Below, in pieces: positions 1-64,000 of a stretch of 64,000 nucleotides of DNA. How positions within the stretch are numbered: the first letter of the stretch is position 1; each line of letters starts with the position of its first letter. Where the stretch lies: positions 94,957-158,956 of the forward strand of contig ONKA01000005.1 in NCBI GenBank assembly GCA_900318265.1, read 5' to 3'. A program made the translations under genes and the position numbers. Below the pieces are notes generated by a model. It was not told the DNA's origin, did no database searches, and saw only the letters and a program-made list of their open reading frames with translations. Origin of the DNA: an uncultured Bacteroidales bacterium (lineage in GTDB: Bacteria > Bacteroidota > Bacteroidia > Bacteroidales > F082).

Positions 1-523
1 CATGAATTGGATGCCCAACGAAGAAGGCATACGTTGGTTCGTCGACGAGGTGCTACCCAAGACAGTAGAAAAAGTGCCCGACTTCGTCTACCATCTGGCC
101 GGCCGTTCCATGCCTGAATGGCTTACCTCCATGAAAAACCCGCATGTCGACGTGGTCGGCGAGGTGCCTGACGCCAAGGAGTTTGTCACAAATCATGACG
201 TAGCCATCGTGCCTTTGCTTTCGGGTAGTGGTATCCGCATCAAGATCATCGAATCCATGGCTTTGGGCAAGACCGTCATCACCACCCGCGTGGGTGCCGA
301 AGGCATCCTCTACGACGAGGAAGTCAACATCATCATCGCCGAGAACAAGGCCAAGATGGTGGAGGCCATCCGCAGCCTCAACGAAAACCCCGAAACCGCC
401 GTGCGCATCGGACAAGCCGCAAGGAAACTGGTGGAAGAGACCTACGACAACCGCAAGATTATCGCCCGTTTGTTGATGTTCTATGAGCAGATCAAACCTG
501 GAAGTAAGATTAGTTTTCTTTGA
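1..523 (+). CDS. Glycosyltransferase family 1/4, C-terminal part (5' truncated by window edge)
   Basis: The 173 visible residues form the second Rossmann half of a GT-B glycosyltransferase. They run from the WMPNEEGI linker through HLAGR to the donor-binding stretch with SGSGIRIKIIESMALGK, where the glutamate contacts the nucleotide-sugar, and end with the usual helical tail. Members of this family are about 350-400 residues, so the acceptor-binding N-terminal half lies before position 1. The ATG at position 2 is very probably an internal methionine. The protein should be cytosolic or membrane-associated and transfer a sugar in polysaccharide or LPS assembly; donor and acceptor cannot be told. 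A second glycosyltransferase follows, suggesting the edge of a polysaccharide locus. Confidence 0.85.
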   Translation, partial: MNWMPNEEGIRWFVDEVLPKTVEKVPDFVYHLAGRSMPEWLTSMKNPHVDVVGEVPDAKEFVTNHDVAIVPLLSGSGIRIKIIESMALGKTVITTRVGAEGILYDEEVNIIIAENKAKMVEAIRSLNENPETAVRIGQAARKLVEETYDNRKIIARLLMFYEQIKPGSKISFL

Positions 524-526
524 GTG

Positions 527-602
527 ACTGTAGCTTATGGCCTATGACTATGGCTGCTTCCCAAGCGCAAAAGCAGCCATAGTCATTAGCCATTGGCCAT
601 AG
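527..602. repeat. Long imperfect inverted repeat (ATGACTATGGCTGCTT arms)
   Basis: The left arm ends ATGACTATGGCTGCTT and the right arm begins AAGCAGCCATAGTCAT, separated by about 10 bases; the pairing extends outward with small offsets (TATGGCC / GGCCATA). It fills the gap between the two glycosyltransferase genes and could act as a terminator-like hairpin. There is no clear T-tract. Its style resembles the hairpins at 27748-27850 and 44001-44049, which are also built from short imperfectly repeated units. Confidence 0.7.
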
Positions 603-618
603 TTTTAAAAAAATCACT

Positions 619-626
619 ATCTTTGC
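619..626 (+). promoter_or_regulatory. Bacteroidetes -7 promoter element TATCTTTG
   Basis: TATCTTTG matches TAnnTTTG and lies 17 bases before the ATG at 644. This shows that an upstream in-frame ATG at 593 is not the start of the glycosyltransferase. Confidence 0.75.
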
Positions 627-643
627 TCCCTAATTCCGACGAG

Positions 644-1834
644 ATGAAGATTTTTGTTCTCTTGCCACGCATCCCATTCCCTCTTGAAAAAGGTGATAAA
701 CTGCGGGCATTCAATCAGATAAAGCAACTTGCAAAGCACAACGAAATCGTCCTTTGTGCGCTCAACGACAACCCAAAAGTCAACGAGCAGGACGCTTTCC
801 ATGCCTTGCAACCCTATTGCCAGTCCATCAACTTCATCAAAATCACCAAGCCTCAGATCCTGCTGGGACTCGTCCGCGCCTTTCTAAAAGGCCTGCCCAT
901 GCAGTGTGGCTATTTCTACAACCGCAAGGCTGCCAAGAAAATCGATGCCTTGATTGCCAAGCACAAGCCTGACATGCTCTTCGGGCAACTTCTTCGTGTG
1001 GCAGAGTACATCCGATACAAGGACCTTCCAAAAGCCATCGACTATCAAGACATCTTCTCCTATGGCATGAAACGTCGCGCTGACATCGCCTCTTTCGTCA
1101 CACGACCCATTTACAACATGGAATACCGTCGTCTGAGCCGCTACGAGGCCGCTATCTTTGAAGACTTCGACGTGAAGACCATCATCAGTGAACCTGACAA
1201 GGCCTTGTTCCCACACGAACGTCGCAACGAAATCCTCGTCATCCCCAATGGTGTTGACCACGACTATTTCAATCCACAGGAGCGCGAAAAGTCATACGAC
1301 CTCGTCTTTACCGGCAACATGAGCTATCCGCCCAATGTGAACGCCGTTGAATATTTGGCCAACGAAATCCTTCCTGTCGTTTGGAAGACCTTGCCCGACG
1401 TAAAACTCTACATTGCCGGTGCCACCCCCGACCCAAAGGTAAAGAAAGCCGCCTCAGAGCGCATCATCGTCAGCGGCTGGCTCGACGACATTCGCGACGC
1501 CTATGCCCAAAGCCGCGTCTTCATCGCGCCTATGCGCATCGGAACAGGCCTGCAAAACAAGCTCTTGGAAGCCATGTCGATGCGCCTGCCCTCCATCACC
1601 TCTCCTTTGGCCAATGCCTCATTGGGCGCAAAACCTGACGAGGAAATCCTCATCGGCAACAACGCTGAGGAGATGGCACAACACATCATCTCTCTATTGA
1701 CCGACCAAGAAAAGGCCGAACGTCTCGCCCTAGCGGGATACAATTTCACCAACCGTGTGTATGATTGGGACAAGGCGACCGCCATCATGGAACACGCAAT
1801 GTCCCAACTGACAACTAAACAACTGAATAACTGA
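644..1834 (+). CDS. Glycosyltransferase, GT4 type (EpsH1/PEP-CTERM-associated sugar transferase-like)
   Basis: This 396-residue GT-B glycosyltransferase begins MKIFVLLPRIPFPLEKGDK, typical of the TIGR03087-like sugar transferase family that acts in exopolysaccharide assembly. The interdomain NGVDHDYFNP and the donor-site segment IGTGLQNKLLEAMSM are clear. The start at 644 is preferred over the in-frame ATG at 593 because the -7 promoter box lies between them. The last nine codons (QLTTKQLNN) and the stop are written in the CAACTGA-type heptamer repeats at 1805-1843, so the extreme C-terminus is repeat-derived. ettA begins 9 bases after the stop. Sugar specificity is unknown. Confidence 0.87.
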   Translation: MKIFVLLPRIPFPLEKGDKLRAFNQIKQLAKHNEIVLCALNDNPKVNEQDAFHALQPYCQSINFIKITKPQILLGLVRAFLKGLPMQCGYFYNRKAAKKIDALIAKHKPDMLFGQLLRVAEYIRYKDLPKAIDYQDIFSYGMKRRADIASFVTRPIYNMEYRRLSRYEAAIFEDFDVKTIISEPDKALFPHERRNEILVIPNGVDHDYFNPQEREKSYDLVFTGNMSYPPNVNAVEYLANEILPVVWKTLPDVKLYIAGATPDPKVKKAASERIIVSGWLDDIRDAYAQSRVFIAPMRIGTGLQNKLLEAMSMRLPSITSPLANASLGAKPDEEILIGNNAEEMAQHIISLLTDQEKAERLALAGYNFTNRVYDWDKATAIMEHAMSQLTTKQLNN

Positions 1835-1843
1835 CAACTGAAT
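1805..1843. repeat. Heptamer/octamer microsatellite CAACTGA, 5 degenerate units
   Basis: Units are CAACTGA, CAACTAAA, CAACTGAA, TAACTGA and CAACTGAAT, ending exactly before the ettA ATG. The repeat encodes the tail of the upstream glycosyltransferase and forms the whole leader of ettA. Similar heptamer tracts precede the genes at 41221 and 51886. Confidence 0.7.
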
Positions 1844-3520
1844 ATGGCACAAGTAGACGACAAAAAAATCATCTTCTCGATGGTAGGCGTGAGCAAAATC
1901 ATCCCGCCGTCGAGACAAATATTGAAAGACATCTACCTCTCCTTCTTCTATGGCGCCAAAATCGGCATCATCGGCTTGAACGGTGCAGGTAAATCCACCC
2001 TGCTGCGCATCATCGCGGGCAAGGAGAAATCCTATAACGGCGAGGTGGTCTTCTCGCCCGGCTATTCGGTCGGCATGCTCGACCAGGAGCCGCAACTCGA
2101 CGACAACAAGACCGTTCGCCAAGTGGTAGAAGAAGGTGTGCAGGAAATCGTCGATATCCTCAAAGAATACGAGGAGATCAATAACAAGTTTGCCGAGCCC
2201 GACGCCGACTTCGACAAACTGATTGCACGCCAGGGCGAGCTGACCGAACTCATCGAGCAACACGATGCTTGGGAACTTGACAACAAACTGGAACGCGCCA
2301 TGGACGCACTCAACTGTCCCGATGGCGACACGCCTGTGTGCAACCTCTCAGGAGGCGAGCGTCGCCGTGTGGCCCTTTGCCGTCTCCTGCTGCAAGAGCC
2401 CGACATCCTGCTCCTCGACGAGCCCACCAACCACCTCGATGCCGAGAGCATCCAGTGGTTGGAGAGCCACCTTCAACAATACAAGGGCACCGTCATCGCC
2501 GTCACCCACGACCGTTACTTCCTCGACCACGTGGCCGGCTGGATTCTCGAACTCGACCGCGGCGAAGGCATCCCGTGGAAGGGCAACTACTCCTCGTGGC
2601 TCGACCAGAAGACCGCCCGCCTCGCCATGGAAGAGAAGACCGAGAGCAAGCGCCGCAAGACCCTTGAAAGAGAGTTGGAATGGGTGCGCATGGCGCCCAA
2701 GGCACGTCACGCCAAAGGCAAGGCCCGTCTGGAATCGTATGAGAAGATGCTCAACGAGGACGTAAAGGAGAAAGAAGAGAAACTCGAAATCTACATCCCC
2801 AATGGCGACCGTCTAGGAACGAAAGTCATCGAGGCGCATGACGTCACCAAGGCCTACGGTGACAAATTGTTGTTCGAAAATCTCAACTTCAGTCTGCCGC
2901 AAGGCGGCATCGTGGGCGTCATCGGTCCCAACGGCGCAGGCAAAACCACGCTGTTCCGCCTTATTATGGGATTGGAGCAACCTGACTCTGGCACTTTTGA
3001 AGTCGGCGAGACCGTGAAGATTGGTTACGTCGACCAGCAGCATGCCGATATTGACCCTGAGAAGACCGTCTGGGAAGTCATCAGCGGCGGCAACGAACTC
3101 ATCCAATTGGGCAAGCGTAGCATGAACTCGCGTGCCTACGTCTCCCGCTTCAACTTTGGCGGCAACGACCAGCAAAAGAAGGCCGGCGTGCTCTCGGGCG
3201 GTGAACGCAACCGCATGCACCTTGCCTTGACCCTGAAGCAGGAAGCCAACGTGCTCCTTTTGGACGAGCCCACCAACGACATCGATGTGAACACCCTCCG
3301 CGCCTTGGAGGAAGGCCTTGAAAACTTCGCAGGCTGTGCCGTCATCATCAGCCACGACCGTTGGTTCCTCGACCGTGTGGCCACCCACATCCTCGCTTTC
3401 GAGGGCAACTCACAGGTTTATTTCTTTGAGGGTAGCTACTCGGAATACGAAGAAAACAAAATGAAACGCCTCGGCAATGTCGAGCCCAAACGTTTCAGAT
3501 ACAAGAAGCTGAAAGAATAA
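1844..3520 (+). CDS. ettA: Energy-dependent translational throttle protein EttA (ABC-F ATPase)
   Basis: This 558-residue protein has two ABC ATPase domains on one chain and no membrane segments, the hallmark of ABC-F translation factors. Domain 1 has Walker A GLNGAGKST (44-52), the signature LSGGE (168-172) and Walker B LLLDEPTNHLD. Domain 2 has Walker A GPNGAGKTT (361-369), LSGGERNRM and LLLDEPTNDID. Between them lies the charged helical linker (about 255-315). Length and linker fit EttA, which binds the ribosomal E site and gates entry into elongation according to the ATP/ADP ratio. It sits 9 bases after the glycosyltransferase and 20 before the zinc-ribbon gene, so co-transcription is likely. 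Confidence 0.93.
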   Translation: MAQVDDKKIIFSMVGVSKIIPPSRQILKDIYLSFFYGAKIGIIGLNGAGKSTLLRIIAGKEKSYNGEVVFSPGYSVGMLDQEPQLDDNKTVRQVVEEGVQEIVDILKEYEEINNKFAEPDADFDKLIARQGELTELIEQHDAWELDNKLERAMDALNCPDGDTPVCNLSGGERRRVALCRLLLQEPDILLLDEPTNHLDAESIQWLESHLQQYKGTVIAVTHDRYFLDHVAGWILELDRGEGIPWKGNYSSWLDQKTARLAMEEKTESKRRKTLERELEWVRMAPKARHAKGKARLESYEKMLNEDVKEKEEKLEIYIPNGDRLGTKVIEAHDVTKAYGDKLLFENLNFSLPQGGIVGVIGPNGAGKTTLFRLIMGLEQPDSGTFEVGETVKIGYVDQQHADIDPEKTVWEVISGGNELIQLGKRSMNSRAYVSRFNFGGNDQQKKAGVLSGGERNRMHLALTLKQEANVLLLDEPTNDIDVNTLRALEEGLENFAGCAVIISHDRWFLDRVATHILAFEGNSQVYFFEGSYSEYEENKMKRLGNVEPKRFRYKKLKE

Positions 3521-3540
3521 CCCATTATAACAGCAATACC

Positions 3541-4023
3541 ATGAACGAAGACAACAAAATCACATGTCCCTATTGCGGAACCTGGGTTGACCAAACAGAA
3601 GAAGTCTGCCCTCAATGCTTTGCGCCCCTCAAGCCGTCTCAAAAAGCTATGGTCCATGAGCCCGAGGTCCCTGAGTCTGCGGTTGCTGAGTCCAGCAGAA
3701 ACATCGAAGGGCCGACAAAACCAGCCAAACAACAGCCTAAACGTCTCGCTCCCACAGCCATCGCTTCGATGGTGCTTGGCATTCTCTCCATCAACTTCAG
3801 TTCGCTGATTATTCCAGGTTTCATATTAGCAGCCATAGGTAAACGTAAGGCGAATGAAGGCTATGATGCCATTGCTGCAAACCCTGACACCTACACTGGC
3901 GCGGGCATGCTCAACGCTGGTCGCATCACTTCCAAGGTAGGACTCATCCTCAGCATCGTGATGATTCCTTTCTGGATCCTCTACTTCACCCTCGTTGCCA
4001 TAGCGATCAGCGAAGGTTACTAA
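3541..4023 (+). CDS. Zinc-ribbon and DUF4190-type two-helix membrane protein
   Basis: The 160-residue protein begins with a zinc ribbon, CPYCGTWV ... CPQCFAPL (residues about 9-30), followed by a flexible Pro/Lys-rich linker. Two hydrophobic segments lie around 80-100 and 128-155 and match the DUF4190 pattern (SMVLGILS ... NAGRITSKVGLILSIV). It is probably an inner-membrane protein with a cytosolic metal-binding head. Function is not known for this family. It follows ettA by 20 bases. Confidence 0.72.
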   Translation: MNEDNKITCPYCGTWVDQTEEVCPQCFAPLKPSQKAMVHEPEVPESAVAESSRNIEGPTKPAKQQPKRLAPTAIASMVLGILSINFSSLIIPGFILAAIGKRKANEGYDAIAANPDTYTGAGMLNAGRITSKVGLILSIVMIPFWILYFTLVAIAISEGY

Positions 4024-4082
4024 AACTGTTCAAGTATTCGTTATTTCTTCATGTTGTAAAGCACCTAATAATAAACCAGTCT

Positions 4083-4123
4083 ATAATAGTCAAACAATAG
4101 TCAAACAAACAATAGTTGAAACA
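4083..4123. repeat. Short direct repeats AATAGTCAAAC upstream of the C10 peptidase
   Basis: AATAGTCAAAC occurs twice, followed by the variant AATAGTTGAAAC, directly before the start at 4124. No TAnnTTTG box is apparent here, so the tract forms part of the leader. Confidence 0.55.
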
Positions 4124-6481
4124 ATGAGAAAAACCATTCTAACCTTATGCCTTGCCGCCCTCACTTTGGGCAACTTGTTGGCCGGCCCCGTCGACCAGCA
4201 AAAGGCGCAAAAACTAGGTGCCAAATTCCTGGGCACCACTGCCGTCAGCCAGAAAACTGCTGACATCCAACTGAATCTAGTCTCTGTTGCCGCCAACCGC
4301 GACGCCACCGACTATTACGTCTTCAACGTCAGCAATGGCGAAGGCTTCGTCATCGTGGCCGGCGACGACCGCGTGAAGCCCATCCTCGCGTACTCCACCA
4401 CGGGCTCAATCGACCCAAACAATATGTCGGAAGGCTTCCAATTCACCCTCGAAGGCTTCCGCGAGGAAATCCAATATGTTCGCGAGCACAACCTCACGGC
4501 CACGCCCGACATTGTCGCTGAATGGAACGCTGTATCCAAGACTGGCAGCCTCAACCGCGGTGAGCAGACACGCACTGTGGTCGGTCCGTTATGCCAAACC
4601 CTCTGGAACCAAAACTTCCCTTGGAACAGCCAATGCCCCGAAGACCCTGAAGGCAATGGCGGTCATGTGTACGCCGGTTGCGTGGCCACGGCCATGGGTA
4701 TGGTGATGAAGTTTTGGGAATGGCCTGCCCAAGGTGTAGGATCACACAGCTACCACCCGCAAGGCTATGCCCAACAAAGTGCCAACTTTGGCGAGACCGA
4801 GTACCATTTCGAGCTGATGCCCAATACGCTGGACTCAACCAGCACCGAAGAGGAATACTTCGAAACAGCACAGCTGCTGCATCATCTTGGCATCTCAGTC
4901 AACATGCAGTATAGCGGTCAAGGCAGCGGCGCCTATTCAGATGATGTACCAACTGCCCTGCGCAACTATTTCCGTTACAATTGTGAAGACCATGTGACCA
5001 ACTACGGCAATTGGTGGCCAGGCTGGGGCTACACCAACGAACAATGGGCCCAAATGCTGAAAGACGGTGGCTTGGACGAGCTCCTACCGCTCTACTACAG
5101 CGGTCAAGACGACAGCGGCGCTGGTGGTCACGCCTACGTGTGCGACGGCTACGACGAAAACGACTACTTCCACTTCAACTGGGGCTGGAGCGGTCGCGAT
5201 AATGCCTGGTGCCCCATCGGTGCTCTCAACACCACACGTTATGCATTCAACCAAATGAACGGCTTCACGGGACACATCATCCCACAAGGCGATGTTTATT
5301 ACAGCCGTCCCGACAGTGTGGCCAACATGCTCGCCTCCGAAGATGCCTCATTGGATGCCGTGCGCCTCAGTTGGACGAACCCCACCCTTGACCTCAACGG
5401 CAATGCGCTGACCAACATCACTTCAGTTACCATCCGCCGCAACTTTGAGGTCATCGCAGAATTGACCGATGCACAAGTGGGTGCCGACATGGAATACGAG
5501 GACAACGGCTTAGAGCCCGGCCTTTATGAATACGCCATCTACGTCACCAACGAAGCCGGCATCAGCCGCACCACCTACCGCAGCATCCTTGTGGGCGAGA
5601 AGTGTAACGTTGTTTTCCAACTTCACGATGACGGTGGCGACGGCTGGAAAGGCGCCGCCATCAGCGTGACCTCCGAAAGCGGACAACGCATTGCGGTGGT
5701 CAGCATGACGCAAGGCTCCGAGTTGGTCGTCGACCTGCCCCTGTTGCGTGGCAACCTCAACTTCATCTGGAACCACGGCTGGTATCATGCCTATCCAGAA
5801 CACGACACAGACGGAGAGTGCTCCTTCTCCATTCTTGACTATGCAGGCAATGAGCTCTACACTTCCGCCGACCTCGAAGACGGCATCTTCATGACCTACG
5901 AGAACAACTGCGAAGAAGCTCCGCTGAGCTGCTATCCCGTGCAGAACCTGCAAGGCGAGTATCAATGGCATAGCGGAGAAGAGTATGGCGTTTACCTCTC
6001 TTGGAACAAGCCCAACATAACTGCCAACCTTGACCACTTCAACGTCTATCGCTCCATTCTTGTCACCAAAGAATCTGAACTCATTGCCGAAGTACCCTAC
6101 ACTGGCGCCAACACTTACGAATTCTTCGACGACAACAACGAGCAAGGCGACTACGAGTATGAGGTCACCTCTGTCTTCGTTAGAGGTAGCGAACAATGCG
6201 AATCGGCGGCCGAGGGCATTGGCAACCTGATAGTCACAGCAGTCAATGAAAACACCGCCAACATCAATGTCTATCCCAATCCGACCAATGGCCTGCTTAA
6301 CATCGAAGGCCAAGGCACGATGTACATCAGCGTCAGCAACCTCTTGGGTCAGGCACTCCAAGAGACGACTGCCAACGGCAACACCACCCTCGACATGAGC
6401 CGTTTGGAAGCTGGAATGTACCTCATTCGCATTGAGAGTGAAAATGGCGTAACAATACAGAAGGTCAATTTACGGAAATAA
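4124..6481 (+). CDS. Secreted C10 (streptopain-like) cysteine peptidase with T9SS sorting domain
   Basis: This 785-residue precursor starts with a signal peptide (MRKTILTLCLAALTLGNLLA). A Spi-like inhibitory propeptide domain (about 22-120, ending in the FVIVAGDDRVKPILAYS motif) precedes the C10 papain-like catalytic domain. The nucleophile is C186 in YAGCVATAMG and the histidine is H336 in GGHAYVCDGYD, followed by FNWGWSG. Fibronectin-like modules then occupy about 400-700. The last 75 residues are a type A T9SS sorting domain (NVYPNP ... GMYLIRIE), implying export across the outer membrane. A paralogue lies at 47888. A terminator hairpin follows. Confidence 0.92.
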   Translation: MRKTILTLCLAALTLGNLLAGPVDQQKAQKLGAKFLGTTAVSQKTADIQLNLVSVAANRDATDYYVFNVSNGEGFVIVAGDDRVKPILAYSTTGSIDPNNMSEGFQFTLEGFREEIQYVREHNLTATPDIVAEWNAVSKTGSLNRGEQTRTVVGPLCQTLWNQNFPWNSQCPEDPEGNGGHVYAGCVATAMGMVMKFWEWPAQGVGSHSYHPQGYAQQSANFGETEYHFELMPNTLDSTSTEEEYFETAQLLHHLGISVNMQYSGQGSGAYSDDVPTALRNYFRYNCEDHVTNYGNWWPGWGYTNEQWAQMLKDGGLDELLPLYYSGQDDSGAGGHAYVCDGYDENDYFHFNWGWSGRDNAWCPIGALNTTRYAFNQMNGFTGHIIPQGDVYYSRPDSVANMLASEDASLDAVRLSWTNPTLDLNGNALTNITSVTIRRNFEVIAELTDAQVGADMEYEDNGLEPGLYEYAIYVTNEAGISRTTYRSILVGEKCNVVFQLHDDGGDGWKGAAISVTSESGQRIAVVSMTQGSELVVDLPLLRGNLNFIWNHGWYHAYPEHDTDGECSFSILDYAGNELYTSADLEDGIFMTYENNCEEAPLSCYPVQNLQGEYQWHSGEEYGVYLSWNKPNITANLDHFNVYRSILVTKESELIAEVPYTGANTYEFFDDNNEQGDYEYEVTSVFVRGSEQCESAAEGIGNLIVTAVNENTANINVYPNPTNGLLNIEGQGTMYISVSNLLGQALQETTANGNTTLDMSRLEAGMYLIRIESENGVTIQKVNLRK

Positions 6482-6503
6482 AGGTTTTGTTTTCAAACAT
6501 GAA

Positions 6504-6539
6504 GAAAGCCGCCTCGAAAACGGGGCGGCTTTCTATTTT
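6504..6539 (+). terminator. Rho-independent terminator after the C10 peptidase
   Basis: The stem GAAAGCCGCC / GGCGGCTTTC is followed by TATTTTG, 22 bases after the stop at 6481. The convergent pfp gene ends just beyond it. Confidence 0.8.
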
Positions 6540-6555
6540 GGATCCTACACCAAGA

Positions 6556-7773
6556 TTACCATTTCAAGATCTTCTTGAAATCGTATTCCTCAGGATTGGG
6601 CAAATAAGCCTTTGCCGTGATGTAGTCGACAGGCGAGATGTACTGCAAGCCTTCATTGAAGATAAGCTCAGCCTTGGGACCGCTCAGGTTCACCAAACGC
6701 GGCTTGATCTTGCCGTTCTCGTCTTCCACGTCCTTCAGGTACAAAGGCATGATCTCACCCTTCGGGTTGGTGGTGACCATAGCGCCACTCACGCCCTTGT
6801 CGAAGAGTTTCTTCACGCCATAGCCCAACAACGAGCAGTAGGTCAAGTCGTAGCCGTTAGGCTCCACGCAACGGATGCCATAACCGATTTCAACGGGACG
6901 GCTCTTCACGTTGATGCCCAAAGCTTTCAATCTTTGTTGCAACAAGAGGTTGAAGATGTGGGCCTTACTGACGTTGCCCAACTCAGGATGGCCATGTTCG
7001 TCGTAGGTGAAAGCCACACCCGACTTCTCAATTTCCTCATCGCTCATGAAGTGGAACACACCTTCACTGATGATGGCCACGCCATAGTTGACACCCAACA
7101 GTTTGCGTTTCACGATGGAGCTGACCACCAACTTGATGATGGCATCGAAAGTCACTTGGGCGTTATTGAACATCTCAGGGATGACCACCATCGGGCAGTG
7201 GCAGGCCGAAGTCATACCAAAAGCCAGGTGGCCCGCCTCACGACCCATGGCCGACACCACAAACCAGTTGCCGCTGGTACGGGCATCTTCATAGATGGTC
7301 TGAACCAAATGCACGGCAGCATCTTTGGCGGAATAATAGCCAAAAGTCGGGCTTCCCTCAGGCAACGGCAGGTCGTTGTCGATGGTCTTGGGCACATGGA
7401 TGTTCTGAATGGGAAAGCCACTATTGGCCAAGAACTTCGAAATACGGTTGGCCGTTGAGGCAGTGTCGTCGCCACCGATGGTGACCAACAACTTGATGTT
7501 GTTCTTCACGAAGAACTCCGTGTTGAACTCCTCGTTCTTTGGCTTATAACGGCTCATCTTCAAGGCCGAACCACCTTGTTTGAGGATGGCATCGGCATAG
7601 AGGAAGTCCATCTCGACCACGTCGGGATTGGGTTGGAAAAGGTTCTTGTAGCCGTCGTTGAGGCCGAGTACACGATAACCGTCCTTGAGGAAGGTCTTGG
7701 CCACGGTGCTGATCACCGTGTTGATTCCGGGTGCCGGACCGCCGCCGGCGAGGATTACGATGCTTTCTTTCAT
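6556..7773 (-). CDS. pfp: PPi-type 6-phosphofructokinase
   Basis: This is a 405-residue phosphofructokinase-fold protein. Two signature positions point to pyrophosphate rather than ATP as phosphoryl donor. GGDD (100-103) stands where ATP enzymes have GGDG, and PKTIDND (128-134) has lysine in place of the usual glycine. MGREAGHLA (176-184) is the fructose-6-phosphate loop. The reaction is fructose 6-phosphate + PPi to fructose 1,6-bisphosphate + Pi, reversible, in central glycolysis. It is transcribed convergently with the C10 gene and separated from GH92 by the repeat at 7811-7902. Donor specificity is inferred from residues only. Confidence 0.9.
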   Translation of the reverse strand: MKESIVILAGGGPAPGINTVISTVAKTFLKDGYRVLGLNDGYKNLFQPNPDVVEMDFLYADAILKQGGSALKMSRYKPKNEEFNTEFFVKNNIKLLVTIGGDDTASTANRISKFLANSGFPIQNIHVPKTIDNDLPLPEGSPTFGYYSAKDAAVHLVQTIYEDARTSGNWFVVSAMGREAGHLAFGMTSACHCPMVVIPEMFNNAQVTFDAIIKLVVSSIVKRKLLGVNYGVAIISEGVFHFMSDEEIEKSGVAFTYDEHGHPELGNVSKAHIFNLLLQQRLKALGINVKSRPVEIGYGIRCVEPNGYDLTYCSLLGYGVKKLFDKGVSGAMVTTNPKGEIMPLYLKDVEDENGKIKPRLVNLSGPKAELIFNEGLQYISPVDYITAKAYLPNPEEYDFKKILKW

Positions 7774-7810
7774 ATTTTCGGATTTAAAGATTTGTTGTTG
7801 TCCATTTCGT

Positions 7811-7902
7811 CGCTTCGCGTCATTGCGAGGAGGAACGACGAAGCAATCTAGGAATTAAGTTTGTTGTCTAGACTGCTTCGTGCCTCGCAGTGACGCAAAG
7901 CG
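7811..7902. repeat. Inverted pair of CATTGCGAGG-type repeats
   Basis: Left arm 7811-7851 (CGCTTCGCGTCATTGCGAGG ... GAAGCAATCTAG) and right arm 7868-7902 (CTAGACTGCTTCGT ... TGACGCAAAGCG) are inverted copies. They differ by a few substitutions and a 5-6 base indel. The pair fills the pfp-GH92 gap almost completely. I recall similar CATTGCGAGG repeats being dispersed in many bacterial genomes. Confidence 0.8.
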
Positions 7903-7907
7903 TGTCA

Positions 7908-10805
7908 TTATTCAATAACCAGCTCATCACAGAAGATCCAAGCCTTCTGTCCGGCGCCGACATGGCCTTCGGGACAGACGCCAATGGTCTTGGCTGCCAT
8001 CTTCACGTAACGGGCATTCGTGCGCGGACGCACTTCCATCTCTTGGATAAAGGCACCGTCGGCATCGATCGGGATTTCGTTCTTCACCTTACCCACGCTG
8101 CGGAAACTCTTTCCGTCGTCGCTGACAAAATACTCTACCTCGGTAGGCATCCAAATCCAGGAGTAGATCTCCTGCAGGAAACTGCCAGCCAAGCGATTGA
8201 TTTTCTTACTCTGGCCCAAGTCGACAGTGGCGATCAGATCGACGCCGTAATAGCCCTGCCACGAGCCCGTGCGGAAGTTTTCGCCACCACGTTGATGGTC
8301 GATCAAAGCCTTGAGGCCACCAGCTTCATATTGTTCGTTATACTCGTTTTCCAGCTTCACCGAATGGCGTGCATCCACAAGGTAATACTTGGCATCGATA
8401 GGCAAACTCCAGCGACCGTCCTGCTCGGCAGCGGCACGCACTGTGGCATTGTCTTTCAGGCATAGAGGCTGTTCGAAAAGTTGCCCGTTTTCTCTCGGGT
8501 CGGTGCCATCCATAGTATAGTATATCTTCACACCTTCGACAGGGTGACTCATACTCACCATCAGGCTGTCGAAGAAAGTGTCGGAGTCGGCATTGATGGT
8601 CGGTACGACGACAATGCTTTCCTCGGGGATGCGCACCACGGGGCAGTTCTCGGGTTGCGTAGCCCAAGTGGAGTTGGGCTGGTCAGTCATGGTGAACTCC
8701 AAAGTACCTCCATTGTACACTTCCTCAAAGGTGATGTAGCTGCGTTCCAAGGGCTTGCCGTTCAGCTTCACGGATTGCACGTAGCAGTTCTTGTCGCTCA
8801 AACCCTTGGCAACAACTTCAAACTGCTTGCCGTTCTCGAAGGTGAGACGGGTGCGCTCAAAGCGAGGCAGTCCCAACACATAATAGCCCGAGGCAGGCGT
8901 GGCGGGATAGAAGCCCATGGCGGAAAACACACCCCATGCCGACATCTGGCCGCAGTCCTCGTTGCCGGCATAGCCGTCGCGGCGGTCGGTATAGAAGTCG
9001 TCCATCACCTGCTTCACATATTTCTGCGTCTTGGTCGGTTGGCCGACAAAGTTATACATATACACCGTGTTGTGGCTCGGCTCGTTGCCGTGGGCATATT
9101 GTCCGATAAGACCCGTGATATCAGGTTGCACACGGCCCGTCAGGTTTTCAGGCGCGTTGAAGAGCCCATCAAGTTTGGCAGCATAAGCCTCACGACCACC
9201 CATCAGGTCGATGTGACCATTGACGTCCTGGGGCACGAAGAAACCGTATTGGTAGGAATTAGCCTCCGTCAAGGTGAAGTTGACCTGTGCGGGATCGAAG
9301 GGACGCATCCAACCACCATTTCTACGGCCTTGGAAGAACTGGTTCTCAGGGTTGTAGATGTTTTTGTAAGCTTGAGCGCGAGCGTAGAATTCCTTGGCAA
9401 TGTCGGTCTTGCCCATAGCCTCGGCCATGCGGGCTACGCACCAGTCGTCGTAGGCATATTCGAGGGTCTTGGAAGTAGCCTCGCCTTCGACTTCAATCGG
9501 GATATAACCGTATTTCATGTAGGCGCCCATGCCACGGAAATCGTCTTTTGAGCTTGCCACCATGGCTTCCAATGCCTTTTCCGTGTCGAAGTCGCGGATG
9601 CCAGCAAAGTAGGCGTCGGCGATGACGGGGATGGCGTGGTTGCCAATCATGCAGTAGGTCTCGTTGGCGGCCAGTTCCCAGATGGGTAGCATGTGATGCG
9701 GGTTGGTCTCGTACTTATTAATAAAGGTGTTGATGAAATCGAGGGTGCGTTCGCGCTGCATCAGGCTGAAGAGCGGGTGTAGGCTGCGGAAGGTGTCCCA
9801 CAAAGAAAAGACCGTATAGACAGGTCTCTCCGACTTGTAAACCTTCAAGTCGTGGGCACGATAGCGGCCATCAGCATCACTGAATAGGTTGGGCGCAACC
9901 ATGCAGTGGTAAAGCGCCGTGTAGAAAACCGTCTTGTTTGATTCGTTGGCATCGGCAACCTCGTAACGCATCAATTCCTTGTTCCATTTGTCGTATGCTT
10001 TTTGCTTTAGAGCATCGAAATCGAAGTCGTTTTCGGCGAGTTCGGTTTTCAGGTTGTTCTTCGCGCCTTCCACGTCGACGGCGGAAAGAGCGAAACGCAT
10101 CACAAGAGGCTGTTCGGAGGCATCGAAACTCATGCTGACATTGTTTTCCTCATCAGTATCAAGGGCGAGAATGTCGCGTGAAAACTCCGCATAGAAATAA
10201 AGGTACTGGTCGTTGGCCCAATCGCGGGTGCGTCGGAATCCTTTGATGGCGTTGTATTCTGGTGCACCATCTAAATCCACGTATGACTCCAAAACATACT
10301 CGTCGTTGACACCTTGCACCATATTGAGAAACATCCGTTGCGTTTCCGTTGATGGGAAAGTACAGCGCATCATGCCTACACGGTCGCCAGTAGTCAGTTC
10401 CACTTTCACACCATTTTCCAACACTACGGAATAGTAGCCCGCGGAGGCATCTTCGTTCTCATGCTTGAAAGCAAACTCATTCTGATACTCGCCCACATAA
10501 GGCATAAACCTAAAGTCACCATAGTCGGAGCAGCCCGTGCCGCTGAGGTGGGTGGTGCTGAAGCCGAGGATGGTGTTGTCGGAGGTGTGGTAGCCCGAGC
10601 AGCCATCCCAGTCGTTCATTCGGGTATCGGGACTGAACTGCACCATGCCGAAAGGCACAGTGGCACCCGGGAAGGTGTGGCCGTGGCCGCCCGTCCCGAT
10701 GAAGGGATCGACATAATTGGCGGGATCAGTGACATAGTCGGCCTTGGGCTGCTGCGTGCAGGCCGCAAGGGCAATAAGCAATAAGGGTAGGAATAGTTTT
10801 TTCAT
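7908..10805 (-). CDS. GH92 alpha-mannosidase lipoprotein with chitobiase-like and F5/8-type domains
   Basis: The 965-residue protein has a lipoprotein signal peptide ending LIALAAC (Cys16). It starts with the GH92 N-terminal signature (YVDPFIGTGGHGHTFPGATVPFGM, about residues 31-54) and carries the catalytic-domain motif GNEDCGQMSAWGVFSAMGFYP. GH92 enzymes are Ca-dependent, inverting exo-alpha-mannosidases acting on N-glycans or yeast mannan. After the roughly 730-residue GH92 core come a chitobiase/hexosaminidase C-terminal-like segment (IYYTMDGTDP, about 770-830) and a discoidin/F5-8 type C-like domain, both probably carbohydrate-binding. It is probably anchored in the outer membrane. No SusC/SusD pair is adjacent, so it is a stand-alone gene. 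Confidence 0.92.
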   Translation of the reverse strand: MKKLFLPLLLIALAACTQQPKADYVTDPANYVDPFIGTGGHGHTFPGATVPFGMVQFSPDTRMNDWDGCSGYHTSDNTILGFSTTHLSGTGCSDYGDFRFMPYVGEYQNEFAFKHENEDASAGYYSVVLENGVKVELTTGDRVGMMRCTFPSTETQRMFLNMVQGVNDEYVLESYVDLDGAPEYNAIKGFRRTRDWANDQYLYFYAEFSRDILALDTDEENNVSMSFDASEQPLVMRFALSAVDVEGAKNNLKTELAENDFDFDALKQKAYDKWNKELMRYEVADANESNKTVFYTALYHCMVAPNLFSDADGRYRAHDLKVYKSERPVYTVFSLWDTFRSLHPLFSLMQRERTLDFINTFINKYETNPHHMLPIWELAANETYCMIGNHAIPVIADAYFAGIRDFDTEKALEAMVASSKDDFRGMGAYMKYGYIPIEVEGEATSKTLEYAYDDWCVARMAEAMGKTDIAKEFYARAQAYKNIYNPENQFFQGRRNGGWMRPFDPAQVNFTLTEANSYQYGFFVPQDVNGHIDLMGGREAYAAKLDGLFNAPENLTGRVQPDITGLIGQYAHGNEPSHNTVYMYNFVGQPTKTQKYVKQVMDDFYTDRRDGYAGNEDCGQMSAWGVFSAMGFYPATPASGYYVLGLPRFERTRLTFENGKQFEVVAKGLSDKNCYVQSVKLNGKPLERSYITFEEVYNGGTLEFTMTDQPNSTWATQPENCPVVRIPEESIVVVPTINADSDTFFDSLMVSMSHPVEGVKIYYTMDGTDPRENGQLFEQPLCLKDNATVRAAAEQDGRWSLPIDAKYYLVDARHSVKLENEYNEQYEAGGLKALIDHQRGGENFRTGSWQGYYGVDLIATVDLGQSKKINRLAGSFLQEIYSWIWMPTEVEYFVSDDGKSFRSVGKVKNEIPIDADGAFIQEMEVRPRTNARYVKMAAKTIGVCPEGHVGAGQKAWIFCDELVIE

Positions 10806-10905
10806 AGGATACGATATTTGAGGCTGTAAAATTAGGAATAATAACCATCTGTTTTCAAAAAACCGAAAAAAAAGACGGTTTTATGTCGGTTATTCCAAAA
10901 TTGTT

Positions 10906-10913
10906 TATATTTG
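10906..10913 (+). promoter_or_regulatory. -7 promoter element TATATTTG
   Basis: TATATTTG in the context TTGTTTATATTTGCAG lies 57 bases before the ATG at 10971. The same context recurs before the tandem paralogue (13083-13090). Confidence 0.8.
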
Positions 10914-10970
10914 CAGCCCAAATAGAAAAATTTCAATTGTAATAATTAACCTATTAAAAACACAAAAAAA

Positions 10971-12968
10971 ATGAGAAAAGTATTACTACTTTCATTGAGC
11001 CTTGCATTAGGCTTCAGTGCTTTTGCACAACAGCGCGTTGCCAAGAACGACATCAAGTCGGTTAAGGTAAGCGCCAAAAAGGTTGCCGTTGGCAATGAGA
11101 CCATCAACCCCTCGGTTGCCGACTTTGCCCCTCAAACCGCAAAGAGCGTTGTCGTCAACAGATACCAAGACGTTGAAGACGGCGAGACCATGTGGACCAA
11201 CTACGACCTCCAGTCCAACAGCTGGTGCTCGAATCGTATGTATCAACTGCCCAATGGTTCGGTTGCTGTGACTGCCACCTTCTCACACGAGCCCAACCAA
11301 ACGGCCAGTGACCGTGGTACGGGTTACAACTTCTACGATGCTGAAGAAGCCGTTTGGCAGGACATGCCTGATGCCCGCGTCGAAAGCATGAGAACGGGCT
11401 GGCCCACCATCGCCCAGTGGAAAGAAAACGGTGAAATCCTCATCTCCCACGCCCCCATGCGCTGCTGGACCAGAGAAGTGGCCGGCCAAGGCGAATGGGT
11501 GTACAGAGGTGAACTCCCCATCTCTCCCGAAGGCTTCCCTTATGATGACGACGCTTCGTGGCCGAGAGTTGCCACTTCAGGTGACAACCACAACATCATC
11601 CACGTGATTGCCGACATCCAACACCAAGGCGACGCCGTCGAGCATTACCAAGTGTATCTCCGTTCGGAAGACGCCGAAAACTGGACCATCAGCTACTCTC
11701 CTCTTGCCCAAGACGGTGAAGAAATGAACTATTCAGCTGACGCTTACAACATCACTGCCAACGGCCACAACGTTGCCATGGTTTACGGTGATGACCTCCA
11801 AGCTGATATCATTATGTACAAATCCACCGACGATGGTCTGAACTGGACTAGATACGTGGTTTGGGACAACCCCTATTCCGGTTATGACTGGGCCACTGAT
11901 CCCCAATCCATCATGACCGACACCGTGTTTGGCCCCGCCAACCTCGCCATTGCTATTGACAACAGAGGTACTGCTCACGTGGCTCTGACCACCTATGAGT
12001 ACATCCACGATGAACTCGGCGACAACTACACCACCTGGAGTGGCCGTGCTGTCGACGGTATTTACCACTGGAAAGACACCGATGGCCCCATCGCTGACAC
12101 CGAGCACCCTGAGTACATCGGTACTTCTTTGGAAGAGCACTTCGCCCATCCCAATCCGCACCACGCTATGAGACTGTGGTGGCCTATCGTCAACGAACCT
12201 GGTTACGTGCACATGGTAGCCGATTCCACCAAGTGGATTGGCTTTGTTCCGCTGTACGATGGTGTTGAATGGAGCAATGATAAGTTCTATCGCGAAAAAG
12301 ACTATTTCTACAAGTTCCGTAGCGGCCAATCTGGCATGCCTGCCTTCTCCATCGACCCGATGGGCAACATCGCTTGCGCCTACTCTTCTCCTTGCACCAA
12401 GCGTCTCGACGACAACGGTGCCTACTACTACAGAAGCATCTATGTCAGCTACTACAACGTTGACGAGGGCTACTGGCACCAAGTGGTGGACGAAATCACC
12501 GATGAAGAAGTCTACTTCGGATTCCTCTATTCAGAGAACATCTTCACGATGGGCGTAGACAACACCTACGTTCCTGGTGAATTCTGGTTCGGCTTCCAGA
12601 GCGACGACCAAGTCGGTTTGTACTGGGGTTCCAATGCCACTCAACAACAGGCCAGCGAAAACACCATCCACGTCATCAAAATCACGCCCGACCCCGAAAT
12701 GGTGAGCGTGCCTGAGAACTACGAAGCCCAGGATGTGGTTTACGGTATCTATCCCAACCCTGCCACTGACTACGTGGTCGTGAAGTCGTCACAGGATGTC
12801 GAGGCTAACATCAGCATCATCAACCTCATGGGCCAGACCGTGAAGCAGTTCAACAAGAGCCTGAAGATGGGTGAAAACGCCATCGGCATCGACCTGAAGA
12901 GCGGCATCTACTTCTGCACCATCAGCGCCAATGGCTTTAGCAAGACCATCAAGTTCGTGGTGAAGTAA
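10971..12968 (+). CDS. Secreted Asp-box (sialidase-like) propeller protein with T9SS sorting domain
   Basis: The 665-residue protein has a signal peptide (cleavage after about AFAQ, residue 20). The middle is rich in aromatic/Asp strands and contains Asp-box-like hairpins (SEDAENWTI, STDDGLNWTRYVVWDNP), the motif of sialidase-type beta-propellers. The catalytic arginine triad of sialidases could not be confirmed, so enzyme activity is open. The C-terminal 75 residues are a T9SS type A domain (GIYPNPATDYV ... SGIYFCTISANG). It is a tandem paralogue of the next gene, with matching order of motifs and a matching promoter. Confidence 0.8.
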   Translation: MRKVLLLSLSLALGFSAFAQQRVAKNDIKSVKVSAKKVAVGNETINPSVADFAPQTAKSVVVNRYQDVEDGETMWTNYDLQSNSWCSNRMYQLPNGSVAVTATFSHEPNQTASDRGTGYNFYDAEEAVWQDMPDARVESMRTGWPTIAQWKENGEILISHAPMRCWTREVAGQGEWVYRGELPISPEGFPYDDDASWPRVATSGDNHNIIHVIADIQHQGDAVEHYQVYLRSEDAENWTISYSPLAQDGEEMNYSADAYNITANGHNVAMVYGDDLQADIIMYKSTDDGLNWTRYVVWDNPYSGYDWATDPQSIMTDTVFGPANLAIAIDNRGTAHVALTTYEYIHDELGDNYTTWSGRAVDGIYHWKDTDGPIADTEHPEYIGTSLEEHFAHPNPHHAMRLWWPIVNEPGYVHMVADSTKWIGFVPLYDGVEWSNDKFYREKDYFYKFRSGQSGMPAFSIDPMGNIACAYSSPCTKRLDDNGAYYYRSIYVSYYNVDEGYWHQVVDEITDEEVYFGFLYSENIFTMGVDNTYVPGEFWFGFQSDDQVGLYWGSNATQQQASENTIHVIKITPDPEMVSVPENYEAQDVVYGIYPNPATDYVVVKSSQDVEANISIINLMGQTVKQFNKSLKMGENAIGIDLKSGIYFCTISANGFSKTIKFVVK

Positions 12969-12996
12969 GCTAACGCACTTATTGAAAACAAAGGAA

Positions 12997-13023
12997 AAGA
13001 GGAGGCTTCGGTCTCCTCTTTTT
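12997..13023 (+). terminator. Rho-independent terminator
   Basis: The stem AAGAGGAG / CTCCTCTT with loop GCTTCGGT runs into TTTTT, 28 bases after the stop at 12968. Confidence 0.85.
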
Positions 13024-13082
13024 CGCAACCAAATAATTCAAAAAAAAAAAACGCATTTCATTCCTCATTTAAATTAATTGTT

Positions 13083-13090
13083 TATATTTG
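13083..13090 (+). promoter_or_regulatory. -7 promoter element TATATTTG
   Basis: TATATTTG in TTGTTTATATTTGCAG is near-identical to the element before the upstream paralogue, so the promoter was duplicated with the gene. The ATG is at 13140. Confidence 0.8.
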
Positions 13091-13139
13091 CAGTCCAAAT
13101 ACGCAACTAATCTAAATTACAAACTTAAATCACAACATC

Positions 13140-15143
13140 ATGAAGAAAATTTTATTCGTGACACTCGCACTGGCCATCGGTATGACTGGCTTTGCGCAAA
13201 AGAATTTACGTGTGAAGGCTTCTGACATGGCTAAGGTTCAATCAGCCACCGCCGCCAAGAAAGCTTTCAAGGGTAACGAGCAAATGACCATGATGGAGTT
13301 TACTCCCACTCAGGCCGCTGCCACCAACCCGAACAGAGACACCGAATTCCCGGTGGACGTGCAATGCTTCTACACCATTTATGACCTGCAGAGCAATGGC
13401 TTTGTGGCCAATCGTATGTATCGTTATGACGACGGTTCCGTCGGCCTGGTTGCCACCTATTCCCAACAAACCGGTTATGGTGACCGTGGTACGGGTTACG
13501 ACTACTTCAACGGTGACGAATTTGTCTACGACATCGAAAACAACCCGATGCCTGGCCGTATCGAAATCGAGAAAACCGGCTGGCCCTGCTACGCCCCTTA
13601 CGGCGATGGTGAAATCATCATTGCCCACACTGGCACGCAGTTGACCTACTACACTCGCGAAAAGAAAGGCGAAGCCACTTGGCAAGGCCCCAACTACATC
13701 CCGAACCCCACTTGGCTCGGTGCCCCCTCATGCGACATGACTTGGCCCAAGATTGCCACCTCTGGTCCCAACCACAACATCATCCACGTTCTGGGTGCTG
13801 ACCAAAACGCTGACGACCCGTATTATTCCTACCTGTTCTACAGCAGATCCACTGATGGTGAGACCTGGGAAACCACTTGGGTTCCTACACTTGAAGACTG
13901 GGAGCACAACGTCTACGGTTCCGACTACTATGCTTTTGCCACCAATGGCGACTATGTTGCCATCCTTTTGATGGACATGTCAGGCCACGGCCTCGTGATC
14001 AAGTCAGCCGACAACGGTGAGACTTGGGAACGCATCAAGTTCTGGGACAACCCGCACGCTGGTGACTGGGAGACCGACCCGAACACTGTCTTCGGTGAAG
14101 AAGATGCTATTTACTGCCCTGAGACCGGTGCCATCTGCATCGACAACAACGGCATGGTTCACTGCGCCTTCTCCTCCAAGTGCTTCTATCACTCTGAACT
14201 CGGCACGAGCTACAACGTCTACGGTGGTGGTACCATGGACGGTATCTTCTACTGGAACGAAAGCATGGGCACCATGGTGGCTCCTGAATGGACCTGCCCC
14301 GATGACGGCACCGTCATTCCTTCCAACCCCGGCAACTGCTTCCGTTTCTGGTGGCCTACCGATGCCAGCGGTGAATATGTCGTGCGTAACTTCGAAACCA
14401 ACAACGTCATCGGTTTCGTCGACGTTGAAGGCTTCAGCGATTGGTCGAACGATAGCTTCCACGATGAGGACTATAGCGACTACTTCAGAAGCCCCTCGGC
14501 TCTGCCTGCCATCTGCATCGACGAGAACGGCGTGATTGCCGTGGGTTATTCCTGCCCCGACATGACCCGTCTGGCCGAAACTAATGAATACATGAGAAGC
14601 ATCAAGGTGTCCTTCATCGAAGCTCCTTATCGTATGGCCGACCACTATGGCGAGTACACCGAACAACTGGGTGACATCTACTACAACATGTTCAAGCTCC
14701 AGGAAGCCGATGACTTCTTGCACAGCTATGACGAGGCCGTCGCCCTCTGCTCACCCCAAAACACCACTGACATGGAATTCTGGTTCTGCTACCAAGCTGA
14801 CGATACCCCAGGCTTCAACGTGGGTAACACCGCCAGCCAAAACCAGCCCACCGACAACTACATCTGGGGCACGAAGGTTATTCCCGACATCGACGGTTTG
14901 AGCATCGAGGAACCCTCAGTTGCCTCGAACACCAAGATGGAAATCTATCCTAACCCTGCTGTCAACCAACTGAACGTGAGACTGGAGAACAATTCTGAGA
15001 TCTCCATCTACAACATCATGGGTCAGAATGTGATCAACATGCAAGGCGTGAAGGGTGTCAACACGATCAACGTCAACGACCTCACCAGCGGTGTGTATTT
15101 CATCTCCGCCGGCACCGTGACCCAAAAGTTCATCGTGAAGTAA
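13140..15143 (+). CDS. Secreted Asp-box (sialidase-like) propeller protein with T9SS sorting domain, paralogue 2
   Basis: The 667-residue protein begins with a signal peptide ending GFAQ (about residue 20). Asp-box motifs are clearer here than in paralogue 1: SADNGETWERIKFWDNP is a textbook S-x-D-x-G-x-T-W box and STDGETWETTW is another. A T9SS type A domain ends the protein (EIYPNPAVNQLNV ... SGVYFISAGTV). Both paralogues share DRGTGYD/NY, the segment (TSG)xNHNIIHV and the WDNP(H/Y)xG motif. The function is presumably glycan or protein binding at the cell surface, possibly sialidase. Unusually regular codon use suggests high expression. Confidence 0.8.
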   Translation: MKKILFVTLALAIGMTGFAQKNLRVKASDMAKVQSATAAKKAFKGNEQMTMMEFTPTQAAATNPNRDTEFPVDVQCFYTIYDLQSNGFVANRMYRYDDGSVGLVATYSQQTGYGDRGTGYDYFNGDEFVYDIENNPMPGRIEIEKTGWPCYAPYGDGEIIIAHTGTQLTYYTREKKGEATWQGPNYIPNPTWLGAPSCDMTWPKIATSGPNHNIIHVLGADQNADDPYYSYLFYSRSTDGETWETTWVPTLEDWEHNVYGSDYYAFATNGDYVAILLMDMSGHGLVIKSADNGETWERIKFWDNPHAGDWETDPNTVFGEEDAIYCPETGAICIDNNGMVHCAFSSKCFYHSELGTSYNVYGGGTMDGIFYWNESMGTMVAPEWTCPDDGTVIPSNPGNCFRFWWPTDASGEYVVRNFETNNVIGFVDVEGFSDWSNDSFHDEDYSDYFRSPSALPAICIDENGVIAVGYSCPDMTRLAETNEYMRSIKVSFIEAPYRMADHYGEYTEQLGDIYYNMFKLQEADDFLHSYDEAVALCSPQNTTDMEFWFCYQADDTPGFNVGNTASQNQPTDNYIWGTKVIPDIDGLSIEEPSVASNTKMEIYPNPAVNQLNVRLENNSEISIYNIMGQNVINMQGVKGVNTINVNDLTSGVYFISAGTVTQKFIVK

Positions 15144-15162
15144 GATTCCCAGACTTTAAGTC

Positions 15163-15196
15163 AAAAAAAAGGAGGTTTTTTAAACCTCCTTTTTTT
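15163..15196. terminator. Bidirectional terminator
   Basis: GGAGGTTT / AAACCTCC is flanked by A8 on the left and T7 on the right, between the + strand gene ending at 15143 and the - strand pdxA ending at 15195. It can serve both. Confidence 0.88.
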
Positions 15197-16190
15197 ATTG
15201 TTCCCTGCGGTGACCAATCACATCTGCAGCCAAGAAAATGGCCTTTCGGTAAGAGTCGGGCAACGCCTTGTTTTGGTTGGCAATGTCGTAGGCGGGCCCG
15301 TGCAAGGGTGAAGCACATACCACAGGCAACCCAGCCCAGTAATAGGCATAGCCTTCATACGCCAAAAATTTCATGGGAAACACGCCCTGCTCATAGTGCA
15401 AGGCCATCACTGCATCATACTTCTTCCACCAGCCTGCCGCAAACAACTGCGAAGCCGAGAAAGGTCCGAAGGCGAAGAGGCCTTTTTCCTGTGCTTCCTC
15501 TACGGCCTTCACCACCCTTTCGTCGTCGCCCGTAGGAATTGACCCCGAATGCGGATTCAGACCCATCACGGCAATCTTCGGCGAGCTGATGCCGAAGTCA
15601 GTCTTCAAGGCTTGAGCCAGCGTGGTGAGTTTTGAAACAAGGAAATGGCTGTCGATCTGATCGATGGCAGTACGCAAAGGCACGTCGCTCGTAGCCAAAG
15701 CGACGCGCATCTGTCCGCTCACCAACACCTGCAGAGGCTCAGCTTCCTTGTGGAACGAGAGCAGAAAATCACGATTGATCTTCGCCACTCTGGGATTGTC
15801 GGGAGCCAATACCAAGGCATCAAGGTAACCGTTTTGCAGGTCATCTGCGGCCCGCTTCATCGAAAGCACCGACATCTCAGCTGAAACATCAGAAGGCACA
15901 CCTGGTTCAATCTTCAACTCGTTTTCCACGATGTTGATGATATTGAATTTCTTCTCCCATGCCTGACGCGCATCGCGAGTCAGCGAATAGTTGGGGCTCT
16001 CCATGCCAAAGTTCTTCTTGTAGTAGGAAAAGGCCTTCGATTGTCCATACAAGACGGGGGTGAGTGTTTCGAACATACGGGCATCGGAAAAGGTCTTCAG
16101 CATGACCTCGTAACTGATGCCATTGAAGTCACCCTGGCTAAGGCCGATACGGGGAAGTGTAAGGGGGTAGGGATTGTCTTGCATAGGCAT
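15195..16190 (-). CDS. pdxA: 4-hydroxythreonine-4-phosphate dehydrogenase
   Basis: The 331-residue protein matches PdxA, which oxidises 4-phosphohydroxy-L-threonine with NAD in pyridoxal 5'-phosphate synthesis. It has the N-terminal GLSQGDFNGISYEVMLKTF segment, the metal-ligand motif GLNPHSG and the C-terminal SPLHGPAYDIA with the third histidine ligand. The DFNGISYE form, rather than the proteobacterial GDPAGIGPE, is the Bacteroidetes variant. Starts at 16190 and 16184 are both possible (MPMQDN). A -7 box lies at 16232-16239. The last codons overlap the terminator. Confidence 0.9.
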   Translation of the reverse strand: MPMQDNPYPLTLPRIGLSQGDFNGISYEVMLKTFSDARMFETLTPVLYGQSKAFSYYKKNFGMESPNYSLTRDARQAWEKKFNIINIVENELKIEPGVPSDVSAEMSVLSMKRAADDLQNGYLDALVLAPDNPRVAKINRDFLLSFHKEAEPLQVLVSGQMRVALATSDVPLRTAIDQIDSHFLVSKLTTLAQALKTDFGISSPKIAVMGLNPHSGSIPTGDDERVVKAVEEAQEKGLFAFGPFSASQLFAAGWWKKYDAVMALHYEQGVFPMKFLAYEGYAYYWAGLPVVCASPLHGPAYDIANQNKALPDSYRKAIFLAADVIGHRREQ

Positions 16191-16231
16191 TGTTTTTTTA
16201 CTTGGCTGAATCTCAACGGGAAATCAGCCTT

Positions 16232-16239
16232 CAAAATTA
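16232..16239 (-). promoter_or_regulatory. -7 promoter element for pdxA
   Basis: TAATTTTG on the minus strand lies 41 bases before the pdxA ATG. Confidence 0.7.
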
Positions 16240-16280
16240 GACAATAAAAACAACAATCCAAAATAAAAGCCCTTTTTTTA

Positions 16281-17507
16281 TTAAAAAAGTGCCTTTTTAA
16301 AGCCTTTTATGATGCTTTCCGTTGCCCCCACCTGAGCTTTGAGATAGTTTCGGCAAGTTTCTGAAGCCTTGGCATAAAACGCCTCATCGTCGATCAAACG
16401 CATTAAGACCTTTGCCAATTCAGCCTCATCACCGACAGAAAAAGCCCCTTCGAGGGCCACCAAATCGACTGCCTCCTTGAAGCTCTTGTATTTGGGGCCA
16501 AACACCACAGGGCAGCCGAAGGTGACCGGCTCCTGGATGTTGTGAATGTTCACCCCAAAGCCGCCACCGATGTAGACAAAACGTGCATACTGGTAAAGCT
16601 GCGACAAGATACCAATCGTGTTGACGATTAATACCTTGCTCTGCTTTTGGGGATCAAGTTGGGTATACAACTGGCTGTCGGGAAACAGGGCTTGGACTTG
16701 AGCCACATGCGAGGCGGAGATGTCGTGCGGGGCGACGATAAAGCAATAGTCGTCGGGGCATTGCGAAAACACCCTCTCCAGCAGCTTTTCGTCAGGTGGC
16801 CAGGTGCTGCCTGCGATGATGCATCGGCGACCGCCAATAAACCGCTCCACCTCGGGAAAAGGCTTGGCCTGCTGGGCTATAGCAGCCACACGGTCGAAAC
16901 GCGTGTCACCGCATACGGTGACATTCGTCATGCCATGGGTTTGAAGCAACTGAGCAGTGGCGTCATCCTGCACGAAGAAATGTCGCACCGATTTCAACTG
17001 CTCACGGAACCAAACCCCATACCATCGGAAGAAATAGGAATCAGGTTTGAGGATAAGCGAGATATAGAACAAAGGTATGCCGGCATCTTTCAAAGCGCGC
17101 ATATAATTGAACCAAAACTCATACTTGATGAAGAAAGCCGCCACAAAATGGTGGCGTTTCACCCATTGTGCGGCATGACTAGGCGTATCGGAAGGAAGAT
17201 AAAGCACCTCGTCGGCCAAAGGGTAGTCCTTGCGCACCTCGTAGCCCGAAGGCGAAAAAAATGAAAGCAAAATCTTGTATTGTGGAAACTCCTGCTTCAG
17301 TGCCTCGATAACAGGTCGGCCTTGCTCGAACTCGCCCAAAGAGGCGGCATGAAACCAAATCCAAGCATCGCTTGGCTGAGTCTGCGGCTCAGCCAAGCGA
17401 TGCTTACGTCCTTTTACCCACTGCATGGCCTTGACGTTGCCAAACAACGCCGCAATCCTCACGCCGAAGGAATAGAACAGGATGCCTATGGTATATAAAA
17501 CGGTCAC
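16281..17507 (-). CDS. waaA: 3-deoxy-D-manno-octulosonic acid (Kdo) transferase
   Basis: This 408-residue GT30 enzyme transfers Kdo from CMP-Kdo to lipid A precursor at the inner membrane. The N-terminal hydrophobic anchor (about 1-25) is followed by the invariant motif FHAASLGEFEQGRP, with catalytic base E59. The donor-binding YIGGGFGVNIHNIQEP and the KYKSFKEA segment are present. Residues 35-49 are encoded by a perfect 18-bp inverted repeat (17363-17405) placed just before the catalytic motif. The upstream gene ends only 3 bases away, so the two are co-transcribed. Confidence 0.93.
   Translation of the reverse strand: MTVLYTIGILFYSFGVRIAALFGNVKAMQWVKGRKHRLAEPQTQPSDAWIWFHAASLGEFEQGRPVIEALKQEFPQYKILLSFFSPSGYEVRKDYPLADEVLYLPSDTPSHAAQWVKRHHFVAAFFIKYEFWFNYMRALKDAGIPLFYISLILKPDSYFFRWYGVWFREQLKSVRHFFVQDDATAQLLQTHGMTNVTVCGDTRFDRVAAIAQQAKPFPEVERFIGGRRCIIAGSTWPPDEKLLERVFSQCPDDYCFIVAPHDISASHVAQVQALFPDSQLYTQLDPQKQSKVLIVNTIGILSQLYQYARFVYIGGGFGVNIHNIQEPVTFGCPVVFGPKYKSFKEAVDLVALEGAFSVGDEAELAKVLMRLIDDEAFYAKASETCRNYLKAQVGATESIIKGFKKALF
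17363..17405. repeat. Palindromic element inside waaA
   Basis: AAGCATCGCTTGGCTGAG (17363-17380) and its exact reverse complement (17388-17405) flank a 7-base loop. The element lies in frame within waaA and encodes the variable linker at residues 35-49. It shares the GCTTGGCT core with the hairpin at 18367-18400. Confidence 0.85.
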
Positions 17508-17510
17508 CTA

Positions 17511-18326
17511 TTAATAATAATAGTAATCTTGCGGCCTGCGTTCGTAGGTGGGGATGTCCCAGGTGACGCGGATGCCGTAATAGAGGTCGTTGTAACGCTT
17601 GTTCGGGTCAGTGTAGCCCACAGGCTCCATCACTCCAGTTTCAGGATTGGTAAACACGCGGAAGTCGTAATCGCGAAGGTCGTGGGTGCGGGCGTATGTC
17701 ACCTCCAGGGCAACCGAAAGGTTGAGCAGACGCGTATCGTTGAGCAACAGATAACCCACTTCAAAATGCGCTGCCGGACCGCCACGCATGCGGTCGTAGC
17801 CAAAGCGATAGTCCTTATCGACTGGCAGCGGTGTGTTGAGTAATGCCTGCTGATAGTCGATGCGGAGACGGTTTTGCAGATAGCCAAGACCGCCCTGAAC
17901 GAAGAAACCACAGTTGGGGTTAGGACCCAATGGGAACAACTTACCCACTTCGCCCTGAAAATGGAAGCCGCGTTGGTTGAGTTCCAACATCGTGAAACTG
18001 CCTCCACTGCCTATGATCTCACCCGCATCAGTGGTGATGCCCTCTCCCATGAGCTCCACGCGGTCGCCTTTCACCTTGGTACCATAGATGTAGTTGCCGT
18101 TAAACGTCAGCAGCCAGTTGGACGCGGTTTTATAACAAAAGCCACCTCCCACATTGTGGCTGACACCATACAAAACCTTGGTGTCGAGGCCAGGGACATG
18201 GAAGGCATAGGTAGCCTGAAACATAGCCACCGGAATCGAGTTCTGCATGATGCTCTTGGGTTGTTGCGCCAAGGCACCGACCGTCAAGCAGAGACAAAAC
18301 AAAATGGGTAAAATAATCCTTCGCAT
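17511..18326 (-). CDS. Outer-membrane beta-barrel protein of unknown function
   Basis: The 271-residue product starts at 18326 with a signal peptide (MRRIILPILFCLCLTVGALAQ). An in-frame ATG at 18395 lies in the hairpin region and is unlikely. The mature protein alternates polar and aromatic residues in strands, has glycine-rich turns (GGGFCYK, FFVQGGLGY) and ends in a tyrosine-rich tail, consistent with a small outer-membrane barrel. I recognise no family. It precedes waaA by 3 bases, so a role near the envelope is plausible. Confidence 0.7.
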   Translation of the reverse strand: MRRIILPILFCLCLTVGALAQQPKSIMQNSIPVAMFQATYAFHVPGLDTKVLYGVSHNVGGGFCYKTASNWLLTFNGNYIYGTKVKGDRVELMGEGITTDAGEIIGSGGSFTMLELNQRGFHFQGEVGKLFPLGPNPNCGFFVQGGLGYLQNRLRIDYQQALLNTPLPVDKDYRFGYDRMRGGPAAHFEVGYLLLNDTRLLNLSVALEVTYARTHDLRDYDFRVFTNPETGVMEPVGYTDPNKRYNDLYYGIRVTWDIPTYERRPQDYYYY

Positions 18327-18366
18327 ACAATTTGGTTTTTTTGTCAAACGAAAAACAATAGGTTTT

Positions 18367-18400
18367 ATTGCTTGGCTCCCGCAAGCGGGAGCCAAGCAAT
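18367..18400. repeat. Perfect 16-bp hairpin, terminator-like, GCTTGGCT family
   Basis: ATTGCTTGGCTCCCGC, a two-base loop AA, then the exact complement. It lies just downstream of the S8 protease stop (minus strand) and could terminate it, although the T-tract is weak. The GCTTGGCT core matches the palindrome inside waaA about 1 kb away. Confidence 0.8.
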
Positions 18401-18404
18401 CATT

Positions 18405-21400
18405 TTACATCTTAACCACTCTACGGACCAGCACAGCTTCACCTTTGTGGATACGAAGCGTGTAGATACCATTATCGAGGCCGTCGAGCTGATAGGCATC
18501 GCCCTCCACTTGGATGCGCTGCACCAGCTTGCCTTCGACGTTATAGACATCAATCAACGACATGCCTTGGCATTCAATGTTCACCTTATCGGAGGTCGGG
18601 TTAGGATAAATGCTCAACTTACCGTCGTTCTCGCCAAGTCCATTGAAATAATTGGCACAAGCGGCTTCACCTACGTCGGAAACACCCTTTTCGAACACCG
18701 ACTGCACAGCATAGCAATGCTGCGCGTTGAGAGCCATTTCGGTGTCGTTATAAGTGGTCTCATTGAGATGCTCGGCAATCAGTTCGCCATCGCGGTATAG
18801 GTTGTAGGCGATGGCTGAGGCCCAAGGATAGTCAACCTCGGTCCAAGCCATCGAGATATAGCCGTCGTGAACATCGGTGATACGAATTTCAGGAGCAATG
18901 TTGTAAACGCTCTCGATAAAGCAGGAGGCAATAAGCGACATGCAGTCTTCATGGACAGGCATAACTTGAACGGTGAGGCTGCCCATTAATGTGTCCATAA
19001 AGGTATTGGTCTCCACAATTACTGGTTCGGCGCCATCCACGACGACTTCATAGGCATCAGCATCACCAAACCATGTCACTGTAACCAAATCGCCGTTGAA
19101 ATGATAATCCAAACTGTCGACGGAGGCACAGATGTTTTGGGAGAGGCAAACCGTTTCGGCATCACAGCCATAGACGGACTGCGCTGTCACGCAAATCGTA
19201 TTCTCACCAATAAGCATATCCGTCATAAGAAGACTGGTAGAGCCAGTCGGAGAAGGCAGCAGCTCTAAAACATTACCATTGTATACCACATTAAAACGCT
19301 CCACATCTGCCGGATTGTCCCACTGCCAATAGAAGCGATTATTGACACCATTGGAAACAAATTCCAAACCCGTCACCGCTTCGGCGAAACAAATCTCAAC
19401 ACTTGCGCTCAGCACATAGCAGTTTTCAGCAACCGCTTTCACCATTACGGTGGTCAGACCAGCTTCCACGTCGAAAGCGTAGGCCGTCGTCTCAACCGTG
19501 GCAGCCAGCGTCCCGTTGACGTACACCTCGTATTCGTCCACTCCTTCGATGGCATCCCAATTCAGGATGACATTATGGCTTTCCATTTGATAGGTCAAAT
19601 TTTGCACAGCGCCAACAACGCAAACGGCTACATGCACGTCTTTCTCACAACCCTCAAACACAGCCTTCACAGCCATATCGTGTTCTCCTTCCGTGACGAC
19701 AAAAGCATAAGTCAATTCATTGGTCGTTGCCAACAGCTCTTCGTCCATATAGACTTGGTACTCCAGCAATCCCGTCGGGTCTTCAGGAGCTTCCCATGTG
19801 AGGGTAAGCAGCAGATTGTCGTCAATAGTATAGTCCAAGTTCTGAACAGGGCCGCACACCGACACCTCTGCCTCTAGGCAAACAAACTCGCTCTGGCAAT
19901 CATTGTAAACGGCATAGACGCAGTAGTTGTAAAGGCCTTCCTCAAGATCGGCATCGGTGTAAGTCAGTTCCGTTGTAGTGGTGAGCAGCACTGTCTCGCG
20001 ATAAACCTCGTAACCCGTTGGGGCGCCACTCTCGGGAGCATCCCAAGTCAAAACGACATCATGGCCGACTAACTCGTAGGCCAGGTTCCTGACCGGATTG
20101 CAAAACTCTTGTGCCCCAGCCCCTCCGCTACAGTTAACGGTAAAGGTCTGCGTGCCACTAAATCCGCCGCTATTCTGGTAGATGACCGTGCCATCTTCAT
20201 AGGTGACCTCGAAACTGCATTCTGAGGTCCACTGGCCGTTGTGCCAAGTGAGCGTCACCTCACAGCCTGAGGCCAACTCTCTCGTATAAGTGGCCGAACT
20301 GCCATTGTTTACGGTCATCTGCTCGGAAGGCGTGCCATCGGAATAATTGACCGTGAGGTAATTGCCTTGCCAACCGTCGCCGTAGGAGTCGTGCAGCGAG
20401 AAAATGATGTTGCATGCATTCCTGTAATTGAAAGTCAAGAGGGTATGACGACCGAAGGCATCCACGAGGTCGAGCGTGAAAGGAATGACGAATTCAGCAG
20501 GTGCGGCGGCATCGAGAGTGACGTTAAAGTCGGCATAAGCCATCATATCGGCGCCGATGGTGCTGTAAGGTTTCTCAGTCTCGTTGAGGGTGATGTATTC
20601 GTAATCCGTCGACAAAGTACCCACCACCATTTGCGCCATCTCATTGCCGACATTATCGACCAAGATACGCAAGTCGGCTGTCTCGCCAGGATTTAGGAGA
20701 CCATTGGCATTGTCGTCGTTCAGCACCACTGTGGTACCATATTGCAGCATATAATCATAAACCATGACCTTGACGCCATAGGTAGCCGTGTTTTCACCTG
20801 CAACATACACCTCCAAGTCGAATTTGATTTCCTGATTGGCCAGCACTTGATCGTTGACCGAGAAGGCAAAGGCGTTCTCCGCGGTGAGGGTTTCGTTGGG
20901 AGCAAAGTTGGGGAAGTCGACCGTATTGTCAGTGATGGTGACATTGGGATCTTCAGTAGCCAGCACAACGGTGACATTGCTAACAGGATCTTCGGTGACG
21001 TTGTCCATCGTCAAGGTCATCATGACCGACTCGCCAGGATTAAGATGATGGTTGTTGTTGCCCTCAGGGTCATTAATGGCGAACGAATTGTATCTGATGG
21101 CTCCCAGTTGTATGGCTTCAACGGCTTGGAACACATCCACACGGCCGAAGCCAAAAGTGTTGCTCTTGCCATCCGACAATGGAAGCGCCGTCTCCTCAAG
21201 GATGCGGCAAACATCGGCAGGCGTGAGGTTGATGTCCTTGCTCAGCATGAGTGCCATGCAGCCTGCCACACAAGGCGTGGCCATTGAAGTACCGCTCATG
21301 GTGGTGTAGCCTGTGTTGCTTTGATAATTCAACGACTTGATGTCGACACCAGGAGCGCACACATCGGGGCGGATGAGGCCGATTCCAGGTTGGTAGGGAT

Positions 21401-22571
21401 AGTCGCCAAACTCCGTGTTCTGCCATGTGACAGGGCCACGCGAAGTGAAGTTAGCGGCAGCGTCGTTATAGTTAACGGCACCTACACACACCGAGCAGGT
21501 CTGACCACCAGGGTTTTCGCCCTGAACGGCATCCATATAGGGAGGCGGGCAGCTGCCAGGCACACGTACATTGTTGGGGATGGGATACATCCAAGTGCTA
21601 TTGCCTTCGTTGCCAGCAGCGATGGCAGCCACAATGCCGGCATCCAAAGCAGCCTCACAAGTGTGACGCAACAAGGTACGGTCAGGAATGGAGGAATTGG
21701 GCAAACCGAGCGACATGCTGAACAGGTCGCAGCCATGCTCCACCGCCCATTGTATGCCTTCGGAAATACTCTGGGCGCCGCCGTTGCCGTTACCATCCAA
21801 GCACTTGACACACATCAGCGTGGCATCGGGAGCCATGCCCGTTTGGGAAGCGCCCGAACCATCACCGCACACCGTACCCGCACAATGCGAGCCATGGCCC
21901 ATATCATCTATGGGGTCGTTGTCGTGGTTATACACATCGTAGCCATGATTCGGAAAGTCGGATCCGCCGTCCCAAAGATGGTCGGCCAAGTCGACGTGAT
22001 GATAGTTGACACCCGTGTCGATGACAGCCACCACGACACCTTGACCTGTATAGCCCAGTTCCCATACCTGGTTGGCATGGACTTGGATGACATTCTGCGT
22101 GATTTCGCGGGTGGCCATTGCAGGAGTGGCTTCTTCACCATCGGGAATCCAGTTGTATTCCTTGGCAAAACCCATGATCTCGATGTCGTTGCGATACGCC
22201 AAATCTTGAATGGCCGCCTTGGTGGCATCGAAATACAGGGCATTTGCCATCCATAAGACAACAGGTTCGGTGGTCATGTCGTTGCGTTGCATCTCGGCCA
22301 ACGAATGGCGAAGGTCGTACTGCGAAGCATCAGCAAACGCCTTCAACTCGTTGACAACAAATGCACGACGCTCGGAGCGGTTGACATAATAGTCGGCACG
22401 ACGATTCATCTCTGCCCTATCGTATTGTGACTTCATGATTACGATGACCTTGATTTTCTCGTCATCGCTGCGTCGGGTCATCTCTTCACTCAGCAGAGGA
22501 TCGATGACAGCTTGTGCATAGCCTGCCATGCAGCAGACCGCAAGTAGGAGAAGGGTAAACAGTTTTTTCAT
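18405..22571 (-). CDS. Secreted subtilisin-family (S8) serine protease with Fn3-like modules and T9SS domain
   Basis: This 1388-residue multidomain protease has a signal peptide (1-20), a propeptide (about 25-135) and an S8 catalytic domain (about 165-490). The triad is D185 (AVIDTG), H226 (GHGSHCAGT) and S429 (GTSMATP), with the oxyanion asparagine at N321 (AAGNEG). A CARDB-like region follows, then a segment with DSYGDGWQGN, then six fibronectin-like modules. Each of the latter starts near (V/A)xNL(D/T)Y and carries a Cys pair. The protein ends in a T9SS type A domain (SIYPNPTSDKVNI ... NGIYTLRIHKG). It is divergently transcribed from the M16 peptidase. Confidence 0.93.
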   Translation of the reverse strand: MKKLFTLLLLAVCCMAGYAQAVIDPLLSEEMTRRSDDEKIKVIVIMKSQYDRAEMNRRADYYVNRSERRAFVVNELKAFADASQYDLRHSLAEMQRNDMTTEPVVLWMANALYFDATKAAIQDLAYRNDIEIMGFAKEYNWIPDGEEATPAMATREITQNVIQVHANQVWELGYTGQGVVVAVIDTGVNYHHVDLADHLWDGGSDFPNHGYDVYNHDNDPIDDMGHGSHCAGTVCGDGSGASQTGMAPDATLMCVKCLDGNGNGGAQSISEGIQWAVEHGCDLFSMSLGLPNSSIPDRTLLRHTCEAALDAGIVAAIAAGNEGNSTWMYPIPNNVRVPGSCPPPYMDAVQGENPGGQTCSVCVGAVNYNDAAANFTSRGPVTWQNTEFGDYPYQPGIGLIRPDVCAPGVDIKSLNYQSNTGYTTMSGTSMATPCVAGCMALMLSKDINLTPADVCRILEETALPLSDGKSNTFGFGRVDVFQAVEAIQLGAIRYNSFAINDPEGNNNHHLNPGESVMMTLTMDNVTEDPVSNVTVVLATEDPNVTITDNTVDFPNFAPNETLTAENAFAFSVNDQVLANQEIKFDLEVYVAGENTATYGVKVMVYDYMLQYGTTVVLNDDNANGLLNPGETADLRILVDNVGNEMAQMVVGTLSTDYEYITLNETEKPYSTIGADMMAYADFNVTLDAAAPAEFVIPFTLDLVDAFGRHTLLTFNYRNACNIIFSLHDSYGDGWQGNYLTVNYSDGTPSEQMTVNNGSSATYTRELASGCEVTLTWHNGQWTSECSFEVTYEDGTVIYQNSGGFSGTQTFTVNCSGGAGAQEFCNPVRNLAYELVGHDVVLTWDAPESGAPTGYEVYRETVLLTTTTELTYTDADLEEGLYNYCVYAVYNDCQSEFVCLEAEVSVCGPVQNLDYTIDDNLLLTLTWEAPEDPTGLLEYQVYMDEELLATTNELTYAFVVTEGEHDMAVKAVFEGCEKDVHVAVCVVGAVQNLTYQMESHNVILNWDAIEGVDEYEVYVNGTLAATVETTAYAFDVEAGLTTVMVKAVAENCYVLSASVEICFAEAVTGLEFVSNGVNNRFYWQWDNPADVERFNVVYNGNVLELLPSPTGSTSLLMTDMLIGENTICVTAQSVYGCDAETVCLSQNICASVDSLDYHFNGDLVTVTWFGDADAYEVVVDGAEPVIVETNTFMDTLMGSLTVQVMPVHEDCMSLIASCFIESVYNIAPEIRITDVHDGYISMAWTEVDYPWASAIAYNLYRDGELIAEHLNETTYNDTEMALNAQHCYAVQSVFEKGVSDVGEAACANYFNGLGENDGKLSIYPNPTSDKVNIECQGMSLIDVYNVEGKLVQRIQVEGDAYQLDGLDNGIYTLRIHKGEAVLVRRVVKM

Positions 22572-22597
22572 TTTAAATAGAATTGATTTTAAAGGTG

Positions 22598-22605
22598 CAA
22601 AGTTA
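22598..22605 (-). promoter_or_regulatory. -7 promoter element for the S8 protease
   Basis: TAACTTTG on the minus strand, 26 bases upstream of the ATG at 22571. Confidence 0.75.
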
Positions 22606-22625
22606 GAAATGTTTTGGGTTTATCG

Positions 22626-22633
22626 TATCTTTG
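22626..22633 (+). promoter_or_regulatory. -7 promoter element for the M16 peptidase
   Basis: TATCTTTG followed by CAGCCC lies 18 bases before the ATG at 22652. It overlaps a possible TTG start at 22631 and so excludes it. Confidence 0.8.
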
Positions 22634-22651
22634 CAGCCCAATTTTTACCCC

Positions 22652-23893
22652 ATGTTGGAAAACAAATACAAAGAGTCCGTCCTCCCGAATGGCATTAGGC
22701 TGATACACAAGGAAAAACAAGGCGAAATCGCCCATTTGGTACTGATGGTGGAGACCGGCACGCGCGATGAGGTGGCCCACGAAAACGGCCTCGCCCACTT
22801 TGTGGAACACACCATCTTCAAAGGCACGCAAAACCGCAAGGCATACCATATCCTGAGTTGCCTCGACAACGTAGGCGGCGACCTCAATGCTTTTACCACC
22901 AAGGAGGAGACCTGCCTGCAAGCCACCTTCCTCAAGCAACATTATAAACGCAGCCTCGACCTCTTTGCCGACATCGCCTTCCGTTCCACCTTCCCCGAGA
23001 ACGAGCTGGCCAAGGAAAAGGAAGTCATCTTGGACGAGATCAACTCCTATCTGGATTCTCCCTCCGACGAGATCTATGATTTGTTTGAGGAGATGGTTTT
23101 CAAAGGACATCCTTTGGCACGCAACATATTGGGTACTACAGAGTTGGTAAAAGGATTCCATCGTCAGGACATCCTCGACTTCATGGCGCACAACTACAGC
23201 ACCGACCAGATGATTTTAGCCTCCATCGGCGACATCAGCTTCAAGGAGTTCGAGCGGATGGCCATGACTTATTTTGGAAGCCAACCTGCACACATTATTA
23301 ATAAGAAACGCGAAATCTTCGAAGGCTATAGACCCGAAAGTCGCATCGACAAGCGCAACAACCATCTGAGCCACTGCATTATAGGTAACATCGCCCCCGA
23401 GTTCAGCAGCCCTATGCGCATGCCCATCGTCATGCTCAACAACGTGCTTGGCGGTCCAGCCATGAGTTCGCGTCTCGGCCTGAACATCCGAGAAAAATAC
23501 GGTTTCGCCTACAGCATCGAGTCGCAATACACAGCCTATTCCGACGTCGGTCTCATCAACGTCTATATGGGTGTCGACCCCGACTCGCTTGAACGCGCCA
23601 TCGAGTTGGTCCATAAGGAATTGGACAAGCTCTGTACCCAAAAGTTAGGCACCCTACAGTTGCATCATGCCAAGCAGCAACTCATAGGGCAGGTGGCATT
23701 GAGCTACGAAAGTGGCATGAACGAGTTGCTGAGTGCGACGCGTTCGCTCATCATGGGCGAAGAAATCGAATACATGGATGATATCATACAAAAGGTAGAG
23801 GCCGTCAATGCGGAAGACATCCTGGAAGTGGCCAATCAAGTCTTCGACAAGAAACAGTTGAGTCGGATTGTTTTTGAAGGAGATACCCCGTAG
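22652..23893 (+). CDS. M16 family zinc peptidase (processing-peptidase type)
   Basis: The 413-residue protein carries the inverted zinc motif HFVEH (H49, E52, H53) and the third ligand E129 in the EKEVILDEI helix, 76 residues on as expected. The C-terminal half is the non-catalytic M16 domain (GPAMSSRLGLNIREKYGFAYSIES). No signal peptide is seen, so it is probably cytoplasmic, degrading short peptides. The stop codon TAG lies inside the first CCCCGTAGGGG repeat, so the last residues (GDTP) are repeat-encoded. The natural C-terminus may have been altered by the insertion. Confidence 0.9.
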   Translation: MLENKYKESVLPNGIRLIHKEKQGEIAHLVLMVETGTRDEVAHENGLAHFVEHTIFKGTQNRKAYHILSCLDNVGGDLNAFTTKEETCLQATFLKQHYKRSLDLFADIAFRSTFPENELAKEKEVILDEINSYLDSPSDEIYDLFEEMVFKGHPLARNILGTTELVKGFHRQDILDFMAHNYSTDQMILASIGDISFKEFERMAMTYFGSQPAHIINKKREIFEGYRPESRIDKRNNHLSHCIIGNIAPEFSSPMRMPIVMLNNVLGGPAMSSRLGLNIREKYGFAYSIESQYTAYSDVGLINVYMGVDPDSLERAIELVHKELDKLCTQKLGTLQLHHAKQQLIGQVALSYESGMNELLSATRSLIMGEEIEYMDDIIQKVEAVNAEDILEVANQVFDKKQLSRIVFEGDTP

Positions 23894-24011
23894 GGGTTCC
23901 CTTTTAATAACAAACAAACAACCATCAACACATTATAATTACCCCGTAGGGGTTTTCTATTCATAACCAACAGTACTCACATTACACTAATGACACTACC
24001 CCGTAGGGGTT
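23885..24011. repeat. Three direct copies of palindrome ACCCCGTAGGGGTT upstream of the transposase
   Basis: Copies lie at 23885-23898, 23941-23954 and 23998-24011, with 56-57 base periodicity. Copies 2 and 3 continue identically into TTCTATT. Each is a CCCC-GTA-GGGG mini-hairpin. The third ends 10 bases before the transposase ATG. Confidence 0.9.
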
Positions 24012-24021
24012 TTCTATTAAG

Positions 24022-24483
24022 ATGGCAAACACATACAATCAAATCTACATCCATTTGGTCTTCGCAGTAAAATTCCGCGATGCCGTCATCAACAAATCAT
24101 GGCGACAAGAGCTTTACCAATACATTATCGGCCTAATTGCGAACAGAGGCCACAAAGTTTATGCAATTGGTGGGATGAGCGACCATATCCACATCTTGGT
24201 GAGCCTTTCACCCAAACAAGCCATTTCGGAATTAGTGCTGGAAGTGAAAAGAGCTTCGTCATTGTGGATAAAAGAAAAACAATATGTTAGATGCCAATTC
24301 GCCTGGCAAGAAGGTTTTGGGGCTTTTTCATACAGCAAGTCACAGGTTGATAGCGTGGTGAAATACATTCAAAATCAAGAAGCTCATCATGCAAAACACA
24401 CATTCAAGGATGAATATGTTTCGTTTCTTCAATTGTTTGGAATCGAATTTGATGAGAGATACATTTTTAAGGAAATGGCGTGA
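24022..24483 (+). CDS. IS200/IS605-like Y1 transposase (RAYT-type)
   Basis: This 153-residue HUH single-strand transposase has HUH residues H55-I-H57 in SDHIHILV and the catalytic tyrosine Y115 in VVKYIQNQEAHH. The N-terminal YIHLVFAVKFR strand is typical of the family. It cleaves single-stranded DNA at hairpin-containing ends through a 5'-phosphotyrosine link. No TnpB or orfB neighbour is present. Small palindromes flank it in opposite orientation (three upstream, two downstream), so it resembles the REP-associated tyrosine transposases that mobilise or maintain short palindromes rather than a classical IS. Confidence 0.9.
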   Translation: MANTYNQIYIHLVFAVKFRDAVINKSWRQELYQYIIGLIANRGHKVYAIGGMSDHIHILVSLSPKQAISELVLEVKRASSLWIKEKQYVRCQFAWQEGFGAFSYSKSQVDSVVKYIQNQEAHHAKHTFKDEYVSFLQLFGIEFDERYIFKEMA

Positions 24484-24496
24484 CAATGTAAAAGAA

Positions 24497-24561
24497 AACC
24501 CCTATGGGGTAATACAAACAAAAAATGACACGAATCTATTATAAGAGAACCCCTACGGGGT
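24497..24561. repeat. Two inverted copies of the CCCCTACGGGG palindrome downstream of the transposase
   Basis: Copies at 24497-24510 (AACCCCTATGGGGT, loop base changed but both stems kept) and 24548-24561 (AACCCCTACGGGGT) are in inverse orientation to the upstream trio. Together they bracket the transposase as left and right ends. Confidence 0.88.
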
Positions 24562-24902
24562 ACCAACCAAACTCCATATAAGCCATCTTAATAATAAAAC
24601 TTAAAGCGGAAATTTTGAGATTAAAACAGAATTTTTATATTTAAATCAAAATAATTTCCCAAAATGTACAAGTTTTTTCTCCGCTGACACATAGCAACTT
24701 ATCCTATGTGACGAAAAATAGTTGAAAAAAATGCTTGACAAAGCTTATTTCAGATTGTAGTTTTGCGATATAAAATGATAAAACAAACTATTAAAACGGA
24801 ATAATTACGATTAAATTCACTTTCAAAATCATCAATCAGGCCATCAAATTGATAACATGAAACAGACTTAACCGAATCATTCACCCACAAAAAACTAAAG
24901 CT
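24562..24902. other. AT-rich intergenic stretch
   Basis: About 340 bases contain no recognisable gene. The visible features are runs of A and T and a promoter-like pair, TTGACA (24735-24740) with TAGTTTTG (24758-24765), serving the T9SS gene at 24903. No RNA gene or riboswitch pattern was recognised. Confidence 0.6.
24758..24765 (+). promoter_or_regulatory. Candidate promoter, TTGACA / TAGTTTTG
   Basis: TAGTTTTG fits TAnnTTTG, with TTGACA 17 bases upstream. The leader to the ATG at 24903 would be about 135 bases, longer than elsewhere in the window. Confidence 0.55.
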
Positions 24903-26417
24903 ATGAAGACAAAATTTTACACCCTCCTCACTGGCCTGGTGATGGCCGCCTGCATCACGAGTTACGGACAGGAATTTGTCAACAGATTCTCCATCCAGGA
25001 ACCCAACAGGATATTCATGGGATGCGACATTATGGAAAACCAAGACGAGACGCTTTTAATCGGAGCGGTCAGCTGTACCAACCCCTACTACTATGACCCT
25101 GAATACCTGATTTACAAGACCACTCCCGAAGGCGAGATCCTCAATTCTTTGAGCATCACCGCCCCTAACGGGATGAACGGTGAGTATTTTACCAACGTCT
25201 TAGACATTTGTGACAAACATTTCCTGCTTCGTAATGCCGCGGCTCCTGACTCGTACATTGTCGCCAATCACTATCGGGACATGGTCAACAACCATTATTT
25301 CAGGATGGTTAACACCGACGCCAACCTCAACGTAATTGATGATATTTCCATTTTGGTTGATGAGGATTTTGAAGGTTCTTTCACCTGGGACAAATGGCTT
25401 ATCGACTCACGAAACGATTTCATTATCTCGTTTTGGATCGACGACGCGTTTCATCTCATGCGCATCGGACTTGATGGTACGGTCAAGACTCATCGTGAAA
25501 TCACCGAAATCTATCCTCCCAAATTTGACTATGAGTACCACCCTGACACTGTATTGTGGTATTCTGGTTTTGGCATCTTCAATGAATCTCCCCTGACCTA
25601 TTACAAATTAGGAAGTTATCAGACAGCAACGGAGAATTATCCTGTGCATTGCTATTTCTTCGATGAAGACCTCAACATTATTGGAGCACATTGGTTTGAA
25701 CGCTACGACGAAGACATCCTTTTCAGCGGAGGCAACTCCGAGCATATCATCCCCTTAGGCGAAAGTTCCTATCTGATGGCTTCGCAAATGGAGTACCCAA
25801 ATGGCGATGCGGGGTCTGCCCTGATCAAATTTGACATGGACCTCAACCCGATTTGCATTTCACCGGAATTTGGGAACCTGGGGTATCCCTTTGACACCAA
25901 AATTACAAACGACAACAGCATCTTCCAATTATACGTCAACTTTGGAAACACCTCATGGCCCATGTCGTTGGCCTGCTTGGACAGTGAATTGCATCTGAAT
26001 TGGGACATTGAATTACCAGGACTCCAGTACGACGGACTGAGCGGAAACAACATGATAGCCAAGGCAAATGGCGACATTGTTGTAGCATTTGGAGGCTCTA
26101 ATGACTATGGAGCCAGCAATACTATCATTTATGTCTACACCATACGCAACACTCCCGCAAACACCTCAGAAAAAACCATTTTCAGCACACCATACTCCCT
26201 CTACCCCAACCCCGTGAAAAACCAGCTGAACCTCCGCTTCGATGACGGCGTTGAGCCCGAGAGCGTTGAACTTTATAACCTTGCTGGTTGCCTGGTTGCC
26301 ACAAGGCGCAACAACATTCAAAGTATCGACATGAACAAGATGTCCTCCGGGGTATACACACTGCGCGTCACGATGAAAGACGGGACGAGCTACCATGAAA
26401 AGGTAATAAAAGAATAA
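24903..26417 (+). CDS. Secreted protein of unknown function with T9SS sorting domain
   Basis: The 504-residue protein has a signal peptide (MKTKFYTLLTGLVMAACITSYGQ). A beta-rich body of about 410 residues carries repeated propeller-like strands (YLIYKTTPEGEIL, FHLMRIGLDGTVK, SALIKFDMDLNPI, each pairing an observation with a following D/G turn). The end is a T9SS type A domain (SLYPNPVKNQLNL ... SSGVYTLRVTMKDG). I do not recognise an enzyme family; the repeats suggest a beta-propeller. It stands alone downstream of the transposase region. Confidence 0.78.
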   Translation: MKTKFYTLLTGLVMAACITSYGQEFVNRFSIQEPNRIFMGCDIMENQDETLLIGAVSCTNPYYYDPEYLIYKTTPEGEILNSLSITAPNGMNGEYFTNVLDICDKHFLLRNAAAPDSYIVANHYRDMVNNHYFRMVNTDANLNVIDDISILVDEDFEGSFTWDKWLIDSRNDFIISFWIDDAFHLMRIGLDGTVKTHREITEIYPPKFDYEYHPDTVLWYSGFGIFNESPLTYYKLGSYQTATENYPVHCYFFDEDLNIIGAHWFERYDEDILFSGGNSEHIIPLGESSYLMASQMEYPNGDAGSALIKFDMDLNPICISPEFGNLGYPFDTKITNDNSIFQLYVNFGNTSWPMSLACLDSELHLNWDIELPGLQYDGLSGNNMIAKANGDIVVAFGGSNDYGASNTIIYVYTIRNTPANTSEKTIFSTPYSLYPNPVKNQLNLRFDDGVEPESVELYNLAGCLVATRRNNIQSIDMNKMSSGVYTLRVTMKDGTSYHEKVIKE

Positions 26418-26459
26418 AGTAAGTGCTTTTTTTCATAATGATTTGGTTTTAGTTGATTT

Positions 26460-26487
26460 GTAGAGACGGTGCATGCACCGTCTCTAC
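26460..26487. repeat. Perfect 28-bp palindrome, GTAGAGACG family (intergenic copy)
   Basis: GTAGAGACG ... CGTCTCTAC with central GTGCATGCAC is fully self-complementary. It lies between the convergent ends of the T9SS gene and purE and may serve as a hairpin for both. Other copies lie inside two coding sequences (29398-29966 and 37568-37595). Confidence 0.92.
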
Positions 26488-26503
26488 TGTTTTCTATACC
26501 AAA

Positions 26504-27010
26504 TCAGTTTGTCTTGTATTTATACTGCACCTCTTTCAGTTCGGCGTTGGCCTTTGTAATCTTATTCTTCAGATTATCCTTGTAATTCGCCACTTTGGCA
26601 GCGATTTGTGCGTCGCCTAAAGCCAGCATTTCTGCAGCAAGGATAGCGGCATTGAGGGCGCCATTCACACCTACCGTGGCCACAGGGATGCCAGGAGGCA
26701 TCTGGATGATGGACAGCATGGCATCGAGACCATCGAGCATACCTTTCACAGGCACGCCGATGACGGGCAGAGTGGTATTGGCTGCAATCACACCAGGCAA
26801 AGCGGCGGCCATGCCAGCGGCGGCAATGATGACTTTGATGCCACGGCCTTGGGCTTCGCGGGCAAAGGTTTCAACCTCTTGCGGGGTGCGGTGCGCGCTG
26901 AGGGCGTTCATCTCAAAGGGGATTTCCATTTCGTCGAAGAACTGAGCGGCTTTTTCGAGAACGGGAAGGTCAGAAGTGCTTCCCATGATGATGCTTACTA
27001 TTGGAGTCAT
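26504..27010 (-). CDS. purE: N5-carboxyaminoimidazole ribonucleotide mutase
   Basis: The 168-residue class I PurE converts N5-CAIR to CAIR in de novo purine synthesis. The phosphate-binding GSTSDLPVLEKA (about 9-20), SAHRTP (39-44) with the catalytic histidine, and the AAAGMAAALPGVIAANT segment are all present and intact. Length is normal for the octameric family. No purK lies next to it. Confidence 0.94.
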   Translation of the reverse strand: MTPIVSIIMGSTSDLPVLEKAAQFFDEMEIPFEMNALSAHRTPQEVETFAREAQGRGIKVIIAAAGMAAALPGVIAANTTLPVIGVPVKGMLDGLDAMLSIIQMPPGIPVATVGVNGALNAAILAAEMLALGDAQIAAKVANYKDNLKNKITKANAELKEVQYKYKTN

Positions 27011-27031
27011 TTCAGTTATTCATTTAAAGCA

Positions 27032-27094
27032 GGTTGCTGAGCCTGTCGAAGCACCGTCATTCTATTGGTCGGCCCTTCGACGGGCTCAGGGACC
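27032..27094. repeat. Inverted pair of CTTCGACRGGCTCAG-type repeats
   Basis: GGTTGCTGAGCCTGTCGAAG (27032-27051) faces CTTCGACGGGCTCAGGGACC (27075-27094), with three mismatches over 20 bases. It lies between the divergent purE and hpt genes. Confidence 0.82.
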
Positions 27095-27155
27095 TTGGTT
27101 GGTGATGCAAAAATAGTTTTTTTTCAAATGCTGGTGACCCTATCGAAGCATTTTG

Positions 27156-27163
27156 TATATTTG
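27156..27163 (+). promoter_or_regulatory. -7 promoter element for hpt
   Basis: TATATTTG lies 43 bases before the ATG at 27207 and overlaps a possible upstream TTG start at 27153, which it argues against. Confidence 0.72.
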
Positions 27164-27206
27164 TATCGCCTTAACAAAAGGACAAACCAACCTCAATCCT
27201 TTGAAA

Positions 27207-27743
27207 ATGAAAACAGTAAAAGTTTTAGACAAGGAATTTGGGCTCTACATCCCCCAAGAAAAAATCGAAGCCAGCATCCAGAATGTAGCTGACCAAATCA
27301 ACCAGGACATGGACGGCATGAACCCGCTGTTTCTGGTCATCCTCAACGGTGCCTTCATGTTTGCCTCCGAGCTGTTCAAGCGACTGACGATTCCCTGTGA
27401 GATCTCGTTCGTCAAGCTATCGTCATATGCCGGCACGGAGACCACCAACGTCGTCCGCGAGCTCATCGGTCTGGACCATCCCTTGAACGGCCGCCATGTG
27501 GTCATCGTGGAAGACATCGTCGACACTGGCCACACCTTGCGCTACACCACACAGAAACTCCGCGACTTGAAGGCCTCCGACGTGCGCATTGCCACGCTGT
27601 TCTTCAAGCCGAACAATTTCCAATACACCTACCCTATCGACTACAAAGGCATGGACATCGGCAACGAGTTCATCGTGGGCTACGGATTGGATTATGACCA
27701 ACAAGGAAGAAACCTACCAGATATTTATAAAATCATAGAATAA
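27207..27743 (+). CDS. hpt: Hypoxanthine phosphoribosyltransferase
   Basis: This 178-residue purine salvage enzyme joins hypoxanthine (and guanine) to PRPP. The PRPP-binding motif VVIVEDIVDTGHTL sits at about 98-111, and the flexible loop region with KLSSYAGTET precedes it. The C-terminal segment FIVGYGLDYDQQGRNLPDIY is typical of the family. The start at 27207 (MKTVKVLDKEF) is set by the promoter box. adk follows after the hairpin at 27748-27850. Confidence 0.93.
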   Translation: MKTVKVLDKEFGLYIPQEKIEASIQNVADQINQDMDGMNPLFLVILNGAFMFASELFKRLTIPCEISFVKLSSYAGTETTNVVRELIGLDHPLNGRHVVIVEDIVDTGHTLRYTTQKLRDLKASDVRIATLFFKPNNFQYTYPIDYKGMDIGNEFIVGYGLDYDQQGRNLPDIYKIIE

Positions 27744-27747
27744 GCGG

Positions 27748-27850
27748 CCTCTGGCTACTGGCCTCTGGCTATTGGCAGCGAAACAAAGAAGTTGTAATTT
27801 CACAGCTCTGATAAAGCTGCCAACAGCCAACAGCCAATAGCTAATAGCCA
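27748..27850. repeat. Imperfect inverted repeat of TGGC-rich units
   Basis: The left part GGCTACTGGCCTCTGGCTATTGGCAGC pairs roughly with the right part GCTGCCAACAGCCAACAGCC ... AATAGCC. The core TTGGCAGC / GCTGCCAA is exact. It fills the hpt-adk gap. Confidence 0.65.
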
Positions 27851-27869
27851 AACAAACAAAAACAACCCT

Positions 27870-28439
27870 ATGCTAAACATAGTACTTTTCGGCCCTCCCG
27901 GGGCAGGCAAAGGAACGCAGTCACAGTTCCTGCGCGAGAAATATAACCTGACCTATATCTCCACCGGCGAAATCCTGCGCGAGGAAATCGCCGCCGAAAG
28001 CGAACTTGGCCTTCAAGTCAAGGAAATCATCAGCCAAGGCAACCTCGTCTCCGACGAAATCGTGGCCCAAATCATCGAGAAGAAACTCTCCGAGAACATG
28101 GACTCGGCGGGCTTCCTCTTCGACGGCTATCCGCGCACGGTGCGCCAAGCCGAGATCCTGGACGAGATGATGGAGAAGTTCGAGATGTCGCTGACAGGCG
28201 TGTTGAGCCTTGAAGTGCCCGAAGAACTCCTCATCGAGCGTATGCTTGAACGTGGCAAGACCAGCGGTCGCGCCGACGACAACCTTGACTCCATCAAGCA
28301 CCGCTTTGTGGAATATGAGGCCAAGACGCGCCCCGTGCTCGATTTCTACCAAGGCAAGGACAACCTGCACGCGGTGAACGGCGTGGGCGAGATCCCGCAA
28401 ATCTTCGAGAACCTCTGCTCCGTCATTGACACTTTGTAG
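27870..28439 (+). CDS. adk: Adenylate kinase
   Basis: This 189-residue enzyme interconverts ATP + AMP and 2 ADP. The P-loop GPPGAGKGT spans 8-16 and the AMP-site STGEILREEI follows. FDGYPRTVRQAE and RMLERGKTSGRADD are in place. It is the short form lacking the long zinc-binding LID, normal for Bacteroidetes. A cloverleaf-type repeat element begins 6 bases after the stop. Confidence 0.95.
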   Translation: MLNIVLFGPPGAGKGTQSQFLREKYNLTYISTGEILREEIAAESELGLQVKEIISQGNLVSDEIVAQIIEKKLSENMDSAGFLFDGYPRTVRQAEILDEMMEKFEMSLTGVLSLEVPEELLIERMLERGKTSGRADDNLDSIKHRFVEYEAKTRPVLDFYQGKDNLHAVNGVGEIPQIFENLCSVIDTL

Positions 28440-28444
28440 GATTA

Positions 28445-28588
28445 TCACAAAACCCACAAAACAATCAAAACTTCTTTGTAGTAGAGGGAAAGCGGCCAAC
28501 TGGCCCGCTTTCCGGCGGCGACACAGTTGTGCGCCGCCCTCCTCTTTGACAAAAAAAAACGGTTTTGTGGGTTTTGTATGTTTTGTGA
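28445..28588. repeat. MITE-like element with 3 x 9-bp terminal repeats and two internal hairpins, copy 1
   Basis: The left end is TCACAAAAC-CCACAAAAC-AATCAAAAC (28445-28471). The right end is GTTTTGTGG-GTTTTGTAT-GTTTTGTGA (28562-28588). Inside are two hairpins: GGAAAGCGG / CCGCTTTCC (28487-28495 with 28505-28513) and GGCGGCG / CGCCGCC (28514-28520 with 28532-28538). A short junction stem AGAG / CTCT encloses them. The fold is a cloverleaf. Copy 2 is at 40213-40348. Confidence 0.85.
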
Positions 28589-28597
28589 GAAAAAAAA

Positions 28598-29260
28598 TCA
28601 GTGTTCCCAGCGGATATCGTGCTTGAGGATAGTTGGCGGGTTGCCGCCAATGACTTGATGCTCGCCGCTGAAAGATGAGGTCAGCAGCGTGCCTGCTGCC
28701 ACAACCGTGTTGTCGGGCACCACGGCACCTTTCAGCAACACACACTTGCATCCAATCCAGACATGGTCGCCAACCTGAATGGCCTTGTCGGGATTGATGC
28801 GTTCGTTTTCCATATTATATAGGGGATGCTCGTCGGTGTCCATCACGAGGATGTCCCAACTCAATAGGCAGTCGCGCCCGAAACGGATCTCCTTGGCGCA
28901 TACGATGGTGCTTTCGGCAGTCATGTTGAAGCCATCGCCAAAACACAAATTTCCGCGAACCGAAAGCTTCGAGCCATGCCCAATGCTCGCCTTGCCGCCA
29001 AAGCTGACCGTGCCGCTCACCTGCCAGATGCCACGGGAACGCTTGCGGTCGTAATGGCCCACATCGCCGAAGCCGATTTTTATCATTGCCCTTTCCACCT
29101 TTTCGGGAAGCTCCACCTTACCGTGCAGTTCGCGCAGGTAGGTGCGGTGCGACACCACGACAGGCAGCTTCAAGGCCGTCTTCAGCGGAAAATAATGAAG
29201 ATTAAAGCGCAGCGTCTTCGGAATCGAGCAGAGGATATTGAAGAAATCAAAAGCGGTCAT
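28598..29260 (-). CDS. Left-handed beta-helix (hexapeptide repeat) acyltransferase
   Basis: The 220-residue protein has a C-terminal left-handed beta-helix with hexapeptide-like repeats (IRFGRDCLLSWDILVMDTDEH, IQVGDHVWIGCKCVLLKG, VPDNTVVAAGTLL), as in the CysE/Maa/WbbJ group of O-acetyltransferases. The N-terminal 90 residues are helical and poorly conserved. It is likely cytosolic, acetylating a sugar or polysaccharide precursor; the substrate is unknown. The start at 29260 (MTAFDFFN) is chosen because the -7 box at 29280-29287 excludes the upstream in-frame ATG at 29299. Confidence 0.83.
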   Translation of the reverse strand: MTAFDFFNILCSIPKTLRFNLHYFPLKTALKLPVVVSHRTYLRELHGKVELPEKVERAMIKIGFGDVGHYDRKRSRGIWQVSGTVSFGGKASIGHGSKLSVRGNLCFGDGFNMTAESTIVCAKEIRFGRDCLLSWDILVMDTDEHPLYNMENERINPDKAIQVGDHVWIGCKCVLLKGAVVPDNTVVAAGTLLTSSFSGEHQVIGGNPPTILKHDIRWEH

Positions 29261-29279
29261 AGTGGTCTGATTTATGGCG

Positions 29280-29287
29280 CAAAGATA
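29280..29287 (-). promoter_or_regulatory. -7 promoter element for the acyltransferase
   Basis: TATCTTTG on the minus strand, followed by CGCC, lies 19 bases before the ATG at 29260. Confidence 0.78.
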
Positions 29288-29319
29288 ATCATTTCGCATT
29301 CAACCGACCGAATTTTGAC

Positions 29320-29327
29320 TAATTTTG
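29320..29327 (+). promoter_or_regulatory. -7 promoter element for the TPR lipoprotein (nearly leaderless)
   Basis: TAATTTTG followed by CGGCG ends only 5 bases before the ATG at 29333, so the transcript would have almost no leader. Confidence 0.68.
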
Positions 29328-29332
29328 CGGCG

Positions 29333-31168
29333 ATGAAACTGAACAGGATATTAATAGGATGGTTTGTTTTGTTGGCCTTGGCCTCATGCCATGACCCTGT
29401 AGAGACGCGGCGCGCCACGTCTCTACAACCCGAGGTATCGCCCGAATTGTTGTATATCGACAGCCTAATGTGGTATCATCCAGACAGTGCCTTGATGCAC
29501 CTGATTTATTATTTCAAACCCGATAGCGCGACCATCACCCTCTCCACAAGAACGGAATGCAACCAACGATATGCACACTTGCTACTGTCGGAATTGCTGT
29601 TTAAAAATGGTTATCCACAAACCAACCGAGAAAATCTATTGTGGTCAGTAGATTATTTTGATTCGTTAACAATGGTGAAAATACACGGGACGGACACACG
29701 CGGTGTGTCCCTACAGACCGCATCGGATTGTAGGAACGCATCAAATGCGTCCGCCCAAAACATGTCCCCAAATAATGTATTTTTGTCCGCCCGCGCCCAT
29801 TATATGAATGGCGTTGGCTATCTGGAACACGACAGCATCATCGAGGCCTACAACGAATACATCCGCGCCTTGGAAATCATGGAAACGCATTTCCCAATTG
29901 TAGAGACGTTGCGTGCAACGTCTCAAAACACGACATCAAAAAAGACGTTGCACGCAACGTCTCTACACATCATACCCCACCTTCCTCGTTTCATGATGCT
30001 GATCCATTGCCGTCTCGGCGGCCTGTTTTCCGACCAATACATGCAGGAACCTGCCCTCTATTGTTTCAAAAAAGCACTCGTTTTCAACAGATTGGAACCT
30101 ATTTTCCTAGACGATTATCCCAAATCGTTGTATTACATTGGGTTGCAATACGACAAACTACAGCAATGGGACAGTGCGCAAAACTATTACGATGAAGCAC
30201 TTCGCCTGCTACCCGACACAAGCAACTGGCTTTTCAAATGTCTGATGGCAAACAAGGCCAACCTCAATTATGCTTCAAGTGAGGACGTTGAACCCGCCGT
30301 GAGCAACTTGAAACGCATTGCGGCGAAAGCCGATTCCTACGAAAAGCCATGGCATTTCTTCCTCATTGGGCAGATTTATTACAACGAAAAACAATATGAC
30401 TCAGCCTTGGTTTATCTGGAACCAACCTTTGAACAAAGCAAGAACATTGAAACCAAAGCCCTGGTAGCCAAGTTCTTGCACGACATTTACCAAAGTCGAG
30501 GCGACACATTGGAGGCCTCGCAATATGCGGTCTATCATGCGGAACACACGGAACAAGAAAGGGTGAAAATGGCGCGGGTTTCATACCTCAACGAACTGTT
30601 TCAGAAACATTTGCAAAAAGAACAAGAAGCCAAATTGCTCATTGAGAAGAAAAAGAAAATCAGAACATGGCTCATTGTGGGATTGCCTTTGGCTGTGATA
30701 GTATCGGTTTCTGTGGTGGTCGTAGTTCGGCGAAGAAACCGAAAACGTTTGGCAGCGCAAGAAGCCTACGCCAAACGCCAGTTGAATGAAGTCCAACAAC
30801 GCCACGACGAGGCAGAACGTGAGTTGCAAGCCAAGATGGAACAAGCCGCACAACACACGCGGGAAGTACTGCAACAGCGCGCCATGACGATTTACCAATC
30901 GGGCAGCGAGAACCGCTTGAAACAGATTTTGGCGGAATTTGAGGCCGTCTATCCGAAAGCCATGCCCGAATTGATCTCCACACATCCCGAATTGAGCGAA
31001 ACAGAATGTCATATCGCCATACTCAATTTCCTTCGTTTCCGAGCAAAGGAAGAGGCCGAACTGATGGGCTTCACCGAATACACGGCCCTGAAATACCGCT
31101 CCAACCTGAAAAAAAAGGCTGGTTCCGACCCGATTTCAACCTTGTTTAAGCTGGAAAAATCTGAATAG
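29333..31168 (+). CDS. TPR lipoprotein with transmembrane helix, coiled coil and C-terminal HTH-like domain
   Basis: The 611-residue protein has a lipoprotein signal ending LALASC (Cys19) and TPR-like helices over about 35-430 (ALYCFKKAL, AQNYYDEAL, ALVYLEP). A transmembrane helix follows at about 443-465 (WLIVGLPLAVIVSVSVVVVV, then RRRNRKR), then a coiled coil (470-530). The end is a LuxR/GerE-like helical domain (about 555-600; LSETECHIAILNFLRF, then AELMGFTEYTALKYRSNLKKK). The order suggests an extracytoplasmic sensor with a cytosolic DNA- or protein-binding tail, which is inference. Five palindromic repeats are embedded in frame (residues about 22-32, 119-128, 134-140 and 190-212). An in-frame ATG much further upstream is excluded by the promoter. 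Confidence 0.78.
   Translation: MKLNRILIGWFVLLALASCHDPVETRRATSLQPEVSPELLYIDSLMWYHPDSALMHLIYYFKPDSATITLSTRTECNQRYAHLLLSELLFKNGYPQTNRENLLWSVDYFDSLTMVKIHGTDTRGVSLQTASDCRNASNASAQNMSPNNVFLSARAHYMNGVGYLEHDSIIEAYNEYIRALEIMETHFPIVETLRATSQNTTSKKTLHATSLHIIPHLPRFMMLIHCRLGGLFSDQYMQEPALYCFKKALVFNRLEPIFLDDYPKSLYYIGLQYDKLQQWDSAQNYYDEALRLLPDTSNWLFKCLMANKANLNYASSEDVEPAVSNLKRIAAKADSYEKPWHFFLIGQIYYNEKQYDSALVYLEPTFEQSKNIETKALVAKFLHDIYQSRGDTLEASQYAVYHAEHTEQERVKMARVSYLNELFQKHLQKEQEAKLLIEKKKKIRTWLIVGLPLAVIVSVSVVVVVRRRNRKRLAAQEAYAKRQLNEVQQRHDEAERELQAKMEQAAQHTREVLQQRAMTIYQSGSENRLKQILAEFEAVYPKAMPELISTHPELSETECHIAILNFLRFRAKEEAELMGFTEYTALKYRSNLKKKAGSDPISTLFKLEKSE
29398..29427. repeat. In-frame GTAGAGACG palindrome in the TPR lipoprotein
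   Basis: TGTAGAGACG ... CGTCTCTACA with centre GGCGCGCC and one mismatched pair. It is translated as V-E-T-R-R-A-T-S-L-Q just after the lipidated cysteine. Confidence 0.88.
29687..29752. repeat. Two further in-frame palindromes in the TPR lipoprotein
   Basis: GGACACAC-GCG-GTGTGTCC (29692-29710) and GGAACGCAT-CA-AATGCGTCC (29733-29752, one G-T-type mismatch) lie 22 bases apart. Both continue the open frame (DTRGVSLQ and RNASNAS). Confidence 0.78.
29900..29966. repeat. Head-to-head pair of GTAGAGACGTTGC palindromes in the TPR lipoprotein
   Basis: GTAGAGACGTTGC-GTGCAACGTCTC (29900-29924) and AGACGTTGC-ACGCAACGTCTCTAC (29943-29966) are each palindromic and also mutually inverted. They are translated as VETLRATSQ and KTLHATSLH. 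Confidence 0.9.
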
Positions 31169-31259
31169 ATTTTTCATTAAACACCTGATAATCAACATTA
31201 CTGTATTAGAAAAATCTGAATTGGGCTTTGAAATTTGGGTATTTGATGGTTTTTGGCTA

Positions 31260-31267
31260 TAATTTTG
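31260..31267 (+). promoter_or_regulatory. -7 promoter element TAATTTTG
   Basis: TAATTTTG followed by CAAAA lies 23 bases before the ATG at 31291 and rules out the in-frame ATG at 31228. Confidence 0.75.
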
Positions 31268-31290
31268 CAAAAACATCAAATCATAGCATC

Positions 31291-32550
31291 ATGAAAATGA
31301 ATAACGCCTTTACCTTGTTTGCGTTCCTACTGTTGGCAGCCAACATTTACGCCCAAGAGCGCCAAATTATCCAAGGTTACTGCAAGGACGAGAACGGCAA
31401 AGCCATTGAGAACGTGAGCGTGTATGTGCATGACTCGCTGCTTGTTTCAGTCACCGACGAGCAGGGGCGCTTCACTTACGGCTATGCCCAAACAGGCTTG
31501 AAACTCCGTTTTGCCCACATGGTCTTTGAGCCGACCTATTACACCATCAAAGACAAAGACATCAACGGCAAAAATTTGACGGTCAAGATGAAAACCAAAA
31601 GTCATGAGTTGCTTGAAGTGGAAGTGACAGCAAATGCTCCTCATATCGTTTTCGACAATCCCGTGATGACCGTCATTGACTACACGCTCCGAGAGGACGG
31701 CATTTATATGATTGTGTATCGGCGCAGACACTGCTCTTTGCTCCACCTCTCCTTTGACATGGACACACTGCATGAGATGCCGATTCCATCGCGATACAAG
31801 TATCTTACAAAAGATGCTTTCGGCGACATCTATGCCATCAACGACTACCAAGCCAGTCAAGTCGGATTCATTGAGTACGGAAACGGAAAGAAAGGTCAGA
31901 TGAATTTCTATCATTCCATGCCGCGGAAGACCTTCTACGACAAGTTCTCCACCATCGTGGCGGCATCCGACAGTGTTTTCATCACGGGACGTTACTTCTA
32001 TTACAACAAGGAAATGGGTTACTATAGAAACTGGTTGGGCAGCGATAAGGAGCAGGAATTACTCCATTACATCGTGGATGAGGAAGGCCGTGACGACATA
32101 TCGCTGATGATACGAACAAAAAGAGGCATTGATTACTGGGCCACAGGCCGCATCTACAATCCGATTTACGCCATCGACAACAAGTTCTATCTCTTTGCCT
32201 ACACTGACCATGAGACGATCGTCTTCGATGCCATGGGCAACGAACTGGAGCGCTACCCCCTGACCTTCCACGAATATCGTAAATGGAACGGCAAAATGGA
32301 ACCCGACCGACGCTGGAAACAAAAAATGATGTACGACATGGCGCGAAAGGAGTTTTACACTTTTTTCGTAAATGACGGCATCTACACTTTGAAGCGCATT
32401 GACCTGAAGACAGGCACTGCCACTGCCGTAATGGATCTCAGCGGCTATCCCTTTGCACAAAACATGAGAATTCATGACGGCGTGCTGTATTTCATTTATC
32501 CGACGGGGTTTAACAAGCGGAAGGCGTTGTATCAAGTGAGGATTGAATAA
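31291..32550 (+). CDS. Secreted protein with carboxypeptidase-regulatory-like domain and propeller-like body
   Basis: The 419-residue protein begins with a signal peptide (MKMNNAFTLFAFLLLAANIYAQ). A CarboxypepD_reg-like beta-sandwich follows (residues about 25-110; GYCKDENGKAIENVSVYVHD ... SVTDEQGRFTY). The remaining 300 residues consist of repeated beta segments (FGDIYAINDYQASQVGFIEYGNG, NKFYLFAYTDHETIVFDAMGNELERYP), probably a beta-propeller. It ends FNKRKALYQVRIE. A protein of the same layout is encoded at 35367. A second copy of its last 12 codons plus stop lies 1.5 kb downstream. No enzyme function is recognised. Confidence 0.77.
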   Translation: MKMNNAFTLFAFLLLAANIYAQERQIIQGYCKDENGKAIENVSVYVHDSLLVSVTDEQGRFTYGYAQTGLKLRFAHMVFEPTYYTIKDKDINGKNLTVKMKTKSHELLEVEVTANAPHIVFDNPVMTVIDYTLREDGIYMIVYRRRHCSLLHLSFDMDTLHEMPIPSRYKYLTKDAFGDIYAINDYQASQVGFIEYGNGKKGQMNFYHSMPRKTFYDKFSTIVAASDSVFITGRYFYYNKEMGYYRNWLGSDKEQELLHYIVDEEGRDDISLMIRTKRGIDYWATGRIYNPIYAIDNKFYLFAYTDHETIVFDAMGNELERYPLTFHEYRKWNGKMEPDRRWKQKMMYDMARKEFYTFFVNDGIYTLKRIDLKTGTATAVMDLSGYPFAQNMRIHDGVLYFIYPTGFNKRKALYQVRIE

Positions 32551-32557
32551 GAAGAAG

Positions 32558-33877
32558 CTATTCGTGAAGAAACCTCTCCAACCAGCAGGCCATCGGTGAC
32601 GGTATGCTGAGCATATTCCCGTTTCTTTGAAGATTGTTTGAGGAAAAGCGGACTCGGAATTTCGGATGGTATTTTTCGTTGTAAACAGTCAGGCTCTTGC
32701 CGCTCACATTTTCATCCGCCTTGACCTCAATCGGAACGATTTCCGCCCCATGTTGAATGACAAACTCAACCTCAGCCGTGTTGCCTGATGTCCAGTAATA
32801 AGGCACATCGGCATCGGGCTGCGCTATCAACGACTGAAGCACCACATTCTCGGCCAAGGCTCCTTTAAACTCTGTAAAGCCCGCATTGCCGTTCGTGATG
32901 ACCTCGGGAGCCACACGCGCCAACCGACGCAGCAAACCACAGTCGCAGGCATACACTTTGAAAGCATCGCGCTCCGCATAGCCGCTCAACGGGATGCCTG
33001 GTTTGGAAATGTTGAAAACCTGATGAATCATGCCTGCATCATTCAGCCATAGCAAAGCGTCCTCATAATCTTTTGAACGTGCACCTGTGCGTATTACCTT
33101 GTAGATGAATTTGCGGTTTTCCTTCGACAATTGTGCTGGCAATGAATGCCATACGGAGCGGATTCTCGGTATCTCCATCGGCTCGGCATATTTGGCGAAA
33201 TCCAGCTCGTACAGGTCCAAAATGCCTTGCAAAACTTCATCAACGGCGGCCATTCCCTTGTTTTCAAGCATAGCCACCACCGCCTCGGGCATACCACCAC
33301 AAACCTGATACCGCTTGTATTCAAGGAGCAGTTTATTCAACACTATGGTTGGGATATGTTCCGCTTTTTGGATGCCGTCGATGTATTCAAATGTCTTTGG
33401 GTCAGAGACTTGCAAAAACTCACGGAATGAAACAGGATACATCTTCACCATCTTAACCTTCCCCACAGGCACCGACATTCTCCGTTTTTTGACGGCCACG
33501 CCAAGCAGCGAACCGGCAGCCACGATATGATACTGCGGCGCGTCTTCATAGAAATATTTCAGGCTGTTCAGCGCCTCCTCACATTCCTGAATCTCATCAA
33601 AGATGATCAAAGTCTTTTCAGGAAGCAAAGGCACGTTGCTGTAGATGGACAGTTCCTTCAAAACCCTTTCAGGTTCTTTGCTGTTGGTGAAAGCGTCCTT
33701 GTATTCAGGATGCCTGTCGAAATCGAAAGTGACGCAATAATCGTAATGGTCCTTTCCGAACTGCTCCATAATCCATGTTTTTCCGATTTGCCTCGCTCCT
33801 TGCAGCAAAATCGGCTTCCTGTTTTCCGACCGTTTCCAGGTCGCAAAAATGGCTTCTATGTCTCTTCTTATCTGCAT
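32558..33877 (-). CDS. AAA ATPase with DUF4143 domain
   Basis: The 439-residue protein has an N-terminal AAA_14 domain with Walker A GARQIGKT (27-34) and Walker B LIIFDEIQE (D94, E95), then a winged-helix/DUF4143 C-terminal region (FTEFKGALAENVVLQSL, then EVEFVIQHGAEIVPIEVKA, which resembles the core of a restriction-endonuclease-like fold). Such ATPases are abundant and mobile in Bacteroidetes; their role is unsettled. It is antisense to its neighbours, starting 8 bases from the stop of the upstream gene, and lies between a gene end and a duplicate of that end (34001-34039). Confidence 0.88.
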   Translation of the reverse strand: MQIRRDIEAIFATWKRSENRKPILLQGARQIGKTWIMEQFGKDHYDYCVTFDFDRHPEYKDAFTNSKEPERVLKELSIYSNVPLLPEKTLIIFDEIQECEEALNSLKYFYEDAPQYHIVAAGSLLGVAVKKRRMSVPVGKVKMVKMYPVSFREFLQVSDPKTFEYIDGIQKAEHIPTIVLNKLLLEYKRYQVCGGMPEAVVAMLENKGMAAVDEVLQGILDLYELDFAKYAEPMEIPRIRSVWHSLPAQLSKENRKFIYKVIRTGARSKDYEDALLWLNDAGMIHQVFNISKPGIPLSGYAERDAFKVYACDCGLLRRLARVAPEVITNGNAGFTEFKGALAENVVLQSLIAQPDADVPYYWTSGNTAEVEFVIQHGAEIVPIEVKADENVSGKSLTVYNEKYHPKFRVRFSSNNLQRNGNMLSIPSPMACWLERFLHE

Positions 33878-33944
33878 AAATTACACTTTTTCGTATTGAT
33901 TTGTGTTATATGACTACACTTTTCCATAGGAAATAATGATTTTG

Positions 33945-33952
33945 CAAAAATA
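33945..33952 (-). promoter_or_regulatory. -7 promoter element for the AAA-DUF4143 gene
   Basis: TATTTTTG on the minus strand followed by CAAAA lies 67 bases before the ATG at 33877. Confidence 0.65.
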
Positions 33953-34000
33953 GGAAGATTTTCTTTTTCGGAGCATCTTCCCATGAAAATTTTCCAAAAC

Positions 34001-34039
34001 AACAAACGAAAGGCTTTATATCAAGTGAGGATTGAATAA
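34001..34039 (+). pseudogene. C-terminal remnant of a paralogue of the 31291 gene
   Basis: These 39 bases encode NKRKALYQVRIE plus TAA, identical in protein to the end of the gene at 31291-32550 (32512-32550). The DNA differs at five sites, all synonymous. The DNA further upstream is unrelated. It is best explained as the surviving 3' end of a tandem paralogue whose body was deleted or replaced. Confidence 0.75.
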
Positions 34040-34129
34040 AATTTTGATTGATATTATATCAAAATCGGTATGATTTTTGTAGTATTTAACTTATATTTTT
34101 CCTAGTTAAATCCTTAAAAATCATATTCT

Positions 34130-35359
34130 ATGAAGAAAATCTACTTTCTCTTGCTTTTTGCAACATTTGCTTTCCAAAGCGCAGTGGCGCAAAACGAACT
34201 CCAAAATCCATATGTAGTAGCCAAGGAAGATGGATTCAGCTATCGTTCGTTGAAGAAACTCATCAATATGGACAGCCTTTATGTCGGGTCACAATTTGAG
34301 CGCCCCTATCATGACCTGTTGAGTATTCTGTATTCACGGGTAGGGCATTACAAGGATGCCATGCGTATGGCCGAAAAAGGCAACTTGTTTTCAGACAAGA
34401 CGCGTTTGGCTAGGACCTACGAAAATGTGATAACAATACCTTTGTCGGAAGTGATGGACAGCATCATCGAAAACAATCGAGTCATCATGCTTAACGAGAT
34501 GCATTTTAATCCCCATAGCAGGGCTTTTGTCATCAGTTGGTTGGAAAATTGTTACCAAAACGGATACCGTTACTTTGCCGCTGAAACCTTATTTGCGAAG
34601 GACTCCTTGGTGAACGAGCGGCGCACCGTGCTACTTGGCGAGACGGGATTCTATAGCGATGAACCTGTTTTCGGTGACCTATTAAGGACGGCGCTCAACA
34701 TAGGCTATACGCTGGTGCCCTACGAGGCCGATGGTTGGGGCGTTGACCGCGAGAGGAATGAAGCAGATAACCTAATCAAGAACATTCTTGACAAAGATCC
34801 CGAAGCAAAGTTTTTGCTTTTAGGAGGCATGGGGCATATCACCGACCGCAAAGGGTGGTCGATGATGGGTGGGTTTTTCAAGGAAAAGACAGACATCGAC
34901 CCGTTTACGATGGATTGCAGCGTCATGACTTTCTCTGAACAATACGATAGTATGGACTCGCTACGTACCGCATTTTTTGACCGCATTGATGCCATGCCCG
35001 TCCGAGAGCCGATTATCTGTTATGATACTGCGAAACGCATTTATCCAAACAACTCAGGCATGGATGCCACCTGTTGTCTTCCGCGCACACGCTTCATCGA
35101 AGACAACGTCCCCGACTGGAAACTTTACAACGGCAAGGTGCTTTACACCATCGACCGCCGATTTATCAAAAAGAACGGCTTCCCCGAAGGATGCGTGAGC
35201 GCGTTCCTGAAATCGGAAGGAGAGCAATGCGTCCCCATCGACCAATATATGTACGGCAAGGACGAGAGTGAGTTTAAGTTGACGCTTTACAAGGGCGAGT
35301 ATTTGCTGCGGTTTGACGACGGAAAGGAGTATAAATATGCTACAATCACCGTAAAATGA
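34130..35359 (+). CDS. Secreted EreA/ChaN-like superfamily protein
   Basis: The 409-residue protein has a signal peptide (MKKIYFLLLFATFAFQSAVAQ). The core resembles the erythromycin-esterase/ChaN/TIKI fold: a strand ending LNEMHFNPHSRAF (E123, H125), a second strand FAAETLF (E152) and YTLVPYEAD, then LLLGGMGHIT. These acidic and histidine residues are in the positions expected of that superfamily's active site, but the match is by pattern only. A short N-terminal TPR-like helix pair (about 35-85) precedes it. The gene at 35367 starts 7 bases after the stop, so they are co-transcribed. Confidence 0.62.
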   Translation: MKKIYFLLLFATFAFQSAVAQNELQNPYVVAKEDGFSYRSLKKLINMDSLYVGSQFERPYHDLLSILYSRVGHYKDAMRMAEKGNLFSDKTRLARTYENVITIPLSEVMDSIIENNRVIMLNEMHFNPHSRAFVISWLENCYQNGYRYFAAETLFAKDSLVNERRTVLLGETGFYSDEPVFGDLLRTALNIGYTLVPYEADGWGVDRERNEADNLIKNILDKDPEAKFLLLGGMGHITDRKGWSMMGGFFKEKTDIDPFTMDCSVMTFSEQYDSMDSLRTAFFDRIDAMPVREPIICYDTAKRIYPNNSGMDATCCLPRTRFIEDNVPDWKLYNGKVLYTIDRRFIKKNGFPEGCVSAFLKSEGEQCVPIDQYMYGKDESEFKLTLYKGEYLLRFDDGKEYKYATITVK

Positions 35360-35366
35360 GTGCGTT

Positions 35367-36827
35367 ATGAAACAGAACTCTGTTCTTGTTTTGCTATTGC
35401 TATTCTTTGCTTCTTCGCTTTTCGCCCAAACCCAAACCACCGTTTACGGCAACCTCGGTGTGGAGAACGTGAACATCAGCATCGTGAACACGCCTTACGG
35501 CACCAGCACCGATGCCAAAGGGCATTATGAATTGCCGCTTTTCGACCGCTCGGAGACCGTCAACCTGTATTATTCGTGCATCGGCTATCAGGATACGGTG
35601 GTGAGCCTCACGCCAAGACAGTTGCAGCGCGATTCCATCAACGTCAGTTTCCGTATGCGCAAGATGAGTTACGACATTCAAGAAGTTGGCGTCTCGGCAA
35701 GCAAAGACTTTTACCGCTCTGGTTCCAACCGCAACATCGCCGACATCGCGTTTTTGGATGGGAAAATCTACCTTTTGGAAAACAAACCCAAGACTTCATC
35801 GATGGTCGTCCTCGACACAGAAGGCATTGAACAAGCCAACAAGGACTTCGACCAACTCTTTGAAAAACTCTACATTGACGCTTTCGACGACCTCATTCTT
35901 GTTGGGCAAGACAGTTGTCTGCAAGTGTATCTGGATGAAAAACAGGGCATTTTGCCCGTTTCCACCTTCTCTCGGGATGACTACCGCAACAAACTGCTCA
36001 AAATCGTTTGCGAGTACAACGGAGCTTACATCGTAAGGACCATCGTTCACGACCGAGGACTTTACTGGCTCAAATTCAACCACGGCAAAAGCCAAGATTT
36101 CCTTTACATGAAAAAAGACGGCTCTATGGAGAAGCCCCAATATTTATGCAGTTTCATCGACACCCTCGGCTACCGTGCCTGCCAGTCGCAATGGATGAAG
36201 ATACAAAACGAATACCATCAGGCGATGGCGGAAAACTTCACCCTCGAGTCCATCTACGATGAGAACGGGGACGGGCATCCGGTGCGCGAAGGAGAAAGCA
36301 TAACCTCCATTCGCATCAAAAAAGCGGAACGAGGAAGCCCAGGCATCGACCTCATCAACGAAGGAACTTGGGACGGGAATTTGGTACGCTTGGCAGAAAC
36401 CCCTACCTTGCTTGGAATGATACAATGGTATTGCTCCATGATGGCAAAAAAGGAACTCCAGATTGTCCCCTTGAAAGTCAACGGCATGCTTCAATTCGTT
36501 GGTCTTGACAACCGCGAAATCGTGGAAATCGGCCCCGACTTCAAAGTGGCGAAAAGACAGCAACTGAAAATCACTTCGGGAGAGCAATACTTCAAAAACG
36601 AGTTCCACACCGACAAAGCCACGGGCAAAACTTACGGTCTTTTTGTGGAAAACGGGATGAACCACATCGGCCTCTACGACCCCGAAGCGGGCACAGTCGG
36701 CATGGGACAAAAAGCCAGCAAGAAGATTTATCCAAGGGTATTCAAGGTGCATGGCGGCTATACCTACAGCGTGTTTTTCGATTCGGGTAGCAACCGCGGG
36801 GTGATTAACCGGGTGAAGATAGAATAG
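35367..36827 (+). CDS. Secreted protein with carboxypeptidase-regulatory-like domain and propeller-like body
   Basis: The 486-residue protein starts with a signal peptide (MKQNSVLVLLLLFFASSLFAQ), then a short regulatory-like sandwich (YGNLGVENVNISIVNTPYGTSTDAKGHYELPL, about 24-100) and SVRMR-type closing strand, then propeller-like repeats (IADIAFLDGKIYLLENKP; LILVGQDSCLQVYLDEKQ). It ends SNRGVINRVKIE, similar in kind to the YQVRIE end of the protein at 31291. Both seem to belong to one secreted family of unknown role. It lies 7 bases after the EreA-like gene. Confidence 0.75.
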   Translation: MKQNSVLVLLLLFFASSLFAQTQTTVYGNLGVENVNISIVNTPYGTSTDAKGHYELPLFDRSETVNLYYSCIGYQDTVVSLTPRQLQRDSINVSFRMRKMSYDIQEVGVSASKDFYRSGSNRNIADIAFLDGKIYLLENKPKTSSMVVLDTEGIEQANKDFDQLFEKLYIDAFDDLILVGQDSCLQVYLDEKQGILPVSTFSRDDYRNKLLKIVCEYNGAYIVRTIVHDRGLYWLKFNHGKSQDFLYMKKDGSMEKPQYLCSFIDTLGYRACQSQWMKIQNEYHQAMAENFTLESIYDENGDGHPVREGESITSIRIKKAERGSPGIDLINEGTWDGNLVRLAETPTLLGMIQWYCSMMAKKELQIVPLKVNGMLQFVGLDNREIVEIGPDFKVAKRQQLKITSGEQYFKNEFHTDKATGKTYGLFVENGMNHIGLYDPEAGTVGMGQKASKKIYPRVFKVHGGYTYSVFFDSGSNRGVINRVKIE

Positions 36828-36857
36828 GTTTTCAGGAACAACAATAAGGTTTTTATC

Positions 36858-36865
36858 TATATTTG
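36858..36865 (+). promoter_or_regulatory. -7 promoter element TATATTTG
   Basis: TATATTTG followed by CCCCG lies 30 bases before the lipoprotein ATG at 36896. It overlaps an in-frame codon at 36863 and so excludes that start. Confidence 0.75.
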
Positions 36866-36895
36866 CCCCGTCAAACCAATCAAATCCATTTCATC

Positions 36896-37417
36896 ATGAA
36901 AAAACTATTCATCTGTATCACCATGGCAACCTTCGCATTCGCCATGATGGCGTGCAACAACAACGGAAACAACAAACAAAACACTGACAACAAAGCAAAC
37001 ACAGAGAACACCGTCAGCACACCAGATGCCTCGGTGGAGCTGGGCAAAGCGTTTTTGGAGAACTTCTACCAAGGGTTGGAGGAAGTGTTTGACCAAGAGC
37101 AAGAGGAAGCCTATCAGTATGTATATAAACATGTTACCCCAAAAGCCAAGCAGTTTCTGATAGACCAATACGATTACGACTGTGATGGCGAATGCATGGC
37201 GATATGGCTCTTCCTTTATCAGGGAGGCGGTGATGTAATCGGCAACTGCCAGCGCACTATTGAACCGGTTGACGGGCTTTCGTACAGGGTTACCAATACC
37301 TATTATTATGAAGGCAAAAAAAGCTACGAATATCACGTGAAGCTTGGCCTTGTCAAAGACGCGGACACTTTCAAGATCGATTCCATTACCCCGGAAGACG
37401 AAGCATATTACGATTAA
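36896..37417 (+). CDS. Small lipoprotein of unknown function
   Basis: The 173-residue protein has a lipoprotein signal ending FAMMAC (Cys20) and an Asn/Lys-rich linker. A compact alpha+beta domain follows (AYQYVYKHVTPKAKQFLIDQ, then YRVTNTYYYEGKKSYEYHVKLGLVKDADTFKIDSI). The shape, helices followed by a curved sheet of three or four strands, recalls NTF2-like or DUF4878-type lipoproteins, but I cannot assign it. malQ begins 6 bases after the stop, so they share a transcript. Confidence 0.68.
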   Translation: MKKLFICITMATFAFAMMACNNNGNNKQNTDNKANTENTVSTPDASVELGKAFLENFYQGLEEVFDQEQEEAYQYVYKHVTPKAKQFLIDQYDYDCDGECMAIWLFLYQGGGDVIGNCQRTIEPVDGLSYRVTNTYYYEGKKSYEYHVKLGLVKDADTFKIDSITPEDEAYYD

Positions 37418-37423
37418 CGAATC

Positions 37424-39337
37424 ATGGACTCCTTGTTCCGATTAAGATACAACAGCCGTTGGGGCGAGGAATTGTTCCTCACGGGGAACAGCGATGAATT
37501 AGGCAATTGGAATCCCAATAAGGCAGTTCCGATGGAATATGTGGGGCCTGGGATTTGGTCTGCAACGGTAGAGACGGTGTGCACACCGTCTCTACATACC
37601 ACGGAATACAAATATTTCATCCGCGAAAACGGCCAAATCCGTTGGGAAGAAGGCCCCAACCGCATTTTGCCTGAAGGCAAAGACCGCACATGGGACTGGT
37701 TCGGCCTCACCGAAAGGCAGACGATGAAAGGCGTGGCTGTGCCGCTGTTCAGTCTGCGCACGGAGAACGATTTCGGCATCGGCGAATATGCCGACCTGCC
37801 CAAATTAGGTGATTGGTGCGTGGCCAACGGCATGAACATCATTCAAATCCTGCCCATCAACGACACGACGGCGCATTATGACTGGGGCGATTCTTATCCT
37901 TATAATGCCATTTCTGCTTTTGCGTTGAATCCGATTTACCTCAATATCAAGCAATTGGGCATCAAGGAAGATGCGGCTTTCAAGCGGATGCGGACCATGC
38001 TCAACAAGGAGGAATCTGTCAATTATCCCAAGGTACTGAAAACCAAATGGAAACATTTCCAAACCGCTTTCGAGCAACAATGGGAATCGCTGAAAGACAC
38101 TGCTGAATTCCAGCAGTTCGTCAAGGAAAACGAAGACTGGCTCCTTGACTATGCCCAGTTTTGTGCCGAGCGCGACGGCAACGGCACGGAGATCCACCTC
38201 TTCCTGCAATACCACTGCGACAAGCAACTTCGCAAGGCGGTCAAGGCATTGCATGACAAAGGCCTGCTGTTGAAGGGCGACATCCCTATCGGCGTGAATC
38301 CCTCTGGAGTAGATGTAAAATCGCATCCCGAATTGTTCAACCTTGATGTGCAAGTCGGCGCCCCACCTGACGACTTCGCCGACGAAGGACAAAACTGGGG
38401 CTTCCCGTCCTACAACTGGGAGGCGATGGCCAAGGACGGCTACGCCTGGTGGCAACGCCGCCTGCAGGTGATGGCCCGCTATTTCGATGCATACAGAATT
38501 GACCACATTTTGGGCTTTTTCCGCATCTGGGAGATCCCGAAGACCGCCAAATCGGGACTACTGGGACATTTCAACCCTGCCCTACCCTTAAGCGTGGAAG
38601 AGATCGAAGACCAAGGCTTCCATTTCGTGAAAAGCAAGCATGTGAAGAAAGGTGTCGACACCCTTTTCATCCTTGCACCGAACGAGAAAGACAAATACAT
38701 CCCTCGCATCGAACTGCACAAGACCAAAGCCTATCAAGCCCTCAGCGAGGAACAGAAACACGCCATCGACAACATTTATGAGGACTTCTATTTCCACCGT
38801 CACAACGATTTCTGGAAGCAGAAAGCTTTGGAGAAATTGCCAGCTCTAATCAATGCAACACCAATGATTGCCTGTGGCGAAGATCTTGGCATGATTCCCG
38901 CCTGTGTGCCTGAAGTGATGCAAGAATTGGGCATCATGAGCCTTGAGGTGCAACGCATGCCCAAAGTGTTTGGCCATCCATTCGTGCAGACCGAAGACCT
39001 GCCCGAAAACTGCGTCTATACCACCGGTACCCATGACATGCCCACCTTGCGTGGCTGGTTGGCCGAAGACCGAGTGCGCACCCGCAAGTTCCTCGACAGT
39101 CTCGACCTCGACGACCGCAAAGTCACAGCAAAAACCCTTAAAAAGGTGATGGACAAGCATTTGGACAGCCCTTCAAAATGGAACATCTACCCCCTGCAAG
39201 ACCTTTTGGACTTGGACGAAAAGAACTGGTCGCCCAACCCCGCGGAGGACCAAATCAACGTCCCCGCCAATGCCAAAAACCAGTGGAAATGGAGGATGCG
39301 GATGAATTTGGAAGCTTTATTGCCGCCAATCCGATAA
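37424..39337 (+). CDS. malQ: 4-alpha-glucanotransferase with one N-terminal CBM20
   Basis: This 637-residue GH77 enzyme transfers alpha-1,4-glucan segments during maltodextrin use. Residues 1-95 form one CBM20-like starch-binding domain (LTGNSDELGNWNPNKAVPM); as I recall, Bacteroidetes MalQ usually has two. Catalytic residues are the nucleophile Asp in YRIDHILGFFRIWE (about 360), the acid Glu in CGEDLGMIP (about 486) and the Asp in TGTHDMPTLRGW (about 538). Codons 49-58 (V-E-T-V-C-T-P-S-L-H) lie in a perfect 28-bp palindrome of the GTAGAGACG family, inserted in a CBM20 loop. deoC follows after 35 bases. Confidence 0.92.
   Translation: MDSLFRLRYNSRWGEELFLTGNSDELGNWNPNKAVPMEYVGPGIWSATVETVCTPSLHTTEYKYFIRENGQIRWEEGPNRILPEGKDRTWDWFGLTERQTMKGVAVPLFSLRTENDFGIGEYADLPKLGDWCVANGMNIIQILPINDTTAHYDWGDSYPYNAISAFALNPIYLNIKQLGIKEDAAFKRMRTMLNKEESVNYPKVLKTKWKHFQTAFEQQWESLKDTAEFQQFVKENEDWLLDYAQFCAERDGNGTEIHLFLQYHCDKQLRKAVKALHDKGLLLKGDIPIGVNPSGVDVKSHPELFNLDVQVGAPPDDFADEGQNWGFPSYNWEAMAKDGYAWWQRRLQVMARYFDAYRIDHILGFFRIWEIPKTAKSGLLGHFNPALPLSVEEIEDQGFHFVKSKHVKKGVDTLFILAPNEKDKYIPRIELHKTKAYQALSEEQKHAIDNIYEDFYFHRHNDFWKQKALEKLPALINATPMIACGEDLGMIPACVPEVMQELGIMSLEVQRMPKVFGHPFVQTEDLPENCVYTTGTHDMPTLRGWLAEDRVRTRKFLDSLDLDDRKVTAKTLKKVMDKHLDSPSKWNIYPLQDLLDLDEKNWSPNPAEDQINVPANAKNQWKWRMRMNLEALLPPIR
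37568..37595. repeat. In-frame GTAGAGACG palindrome inside malQ
   Basis: GTAGAGACG ... CGTCTCTAC with centre GTGTGCACAC is a perfect 28-bp palindrome read in the same frame (V-E-T-x-x-x-x-S-L) as the copies in the TPR lipoprotein. Confidence 0.93.
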
Positions 39338-39372
39338 AAAACCTTACCTTTGAAGCCTAAATTCAAACCACC

Positions 39373-40212
39373 ATGAAATTCAAACCCTACAACCATAGCG
39401 AAGCCGCGCTCAACGAGCGCATCGCATTGATTCTCAACGAAGAGAAGAGAAAAGGCCACGAAAAGGAGGCCCTGCGCACCATCTTCCAAAGCATCGACTT
39501 CACTACCTTGGAAGCCTTCGACAACGAAGCCAAGATCAAGGACTTTTGCGAGAAAGCCTTGGCCTTCCCGAAACAGAAACCACACCTCTCTGTGCCCGCC
39601 ATCTGCATCTACAGTCCCTTCATCCGTCAGGCCAAGAAACAGCTTGAAGGTAGTGGCATCCGTGTGGCTACGGTGGCCTGCGCCTTCCCTTCGGGCATGA
39701 TGCCCTTCGACTTAAAGGTTAAAGAGGTGGAATACTGCGTCAACGAAGGCGCCGATGAGGTGGACATGGTCATCTCGCGTGGCACATTCCTCGCGGGTCG
39801 TTACGACGAGGTCTTCAACGAGATCAAGACCATCAAGGAAACCTGCGGCAACAAGGCCAGACTGAAAGTCATCCTTGAAACGGGCGAGCTGAAGACCGTG
39901 GAAAACATCCGCAAGGCCAGCGAATTGGCCATCCTCGCCGGTGCCGACTTCATCAAGACCTCGACTGGCAAGGTGCCGGTGGCCGCTACACCACTCGCCG
40001 CCATCGTCATGATCGACACCATCAAGGAATACTATGAGGCCACAGGCAAGAAGGTCGGCTTCAAGCCCGCTGGCGGCATGAAGGTGCCGGACGATGCCCT
40101 CACCTACTATTATCTTGTGAAAAACATCCTCGGCAAACAGTGGCTCAACCCGAACCTCTTCCGCGTAGGTACAAGCCGCCTCGCCAGTTTAATTTTGGAA
40201 CAAATTCAATAA
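39373..40212 (+). CDS. deoC: Deoxyribose-phosphate aldolase
   Basis: This 279-residue class I aldolase cleaves 2-deoxyribose 5-phosphate to acetaldehyde and glyceraldehyde 3-phosphate. The Schiff-base lysine is in GADFIKTSTGK (about residue 195). EVDMVISRG, KVILETGEL and the second lysine motif FKPAGGM are present. The N-terminal 40 residues are longer than in the short E. coli-like form. The stop codon abuts the second MITE-like element directly. Confidence 0.94.
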   Translation: MKFKPYNHSEAALNERIALILNEEKRKGHEKEALRTIFQSIDFTTLEAFDNEAKIKDFCEKALAFPKQKPHLSVPAICIYSPFIRQAKKQLEGSGIRVATVACAFPSGMMPFDLKVKEVEYCVNEGADEVDMVISRGTFLAGRYDEVFNEIKTIKETCGNKARLKVILETGELKTVENIRKASELAILAGADFIKTSTGKVPVAATPLAAIVMIDTIKEYYEATGKKVGFKPAGGMKVPDDALTYYYLVKNILGKQWLNPNLFRVGTSRLASLILEQIQ

Positions 40213-40348
40213 TCACAAAACCCACAAAACTTACAAAACTATTGTCTTGTTTGAGCGGCACGGCAACCGCCTTGCCGCTGGGAAGCAGCCGGTTGGCGTG
40301 CTTCCCCAACTCAATAAAAAGGTTTTGAGGGTTTTGTAAGTTTTGTGA
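40213..40348. repeat. MITE-like element with 3 x 9-bp terminal repeats and two internal hairpins, copy 2
   Basis: The left end is TCACAAAAC-CCACAAAAC-TTACAAAAC (40213-40239). The right end is GTTTTGAGG-GTTTTGTAA-GTTTTGTGA (40322-40348). The junction stem TTGAG / CTCAA (40251-40255 with 40310-40314) encloses hairpins GCGGCA / TGCCGC (40255-40278) and GGGAAGCA / TGCTTCCC (40280-40306). The internal sequence differs from copy 1 but the fold is the same. Confidence 0.85.
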
Positions 40349-40362
40349 CAAAAACAAACAAC

Positions 40363-40773
40363 ATGGCAACAATAAAAGGAACCTACAAAGGAAATCTCCG
40401 TAACGAGATGACCCATGTGCAGTCGGGCAACACCATCTTCACCGACGCACCCACCGACAACCACGGCAAAGGCGAAGCCTTCTCGCCCACCGACCTCGCC
40501 TGCGCGGCCCTCGCCGGCTGCATGATGACCATCATGGGCATCAGCGCACAAGGCCACAAATTCGACATCGACGGCACCACCTACACGGTGAAGAAGACCA
40601 TGAACGCCGACCCGCGCCGCATCGGGCAGATCGACATCGTGTTCAACTTCCCCGCCAAGGAATACACCGAGAAACAGAAAGCCCTGTTGTGGGCCGCAGC
40701 CGAGAGTTGTCCTGTAGGCCGCTCGCTGCACCCCGATGTCATCGTCAACATCACCATGAATTTCCAAGCCTGA
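40363..40773 (+). CDS. OsmC family peroxidase-like protein
   Basis: The 136-residue OsmC/Ohr-fold protein has the two redox cysteines, in ALAGCMMTIM (about residue 53) and AAESCPVGRSL (about 116), which reduce organic hydroperoxides in this family. The start is ATG 40363 (MATIKGTYKG); a GTG 18 bases upstream lies inside the repeat element and is not preferred. The leader therefore begins in, and is mostly supplied by, the MITE-like element. The thioesterase start overlaps its stop by one base (TGATG), so translation is coupled. Confidence 0.88.
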   Translation: MATIKGTYKGNLRNEMTHVQSGNTIFTDAPTDNHGKGEAFSPTDLACAALAGCMMTIMGISAQGHKFDIDGTTYTVKKTMNADPRRIGQIDIVFNFPAKEYTEKQKALLWAAAESCPVGRSLHPDVIVNITMNFQA

Positions 40774-41153
40774 TGGAATACGATGCACTGAAAGGACTCC
40801 GCCACAGCGAGACGCTCGTGGTGGAGCATAAAGACACCGCCGCCGTTTACGGTTCAGGCGCTTTGGAGGTATTTGCCACCCCCGCCATGATTGCCTTGAT
40901 GGAGAAGACCTGTTTGGAAAGTGTCTCCGACAAGATTGGTGAAGGCAACACCACCGTGGGCATTGCGGTCAATATCAAGCACCTGAAAGCCAGCCCTGTG
41001 GGCTCCACCATTCGCTGCGAGGCAGAACTCGTCGAGGTGGACCGCCGCCGTTTGGTTTTTGAAGTGAAATGCTTCGAGGGTGACACACTGGTTGGCGAAG
41101 GCATCCACGAACGTTTTGTCGTCGACAGCGAGAAATTTATGTCCAAGTTTTAA
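40773..41153 (+). CDS. Hotdog-fold thioesterase (FlK-like)
   Basis: The 126-residue single hotdog domain contains MIALMEKTCLESV (the central hot-dog helix), GEGNTTVGIAVNIKHLKASPVG and ERFVVDSEKF. The pattern matches the fluoroacetyl-CoA thioesterase-like group, which hydrolyses small acyl-CoAs; the substrate here is unknown. The start overlaps the osmC stop in TGATG. A heptamer repeat tract separates it from the next gene. Confidence 0.8.
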   Translation: MEYDALKGLRHSETLVVEHKDTAAVYGSGALEVFATPAMIALMEKTCLESVSDKIGEGNTTVGIAVNIKHLKASPVGSTIRCEAELVEVDRRRLVFEVKCFEGDTLVGEGIHERFVVDSEKFMSKF

Positions 41154-41173
41154 ATTGACTCAATAACCTCAGG

Positions 41174-41215
41174 CAATTCTCAATTATCAATTATCAATTC
41201 TCAATTCTCAATTTC
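41174..41215. repeat. Heptamer microsatellite CAATTCT/CAATTAT, six units
   Basis: CAATTCT, CAATTAT, CAATTAT, CAATTCT, CAATTCT and CAATTTC follow each other without gaps and end 5 bases before the ATG at 41221. They form the whole leader region. Confidence 0.9.
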
Positions 41216-41220
41216 AAATT

Positions 41221-41472
41221 ATGAGATACACTTACCGAACCCAAGGCACCTGCAGCCAAGCCATTGAGTTTGAAATCGAGGACGGCATCTTGAAGAACGT
41301 ACAGTTCTACGGAGGTTGCAACGGCAACACGCAAGGCGTGGCCACTTTGGTGGATGGCATGAAGGCCGAGGATGTCGTCGCCAAGTTGGAAGGTATCCGC
41401 TGCGGCTTCAAAGGCACCTCTTGCCCCGACCAGCTGGCCAAGGCTATCAAACAAGCTTTGGCGCAAGAATAA
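41221..41472 (+). CDS. TSCPD domain-containing protein (TIGR03905 family)
   Basis: The 83-residue protein is one TSCPD domain, ending in the eponymous GTSCPDQLAKAI. Conserved cysteines occur at C11, C33 (GGCNGNT), C61 and C68. The domain also occurs at the C-terminus of some class II ribonucleotide reductases. The free-standing form has no assigned function; metal or Fe-S binding is plausible. Confidence 0.88.
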   Translation: MRYTYRTQGTCSQAIEFEIEDGILKNVQFYGGCNGNTQGVATLVDGMKAEDVVAKLEGIRCGFKGTSCPDQLAKAIKQALAQE

Positions 41473-41480
41473 ACGCAATC

Positions 41481-42755
41481 TTATTTCGCCACAACGAACT
41501 GTTCCCCATTCCATTCCAAGCGGAGCGGCTCGCCATCTTCCATCGGGAAAACGAAATAGTCTTTACCAAATTCCAGTTCATCTCCCTGATAAGGGAAAAA
41601 GAGAGCACTACCCAACAGTCGCATCCCTTCCAAATTCAAGGGGAGGTTTTGGGCGTCACTGGGTTCGAGTTTCCCATCCTTACCCAAAACATAGACACTC
41701 AATTTGTCGTTCTCCGGACCCTGGGTAGGCCAATACTCCATCACCAACCACGAACCGTCGCTACGCTGATAGCAGGCGATGGTCAACGTTTCGCCGTCGT
41801 CGACAGGAACCGTTGCCACAGTCTTGCTTTGGCAAGCAAGACCTTCGATGTACTCCTCCGAGAGCAGTTGTTCGGCAGCCTTCTGGACAATGTTTTCCTT
41901 GGGCTCTTCATACTTCCAGGTGGCGAATTGTGACTTCCTCGCAAAATAAGTAAGGCTATCCTTTACATTGTCATAATAATGGTAATTAAACGTGGTTTCC
42001 TTGCCATCGGAAGCGTAATGAACTATGCTGATGAGCAATCCTTGGCTGTTATAGTGATAGGCGTCCTTATATCCTAAGTGGAAAGCATCTGGGACATCAT
42101 GATTCGCGGTATAGAAACAGCTTTCAACAATTTTCGTCTCACCATTGATTTCCGCATATCGACTCGTAGTGTATCGGGCAAGTTGTAAAAGCCTTTCATC
42201 GAAGTCTTTGTCGTCCACGTAGTCATCCCACGACACTTCTGCGTCATACTCTTGACACAGTGTATCATACTTAAAATCGTTGTCCAGGCAATAGCGAACT
42301 TCCTTCACCATAAAAAAAGAGGGATATCCCTCGGTGGTATGCTTGCCTATACTCGTACAAACGTTGTCCTTATAGGTAAAATCCTCATTATATTCACGAG
42401 TATTCCCAAAGAAAGAAGATCCTCCCTCGTAAATGAGTCTGCCCAAAACATCATAACGGTATCCGATTATGTTTAACGGAGAATCTCCTTCAAGCTCGTA
42501 ATAACTAACCAACTTCCCCGATCGGTCGTAACGCCAAACCTCTGTCGTGTCACCATTCTTATCAAGAGAATACAAAGGGCGATCCCAGTCCACGTCGTCA
42601 AACACATCGAAAATAACCTCTTCAGGATTTGACGCTAGGTTTTCCACTATTTGAGGTTGTGTGTCATTGTCTTGATTAACGTTATTGCCTTTGCCTCCAC
42701 AGGCCATCATGACAAAAGCCACCGCCAAGACAGATAAAAATAGAGTTGCTTTCAT
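41481..42755 (-). CDS. Lipoprotein with YD-like repeats, unknown function
   Basis: The 424-residue protein has a lipoprotein signal ending FVMMAC (Cys19). Residues about 55-260 contain YD-like strand pairs (VWRYDRSGKLVSYYE, YRYDVLGRLIYEGG, YHYNSQGLLISIVHY), as in RHS-type beta-rich lipoproteins of Bacteroidetes. The C-terminal part (about 300-424) is a separate beta-rich domain (PVDDGETLTIACYQRSDGSWL). Function unknown. It is convergent with the TSCPD gene, 8 bases apart, and divergent from the VWA-like lipoprotein. Confidence 0.7.
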   Translation of the reverse strand: MKATLFLSVLAVAFVMMACGGKGNNVNQDNDTQPQIVENLASNPEEVIFDVFDDVDWDRPLYSLDKNGDTTEVWRYDRSGKLVSYYELEGDSPLNIIGYRYDVLGRLIYEGGSSFFGNTREYNEDFTYKDNVCTSIGKHTTEGYPSFFMVKEVRYCLDNDFKYDTLCQEYDAEVSWDDYVDDKDFDERLLQLARYTTSRYAEINGETKIVESCFYTANHDVPDAFHLGYKDAYHYNSQGLLISIVHYASDGKETTFNYHYYDNVKDSLTYFARKSQFATWKYEEPKENIVQKAAEQLLSEEYIEGLACQSKTVATVPVDDGETLTIACYQRSDGSWLVMEYWPTQGPENDKLSVYVLGKDGKLEPSDAQNLPLNLEGMRLLGSALFFPYQGDELEFGKDYFVFPMEDGEPLRLEWNGEQFVVAK

Positions 42756-42780
42756 TTTGAATAATTATTGATTCTGCTGG

Positions 42781-42788
42781 CAAAGATA
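42781..42788 (-). promoter_or_regulatory. -7 promoter element for the YD-repeat lipoprotein
   Basis: TATCTTTG on the minus strand followed by CCAGC lies 25 bases before the ATG at 42755. Confidence 0.78.
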
Positions 42789-42821
42789 TAACTTTTCGAA
42801 TCACAGCAAACCAAAAAAAAC

Positions 42822-42829
42822 TATCTTTG
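42822..42829 (+). promoter_or_regulatory. -7 promoter element for the VWA-like lipoprotein
   Basis: TATCTTTG followed by CAATT lies 50 bases before the ATG at 42880, back to back with the minus-strand element 33 bases away. Confidence 0.78.
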
Positions 42830-42879
42830 CAATTTTAAAGGCATTAACTCGTTAATTGAACAAGAAAACTTAATCGAAT

Positions 42880-43983
42880 ATGAAGAAACACATTCTATCG
42901 GTAGCAGTTTTGGCACTTGCCGTCATGCTCTCCACCTTCACCAGTTGCAGAAAACCACAGGCCGAGGACACCACTCCAGCCAAGGAAGGCCTTTATCTCG
43001 GCATCGTGGGTTTCAACAGCGAGCTCTACACCATGCCACTTGGCCTGCTCAACCAAGACACGAAGCACAACTTCGAGAACTTTGTCGACGGCCTTTCGAT
43101 GCAAAACGGCACCATCCTATATCATGCCGTCAACACGGGCCTCAACAGCCTGGCCGCCGCCAAGATTCCGGAGAATCTCATCAACGTCTCGGTGGTGACC
43201 TTCACCGACGGCCTCGACCAAGGTTCGTATGTGCTCTCCGAGAACTACAACTCGGGCAGCGAATACTTGACTGCGGTCAACAGAAGAATCAACCATGAGC
43301 TCATCGGCGGTACCAACATCTCAGCCTACTCCATCGGTGTGCGTGGCTCGGATGTAAGCGACATCGAGAGTTTCCGCAACAACCTCAAGAAGTTGTCGAG
43401 CGACCCCGTTCACAACGTTTTCGAGGTCAACAACATGAATGAAGCCTCCGACATGTTTGCCCGCATCGCCCAACAACTCTACAACCAGAGCACTTTATAC
43501 AATGTCACGCTCAAGCTGCCGGCACAGGAACCCAACACCAGGATTCGCTTCACCTTCGACAATGTAATCGATGCCAGCGAATCGCAGTGCTACATCGAAG
43601 GCACCTACATCCGCAACGGAGGCAGAGGCCAACTGACCGAAATCCAATATGTTGGCATGGAATGCATGTCAGGCGTCACCGTAACCGCTTCGACAGAAGG
43701 CATCTTCGACGTGTTTGTTTTCCAAAACCTCACCGACATGGGCGGCAACCAAATCAGCACCGACTATGTGAAGGAATGGAATTGGCTGGGATCCTCGTCG
43801 CAATGGCAGTATAACAGCGAGTTCACGCCGTCGGGCAACACCCAAACCGTCAACGAATACAAGAGTGCGATGATCATGCTTGTGCTCGACTGCTCCAGCT
43901 CATTGGGCAGCGATTTCATCAACGTGAAGACGGCAGCCAACGGCTTCATCGAGACATTGAGCGGAAACTACAACGGAAGATAG
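42880..43983 (+). CDS. Lipoprotein with an apparently circularly permuted VWA domain
   Basis: The 367-residue lipoprotein (signal to STFTSC, Cys23) contains von Willebrand A elements in unusual order. The N-terminal half has the second VWA strand (YLGIVGFNSE), the MIDAS threonine T78 in QNGTILYHAV and the MIDAS aspartate D110 in VSVVTFTDGLDQG. The canonical first strand with DxSxS (LVLDCSSSLG, D337-S339-S341) comes at the very end, with its helix as the C-terminus. A beta-rich insert (about 205-325) lies between. The permutation is my inference from motif order. It may bind a metal and an adhesive or structural partner at the cell surface. Confidence 0.77.
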   Translation: MKKHILSVAVLALAVMLSTFTSCRKPQAEDTTPAKEGLYLGIVGFNSELYTMPLGLLNQDTKHNFENFVDGLSMQNGTILYHAVNTGLNSLAAAKIPENLINVSVVTFTDGLDQGSYVLSENYNSGSEYLTAVNRRINHELIGGTNISAYSIGVRGSDVSDIESFRNNLKKLSSDPVHNVFEVNNMNEASDMFARIAQQLYNQSTLYNVTLKLPAQEPNTRIRFTFDNVIDASESQCYIEGTYIRNGGRGQLTEIQYVGMECMSGVTVTASTEGIFDVFVFQNLTDMGGNQISTDYVKEWNWLGSSSQWQYNSEFTPSGNTQTVNEYKSAMIMLVLDCSSSLGSDFINVKTAANGFIETLSGNYNGR

Positions 43984-44000
43984 TCTATTGACTATGACTA

Positions 44001-44049
44001 ATGACAATGACCATGACCACATTTACCGTGGGTCGTGGTCATTGTCATT
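44001..44049. repeat. Inverted repeat ATGACAATGACC / GTGGTCATTGTCAT
   Basis: ATGACAATGACCATGACCAC pairs with GTGGTCATTGTCAT across about 14 bases, between convergent genes. The GH16 stop codon (44045-44047, minus strand) lies inside the right arm. It is possibly a bidirectional terminator. Confidence 0.72.
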
Positions 44050-45571
44050 TATAATGGAAACGTTCACGATGCACAGCCACTTTCTCCTTAAAGTTAGCCA
44101 AGCGCGAACCGGCTTCCGACAAGGTATCGGGCAAGCCTTCACTGTTAGTCACCTTACCCGCACTACCGCCACGCCAAAAGCGCTCAGAGAAAGCCATCAG
44201 AGCTTCCAGCTCCTCATCCTCGAATTCGCTCAAGCTGAGGAAACCACCTTGTCCAATAGCCATCTTTGAGAAAACACGATTCACTATGGGAAACTGCACA
44301 TTGTTGCTAAACAAAAACAAACCAACATCAGCCACATTGGGGATATCGTCAATCATTTGGATGCCCAAATTGCTGGCATATTCCCTTAAACTGTCAATTT
44401 CCTTTTCAGAGCAATTTCCATCGCCGTTCCATTGCAGGTAATTCAACTTATAGAAAGCCATCACATCCAACAGCTTTTTTATCTCACTGAATGTCAGTTT
44501 TTTGTCATACCTATCAAGACTAATGCCACGATAAGAACAAGCCGGCTTGTCGTAAAAATCAACGTTAGCGATCCTTCCGTCCTCACCAATAAGCTGGTTA
44601 AGAGTACTTTGCGCCCATACTACGTTGCCCGAAACGGTGGCCTTGCCCCGTCGGGTAACAATATGATATTCATCAGGATTGGCGAAGGTTTCACTCTCAT
44701 CGACCACTATCCTCTTGAATTTATACCGTTTCCTCGTATACTGTTGATAATCTTGTGGCTCTGGAATAACATCGGTCTTTGTATCCAACTCATAGTAGCG
44801 CACATAGTCGATGCGCAGTTCCACTGGCAACTTGGCAGTGTCAATGTAGGGCGAACGGTCACGACCCAATTGTGCATCCAAAATCAAGTAATAGTCGTAA
44901 TCACTGAAAGGGAACTGGCCATTTCTGCCATCACGGAAGCGAGGATAGGTCAGCGTCCGGCGCCCATTGACGAAAAACACGAGACTGTCCTGAAAGCGTT
45001 CCACGCTGTAGGTGTTGTATTCCCCTTCGTTATAACTCGGATAGGCCACCTGAGAAGGTCGGTTGCGCCTACGCAGGTTGTACGTGTAATGGCTATGCAC
45101 CGTGTTGTTCACAAAAGGATTGTCCCTAAAGTGCTCCATGATGTCAATCTCACCGGCATAAGGCCAATTCACCTTGTGGTCGGTCCAAGGCAGCATCCAA
45201 ATGGCAGGCCAATAACCCTGCGCCACATCGAACTTGGCCCTCACTTCCAATCTGCCGTAGCTGAAGGTCTTTTTGCCTTTGCCCCACACGCCGCCAGTCA
45301 AAAAAGCAGCCGTGTCTTTGGCCAAATAGTCATTCACCATGCCGCGCAACACCAGGCTGCCGTCATCAAAACCATATAGCCTTTCGTCCGACGACATGTG
45401 GATAGCCCAGTCGGGCTTGCTCCTAGGAATCTTCGACCAAACCGTTTCGTCCAAAACGCCAGAATCAAATTCATCGTTCCAAACCAAGGCGTAACGACGA
45501 TGTTCCTGCGCATTGGAAAACCCAATAAATCCAATGATTATCAAAAAGATAGGTAAAAATCGTTTCATCAT
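44045..45571 (-). CDS. GH16 glycosidase fused to a truncated GH20-like domain
   Basis: The 508-residue secreted protein (signal to SNAQ, about 22) has a GH16 domain over about 28-262, with catalytic GEIDIMEH (nucleophile E141, D143, acid E146), the signature of laminarinases and related beta-glucanases. Residues about 300-410 then resemble the N-terminal and first-barrel part of GH20 hexosaminidases (VVWAQSTLNQLI; SYRGISLDRYD; LLDVMAFYKLNYLQW). The HxGGDE catalytic block is missing and the sequence passes directly to a GH20 tail-like LMAFSERFWRGG. The tail is therefore probably a non-catalytic binding or structural relic. Confidence 0.82.
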   Translation of the reverse strand: MMKRFLPIFLIIIGFIGFSNAQEHRRYALVWNDEFDSGVLDETVWSKIPRSKPDWAIHMSSDERLYGFDDGSLVLRGMVNDYLAKDTAAFLTGGVWGKGKKTFSYGRLEVRAKFDVAQGYWPAIWMLPWTDHKVNWPYAGEIDIMEHFRDNPFVNNTVHSHYTYNLRRRNRPSQVAYPSYNEGEYNTYSVERFQDSLVFFVNGRRTLTYPRFRDGRNGQFPFSDYDYYLILDAQLGRDRSPYIDTAKLPVELRIDYVRYYELDTKTDVIPEPQDYQQYTRKRYKFKRIVVDESETFANPDEYHIVTRRGKATVSGNVVWAQSTLNQLIGEDGRIANVDFYDKPACSYRGISLDRYDKKLTFSEIKKLLDVMAFYKLNYLQWNGDGNCSEKEIDSLREYASNLGIQMIDDIPNVADVGLFLFSNNVQFPIVNRVFSKMAIGQGGFLSLSEFEDEELEALMAFSERFWRGGSAGKVTNSEGLPDTLSEAGSRLANFKEKVAVHRERFHYK

Positions 45572-45640
45572 ATTATTCTGTATTTCGCTGTAAAAGTAAG
45601 GATTTTACCATTCGGTTTCGCTTGTTTCGCATGAGTTTAC

Positions 45641-45648
45641 TATTTTTG
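45641..45648 (+). promoter_or_regulatory. -7 promoter element for the esterase
   Basis: TATTTTTG followed by CAGCT lies 20 bases before the ATG at 45669. Confidence 0.78.
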
Positions 45649-45668
45649 CAGCTAAATCATACCAAGCC

Positions 45669-47261
45669 ATGCGCCGCTCTATTCTTACTTTATTCCTTTC
45701 CCTGTTGTTCACCCAACTCTTCGGCAACGACGGCATTCCAAGCTCACACCAGATTTTAAAAAAGGTCTATTTTCCAGTCATCGAGACACCTGCCTGCTTT
45801 ACGAGCACCATCCACGACAAAGAGTTTTTGATTTTCATCGAATACAGTGATAGTCTACACATCAATGGCCACTATATGGCCATGGAAGAATTCATGACTG
45901 ATACCCTTCCTTTCAAATTGGAAGCCAAAGGCCGCAACGCCATTCTTTATTACGAGGGGGAAAAGGAAGTTTTCAGACCGCGCGTCAAATCCATGGATAA
46001 CCGACATGCCGAAGGCAACGCCCGTTTGAGCCTATTCAAGACCGCAAAGTTTAACTTCGACAGATTCGAAACGCCCGCATTTCACGACTTCAAAAACAAA
46101 CGTTATCAGGACACCTTGTTCGCAGTAGAAGAAATCCATGACATCCCTTATGCCAATGTCACGGGGTTCTGGTCTGAGTTGGCAGACGAAACCGCGGTGT
46201 CCGACAAGATCTTCAACTTGGGCAATGCCATTTATGAGAGCTCGCTAGACCTCCATCTCGACGTTTTTCGTCCACAAGGCGACTCTTTAAAGAAACGACC
46301 TTTGGTCATGCTCGTTCATGGCGGCGCTTTCTATTTTGGTTCGAAAGATGACAAATCGATCACCCAATGGTGCCAACACTTGGCTTCGATGGGTTACGTG
46401 GCCGCCTCCATCGATTACAGGATAGGCTTCCTGCCTACCAAGTCCAGCATTGGACGAGCGGGCTACCGCGCCGTACAAGACGCCCACGCAGCAATGCGTT
46501 TCCTTGTATCGCACCAGGAAGAATACGGAATCGACACCACCATGCTTTTTGTGGGAGGTGCCAGCGCAGGAGCCATCACCGCACTCAATCTTGCCTTTAT
46601 GACCAACGAAACCCGGCCCGAATACACCCACTACAGTTTCTTGAGCCCGGAACTTGGCGACATCGACACTTCTGGCAACGACATCAAGAGCAATTTCCGA
46701 ATCAAAGGCATCGTTGACATGTGGGGGGCCATGCCCGACACTACCCTTATTCACGACCGGAACATACCCATTTTGGCCTTCCATGGTGATGCCGACGACA
46801 TCGTCCCCTACGATTACAACTACCCATTTGCCATGGCAGGCCTACTGAAAACTGTGTTGGTCGAAAAAATGTATGGTTCGTCATGCATCGTTGATCGTGC
46901 CATCAAATTGGGATACAAAGCTCATTTGGTCACCTTTTCAGGATACAAACACTCACCCCATGTTGAACCTACAACCAAGGAATTGAATGAAAATTTCTTC
47001 ACCATCCAAGACATGATGTCGGACTTTTTCTTCGATATCATCGTGCCGCAGCAACCCGAAATCATTGAGGGAGACGATTATTATTACGTGAAACCATACC
47101 CTTTGGCCACCAGTTGGAAAGCCGAAGGAGGAGTCATCCTCGAATCAACAGGCAACAATGTCAAAGTGGCATGGTTCGGCAACGCCCCCAAACATAGTCT
47201 TACCGCATCGACATTACTGCCCCACGGCTTGGGTCTCAATACAACCAAAATTATCAATTAG
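45669..47261 (+). CDS. Secreted alpha/beta-hydrolase (carboxylesterase-like)
   Basis: The 530-residue protein has a signal peptide (MRRSILTLFLSLLFTQLFG). An N-terminal beta-rich region (about 25-180) precedes an alpha/beta-hydrolase domain of the HSL/acetyl-esterase type. It has oxyanion motif HGGAF (217-221), nucleophile elbow GGASAG with S299, a catalytic acid probably in GDADDIVPYDY (about 376) and the histidine in GYKHSPH (about 430). The remaining 70 residues are a short beta-rich tail. It may deacylate polysaccharides or peptides outside the cell; the substrate is unknown. The cyclo-ligase gene follows after 11 bases. Confidence 0.83.
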   Translation: MRRSILTLFLSLLFTQLFGNDGIPSSHQILKKVYFPVIETPACFTSTIHDKEFLIFIEYSDSLHINGHYMAMEEFMTDTLPFKLEAKGRNAILYYEGEKEVFRPRVKSMDNRHAEGNARLSLFKTAKFNFDRFETPAFHDFKNKRYQDTLFAVEEIHDIPYANVTGFWSELADETAVSDKIFNLGNAIYESSLDLHLDVFRPQGDSLKKRPLVMLVHGGAFYFGSKDDKSITQWCQHLASMGYVAASIDYRIGFLPTKSSIGRAGYRAVQDAHAAMRFLVSHQEEYGIDTTMLFVGGASAGAITALNLAFMTNETRPEYTHYSFLSPELGDIDTSGNDIKSNFRIKGIVDMWGAMPDTTLIHDRNIPILAFHGDADDIVPYDYNYPFAMAGLLKTVLVEKMYGSSCIVDRAIKLGYKAHLVTFSGYKHSPHVEPTTKELNENFFTIQDMMSDFFFDIIVPQQPEIIEGDDYYYVKPYPLATSWKAEGGVILESTGNNVKVAWFGNAPKHSLTASTLLPHGLGLNTTKIIN

Positions 47262-47272
47262 TCATAAAAGAA

Positions 47273-47797
47273 ATGGACAAAAAAGAACTACGCGCCCACA
47301 TCAAAACACTGAAAAAACAGCATACCAAAGAACAACTTCTCGAACAATCCGAGAAGATCTTGGCCAAGCTCGAACAGCATCCCGACTTCATCAAAGCCAA
47401 AAAAGTCATGCTTTACAGTGCCCTCCCCGACGAGGTACAGACCCAAGCTTTCCTAGAAAAATGGCATCTCAAGAAGACCATCATTCTCCCCACTGTGGTC
47501 GGCGACGACATCATCCCCGTGGAATATGCCAAAGACACCGACTTTGCCGTGGGCGACTTCAACATCCTTGAGCCACAAAACGATCCCTACACTGGCAATT
47601 TCGACCTCATCGTTGTTCCAGGGGTAGCCTTCGACCGAAAAGGCAATCGCATCGGCCGTGGGAAAGGCTACTACGACCGTTTTCTTTGCCAACATTTGGA
47701 AACAAAACGCATAGGCATTTGCTTTGATTTCCAACTTGTTGAAGAAGTCCCCACCGAGCCCCTAGATATCAAAATGGACGAAGTGATTTCATTATGA
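47273..47797 (+). CDS. 5-formyltetrahydrofolate cyclo-ligase
   Basis: This 174-residue enzyme converts 5-formyl-THF to 5,10-methenyl-THF with ATP. The family motif GRGKGYYDRFL is at about 125-135, the folate site VPGVAFDRKGNRIG precedes it and the N-terminal helix begins MDKKELRAHIKTLKKQ. Length and motifs are complete. It lies 11 bases after the esterase, probably co-transcribed by proximity rather than function. Confidence 0.93.
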   Translation: MDKKELRAHIKTLKKQHTKEQLLEQSEKILAKLEQHPDFIKAKKVMLYSALPDEVQTQAFLEKWHLKKTIILPTVVGDDIIPVEYAKDTDFAVGDFNILEPQNDPYTGNFDLIVVPGVAFDRKGNRIGRGKGYYDRFLCQHLETKRIGICFDFQLVEEVPTEPLDIKMDEVISL

Positions 47798-47851
47798 AAG
47801 TCTTTTTGATGATTTCTTTTCCATAATCGTCAAACATTGCGAAATTATTCT

Positions 47852-47859
47852 TATTTTTG
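47852..47859 (+). promoter_or_regulatory. -7 promoter element for the second C10 peptidase
   Basis: TATTTTTG followed by AAGCC lies 28 bases before the ATG at 47888. Confidence 0.75.
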
Positions 47860-47887
47860 AAGCCTTTTAAAGAAACTCATTTACATC

Positions 47888-50656
47888 ATGAAAAAACACA
47901 TACTATTAGGCCTTGTCGTGCTTTTAGGCATGACCACACTGAATGCCCGTCCCGTCGACGTGGCCAGAGCTAAGGAAATCGGACAAAAATTTGCCCAAGC
48001 TAATTTCAACAACAACTTAAGAAGCAACGAGTTACAATTGGTCTACACTGGTTCATCAAGCCGTGGTGAGGCCTGCTTCTATGCCTTCAATGCAGGAGAC
48101 GATGGTTTCGTCATCGTTTCGGCCGACGACCGTTTTCGTCCTATCGTAGGTTACTCCGACGAAGGCCCGTTTGCGACTGAAAACATGTCGCCCGAACTCG
48201 CTTTTTACCTTGAAAAAATCATCGAAGCCCGCACCAGCCGCAATGCCGTCATCTTCGACGACACCGAGCAGGAATGGCAAAGTGTGGCCACCACGGGACA
48301 CATGCTCTCACGCAACGGTGGTCGCGGTGTCGACTACATCTGCACCACCAAGTGGAATCAGGACTCACCCTACAACTTTTATGCTCCCGAAGCAGGCAGT
48401 GGTCCTGGCGGCCGTTGCTATGCAGGTTGCGTAGCCACTGCGATGAGCCAAGTGATGAAACGTTGGGACTATCCCACCCAAGGTTCTGGTAGCCATTCCT
48501 ATTACTGCCAAGGCTATGGCTCGCAATCGGCCAATTTCGGCGCCACCACCTATGATTGGGAACACATGCCCGACAGACTAAATGGTGCTTCACAACAAGA
48601 GATTGAGGCTGTAGCATTGTTGATGTACCACTGTGCCGTGGCTGTCGACATGCAATTCTCGCCCAGTGGCAGCGGTGCCAACTCATGGGATGTGCCCGAT
48701 GCCATTGAACGTTATTTCTCTTATTCAAGCCATGCTTCACTCAAGAGCCGCGACTATTATTCTCTTGTCAATTGGCAAAACATGCTGAAGGAATCCCACG
48801 ACATTGGCTGGCCTGTCTATTATTCTGGTTTCAGCAACAGCGGTGGTCATGCCTTTGTTTGCGACGGCTACGACGACAGCGACCTCTTCCACTTCAACTG
48901 GGGCTGGGGAGGCAGCAGCGACGGTTGGTTTGTCATCGATGAGATCGACTATGCCGGCTGGGCCCAGGCCGTGTTCAACTATGTACCTGCCGATGTCTAC
49001 GATTACATGCCCTTGGAGCCAGAAAACCTCAGCGTCAGCACCAGTGGCGACTTTGACTATGCTGCCACTTTGACTTGGACCAACCCCACACAAGACATCC
49101 ATTTGCACGATTTGACCACCATCGACCAAATGGTCATCACCCGTAACGGCAAAATCATTCATACCGAAAACAACGTGGCCCCTGGTGCCAGCATGAGCTT
49201 TACCGATCAATACATGCCCAAGATGGTGAACTACAGCGTTTATGCCATCGTTCACAATGCCAAGGGCTTGGCGGCCACCGAAAAGAATGTCTTATTGGGA
49301 CCCACCTGCGAGTGGACTGTTGAAATGAACGCCCAAAACGCACAAGGTTGGAACGGTGGCGCACTCTTATTTGTCAACGGTGCTGGCGATGAAGTGGCAC
49401 GACTTTCTCTCGAATCTTCGCAAGCCACCCGCACCATCACCCTTCCTCTTGGCCATGTCGAGATCCGCTGGGAAAAACCGGAACAATCCATCGAAAGCTT
49501 CTCATTCAAAGTGAAAAACCCCAACGGGGTGATCAAGACCCAATTCCATGGCAACTCTTCCGAAATCCAAAACGGTTTATTCTACATCATCAACAACACT
49601 TGCAGTGACAAAGACGAAGAAGCTGACGGCACCCTCTTGACAGCCACCATCGCTAACGACCAAGTAACTTTGAATTGGAATCCTGTCAACAATAGCGTCA
49701 ATTACCAAGTGTTCCGCGACGGCCTGCTTTATGACATGACTACGGAGACAAGTTTCGTCGACGACGACACTCGCGAGACCTTCCATACCTACCACGTCAC
49801 CGCCTTCACCATCGACGGCGAGACCCTTCTTTCCAACATTTGTAGCTACCAACCCGAGTCGGAGTGTCTCGTCCCCATCAACCTCAGGGTTGAAATAGCC
49901 ACCCCTGTTAAGGCCAAACTCACTTGGGAAGCTCCCGTAGGCGAAAGCGTTACAGGTTATATGGTCTACCGCCGACCCAAAGGAGGCGAGTTCAAACGTA
50001 TCAAGTTGCTCACCGGTACATCCTATACCGACAATCTTTCCGCTTTGCCCGATGGTCTTTATGAATATGCCGTCACTGGCTATTTCCGTGAAATTGAATG
50101 CGAATCTGGTTATGCTTCAGTCGAAGGCCATCCTGAACTCAACTTCGTGGAATTCAACAAGACCATCATTCCCACCCACCTTGATTTCTTCATCCACGAA
50201 GGACACGTCATCCTGCAATGGAAGGAAGGCTCGATGGCCGACAACTATCAGGTTTACCGTAACGGCGAACACATTGGATACAACATCATCGGGAACTCGT
50301 TCGTTGACTATTCTGCCACATCACAGCAAAGCTACACTTACTACATCACTGGACACTCGACTCACATGATATCCAATCCTTCCAATGTGGTCTTCGTCGA
50401 CTGGACTACCGATGTGGACGAAAACGCGCAACAAGGCATCAGCATCTATCCCAATCCGACAGAGAGTACCGTTACCATTGAAGCCCTTGATCTCCGCCAA
50501 GTCAGGGTCTTCAACCTGATGGGCCAAGAAGTGCAATGCCATCCGACTATCGAAGGCAATATCACCCTCGACCTTTCATCGCAACCCAAGGGCTGTTATT
50601 TCATTGAAACCACAACCGACCATGGCTGCTCAACCACCAAAATTGTGAAATTATAA
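47888..50656 (+). CDS. Secreted C10 (streptopain-like) cysteine peptidase with T9SS sorting domain, paralogue 2
   Basis: The 922-residue precursor has a signal peptide (MKKHILLGLVVLLGMTTLNA). A Spi-type inhibitory domain (about 22-120; FVIVSADDRFRPIVGYS) precedes the C10 catalytic domain with C181 (GGRCYAGCVATAMSQ) and H321 (GGHAFVCDGYD), closing FNWGWGGSSDGW. At least three Fn3-like modules occupy about 390-840. The protein ends in a T9SS type A domain (SIYPNPTESTVTI ... PKGCYFIETTTDHG). It shares its domain order with the C10 protein at 4124 but is longer. C1 peptidases follow 14 bases later. Confidence 0.92.
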   Translation: MKKHILLGLVVLLGMTTLNARPVDVARAKEIGQKFAQANFNNNLRSNELQLVYTGSSSRGEACFYAFNAGDDGFVIVSADDRFRPIVGYSDEGPFATENMSPELAFYLEKIIEARTSRNAVIFDDTEQEWQSVATTGHMLSRNGGRGVDYICTTKWNQDSPYNFYAPEAGSGPGGRCYAGCVATAMSQVMKRWDYPTQGSGSHSYYCQGYGSQSANFGATTYDWEHMPDRLNGASQQEIEAVALLMYHCAVAVDMQFSPSGSGANSWDVPDAIERYFSYSSHASLKSRDYYSLVNWQNMLKESHDIGWPVYYSGFSNSGGHAFVCDGYDDSDLFHFNWGWGGSSDGWFVIDEIDYAGWAQAVFNYVPADVYDYMPLEPENLSVSTSGDFDYAATLTWTNPTQDIHLHDLTTIDQMVITRNGKIIHTENNVAPGASMSFTDQYMPKMVNYSVYAIVHNAKGLAATEKNVLLGPTCEWTVEMNAQNAQGWNGGALLFVNGAGDEVARLSLESSQATRTITLPLGHVEIRWEKPEQSIESFSFKVKNPNGVIKTQFHGNSSEIQNGLFYIINNTCSDKDEEADGTLLTATIANDQVTLNWNPVNNSVNYQVFRDGLLYDMTTETSFVDDDTRETFHTYHVTAFTIDGETLLSNICSYQPESECLVPINLRVEIATPVKAKLTWEAPVGESVTGYMVYRRPKGGEFKRIKLLTGTSYTDNLSALPDGLYEYAVTGYFREIECESGYASVEGHPELNFVEFNKTIIPTHLDFFIHEGHVILQWKEGSMADNYQVYRNGEHIGYNIIGNSFVDYSATSQQSYTYYITGHSTHMISNPSNVVFVDWTTDVDENAQQGISIYPNPTESTVTIEALDLRQVRVFNLMGQEVQCHPTIEGNITLDLSSQPKGCYFIETTTDHGCSTTKIVKL

Positions 50657-50670
50657 GAACAACAAAAGAC

Positions 50671-51810
50671 ATGAAAACAAACAGATTCTTAAGTATGGCA
50701 GCCTTTGCGCTGCTGTTGGGCACAGGCACCTCGCTCGTTGCCCAAGAGAAAGAAGAACAACCCGTCTACCAAATCACTGAGACTGTCAACGTGAAACATA
50801 CTCCTGTCGACAACCAAGGCAGCTCCGGCACTTGCTGGTGCTTTGCGGGTATCGGCTTCGTAGAGGCTGAAATCCAGCGCATCTACGGTAAGGAGTTCAA
50901 CCTCTCGGAGATGTTTGTGGTGCGTAATGCATGGACAGAAAAAGTTGCCAAGTTCACCAGAATGCACGGCAACAACACCCTCAGCCAAGGCGGCGAAGTA
51001 TGCGATGTCCTCTATATGATTGACAAATACGGCATGATGCCTGAAGCCGACTATAGCGGCAAGGTCATCGGCGAAGAACGCCACATGCACAGCGAGATGA
51101 ACGAGGTGATCAGCAGCGTGGCCCGTGCCATCATCAAAAACGGCAATAAAAAGATCTCTCCTGCCGGCCCAAAAGCCGTGCAAGGTGTACTGGACGCATA
51201 CCTTGGTGTAGCACCTGAAGAGTTTACCGTGGATGGCAAGAAATACACCGCCAAATCGTTTGCCGAAGCCTACCGCATCGACCCTGCCAACTACATTGAA
51301 ATCTGCTCGTTCACCAGTGAGGAATACAACAAGCCATGCATGGTCGAAATCCCCGACAACTGGACCTGGACCCCTGCCTATAACCTGCCTCTTGACAAGC
51401 TGATGGAGGCTGTCGACTATGCCCTTGAGCATGGCTATACCCTTGGGTGGGCACAGGACGTCAGCAACAAAGGTTTTTCAGGCAAGACCGGTATTGGCAT
51501 CGTCCCCGAAGACCCCGAAAGCGAAAACCTTTGGAAAGAGATTGTCGCAGAAAAGAAGGTGACTGACGAGGACCACCAGAAAGCTTACGACAATTGGGAT
51601 GCTGGCGATGACCACAGCATGCTCGTCGTCGGCATTGCCAAAGACCAAAACGGCAACAAATACTACAAGATCAAGAACTCTTGGGGCGACAGAGGACCTT
51701 ACCATGGCTATTGGTACTGCTCCGAGCAATACCTGCGCCAATATACCATCTTCTTCACGCTCAACAAAGAAGCCCTTTCGAAAGCCATGCGTAAAGACCT
51801 TGGATTGTAA
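50671..51810 (+). CDS. Secreted C1B (bleomycin hydrolase/aminopeptidase C-like) cysteine peptidase, copy 1
   Basis: The 379-residue protein has a signal peptide (to SLVAQ, about 25). The papain-type catalytic residues are Q49, C55 (SSGTCWCF), H315 (DDHSMLVVG) and N336 (IKNSWGDRGP). Order and spacing match the C1B aminopeptidase C/bleomycin hydrolase clan. The signal peptide makes this a periplasmic or exported version, unlike the cytosolic enzyme. The next gene is a close paralogue. Both may be transcribed with the C10 gene 14 bases upstream. Confidence 0.9.
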   Translation: MKTNRFLSMAAFALLLGTGTSLVAQEKEEQPVYQITETVNVKHTPVDNQGSSGTCWCFAGIGFVEAEIQRIYGKEFNLSEMFVVRNAWTEKVAKFTRMHGNNTLSQGGEVCDVLYMIDKYGMMPEADYSGKVIGEERHMHSEMNEVISSVARAIIKNGNKKISPAGPKAVQGVLDAYLGVAPEEFTVDGKKYTAKSFAEAYRIDPANYIEICSFTSEEYNKPCMVEIPDNWTWTPAYNLPLDKLMEAVDYALEHGYTLGWAQDVSNKGFSGKTGIGIVPEDPESENLWKEIVAEKKVTDEDHQKAYDNWDAGDDHSMLVVGIAKDQNGNKYYKIKNSWGDRGPYHGYWYCSEQYLRQYTIFFTLNKEALSKAMRKDLGL

Positions 51811-51816
51811 TTCAAT

Positions 51817-51873
51817 TTCGAATCTTTGAATCTTTAAATTTTGAATCTTAAATTACAAATTTTACATTATAAA
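51817..51873. repeat. GAATCTTT/AAATTTT-type heptamer-octamer tract
   Basis: GAATCTTT, GAATCTTT, AAATTTT, GAATCTT and AAATTAC-like units run between the two C1 peptidases, ending near the ATG at 51886. Confidence 0.6.
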
Positions 51874-51885
51874 TATCAACACATC

Positions 51886-53115
51886 ATGAAATTCAAGCAC
51901 TTATTGACCGCAACCGCTATGATGCTCAGCATCAGCGTCGTTGCACAACCCAAAACCGATGCAAAAGAAAACAAGGAAGAAGGCTTCAAGTTTGAAACCA
52001 TTAAAGAATTGCCTGTCACTTCGGTGAAGAACCAAAACCAGGCTGGTACTTGCTGGTGCTACAGCTCATTGGCTTTCTTCGAAGCTGAGTTGCTCCGTAT
52101 GGGCAAGCCTGAGTACGACTTTTCGGAGATGTACATCGTTTACAAGACTTACTTAGACCGTGCCGAGGCCGCTATCCGTACCCACGGCGACGTCTCCTTC
52201 TCGCAAGGTGGCTCCTTCGGTGACGTGCTTTACGCCATCAAGAACTATGGCCTCGTTCCCGACTGTGAGATGCCCGCTGGCACTATGCATGGCGACTCTT
52301 TGTCGAACTTCAACGAACTTTCGGCCGTGACCGACCCGTATGTGGAAGGCGTCATCAAGAGCCGTAAAATCCAGATGGACAAGGACGGCAATGCCCTTTG
52401 GAAGAAAGGCTTGGCTGGCATTTACGACGCTTATCTTGGCGTGCCTCCGACCGAGTTCACCTACAACGGTAAGAAATACACACCTAAGAGTTTCGCTGAA
52501 TCGACAGGCCTCAACATGAACGACTACGTCAACCTGACCTCTTTCACGCACCACCCCTTCTATGAGGAGTTTGTCATCGAAGTACAGGACAACTGGCGCT
52601 GGGGTCGTGCTTGGAACCTCCCCATCGACGAGCTGATGCAAGTGATGGACAATGCCATCGACAAGGGTTACCCGATCGCATGGGGTAGCGACGTCAGCGA
52701 GGCCGGCTGGCTCCGTGGCAAGATGGCCGGCGTGGCTGTCCTTCCCGACATCGAAGCCAAAGGCCGCGACCTCCAAGGCAGCGACATGGCCCACTGGATG
52801 GGCATGAGCGCCGCCGACAGAGCAAAAGAAGCCCAAAGCGGTCCCACTCCGCAAAAGTGGGTCACGCAGAAAGAACGTCAGATTGCTTACGACAACTATG
52901 AAACCCAAGACGACCACGGCATGCTTATCTACGGCACCGCCAAGGACCAAATCGGCAACGAATACTTCATCGTGAAGAACAGCTGGGGCAAAGCCGGCAA
53001 CTACGACGGTATTTGGTACGTCTCAAAGGCTTTCGTCCGCTACAAGACCTTGAACATCGTGGTCCATAAGGACGCCTTGCCGAAGGACATCGCCAAGAAG
53101 CTTGGTATCAAATAA
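51886..53115 (+). CDS. Secreted C1B (bleomycin hydrolase/aminopeptidase C-like) cysteine peptidase, copy 2
   Basis: The 409-residue paralogue of the preceding gene starts at 51886 (MKFKHLLTATAMM, signal peptide to about residue 21). An in-frame start at 51841 lies in the AT-rich repeat and lacks a signal sequence. Catalytic residues are Q50, C56 (QAGTCWCY), H344 (DDHGMLIYG) and N365 (VKNSWGKAG). Shared stretches with copy 1 include FSEM(Y/F)(I/V)V, SQGG and LPxD(E/K)LM. The C-terminus carries about 30 extra residues relative to copy 1. Substrate range is unknown. Confidence 0.9.
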   Translation: MKFKHLLTATAMMLSISVVAQPKTDAKENKEEGFKFETIKELPVTSVKNQNQAGTCWCYSSLAFFEAELLRMGKPEYDFSEMYIVYKTYLDRAEAAIRTHGDVSFSQGGSFGDVLYAIKNYGLVPDCEMPAGTMHGDSLSNFNELSAVTDPYVEGVIKSRKIQMDKDGNALWKKGLAGIYDAYLGVPPTEFTYNGKKYTPKSFAESTGLNMNDYVNLTSFTHHPFYEEFVIEVQDNWRWGRAWNLPIDELMQVMDNAIDKGYPIAWGSDVSEAGWLRGKMAGVAVLPDIEAKGRDLQGSDMAHWMGMSAADRAKEAQSGPTPQKWVTQKERQIAYDNYETQDDHGMLIYGTAKDQIGNEYFIVKNSWGKAGNYDGIWYVSKAFVRYKTLNIVVHKDALPKDIAKKLGIK

Positions 53116-53137
53116 TCAAACCAATTGAAACAAATGC

Positions 53138-53175
53138 AATTAAGGGAAAGCCTTTGACTTTCCCTTAATTGTTTC
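53138..53175 (+). terminator. Rho-independent terminator
   Basis: The 13-bp perfect stem AATTAAGGGAAAG / CTTTCCCTTAATT with a short loop lies 22 bases after the stop at 53115, followed by GTTTCT. Confidence 0.8.
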
Positions 53176-53192
53176 TAAAAAACAAAAAAAAC

Positions 53193-54380
53193 ATGACGAA
53201 AAAGAACTTATTGCTATTGGTGCTGATGTGTAGCCTCGCATCATGCATCGCACAAAACCCAAAGGAAATGAAAAAAGAACGCCTGACTTACTTTAGTTAC
53301 GACCACCACAACACGATGGTCTGGCATTCCGGAGAGAAATACAATGTCAGTACCGAGAAAGATGGTAGAATCCATATCGTCATCGACGAAGGCTACCCTG
53401 AGGAGAAGGAGTTCTACATCGACGACACCACCATTTTCGACGAATTGGATTCCATCATCAAGGCGTTCAAGATTCACAAATGGCATGATAGATACCAGCC
53501 CAAAATGGAAATCTTCGATGGTGACAGTTGGTCAATTTATTTCAAGTATGGTTCAGACGAAAACAAGGGCTCGGGCGGTTATATGGCATGGCCTGACAAC
53601 TATCGTGCGGCCCGTCATGCCATTTCGGAATATTTCCAAAAATGGAGGGACTACCCCATCCAAGCCAAGGAAATCAACCTCTTCAAGTACATCTGCAAAA
53701 ACAAACAAGGACGCGACATCGAGTATCGCCTTGAACGTGGCGAACAGGAAGCCAAGCTTTTCATCCGCAATGCTGAACACGACACAGAGAAAGAGATTGC
53801 CGTCAGCAACGACTATCTGAAAGAACTACAAGAGTTGGTCAACATGTATCGCCTAAAAGACGAATACAATCACACCACCGACGACGACAGCGCTTCGGTA
53901 TACCGCTTCTTCATTTGCTACAACACAGGCGACACAATCGACTTCAGAGGCTATTATACCACATTCGTGGGAGGACAAGTTGAACCTTTTTTGGGCTTTT
54001 TCGACCGTTGGCTACCTCTTCGCGGCAACCTTGTCAGGTTTGAATATTATTATAGCGTCACAGACTTCCGTGACATCAAATACTACGTCATCAAGGAGGA
54101 CGAAGGTTTCACTCTCAGTTATTATGATGAGAGAGGACAGCATCGTGAAGGCAAGATGAACAAGGAAGACGTGTTGAAACTACAGAAGTTGGTTGAATCA
54201 TTCGGTCTTGACAAAGCCAAGGACGATTTCATGGGCAACTCCACATGGCATCTCTTCACTGATTACGACTCAAAAGACATAGCACGTTTTGGCGGCCGGA
54301 GCGATGACGAAGCCTCGACAGAGAAAGCGCAGCATATTCTTAATGCGTTGACGGAATTCTTTGCCCCTTATCTCCAATAG
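53193..54380 (+). CDS. Lipoprotein of unknown function
   Basis: The 395-residue protein has a lipoprotein signal ending MCSLASC (Cys16). An in-frame upstream start at 53169 lies in the terminator region and is not preferred. The mature part has a duplicated beta-rich layout: two halves of about 150-170 residues, each with a W- and Y-rich strand set followed by a helix (DELDSIIKAFKIHKW and LQKLVESFGLDK). I recognise no family. It stands between the cysteine peptidases and yitT. Confidence 0.65.
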   Translation: MTKKNLLLLVLMCSLASCIAQNPKEMKKERLTYFSYDHHNTMVWHSGEKYNVSTEKDGRIHIVIDEGYPEEKEFYIDDTTIFDELDSIIKAFKIHKWHDRYQPKMEIFDGDSWSIYFKYGSDENKGSGGYMAWPDNYRAARHAISEYFQKWRDYPIQAKEINLFKYICKNKQGRDIEYRLERGEQEAKLFIRNAEHDTEKEIAVSNDYLKELQELVNMYRLKDEYNHTTDDDSASVYRFFICYNTGDTIDFRGYYTTFVGGQVEPFLGFFDRWLPLRGNLVRFEYYYSVTDFRDIKYYVIKEDEGFTLSYYDERGQHREGKMNKEDVLKLQKLVESFGLDKAKDDFMGNSTWHLFTDYDSKDIARFGGRSDDEASTEKAQHILNALTEFFAPYLQ

Positions 54381-54382
54381 CT

Positions 54383-55273
54383 TTAGTGCTTGATCTGCTC
54401 AAATCCTTTGCCGTAGGCACCCATCACGGTGTTCATCGTCATGAACGCCTTGGGGTCTTCGTCTTTCACAATCCTTAGTATCTGTTGCGACTCGCGCTTG
54501 TGCGCCACCACCATCAGGATGGGGCCTTCGTTCTTCGTGTACCAGCCCGTGCCGTTGATCATTGTCACGCCACGCTGCATCTCGTTGGCAATGCGATCAG
54601 CCACTTTTTCGGGCTTAGAGGTGAAGATGAAAGCTTGTACGGTTTGTTTGTTACCCGTCAGCACCAGATCGATGCAATAGCTGCAAACGCCCATCACCAC
54701 ACAGCTGTAAATGAAGTCTTCGACAGTGTTACCCACGATAAAACCGCAGGCGATGATGACAATGTCAAGAATGAGGATGACACGTCCTTGAGAGATGTTG
54801 CGGTACTTGCATACAATCATAGCGATGATATCGGTACCGCCCGTGCTACCTCCTTGAGTGAAGGCCACACCGATGCTCAAGCCAGCCAAGCCGCCACCGA
54901 GGATGGCCGCGAGGAAATGGTCGCTGACGAAAGGCTGCATCGTGCCCGCCATCATCGGATCGGTAATGAAATGCTGCAGCAACGACATAAACACCGAAGC
55001 CATAATGATGGAATAGGCCGTCTTAATGCCGAAACCCACACCGATGATCTTCAAAGCAATGAGCAACAGGATGGCATTAATGACAAACACGGTGATACCC
55101 GTGGAGATGCCCGTGCCCCAATACACCAAGGCAGCGATGCCGCTCACGCCACCGCCCATAAGGTGATTCGGGATAAGGAAGGCCGTCCAGCCCAGACACA
55201 TGGTAAACAATGCCAAAGTGATGATAACATAGCGCTTCACTTCGGCCAATACATTTTTCTTGTCAGCTTTCAT
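54383..55273 (-). CDS. YitT family integral membrane protein
   Basis: The 296-residue protein has five predicted membrane helices in the N-terminal two thirds (VIITLALFTMCLGWTAFLI; GITVFVINAILLLIALKII; ILILDIVIIACGFIVG among them) and a C-terminal soluble DUF2179 domain (PILMVVAHKRESQQILRIV). LIPNHLMGGGVSGIA and GGSTGGTDIIAMI are the family's re-entrant-loop motifs. No transport substrate is established for the family. It is preceded on the minus strand by a -7 box at 55294-55301. Confidence 0.9.
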   Translation of the reverse strand: MKADKKNVLAEVKRYVIITLALFTMCLGWTAFLIPNHLMGGGVSGIAALVYWGTGISTGITVFVINAILLLIALKIIGVGFGIKTAYSIIMASVFMSLLQHFITDPMMAGTMQPFVSDHFLAAILGGGLAGLSIGVAFTQGGSTGGTDIIAMIVCKYRNISQGRVILILDIVIIACGFIVGNTVEDFIYSCVVMGVCSYCIDLVLTGNKQTVQAFIFTSKPEKVADRIANEMQRGVTMINGTGWYTKNEGPILMVVAHKRESQQILRIVKDEDPKAFMTMNTVMGAYGKGFEQIKH

Positions 55274-55293
55274 AACAAATTGTTTTTATGCGG

Positions 55294-55301
55294 CAAATGT
55301 A
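55294..55301 (-). promoter_or_regulatory. -7 promoter element for yitT
   Basis: TACATTTG on the minus strand followed by CCGC lies 20 bases before the ATG at 55273. Confidence 0.75.
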
Positions 55302-55321
55302 GTGATTATTTGATTGAAAAC

Positions 55322-55351
55322 AAAAAAGCCTCCTCAAAAAGAAGAGGCTTT
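55322..55351 (-). terminator. Terminator of the tRNA cluster
   Basis: AAAGCCTC / GAGGCTTT with a T-run on the minus strand, directly after tRNA-Leu. Confidence 0.85.
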
Positions 55352-55356
55352 CTGCG

Positions 55357-55441
55357 TACCCGAGGCCGGGCTCGAACCGGCACGCCTTTAAAGGGCAAGG
55401 GATTTTAAGTCCCTCGTGTCTACCAATTCCACCACTCAGGC
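55357..55441 (-). tRNA. tRNA-Leu(UAA)
   Basis: This 85-nt class II tRNA has a long variable arm. The acceptor GCCTGAG pairs with CTCGGGT with two G-U pairs. The anticodon loop CTTAAAA gives anticodon UAA, and the T-arm is GCCGG-TTCGAGC-CCGGC. The 3' CCA is not encoded. Confidence 0.95.
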
Positions 55442-55450
55442 ACTTACACA

Positions 55451-55475
55451 AAAAATCCCGATTTTACTCGGGACC
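55451..55475 (-). terminator. Terminator-like hairpin between tRNA-Gly and tRNA-Leu
   Basis: TCCCGA / TCGGGA with six T on the minus strand after it. It could reduce read-through from the tRNA-Gly pair into tRNA-Leu. Confidence 0.7.
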
Positions 55476-55478
55476 TTG

Positions 55479-55554
<76 letters not shown>

Positions 55555-55560
55555 AAAAAG

Positions 55561-55636
<76 letters not shown>

Positions 55637-55690
55637 TTCGCTTCACGAATCGGTATTCTATTTCAAGAATTCCGCTTGCGAATTGCGCGG

Positions 55691-55698
55691 CAAAAGTA
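55691..55698 (-). promoter_or_regulatory. -7 promoter element of the tRNA cluster
   Basis: TACTTTTG on the minus strand followed by CCGC lies 54 bases before the 5' end of the first tRNA-Gly. Confidence 0.72.
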
Positions 55699-55795
55699 CA
55701 ACTTTTTTCGATACTGCAAGCAATTAATTGAAAAAAAATCAATCTTTATTGATATTTAATTGATTATGTGTATAATACAAAATCAGTCAGCATCC

Positions 55796-56959
55796 TTATT
55801 CTTCATAATCTATATAATCCTTAAGCAATAAACCCACATCCCGTTTATGTCGTCTATACTCCATAATATCATTATAATTGGCATGCGGCCTACTCCAAAT
55901 GGATATTTTTTTCATTAAGTCAAATCCAAATAAATCCATCCCAATAGCTTGAATACGAGGTCCGAATCCATACCCGTGTGACGTTTGGAGGCCCATAATA
56001 TTCGGCCCCGAATTGACTTCTATTAATTCTATCTCACCCGTATCAAGCACGCAAACATCCCATCCAGCAATCCCTTTCCCAGGAACAAAAGAAGCCATTT
56101 TTTTACATGCCTCAAGAACATTATCCCAATAGGGGACAACAAATCCTTTAATGACTTTCCCTGTGTCTGGATGTTGTAAATAAAGTTTTCCATCCTTATC
56201 TTTCCCAGGCCCAATAATAACACCAGTATCAGAATCAATAGGTGCCAAGATTCCGCCCGCCGACCCGTTATCGACCACATGCTCACCCACACCCATCCTA
56301 AACATACACCCAATCACCTTACATTGCTCCCCTTTTAACATTGTCATCACTCGAATCGTATTCAAAGATTGCGGGTGAAACTCGTTCATTTCTTCACAAG
56401 ATTGGACACGTTCTTCAACCATCAGACCTTTGTTACGACAATTCTCATACAATTCATGCAAATCCGTATCGCCCCCTTTCTGCACCAAAAAAACGCCAAT
56501 TCCCAGAGATCCTTTCCATGGTTTTACAATGCAGTCTCTAGAGGACACAAACTGACTGAAAACATCGTATGAAACAAGGCTTGGACATATCCAATCCCTT
56601 TTCATATACTTAGAAAATTTTTTATGTGTCAATAGTTTGTTGTCAAACCATTGGCATTCTTCAACACTTTCGGTTTTTCTATATATGCACTTTAATTCCC
56701 TCTCAGAAAGATAGTTTTTCCTTTCTCTTTCATTTAATCGCCAAAACTCATAGGTATTATATTCTTTAATACTAATCCTATGCTTAAGCATACTTCTTTT
56801 ATAGTCTAACAAATTGCCGTGTTCTGGTCGTTTCTCCTCAAACAGTTTGACAGCATCAGCCCACAAGCTTTTTCTATCCGCCTTCAAAAACACCATCTCA
56901 CGATGAACCGCATAAAGCCAACTATTTTTTTTCAATAATTCTCTTATTTTCATAATCAC
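55796..56959 (-). CDS. Sugar-transfer-associated ATP-grasp protein
   Basis: The 387-residue protein has the ATP-grasp pattern of the PF14397-like group found with polysaccharide genes: IVKPWKGSLGIGVFLV (ATP-binding lysine and glycine loop), MVEERVQSC, NTIRVMTML and the metal-binding FWELxEVNSGPN-like end IELIEVNSGPN. The product is a ligase joining a carboxylate to a nucleophile; the substrate is unknown. The gene is strikingly more A+T-rich than its neighbours, with many AAA, ATA and TTT codons, and lies next to the tRNA-Gly pair, so horizontal acquisition is likely. Confidence 0.83.
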   Translation of the reverse strand: MIMKIRELLKKNSWLYAVHREMVFLKADRKSLWADAVKLFEEKRPEHGNLLDYKRSMLKHRISIKEYNTYEFWRLNERERKNYLSERELKCIYRKTESVEECQWFDNKLLTHKKFSKYMKRDWICPSLVSYDVFSQFVSSRDCIVKPWKGSLGIGVFLVQKGGDTDLHELYENCRNKGLMVEERVQSCEEMNEFHPQSLNTIRVMTMLKGEQCKVIGCMFRMGVGEHVVDNGSAGGILAPIDSDTGVIIGPGKDKDGKLYLQHPDTGKVIKGFVVPYWDNVLEACKKMASFVPGKGIAGWDVCVLDTGEIELIEVNSGPNIMGLQTSHGYGFGPRIQAIGMDLFGFDLMKKISIWSRPHANYNDIMEYRRHKRDVGLLLKDYIDYEE

Positions 56960-56982
56960 TTATTAATAATAGTGTATAACCA

Positions 56983-59586
56983 TCATCGATTCAACAACTT
57001 CTTGATCTCGTTGAGCTTCATTAATGCCTCGACAGGGGTCAAGGTATCAATGTTCGTATTGAGAATGTCCTCCTTGATCTGCAAAAGCAGCGGGTCATCC
57101 AACTGGATGAAACTTAACTGCATGGCATCATCCTGTTTCTTTGCCGCAGCCTTCTCCACATCCTCGCTAGTGTGCGATTTCTCCAAAACGGACAATAATG
57201 CCGTGGCGCGCTCGATGACCTTGCGCGGCATTCCGGCCATCTCGGCCACATGGATACCGAAACTGTGGGCGCTACCACCACGCTTCAACTTGCGCAAAAA
57301 CACCACCTTGTTGCCGACTTCCTTCACCGAAACATGGTAGTTCTTGATGCGAGCAAAAGAGTCCTCCATTTCGTTCAGCTCGTGGTAGTGCGTGGCAAAC
57401 ATCACCTTGGCACGACTCACGGGATGGTCGTGCAAAAACTCGGTGATGGCCCAAGCAATGCTGATACCGTCGTAAGTGCTGGTGCCACGCCCGATTTCGT
57501 CGAGCAGCACCAGGCTACGCGACGACACATTGTTCAAGATACTCGCCGTCTCATTCATCTCCACCATGAAGGTCGACTCGCCCGAAGAGATATTGTCGGA
57601 GGCGCCTACGCGGGTGAAGATCTTGTCCACCAAGCCAATGCGTGCCGAAGCAGCGGGGACAAAACAACCCATCTGCGCCAAGAGCACAATTAACGCCGTC
57701 TGGCGCAGCAAGGCCGACTTACCCGACATGTTGGGGCCCGTGATGATAATGATTTGCTGCTTGTCGCGATCGAGATAGACGTCGTTGGCGATGTAACTCT
57801 CCCCGACTGGCATCATCTGCTCGATAACAGGATGACGGCCATCCTTGATATCCAACACAAACGAGTCGTCGATGACAGGACGTACATAATTGTATTTCAA
57901 TGATATATCGGCAAAACTCACCAGGCAATCAATGCGAGCCACGAGGGATGCATCCACCTGGATAGGCTCCACAAACTCGGTTACGGCGGTGACAAGCTCA
58001 TTATAGACCCTTTGTTCGATAACGCTGATTTTTTCCTCCGCACCAAGGATCTTCTGTTCGTATTCCTTCAGTTCCTCGGTAATATAGCGCTCTGCATTGG
58101 TCAGAGTTTGCTTGCGAATCCACTCTGCCGGGACCTTTTCCTTGTGGGAATTGGTAACTTCGAGATAGTAACCAAACACATTGTTATAACCCACCTTCAA
58201 CGAGCTGATGCCTGTCGCTTCCATCTCGCGACGTTGGATGCCCATCAGATATTCCTTGCCCGAGCGCGAGAGACTGCGCAGGTCATCGAGTTCGGCATCA
58301 ACGCCTTCGCCGATGTAGTTGCCTTTTGACAACAAAGCCGGTGCATCGGGATTCAGCGTCTTCTTGATACGTTCACGGATGGACACACATGGGTTGAATT
58401 GCTCGGCGTATTTCTGCAACGAGGGATGTCCGCTCTCCTCACACGCCGTCTTCAAAACCTCAATCTGATCCAAGGCGCGTCCCACTTGCAACAGTTCTCT
58501 CGGGTTGACTCTCGATAGCGACACCTTCGAAATCAGTCGCTCCAAATCACCCACTTGACGGACTGCCTCTTGGAACTTGGCAATCAAGTCACGGTTTTCG
58601 GAAAAAAACTGCACCACCTCATAGCGGGCCTCAATCTGTTCCTTGTTTTTCAGCGGCAGGCTCAACCAACGACGCATCAGTCGTCCGCCCATAGGCGACA
58701 CCGTCTTATCGATGACATCAATCAAGGTCTTTGCATTGAGATTGGACGTGTGCAACAGCTCCAAATTACGGATGGTGAACTTATCCAACCACACATATTG
58801 ACCCTGGTCGATACGCGAGAGTGAAGTGATATGATTGAGTTTGTCGTGTTGCGTCTCAATCAGATAATGTATGGCTGCACCAGCTGCCACGATGCCCTTC
58901 GGGAAGTCGTCGACGCCGAAACCTTTCAGCGAGACGGTGTGGAAATGCTTGTTGAGCACCTCGTTGGCGTAGTCGTCGGTGAAGACCCAATCGTCGAAGA
59001 CGGTGAGGTAGTACTTGGCACTAAAAAGGTCGATGAAGTCCTTACGTTTATTGCGTTGCACCAACACCTCAGAAGGATTAAAACTTTGCAACAGCTTGTC
59101 AATGTATTCGTTGTTGCCTTGGGTAAGATAAAACTCGCCTGTCGACACATCGAGGAAGGCAATGCCCGAAATCTCCTTGTCGAGATGCAAGGATGCCAAA
59201 AAATTGTTCTCTTTCTGCTCCAGCACACTGTCGCTATAGGTCACACCTGGCGTCACCAGTTCCACTACACCGCGTTTCACGAGTTTCTTGGCCAGTTTTG
59301 GATCTTCAAGCTGCTCACAAACAGCAACTTTCAATCCAGCCCGCACCAATTTAGGCAGATAGGTGTCAAGGGCATGATGTGGGAAGCCCGCAAGTTCCAC
59401 CTCCGAGGAAGTACCCTTGGAGTGCTTGGTAAGGACGATGCCCAATATCTTTGACGACTTGACGGCATCTTCGCCATAGGTCTCATAAAAGTCGCCCACG
59501 CGAAACAGCAACATGGCGTCGGGATATTTCGCCTTGAACGAATAATACTGCTTCATCAATGGGGTCTCTATCGCTTTGTCTGCCAT
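56983..59586 (-). CDS. mutS: DNA mismatch repair ATPase MutS
   Basis: The 867-residue protein begins [18 protein letters not shown]. The mismatch-contacting Phe-x-Glu is in [13 protein letters not shown]. The connector, lever and clamp regions follow, and the C-terminal ABC ATPase has Walker A GPNMSGKS (about 616-623), then [12 protein letters not shown] and the ATHYHEL switch. The start is 59586; an upstream in-frame ATG (59694) is excluded by the -7 box at 59612-59619. It recognises mismatches and recruits MutL. Confidence 0.96.
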
Positions 59587-59611
59587 AAAACTCGAATTAA
59601 AATAAGGGGTA

Positions 59612-59619
59612 CAAAAATA
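59612..59619 (-). promoter_or_regulatory. -7 promoter element for mutS
   Basis: TATTTTTG on the minus strand lies 25 bases before the mutS ATG. Confidence 0.75.
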
Positions 59620-59724
59620 CCATTTTGTTTGAAACATTCGGCTCCAACGACCAAAAAAAAACAGCATTAATGGCCGACGGACATCTTTTTTCACTTATTT
59701 TGCGGCCAAAAGAAAAAGAGCACC

Positions 59725-60258
59725 ATGCACAAACTAAGTATGGACGAGCTGAACCGTATCAGCAAGGAAGATTTCGAGCGAGTCGAGAAATTACCTATTA
59801 TAATAATATTGGACAACATTCGGTCGCTGAGTAACGTAGGAGCTTTCTTCCGCAGTGCCGATGCCTTTCGCATCGGAGAGTTGGTTTTGTGCGGCATCAC
59901 TGCTTGTCCGCCCCATCGCGAAATCCACAAGACCGCCTTGGGAGCCGACGAAACCGTGAGATGGCGCTACTATGAAAGCACTGAAGCTGCTTGTCAAGCA
60001 TTGAAAAGCGAAGGATACAGGATATTCGCCGTCGAGCAGGTAGAAGGCAGCGTACCTTTGCAGGATTTCAAGTTTGAACCACAAACTGCATGTATTTTAG
60101 GCAACGAGGTGGAAGGCGTGAGCGAGGAGGCGCTCCCTTATTGCGAAGGGGCCATAGAACTGCCACAAGCAGGGACAAAGCACTCCATTAATGTGTCAGT
60201 TTGTGCCGGAATTGTCATGTGGAGAGTGTTTGAAATGTTGTATTTGAAGATAAAATAA
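59725..60258 (+). CDS. SpoU/TrmH-family RNA methyltransferase
   Basis: The 177-residue SPOUT methyltransferase has motif 1 NIRSLSNVGAFFRSADAF, motif 2 LGNEVEGVS and motif 3 ELPQAGTKHSINVSVCAG, which form the trefoil-knot SAM site. It is a minimal catalytic domain without the extra N-terminal RNA-binding domain of some TrmH/RlmB proteins, so its RNA target (tRNA 2'-O-ribose or rRNA) cannot be told. It is divergent from mutS. The -7-like TTATTTTG at 59695-59702 is one base off consensus. Confidence 0.88.
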   Translation: MHKLSMDELNRISKEDFERVEKLPIIIILDNIRSLSNVGAFFRSADAFRIGELVLCGITACPPHREIHKTALGADETVRWRYYESTEAACQALKSEGYRIFAVEQVEGSVPLQDFKFEPQTACILGNEVEGVSEEALPYCEGAIELPQAGTKHSINVSVCAGIVMWRVFEMLYLKIK

Positions 60259-60342
60259 GGGGTTTTTGATGGTTTTTTGGTAAAAAAAGTGAAAAAATTG
60301 TATTTTTTTTCAACTTTTTGTGTTGACAATTGAAAAAAACCC

Positions 60343-60350
60343 TATTTTTG
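60343..60350 (+). promoter_or_regulatory. -7 promoter element for the OmpA-like porin
   Basis: TATTTTTG, with TTGACA at 60323-60328, lies 79 bases before the ATG at 60430. The long leader fits an abundant outer-membrane protein. Confidence 0.72.
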
Positions 60351-60429
60351 TTCGCTAAAAGGAATAGAATAGAATCGAAATAGTAAATCAACTAATTAAA
60401 AATCATTACAAACCTAACACAATTGCGTT

Positions 60430-62214
60430 ATGAAGAAAAATTTGACTTTTTCGAAACTGCTGATGCTCGTCATCGTCGCAGTGCTTCCTTTGAGCATGAT
60501 GGCTCAAGAAGGCAAAAAGATTGCAAAACCTGCTGAAAAGTATTGGTACATCCAAGCTGACGGAGGTCTCTCCATCAACCATGGTGACTTGGCCAACTAC
60601 AACGGCGGTATCTGGGACGATTTCAACCACTTCAAGAGCGTGGCTATGGAACCGACTTGGAATGCCCACTTCGGCATTGGTTATCAATTTGGTAAGGTCA
60701 TCGGTTTGAACCTCAAGGGCGGCTACGGCCTCCTCTCGGGTCACAAACACCAACAAGCACTTGTCATGAACGACAATGCTGACCACACCTTGTGGGACCT
60801 TGGTCTCGACAAGACGAACTACATTGAAGGCGACCTGAACTTGACCTTCAATCTGTTCAACATGTTCAACTACAACCCGAGAAGAGTCATCAACCTGGTG
60901 CCTCATATCGGTGTTGGTGGCATCTACTATAAGGCTGGTGTTGTCAACCAACTCGATGCCGACGACAATGTGGCTTCAGAGCGTGCCGCTGCCAAGACTG
61001 AGCGTGAACTCAACTTCAACGTTCCCGCTGGTATGGAGATCACCTTCAACTGCGCTCCTAAGTTTGACATCTTCTTGGATTACACCTATGTCTTCACTGG
61101 CACCGACAATCTCGACCAAGTGGCCAAGATCAAAGCCGACGAAGAGCACCGTATCATCAACGACAAGGATATGTACAGCCAGTTCAACCTGGGTCTCCGT
61201 TACAAGTTCAACGATCCTTGCGACATCGACAGAATGGCTCGCGAGTCCAAGAAGATCACCTACAAAGTGAATCCTGACCCGCTGGTCGAAGGCGAAGATG
61301 GCAATGTCTGCTTCGACGTCATCGTCACCATCCCTGGTGAATACTTCGAGAAGCAAGCTGTCATGAACCTGCAGCCTTATCTGGCCTACAACGGTGGCCA
61401 AATCGACATCGATCCTATCACCTTCGTTGGTGAAAAGGTCAAGGGCGAAGGCGACTTCCGCGTTCCTTACAAAGAGGGCGGCGAGTTCACCAAGCACTAC
61501 TGCATGCCTTACCAAGAAGAGATGGCCAACTGCGAGCTGAAGGGCGACCCGATGTTCTATGTCTACAACGGCACCATCTATCCTACCCAGGATGAAATCG
61601 TGAAGAACGTGTACTACGCTCAGGGTGCTACCGAGCATCTTGCCAATGGTGTTGAGCAAGCTTGGATTGAGGTCGACTCAACCTATGATGTTAAGACCAT
61701 GCAAGACAACCTCGTGAAGAAGCTCACCTATTTCTTCAACAAGGACAAGTACAACATTGGCGACAGAAAGAAGCTCAACAACGAAGCTGATGCCGCTCTG
61801 AAAGACCTGCTGAACGCTGGTGTCACCGATTTCGAAATCAAGGCTTGGGCTTCTCCTGAAGGTGAAGAAGGCCACAACTTCGAACTGTCCAACAACCGTG
61901 ACAACGCTGCCGAGGCACAGATGAAGAAGATTGCCAAGGACAAGAACATCAAGATCAACGGTAAGGGTTATGGCGAAGACTGGAACCTCTTCATCGAGCT
62001 CGTCCAGAACTCCAACCTGAAGGACAAGGATGCCATCGTCAACACCGTCAACAATGCTCCTAACAAGCAAAAGGCTGTGAAGGACATGTGCGCCATCTAT
62101 CCTCAACTCGAGAAGGACATTCTGCCTCAGATTCGTCGCGCTGAAGTCTTCGTGAACGAACCTGTTGAGGTTGTCACCACCAAAACGGTGAAAGTGAAGA
62201 GACCGAAGAGATAA
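60430..62214 (+). CDS. Outer-membrane beta-barrel protein with C-terminal OmpA-like domain
   Basis: The 594-residue protein has a signal peptide (ending LSMMAQ, about 25). An N-terminal barrel-like domain follows (about 35-280; alternating strands such as YIQADGGLSINHGD, NAHFGIGYQFGKVIGLNLKGGYG), then a beta-rich middle part. The C-terminal domain (about 420-580) resembles the OmpA peptidoglycan-binding fold (LTYFFNKDKYNIGDRKKLNNEADA ... IKAWASPEGEEGHNFELSNNRDNAAE). It probably links the outer membrane to peptidoglycan. The regular codon use suggests a very abundant protein. A strong terminator follows. Confidence 0.85.
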   Translation: MKKNLTFSKLLMLVIVAVLPLSMMAQEGKKIAKPAEKYWYIQADGGLSINHGDLANYNGGIWDDFNHFKSVAMEPTWNAHFGIGYQFGKVIGLNLKGGYGLLSGHKHQQALVMNDNADHTLWDLGLDKTNYIEGDLNLTFNLFNMFNYNPRRVINLVPHIGVGGIYYKAGVVNQLDADDNVASERAAAKTERELNFNVPAGMEITFNCAPKFDIFLDYTYVFTGTDNLDQVAKIKADEEHRIINDKDMYSQFNLGLRYKFNDPCDIDRMARESKKITYKVNPDPLVEGEDGNVCFDVIVTIPGEYFEKQAVMNLQPYLAYNGGQIDIDPITFVGEKVKGEGDFRVPYKEGGEFTKHYCMPYQEEMANCELKGDPMFYVYNGTIYPTQDEIVKNVYYAQGATEHLANGVEQAWIEVDSTYDVKTMQDNLVKKLTYFFNKDKYNIGDRKKLNNEADAALKDLLNAGVTDFEIKAWASPEGEEGHNFELSNNRDNAAEAQMKKIAKDKNIKINGKGYGEDWNLFIELVQNSNLKDKDAIVNTVNNAPNKQKAVKDMCAIYPQLEKDILPQIRRAEVFVNEPVEVVTTKTVKVKRPKR

Positions 62215-62230
62215 TTCTTCAACCAAAACG

Positions 62231-62261
62231 AAAAAGCCGCTCCTACTGAGCGGCTTTTTTT
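62231..62261 (+). terminator. Rho-independent terminator
   Basis: AAAAAGCCGCTC / GAGCGGCTTTTTT, a 12-bp stem with a five-base loop, 16 bases after the stop at 62214. The convergent deoxynucleoside kinase ends just beyond. Confidence 0.9.
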
Positions 62262-62281
62262 ATGCCTAAAGTCAAAAAAAA

Positions 62282-62923
62282 TCAAAGCGAAACCCGGTGT
62301 AACCCTATTTCGTATGGCTGGTCGATGACTTCAATGATGCGCTGATAGTCACGCTCGTTGGCCACGAAATCAAGCCGGTTGGTGTCGATCAGCAGGATGC
62401 GCATGTTGTTCTGCTGCTGACGCAAGAAATCAAAATAACCCTGCTGGATGTTTTCCAAATAGGCGTCGCTGATTTCCTGCTCATAGCTGCGCCCACGCTT
62501 GCGGATGTTACGCTGTAGGCGCGCCACGTCGGAATAAAGATATACCAACAATTCGGGCTTGGGCATGTCGGAAAAGATGATGTTGAAAAACCGAGCAAAC
62601 AGTTGGTATTCGTCTTCCTGGAGATTGTTGCGTGAAAAAATCAGCGACTTGGCCACATAATAGTCAGAGATGATGAAATCGTGGAACAGGTCGAGCGCAC
62701 CTAACTTGTCCTTCAGCTGTTGGAAACGCAAAGCCAAAAAGGTCATCTCCAACTGGAAGGAATACTTGTCGGGCTCCTTGTAGAACTTGGGCAAGAAGGG
62801 ATTCTTGTCACCCTCAAACTCCTCCAGAATCAACTGTCCGTTGAAATCCTTGGCGATGCGCGTGGCCAAACTGGTCTTGCCCGCCCCCACGGTTCCTTCA
62901 ATAGCTATGTAGTTATATTGCAT
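62282..62923 (-). CDS. Deoxynucleoside kinase
   Basis: This 213-residue P-loop kinase (GTVGAGKT, 10-17) phosphorylates deoxynucleosides with ATP in salvage. LEEFEGDKNPFLPKFYKEPDK, the DYYVAKSL helix (DRS-like position) and the LID arginines RNIRKRGRSYEQ are present. The start is 62923 (MQYNYIAIEG); an in-frame start further upstream overlaps folK and has no family similarity. folK ends 11 bases upstream, so they form an operon. The base preferred (dA, dG or dC) cannot be read from the sequence. Confidence 0.9.
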   Translation of the reverse strand: MQYNYIAIEGTVGAGKTSLATRIAKDFNGQLILEEFEGDKNPFLPKFYKEPDKYSFQLEMTFLALRFQQLKDKLGALDLFHDFIISDYYVAKSLIFSRNNLQEDEYQLFARFFNIIFSDMPKPELLVYLYSDVARLQRNIRKRGRSYEQEISDAYLENIQQGYFDFLRQQQNNMRILLIDTNRLDFVANERDYQRIIEVIDQPYEIGLHRVSL

Positions 62924-62934
62924 TGTCCTTCTTT

Positions 62935-63432
62935 CTAATCGTTTTCTGTTTTTCGTACCATGAGTGTATCGGGGCATCGTTTCAGAAGCTCTGTCTGCGT
63001 CAATCCCAAAGCAGGATGCACCAGGTCGGGCGCCACCTCGCACATAGGCAACAAGGCGAAACGACGGCGATGCAACCGAGGATGCGGCACAGTCAGCGTA
63101 TCGGTCAAGATAATCCTATCGCCATAGTACAAGATATCCAAATCGGCCGTCCTTGAGACATAGCCTCCGATTTCAGGATGCCGTTCTCTCCCAAGCTCAT
63201 GCTCAATCTCAAGCAGTTGTCGCAAGAATCCTTCCGGTGTCAACCCCGTTTCAACCACAATGACCCGATTCAGGAACCACTCCTCGGCATCGAATCCCCA
63301 TGGCTCAGACTCGTAGGATGAGGACACCTGAACAATCCGCCCACACCTATTATTAATATATAGGCACGCCAGATCGAAGATGCCCCTCTTGTCACCCATG
63401 TTCGAGCCAAAAAGAATGTAACAAGTTTGCAT
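62935..63432 (-). CDS. folK: 2-amino-4-hydroxy-6-hydroxymethyldihydropteridine pyrophosphokinase
   Basis: The 165-residue HPPK transfers pyrophosphate from ATP to 6-hydroxymethyl-dihydropterin in folate synthesis. It has the N-terminal FGSNMGDK, the SYESEPWGF pterin loop, the family signature RTADLDILYYGD (metal-binding aspartates) and the PHPRLHRRRFALLPM arginine-rich segment. It heads an operon with the deoxynucleoside kinase. The -7 box is at 63471-63478. Confidence 0.95.
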   Translation of the reverse strand: MQTCYILFGSNMGDKRGIFDLACLYINNRCGRIVQVSSSYESEPWGFDAEEWFLNRVIVVETGLTPEGFLRQLLEIEHELGRERHPEIGGYVSRTADLDILYYGDRIILTDTLTVPHPRLHRRRFALLPMCEVAPDLVHPALGLTQTELLKRCPDTLMVRKTEND

Positions 63433-63470
63433 ACCTAAGAAAACTCAGCAACTACCGTCGAGATTTTTTG

Positions 63471-63478
63471 CAAATATA
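63471..63478 (-). promoter_or_regulatory. -7 promoter element for folK
   Basis: TATATTTG on the minus strand followed by CAAAAA lies 38 bases before the ATG at 63432. Confidence 0.75.
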
Positions 63479-63511
63479 GCGATTTATCACCAATATAAAA
63501 GAATAAAATGT

Positions 63512-63519
63512 TACTTTTG
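63512..63519 (+). promoter_or_regulatory. -7 promoter element for sppA
   Basis: TACTTTTG followed by CACCC lies 49 bases before the ATG at 63569. Confidence 0.78.
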
Positions 63520-63568
63520 CACCCTAAAATTTATTACTCGACAAGTTCATTAACATAACTGAATCGTC

Positions 63569-64000
63569 ATGAAATTCTCGAAAGTATTATTGGCTGCGTT
63601 CCTTGGAACGCTTATCGCAATGGTAATCACCTTCTTCATCAAAGTTGGCGTGGTGTCTTCCATGATTTCAAGTCTCTCAACCGAGACGGAAACCATCAGC
63701 AAACCCAAACCCAACTCGGTGCTTTACATGAAACTCGACTATGCCATTCCCGATCGTACCACTGACAACCCCTTCGGTGGCATCAATTTCAACACCATGG
63801 AGTCAAAGGACATGACGGGATTGAACGACATCCTGCGCAACATTGAGCAGGCCAAGACCGACGCCAACATCAAGGGCATCTATATGGAGTTGAGCAGCAT
63901 CCCCACCTCCACCGCCACCCTGCAGGAGATCCGCAGCAAGCTCATCGAGTTCAAGGAGTCGGGCAAGTTCATCGTCACCTACAGCGAAAACTACAGCCAA
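63569..64000 (+). CDS. sppA: Signal peptide peptidase SppA, N-terminal part (cut by window edge)
   Basis: The 144 visible residues start MKFSKVLLAAFLGTLIAMVITFFIKVGVVSSM, an N-terminal membrane anchor. The first SppA repeat begins with SVLYMKLDYAIPDRTTDNPF and continues through LNDILRNIEQAKTDANIKGIYMELSSI, the 67-kDa-type SppA pattern. The enzyme degrades cleaved signal peptides in the inner membrane with a Ser-Lys dyad; neither residue lies in the visible part. The reading frame is open at position 64000. Confidence 0.86.
   Translation, partial: MKFSKVLLAAFLGTLIAMVITFFIKVGVVSSMISSLSTETETISKPKPNSVLYMKLDYAIPDRTTDNPFGGINFNTMESKDMTGLNDILRNIEQAKTDANIKGIYMELSSIPTSTATLQEIRSKLIEFKESGKFIVTYSENYSQ

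Follow-up and report, generated by a model that had tools for sequence, protein, structure and literature searches.

The 64,000-nt stretch of DNA from an uncultured Bacteroidales bacterium analyzed here (the window) carries two short copies of an element bounded by inverted triplets of 9-bp units, and we conclude that both are gene-less, non-autonomous members of a mobile element family, here the CAAAAC family, derived from a longer element that contains a GxxExxY gene. The product of this gene is a small predicted nuclease and would be the likeliest driver of movement.

Structure and dispersal of the gene-less copies

The two copies, their ends and hairpins, and the ORFs preceding them are as follows (positions in the window).

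27870..28439, + strand: ORF upstream of copy 1, which we take from its motif to be adenylate kinase-like, with a TAG stop 5 bp before copy 1
28445..28588, + strand: copy 1, gene-less CAAAAC-family element, GGAAAGC hairpin first
28445..28471, + strand: left terminal repeat of copy 1, three 9-bp units TCACAAAAC CCACAAAAC AATCAAAAC
28487..28513, + strand: hairpin HA of copy 1, bulged stem, AACT loop
28514..28538, + strand: hairpin HB of copy 1, loop AGTT on the + strand, i.e. AACT on the - strand
28562..28588, - strand: right terminal repeat of copy 1, three 9-bp units, inverted
39373..40212, + strand: ORF upstream of copy 2, presumably deoxyribose-phosphate aldolase-like, with a TAA stop directly abutting copy 2
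40213..40348, - strand: copy 2, CAAAAC-family element flipped relative to copy 1
40213..40239, + strand: terminal repeat of copy 2, left in the window, three 9-bp units
40254..40279, - strand: hairpin HB of copy 2
40280..40306, - strand: hairpin HA of copy 2, AACC loop on the - strand
40322..40348, - strand: terminal repeat of copy 2, right in the window, three 9-bp units, inverted

With up to 3 mismatches allowed, the three-unit end pattern was found four times in the 64-kb window, each time as an exact match and together at the four ends of the two copies (0.06 matches expected in a shuffled window), in agreement with the coordinates and the three exact 9-base units at both ends given in the initial annotation. 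Folding of each copy recovered the two adjacent hairpins described there, and both copies start within 6 bases of a stop codon as had been noted, 5 bp after TAG for copy 1 and 0 bp after TAA for copy 2. The two interiors had been taken for unrelated sequences sharing one fold, a view that was abandoned here: when reversed, copy 2 aligned full-length with copy 1 as well as 25 further copies, through both hairpins. The two copies represent the same element in opposite orientations, and much of the apparent difference between the interiors is therefore an effect of orientation. In the pairwise comparison of copy 1 with copy 2, same-strand and reverse-complement alignment scores were close (137 and 143, respectively) because the ends are symmetric.

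Across the 27 aligned copies, HA measured at least 8 bp in all 27 and HB in 26, and the loops were AACC or AACT for HA and GGTT or AGTT for HB in 26/27 copies each. Given these loop patterns, each end reads in the same order from its own terminus, namely three 9-bp units, a spacer and a bulged hairpin with an AACY loop. Among the 12 stem pairs counted in the 27 copies, eight showed two-sided changes (four U-G cells, all at one pair, being counted as two-sided), three were invariant and one departed solely by an unpaired cell; none showed a one-sided change. The structure counted was the RNAalifold consensus of the same alignment, which favors it, and included just three HB pairs; on this basis, paired cells made up 99.1% of the stems compared with 31.9–49.1% in slid controls, the covariation score was reached by 0/500 shuffles, and the number of further pair types was not exceptional (140/500 shuffles). 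The earlier proposal that structure is kept while sequence changes thus reflects mostly orientation between the two copies of the window, and stands in the wider family, where compensatory changes occur. Such two-sided changes could also come from template-switch correction of palindromes.

The lack of one-sided stem changes is no less compatible with DNA pairing than with RNA pairing. Of the two roles initially considered for the hairpins, a DNA end or an RNA, the former is favored rather than proven, because one-sided changes are lacking, none of 4227 Rfam families reached its gathering score here, and the hairpins lie at corresponding places of both ends. The short junction stem that had been thought to close both hairpins found no support: the complementarity of the variable terminal-unit bases between the ends was 0.46 compared with 0.57 when shuffled, with identity in 1/21 copies. 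A cloverleaf with the terminal repeats as its closing stem was rejected on these grounds and, since the variable bases are unpaired, the outer triple-9 repeats look like putative protein-binding units rather than a stem.

The initial reading hinged on the existence of further copies, and these were found. A DNA search of the same genome gave 35 matches to the element, and the end pattern, with as many as 3 mismatches, was matched 47 times; together these make up 25 places, 24 of them with both ends, with differing flanks. Most of these places measured ~130–150 bp, some 170–280 bp and one 1.7 kb, and copies were found in both orientations. Strict ends were present in 39/99 genomes of the genus (this one included), a set with a single genome for each species, and the complete end pairs among the genus matches listed were, by eye, mostly ~90–280 bp apart. 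As in MITEs generally, the copies are short, gene-less, bounded by terminal inverted repeats and dispersed at unrelated sites, and their ends are common to a longer gene-carrying form, the 617–664 bp GxxExxY elements. The MITE-like character first suggested for the two copies is thus borne out: copies are dispersed, longer forms share their ends, one derivative has an internal deletion, and some relatives lack the insert.

The joined flanks of copies matched uninterrupted sites in relatives, and these empty sites were aligned for 20 loci at seven sites, with a second alignment of 15 loci at four sites. At the copy 2 site, no duplicated junction bases were seen by eye in six of the seven relatives' loci, the seventh (L258) having a fragment of one end. 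No target-site duplication was seen at the compared sites, and 8/20 aligned "empty" loci contain a complete or partial end; insertion without target duplication is a provisional conclusion because the compared sites are just 72–93% identical. Among 23 of the 25 copies of the genome (without L046 and L053), 19 had a facing stop codon within 11 bp on one side, a count made without a control. Among those outside called genes, 14/16 lay no more than 12 bp from a stop codon facing them, compared with 631/3600 (18%) random intergenic positions, the gene calls being crude and placing 7/23 copies, copy 1 among them, inside a called ORF. Selection against gene disruption could contribute to this bias toward stop codons.

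The gene-carrying form and its predicted nuclease

Seven end pairs ~640 bp apart in genomes of the genus each enclosed one ORF of ~144 aa, which was assigned to GxxExxY (TIGR04256) with 130.8 bits against a curated cut-off of 35. In this full form (617–664 bp), three 9-bp units are followed by a subterminal hairpin, the GxxExxY gene, a hairpin and three inverted 9-bp units. A search with the full-form protein gave 20 cognate-clade loci in 19/99 genomes, with both CAAAAC ends (up to 1 mismatch each) at 19 of them; the twentieth, L340, had degenerate ends and lay at a different site. As judged by eye from the flanks, 16/20 loci occupied one orthologous site, before a gene that we take to be menA-like, and three (L337–L339) shared a second site, so that these loci document little movement of the full form. 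Stop and start codons overlap (TAATG) in 3/6 empty forms of the menA-like site, and in L097 the stop precedes the insert by 8 bp. A different repeat found at this site in genomes G000 and G070 had the look of a relative.

Among the matches listed, single-element end pairs 300 bp–5 kb apart held, by eye, GxxExxY in eight cases, all sharing one orthologous site and therefore not independent, and an ATPase in one; no DDE gene was seen by eye between CAAAAC ends in the pairs listed. An end pair 4.4 kb apart in genome G007 corresponded to two separate short copies. The ATPase case is the 1.7-kb element of the window's own genome, which holds an ATPase_2 gene between CAAAAC ends. ATPase_2 was rejected as the cognate gene, such ends occurring at just 1 of 24 ATPase_2 loci tested, and as the single positive locus was this copy itself, we read it as a captured gene. 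Internal deletion of the full form is the most likely origin of the gene-less copies; L101, a 223-bp derivative, retains the first codons of the GxxExxY ORF. At the search threshold used, the window's genome yielded no cognate-clade GxxExxY gene, as was the case for 21/39 genomes with ends in all (six of the 21 rated at least 95% complete); the gene is therefore not needed for persistence of the copies.

With respect to the protein, D71, E81, K83, Q95 and Y99 were invariant in 12 GxxExxY sequences of the genus and, in a set of 43 sequences from named genomes, D, E, K and Y were invariant with Q conserved in at least 90%. An AF2 model of GxxExxY (pLDDT 96.9) matched SSO0001 best in the PDB (E 1e-4), followed by the Cas4 Pcal_0546 (5e-3) and alkaline/RecE-type exonucleases, the scores being modest and the rmsd of the top alignments large (12–13 Å). 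SSO0001 (4ic1) is a Cas4 protein as well. Taking the modeled fold and the catalytic residues together, GxxExxY is a small predicted Cas4/RecB-like PD-(D/E)XK nuclease. Genes of the GxxExxY/PDDEXK_3 type were present in 74/99 genomes of the genus.

Triple 9-bp ends around other GxxExxY genes

Genes from other GxxExxY clades of the genus had inverted triple 9-bp flanks of other sequence, with units such as CACAGATT, CACAGAAA, CGCAGAA, CGCAAAG and CACGAAT. A triple-9 inverted flank score of at least 600 was obtained for 20/30 GxxExxY loci of the genus (truncated loci L113, L120, L131, L132 and L136 being scored at nominal gene positions) compared with 2/150 random places. Two other gene families served as controls, each represented, as was GxxExxY, by its best-scoring loci (30 per family, with truncated loci skipped, i.e. 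4/30 and 6/30, respectively): scores of at least 600 were reached at 1/26 four-helix-bundle genes, which were thereby rejected as further cargo, and at 1/24 ATPase_2 genes.

The analysis of named genomes covered the best 80 of 563 confirmed GxxExxY loci, with 72 ORFs read and 71 of these having usable flanks. Allowing a spacing of 8–10 bp, 52/71 loci scored at least 600 compared with 42/213 mispaired flanks, and 24/71 scored at least 700 compared with 5/213; with exact 9-bp spacing (79 of the 80 loci), the corresponding values were 23/79 compared with 3/79, and 14/79 compared with 0/79. For the spacing-tolerant and period tests, flanks were set from true ORF positions. A period of 9 kept all six columns in 12/29 loci of the genus and 11/70 of the named set, compared with 0–1/29 and 0–2/70, respectively, for periods 6–8 and 10–14. 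Within the genus, mispaired flanks scored high too (25/87 compared with 20/29 true flanks at a score of at least 600, and 7/29 compared with 12/29 in the period test) because clade members share units, making the named set the cleaner control. According to record titles, the high-scoring loci came from Bacteroidota, Planctomycetota, Chloroflexota-type Anaerolineaceae, Ignavibacteriaceae and Proteobacteria, with many MAGs.

The unit type of the ends followed the GxxExxY protein clade. For proteins below 75% identity (n = 52), unit similarity correlated with protein identity at r = 0.19, a value reached in 0/2000 permutations; the correlation was r = 0.43 in the genus alone (n = 10; 10/2000) and weaker in the strictest set (score of at least 700, n = 27; r = 0.15; 42/2000). 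Subterminal hairpins were partly evident in other GxxExxY families, with z < -2 at 8/38 ends compared with 0/38 controls in a test of the 19/30 loci scoring at least 640. The units of a second family gave 2–21 matches in each of ten genomes, with no clear gene-less swarm by eye.

Proposed mechanism, alternative explanations and known systems

The reading put forward here, to which we give somewhat better than an even chance, is that the window copies are gene-less copies of the GxxExxY element and that the nuclease acts on its cognate triple-9 ends to mobilize the element behind stop codons. The GxxExxY nuclease would recognize the cognate ends, with the adjacent hairpin probably extruded as single-strand DNA during recognition, and would cut there; the element would then enter short gaps immediately after stop codons, by copying or pasting, and leave the target bases unduplicated. 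The data above demonstrate the family, its common ends, the form with a gene, the tie between end sequence and nuclease clade, the covarying hairpins and the bias toward stop codons; the mobilizing role of the nuclease, the DNA-hairpin intermediate and a general absence of target duplication are what we infer. A broader version is more tentative and falls just short of an even chance when taken as one joint claim: GxxExxY proteins would be the Cas4-like, stand-alone mobilizing enzymes of an unnamed class of bacterial elements in several phyla, supporting gene-less swarms, recognizing three 9-bp units and a hairpin per end, and inserting behind stops without duplication.

The main rival, which we consider unlikely although it deserves attention, makes GxxExxY a passenger, such as a defense or stabilizing nuclease, of cassettes that would be moved by a trans-acting enzyme reading the triple-9 ends. 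It would accommodate the copies in 21/39 genomes without the cognate gene, the element of the window's genome that carries ATPase_2 instead of GxxExxY, and full forms found mostly at one site; the second family, with no clear swarm in the ten genomes, also speaks against a driver role. Co-divergence of ends and protein is also expected for a passenger and does not separate the two readings. What a passenger explains less well is the presence of GxxExxY in 8/9 of the long CAAAAC elements listed, where no other enzyme gene recurs (although the eight share one site), and the near absence of such ends from two other gene families. Moreover, a single trans-acting enzyme common to all elements would not explain why the sequence of the ends varies with the nuclease clade.

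An ordinary MITE of a DDE insertion sequence, its parent lost or unsampled, would share the inverted ends, gene-less copies and internal-deletion form of the general MITE pattern. It is nevertheless improbable, as no target duplication was seen at the compared, divergent sites, and the long elements listed hold GxxExxY (eight) or an ATPase (one), with no DDE gene by eye; to our knowledge, three direct 9-bp units with covarying subterminal hairpins are also not the usual layout of such a MITE. Similarly, the small size, intergenic location and two inverted hairpins would suit a REPIN-type element moved by a RAYT/Y1 transposase, in line with the single-strand (HUH) transposase invoked in the initial annotation, and the genome has four Y1_Tnp genes, one of them in the window. 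However, this one gene of the four is surrounded by its own GTAG-type CCCCGTAGGGG repeats (five within 23886–24560, one with a mismatch) rather than by CAAAAC ends, and the full form carries a predicted PD-(D/E)XK nuclease, so that an HUH enzyme is not indicated and this origin appears very improbable. The lowest probability of all goes to conserved RNA elements or terminators with secondary spread. Stable covarying hairpins close behind stop codons would be expected of them, whereas the occurrence of both orientations and the lack of an Rfam match led us to reject this reading; in addition, a T run directly follows neither hairpin (by eye), and the 12 stem pairs lack one-sided changes, the four U-G cells falling at one pair.

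Returning to the proposed nuclease-driven element, its protein resembles Cas4/RecB/lambda-exonuclease-like PD-(D/E)XK nucleases and TIGR04256/PF13366 in fold and in the catalytic D...ExK and QxxxY residues. Unlike Cas4/RecB-like nucleases, it is minimal (124–144 aa in the cases modeled and aligned) and is encoded by a gene that stands alone between terminal repeats. PD-(D/E)XK homing endonucleases are likewise mobile elements whose sole gene is a nuclease; we know of no homing endonuclease gene with triple-repeat inverted ends or a swarm of gene-less MITEs.

REPINs are described as inverted REP doublets with a "clover" fold (PMC3116915). As with REPINs/BIMEs and their RAYTs, the present element is short, intergenic and non-autonomous, has two inverted hairpins and an associated enzyme gene, and forms sequence groups that match enzyme groups. 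It differs in its enzyme, a predicted Cas4-like PD-(D/E)XK nuclease instead of an HUH tyrosine transposase, in outer ends made of three inverted 9-bp units, in the gene lying between the ends of the full form, and in that no conserved GTAG column was seen by eye at the hairpin foot in the alignment (copy 1 has a nearby GTAG). With MITEs derived from insertion sequences, as exemplified by the IS982-derived MITE of Cardinium (PMC9769881), it shares gene-less copies and inverted ends common to a longer form; unlike these, the gene of its longer form encodes no known transposase and no target duplication was seen. BrickBuilt, a MITE of Porphyromonas gingivalis, is another intergenic Bacteroidales element with repeated units and small inverted ends, whereas its core is a 23-nt tandem minisatellite, and the abstract describing it mentions neither triple 9-bp ends nor a nuclease-encoding parent (PMC4596501). 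Neither this enzyme nor such ends appear in the text consulted on these three systems.

In a literature search with subscription journals and preprints outside its coverage, no work treating GxxExxY as mobile was found, and the available text of works naming GxxExxY assigned it no specific role and did not treat mobility; the element's motif strings were not found, and broader searches were without match in titles and abstracts. We rate the combination of architecture and enzyme as a new kind, with the driver role of the enzyme presumed. As triple 9-base repeats of this style lie on both sides of many GxxExxY genes in several phyla, these elements may represent an unrecognized class of mobile DNA. 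If this reading is true, GxxExxY, a common "hypothetical" family, would gain a function; transposition would be carried out by a Cas4-like nuclease, with no recombinase of the DDE, tyrosine or serine type involved; there would be an explanation for the sets of three 9-base repeats next to GxxExxY genes in several phyla; and a testable rule of target choice would follow, namely insertion just behind stop codons.

The Y1 transposase gene and its palindromes

The window carries one gene of the IS200-like transposase family:

24022-24483, Y1_Tnp (IS200-like) gene

Around it, five CCCCGTAGGGG palindromes lie within 23886-24560, one of them with 1 mismatch, and are arranged as three copies before the gene and two inverted copies after it. 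The gene is classed as RAYT-like, with GTAG-type REPs.

ATPase genes and triple 9-bp ends

Two ATPase genes were considered in relation to ends made of three 9-bp units:

L043 (a locus of the window's own genome), 3296-4997, element with CAAAAC ends enclosing an ATPase_2 gene
Window, 32558-33877, AAA_14/DUF4143 ATPase gene

Relatives of the L043 gene number up to 15 scored matches in several genomes of the genus, and such ends were absent at 23 of the 24 ATPase_2 loci tested (taken from the best-scoring 30, the one exception being the L043 copy itself). No triple-9 ends were seen by eye in the flanks of the AAA_14/DUF4143 gene.

Surroundings, junctions and variant copies

At L112, L119, L126, L133 and L134, GxxExxY (Cas4-like nuclease) elements of the CACAGAT/CACAGAAA types adjoin genes that, on inspection of the flanks by eye, resemble nucleotide-sugar synthesis genes. 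The menA-like stop/start junction, which holds GxxExxY elements in other genomes, is occupied by a different repeat at L272 (G000:C3:5200-5750, about 211-333) and likewise at L273 (G070); it has inverted sets of AAAATC / GATTTT units, with copies 23 bp apart in a repeat search, and hairpins on the outer side.

At L056 (3482-3610), the HA hairpin, one of the two inside each CAAAAC-family copy, is inverted in one copy, so that both loops face the same direction. In relatives, L258, L265, L266, L270 and L252-L255 have single ends or end fragments where G000 has a full element, which looks as if elements decayed through deletion.
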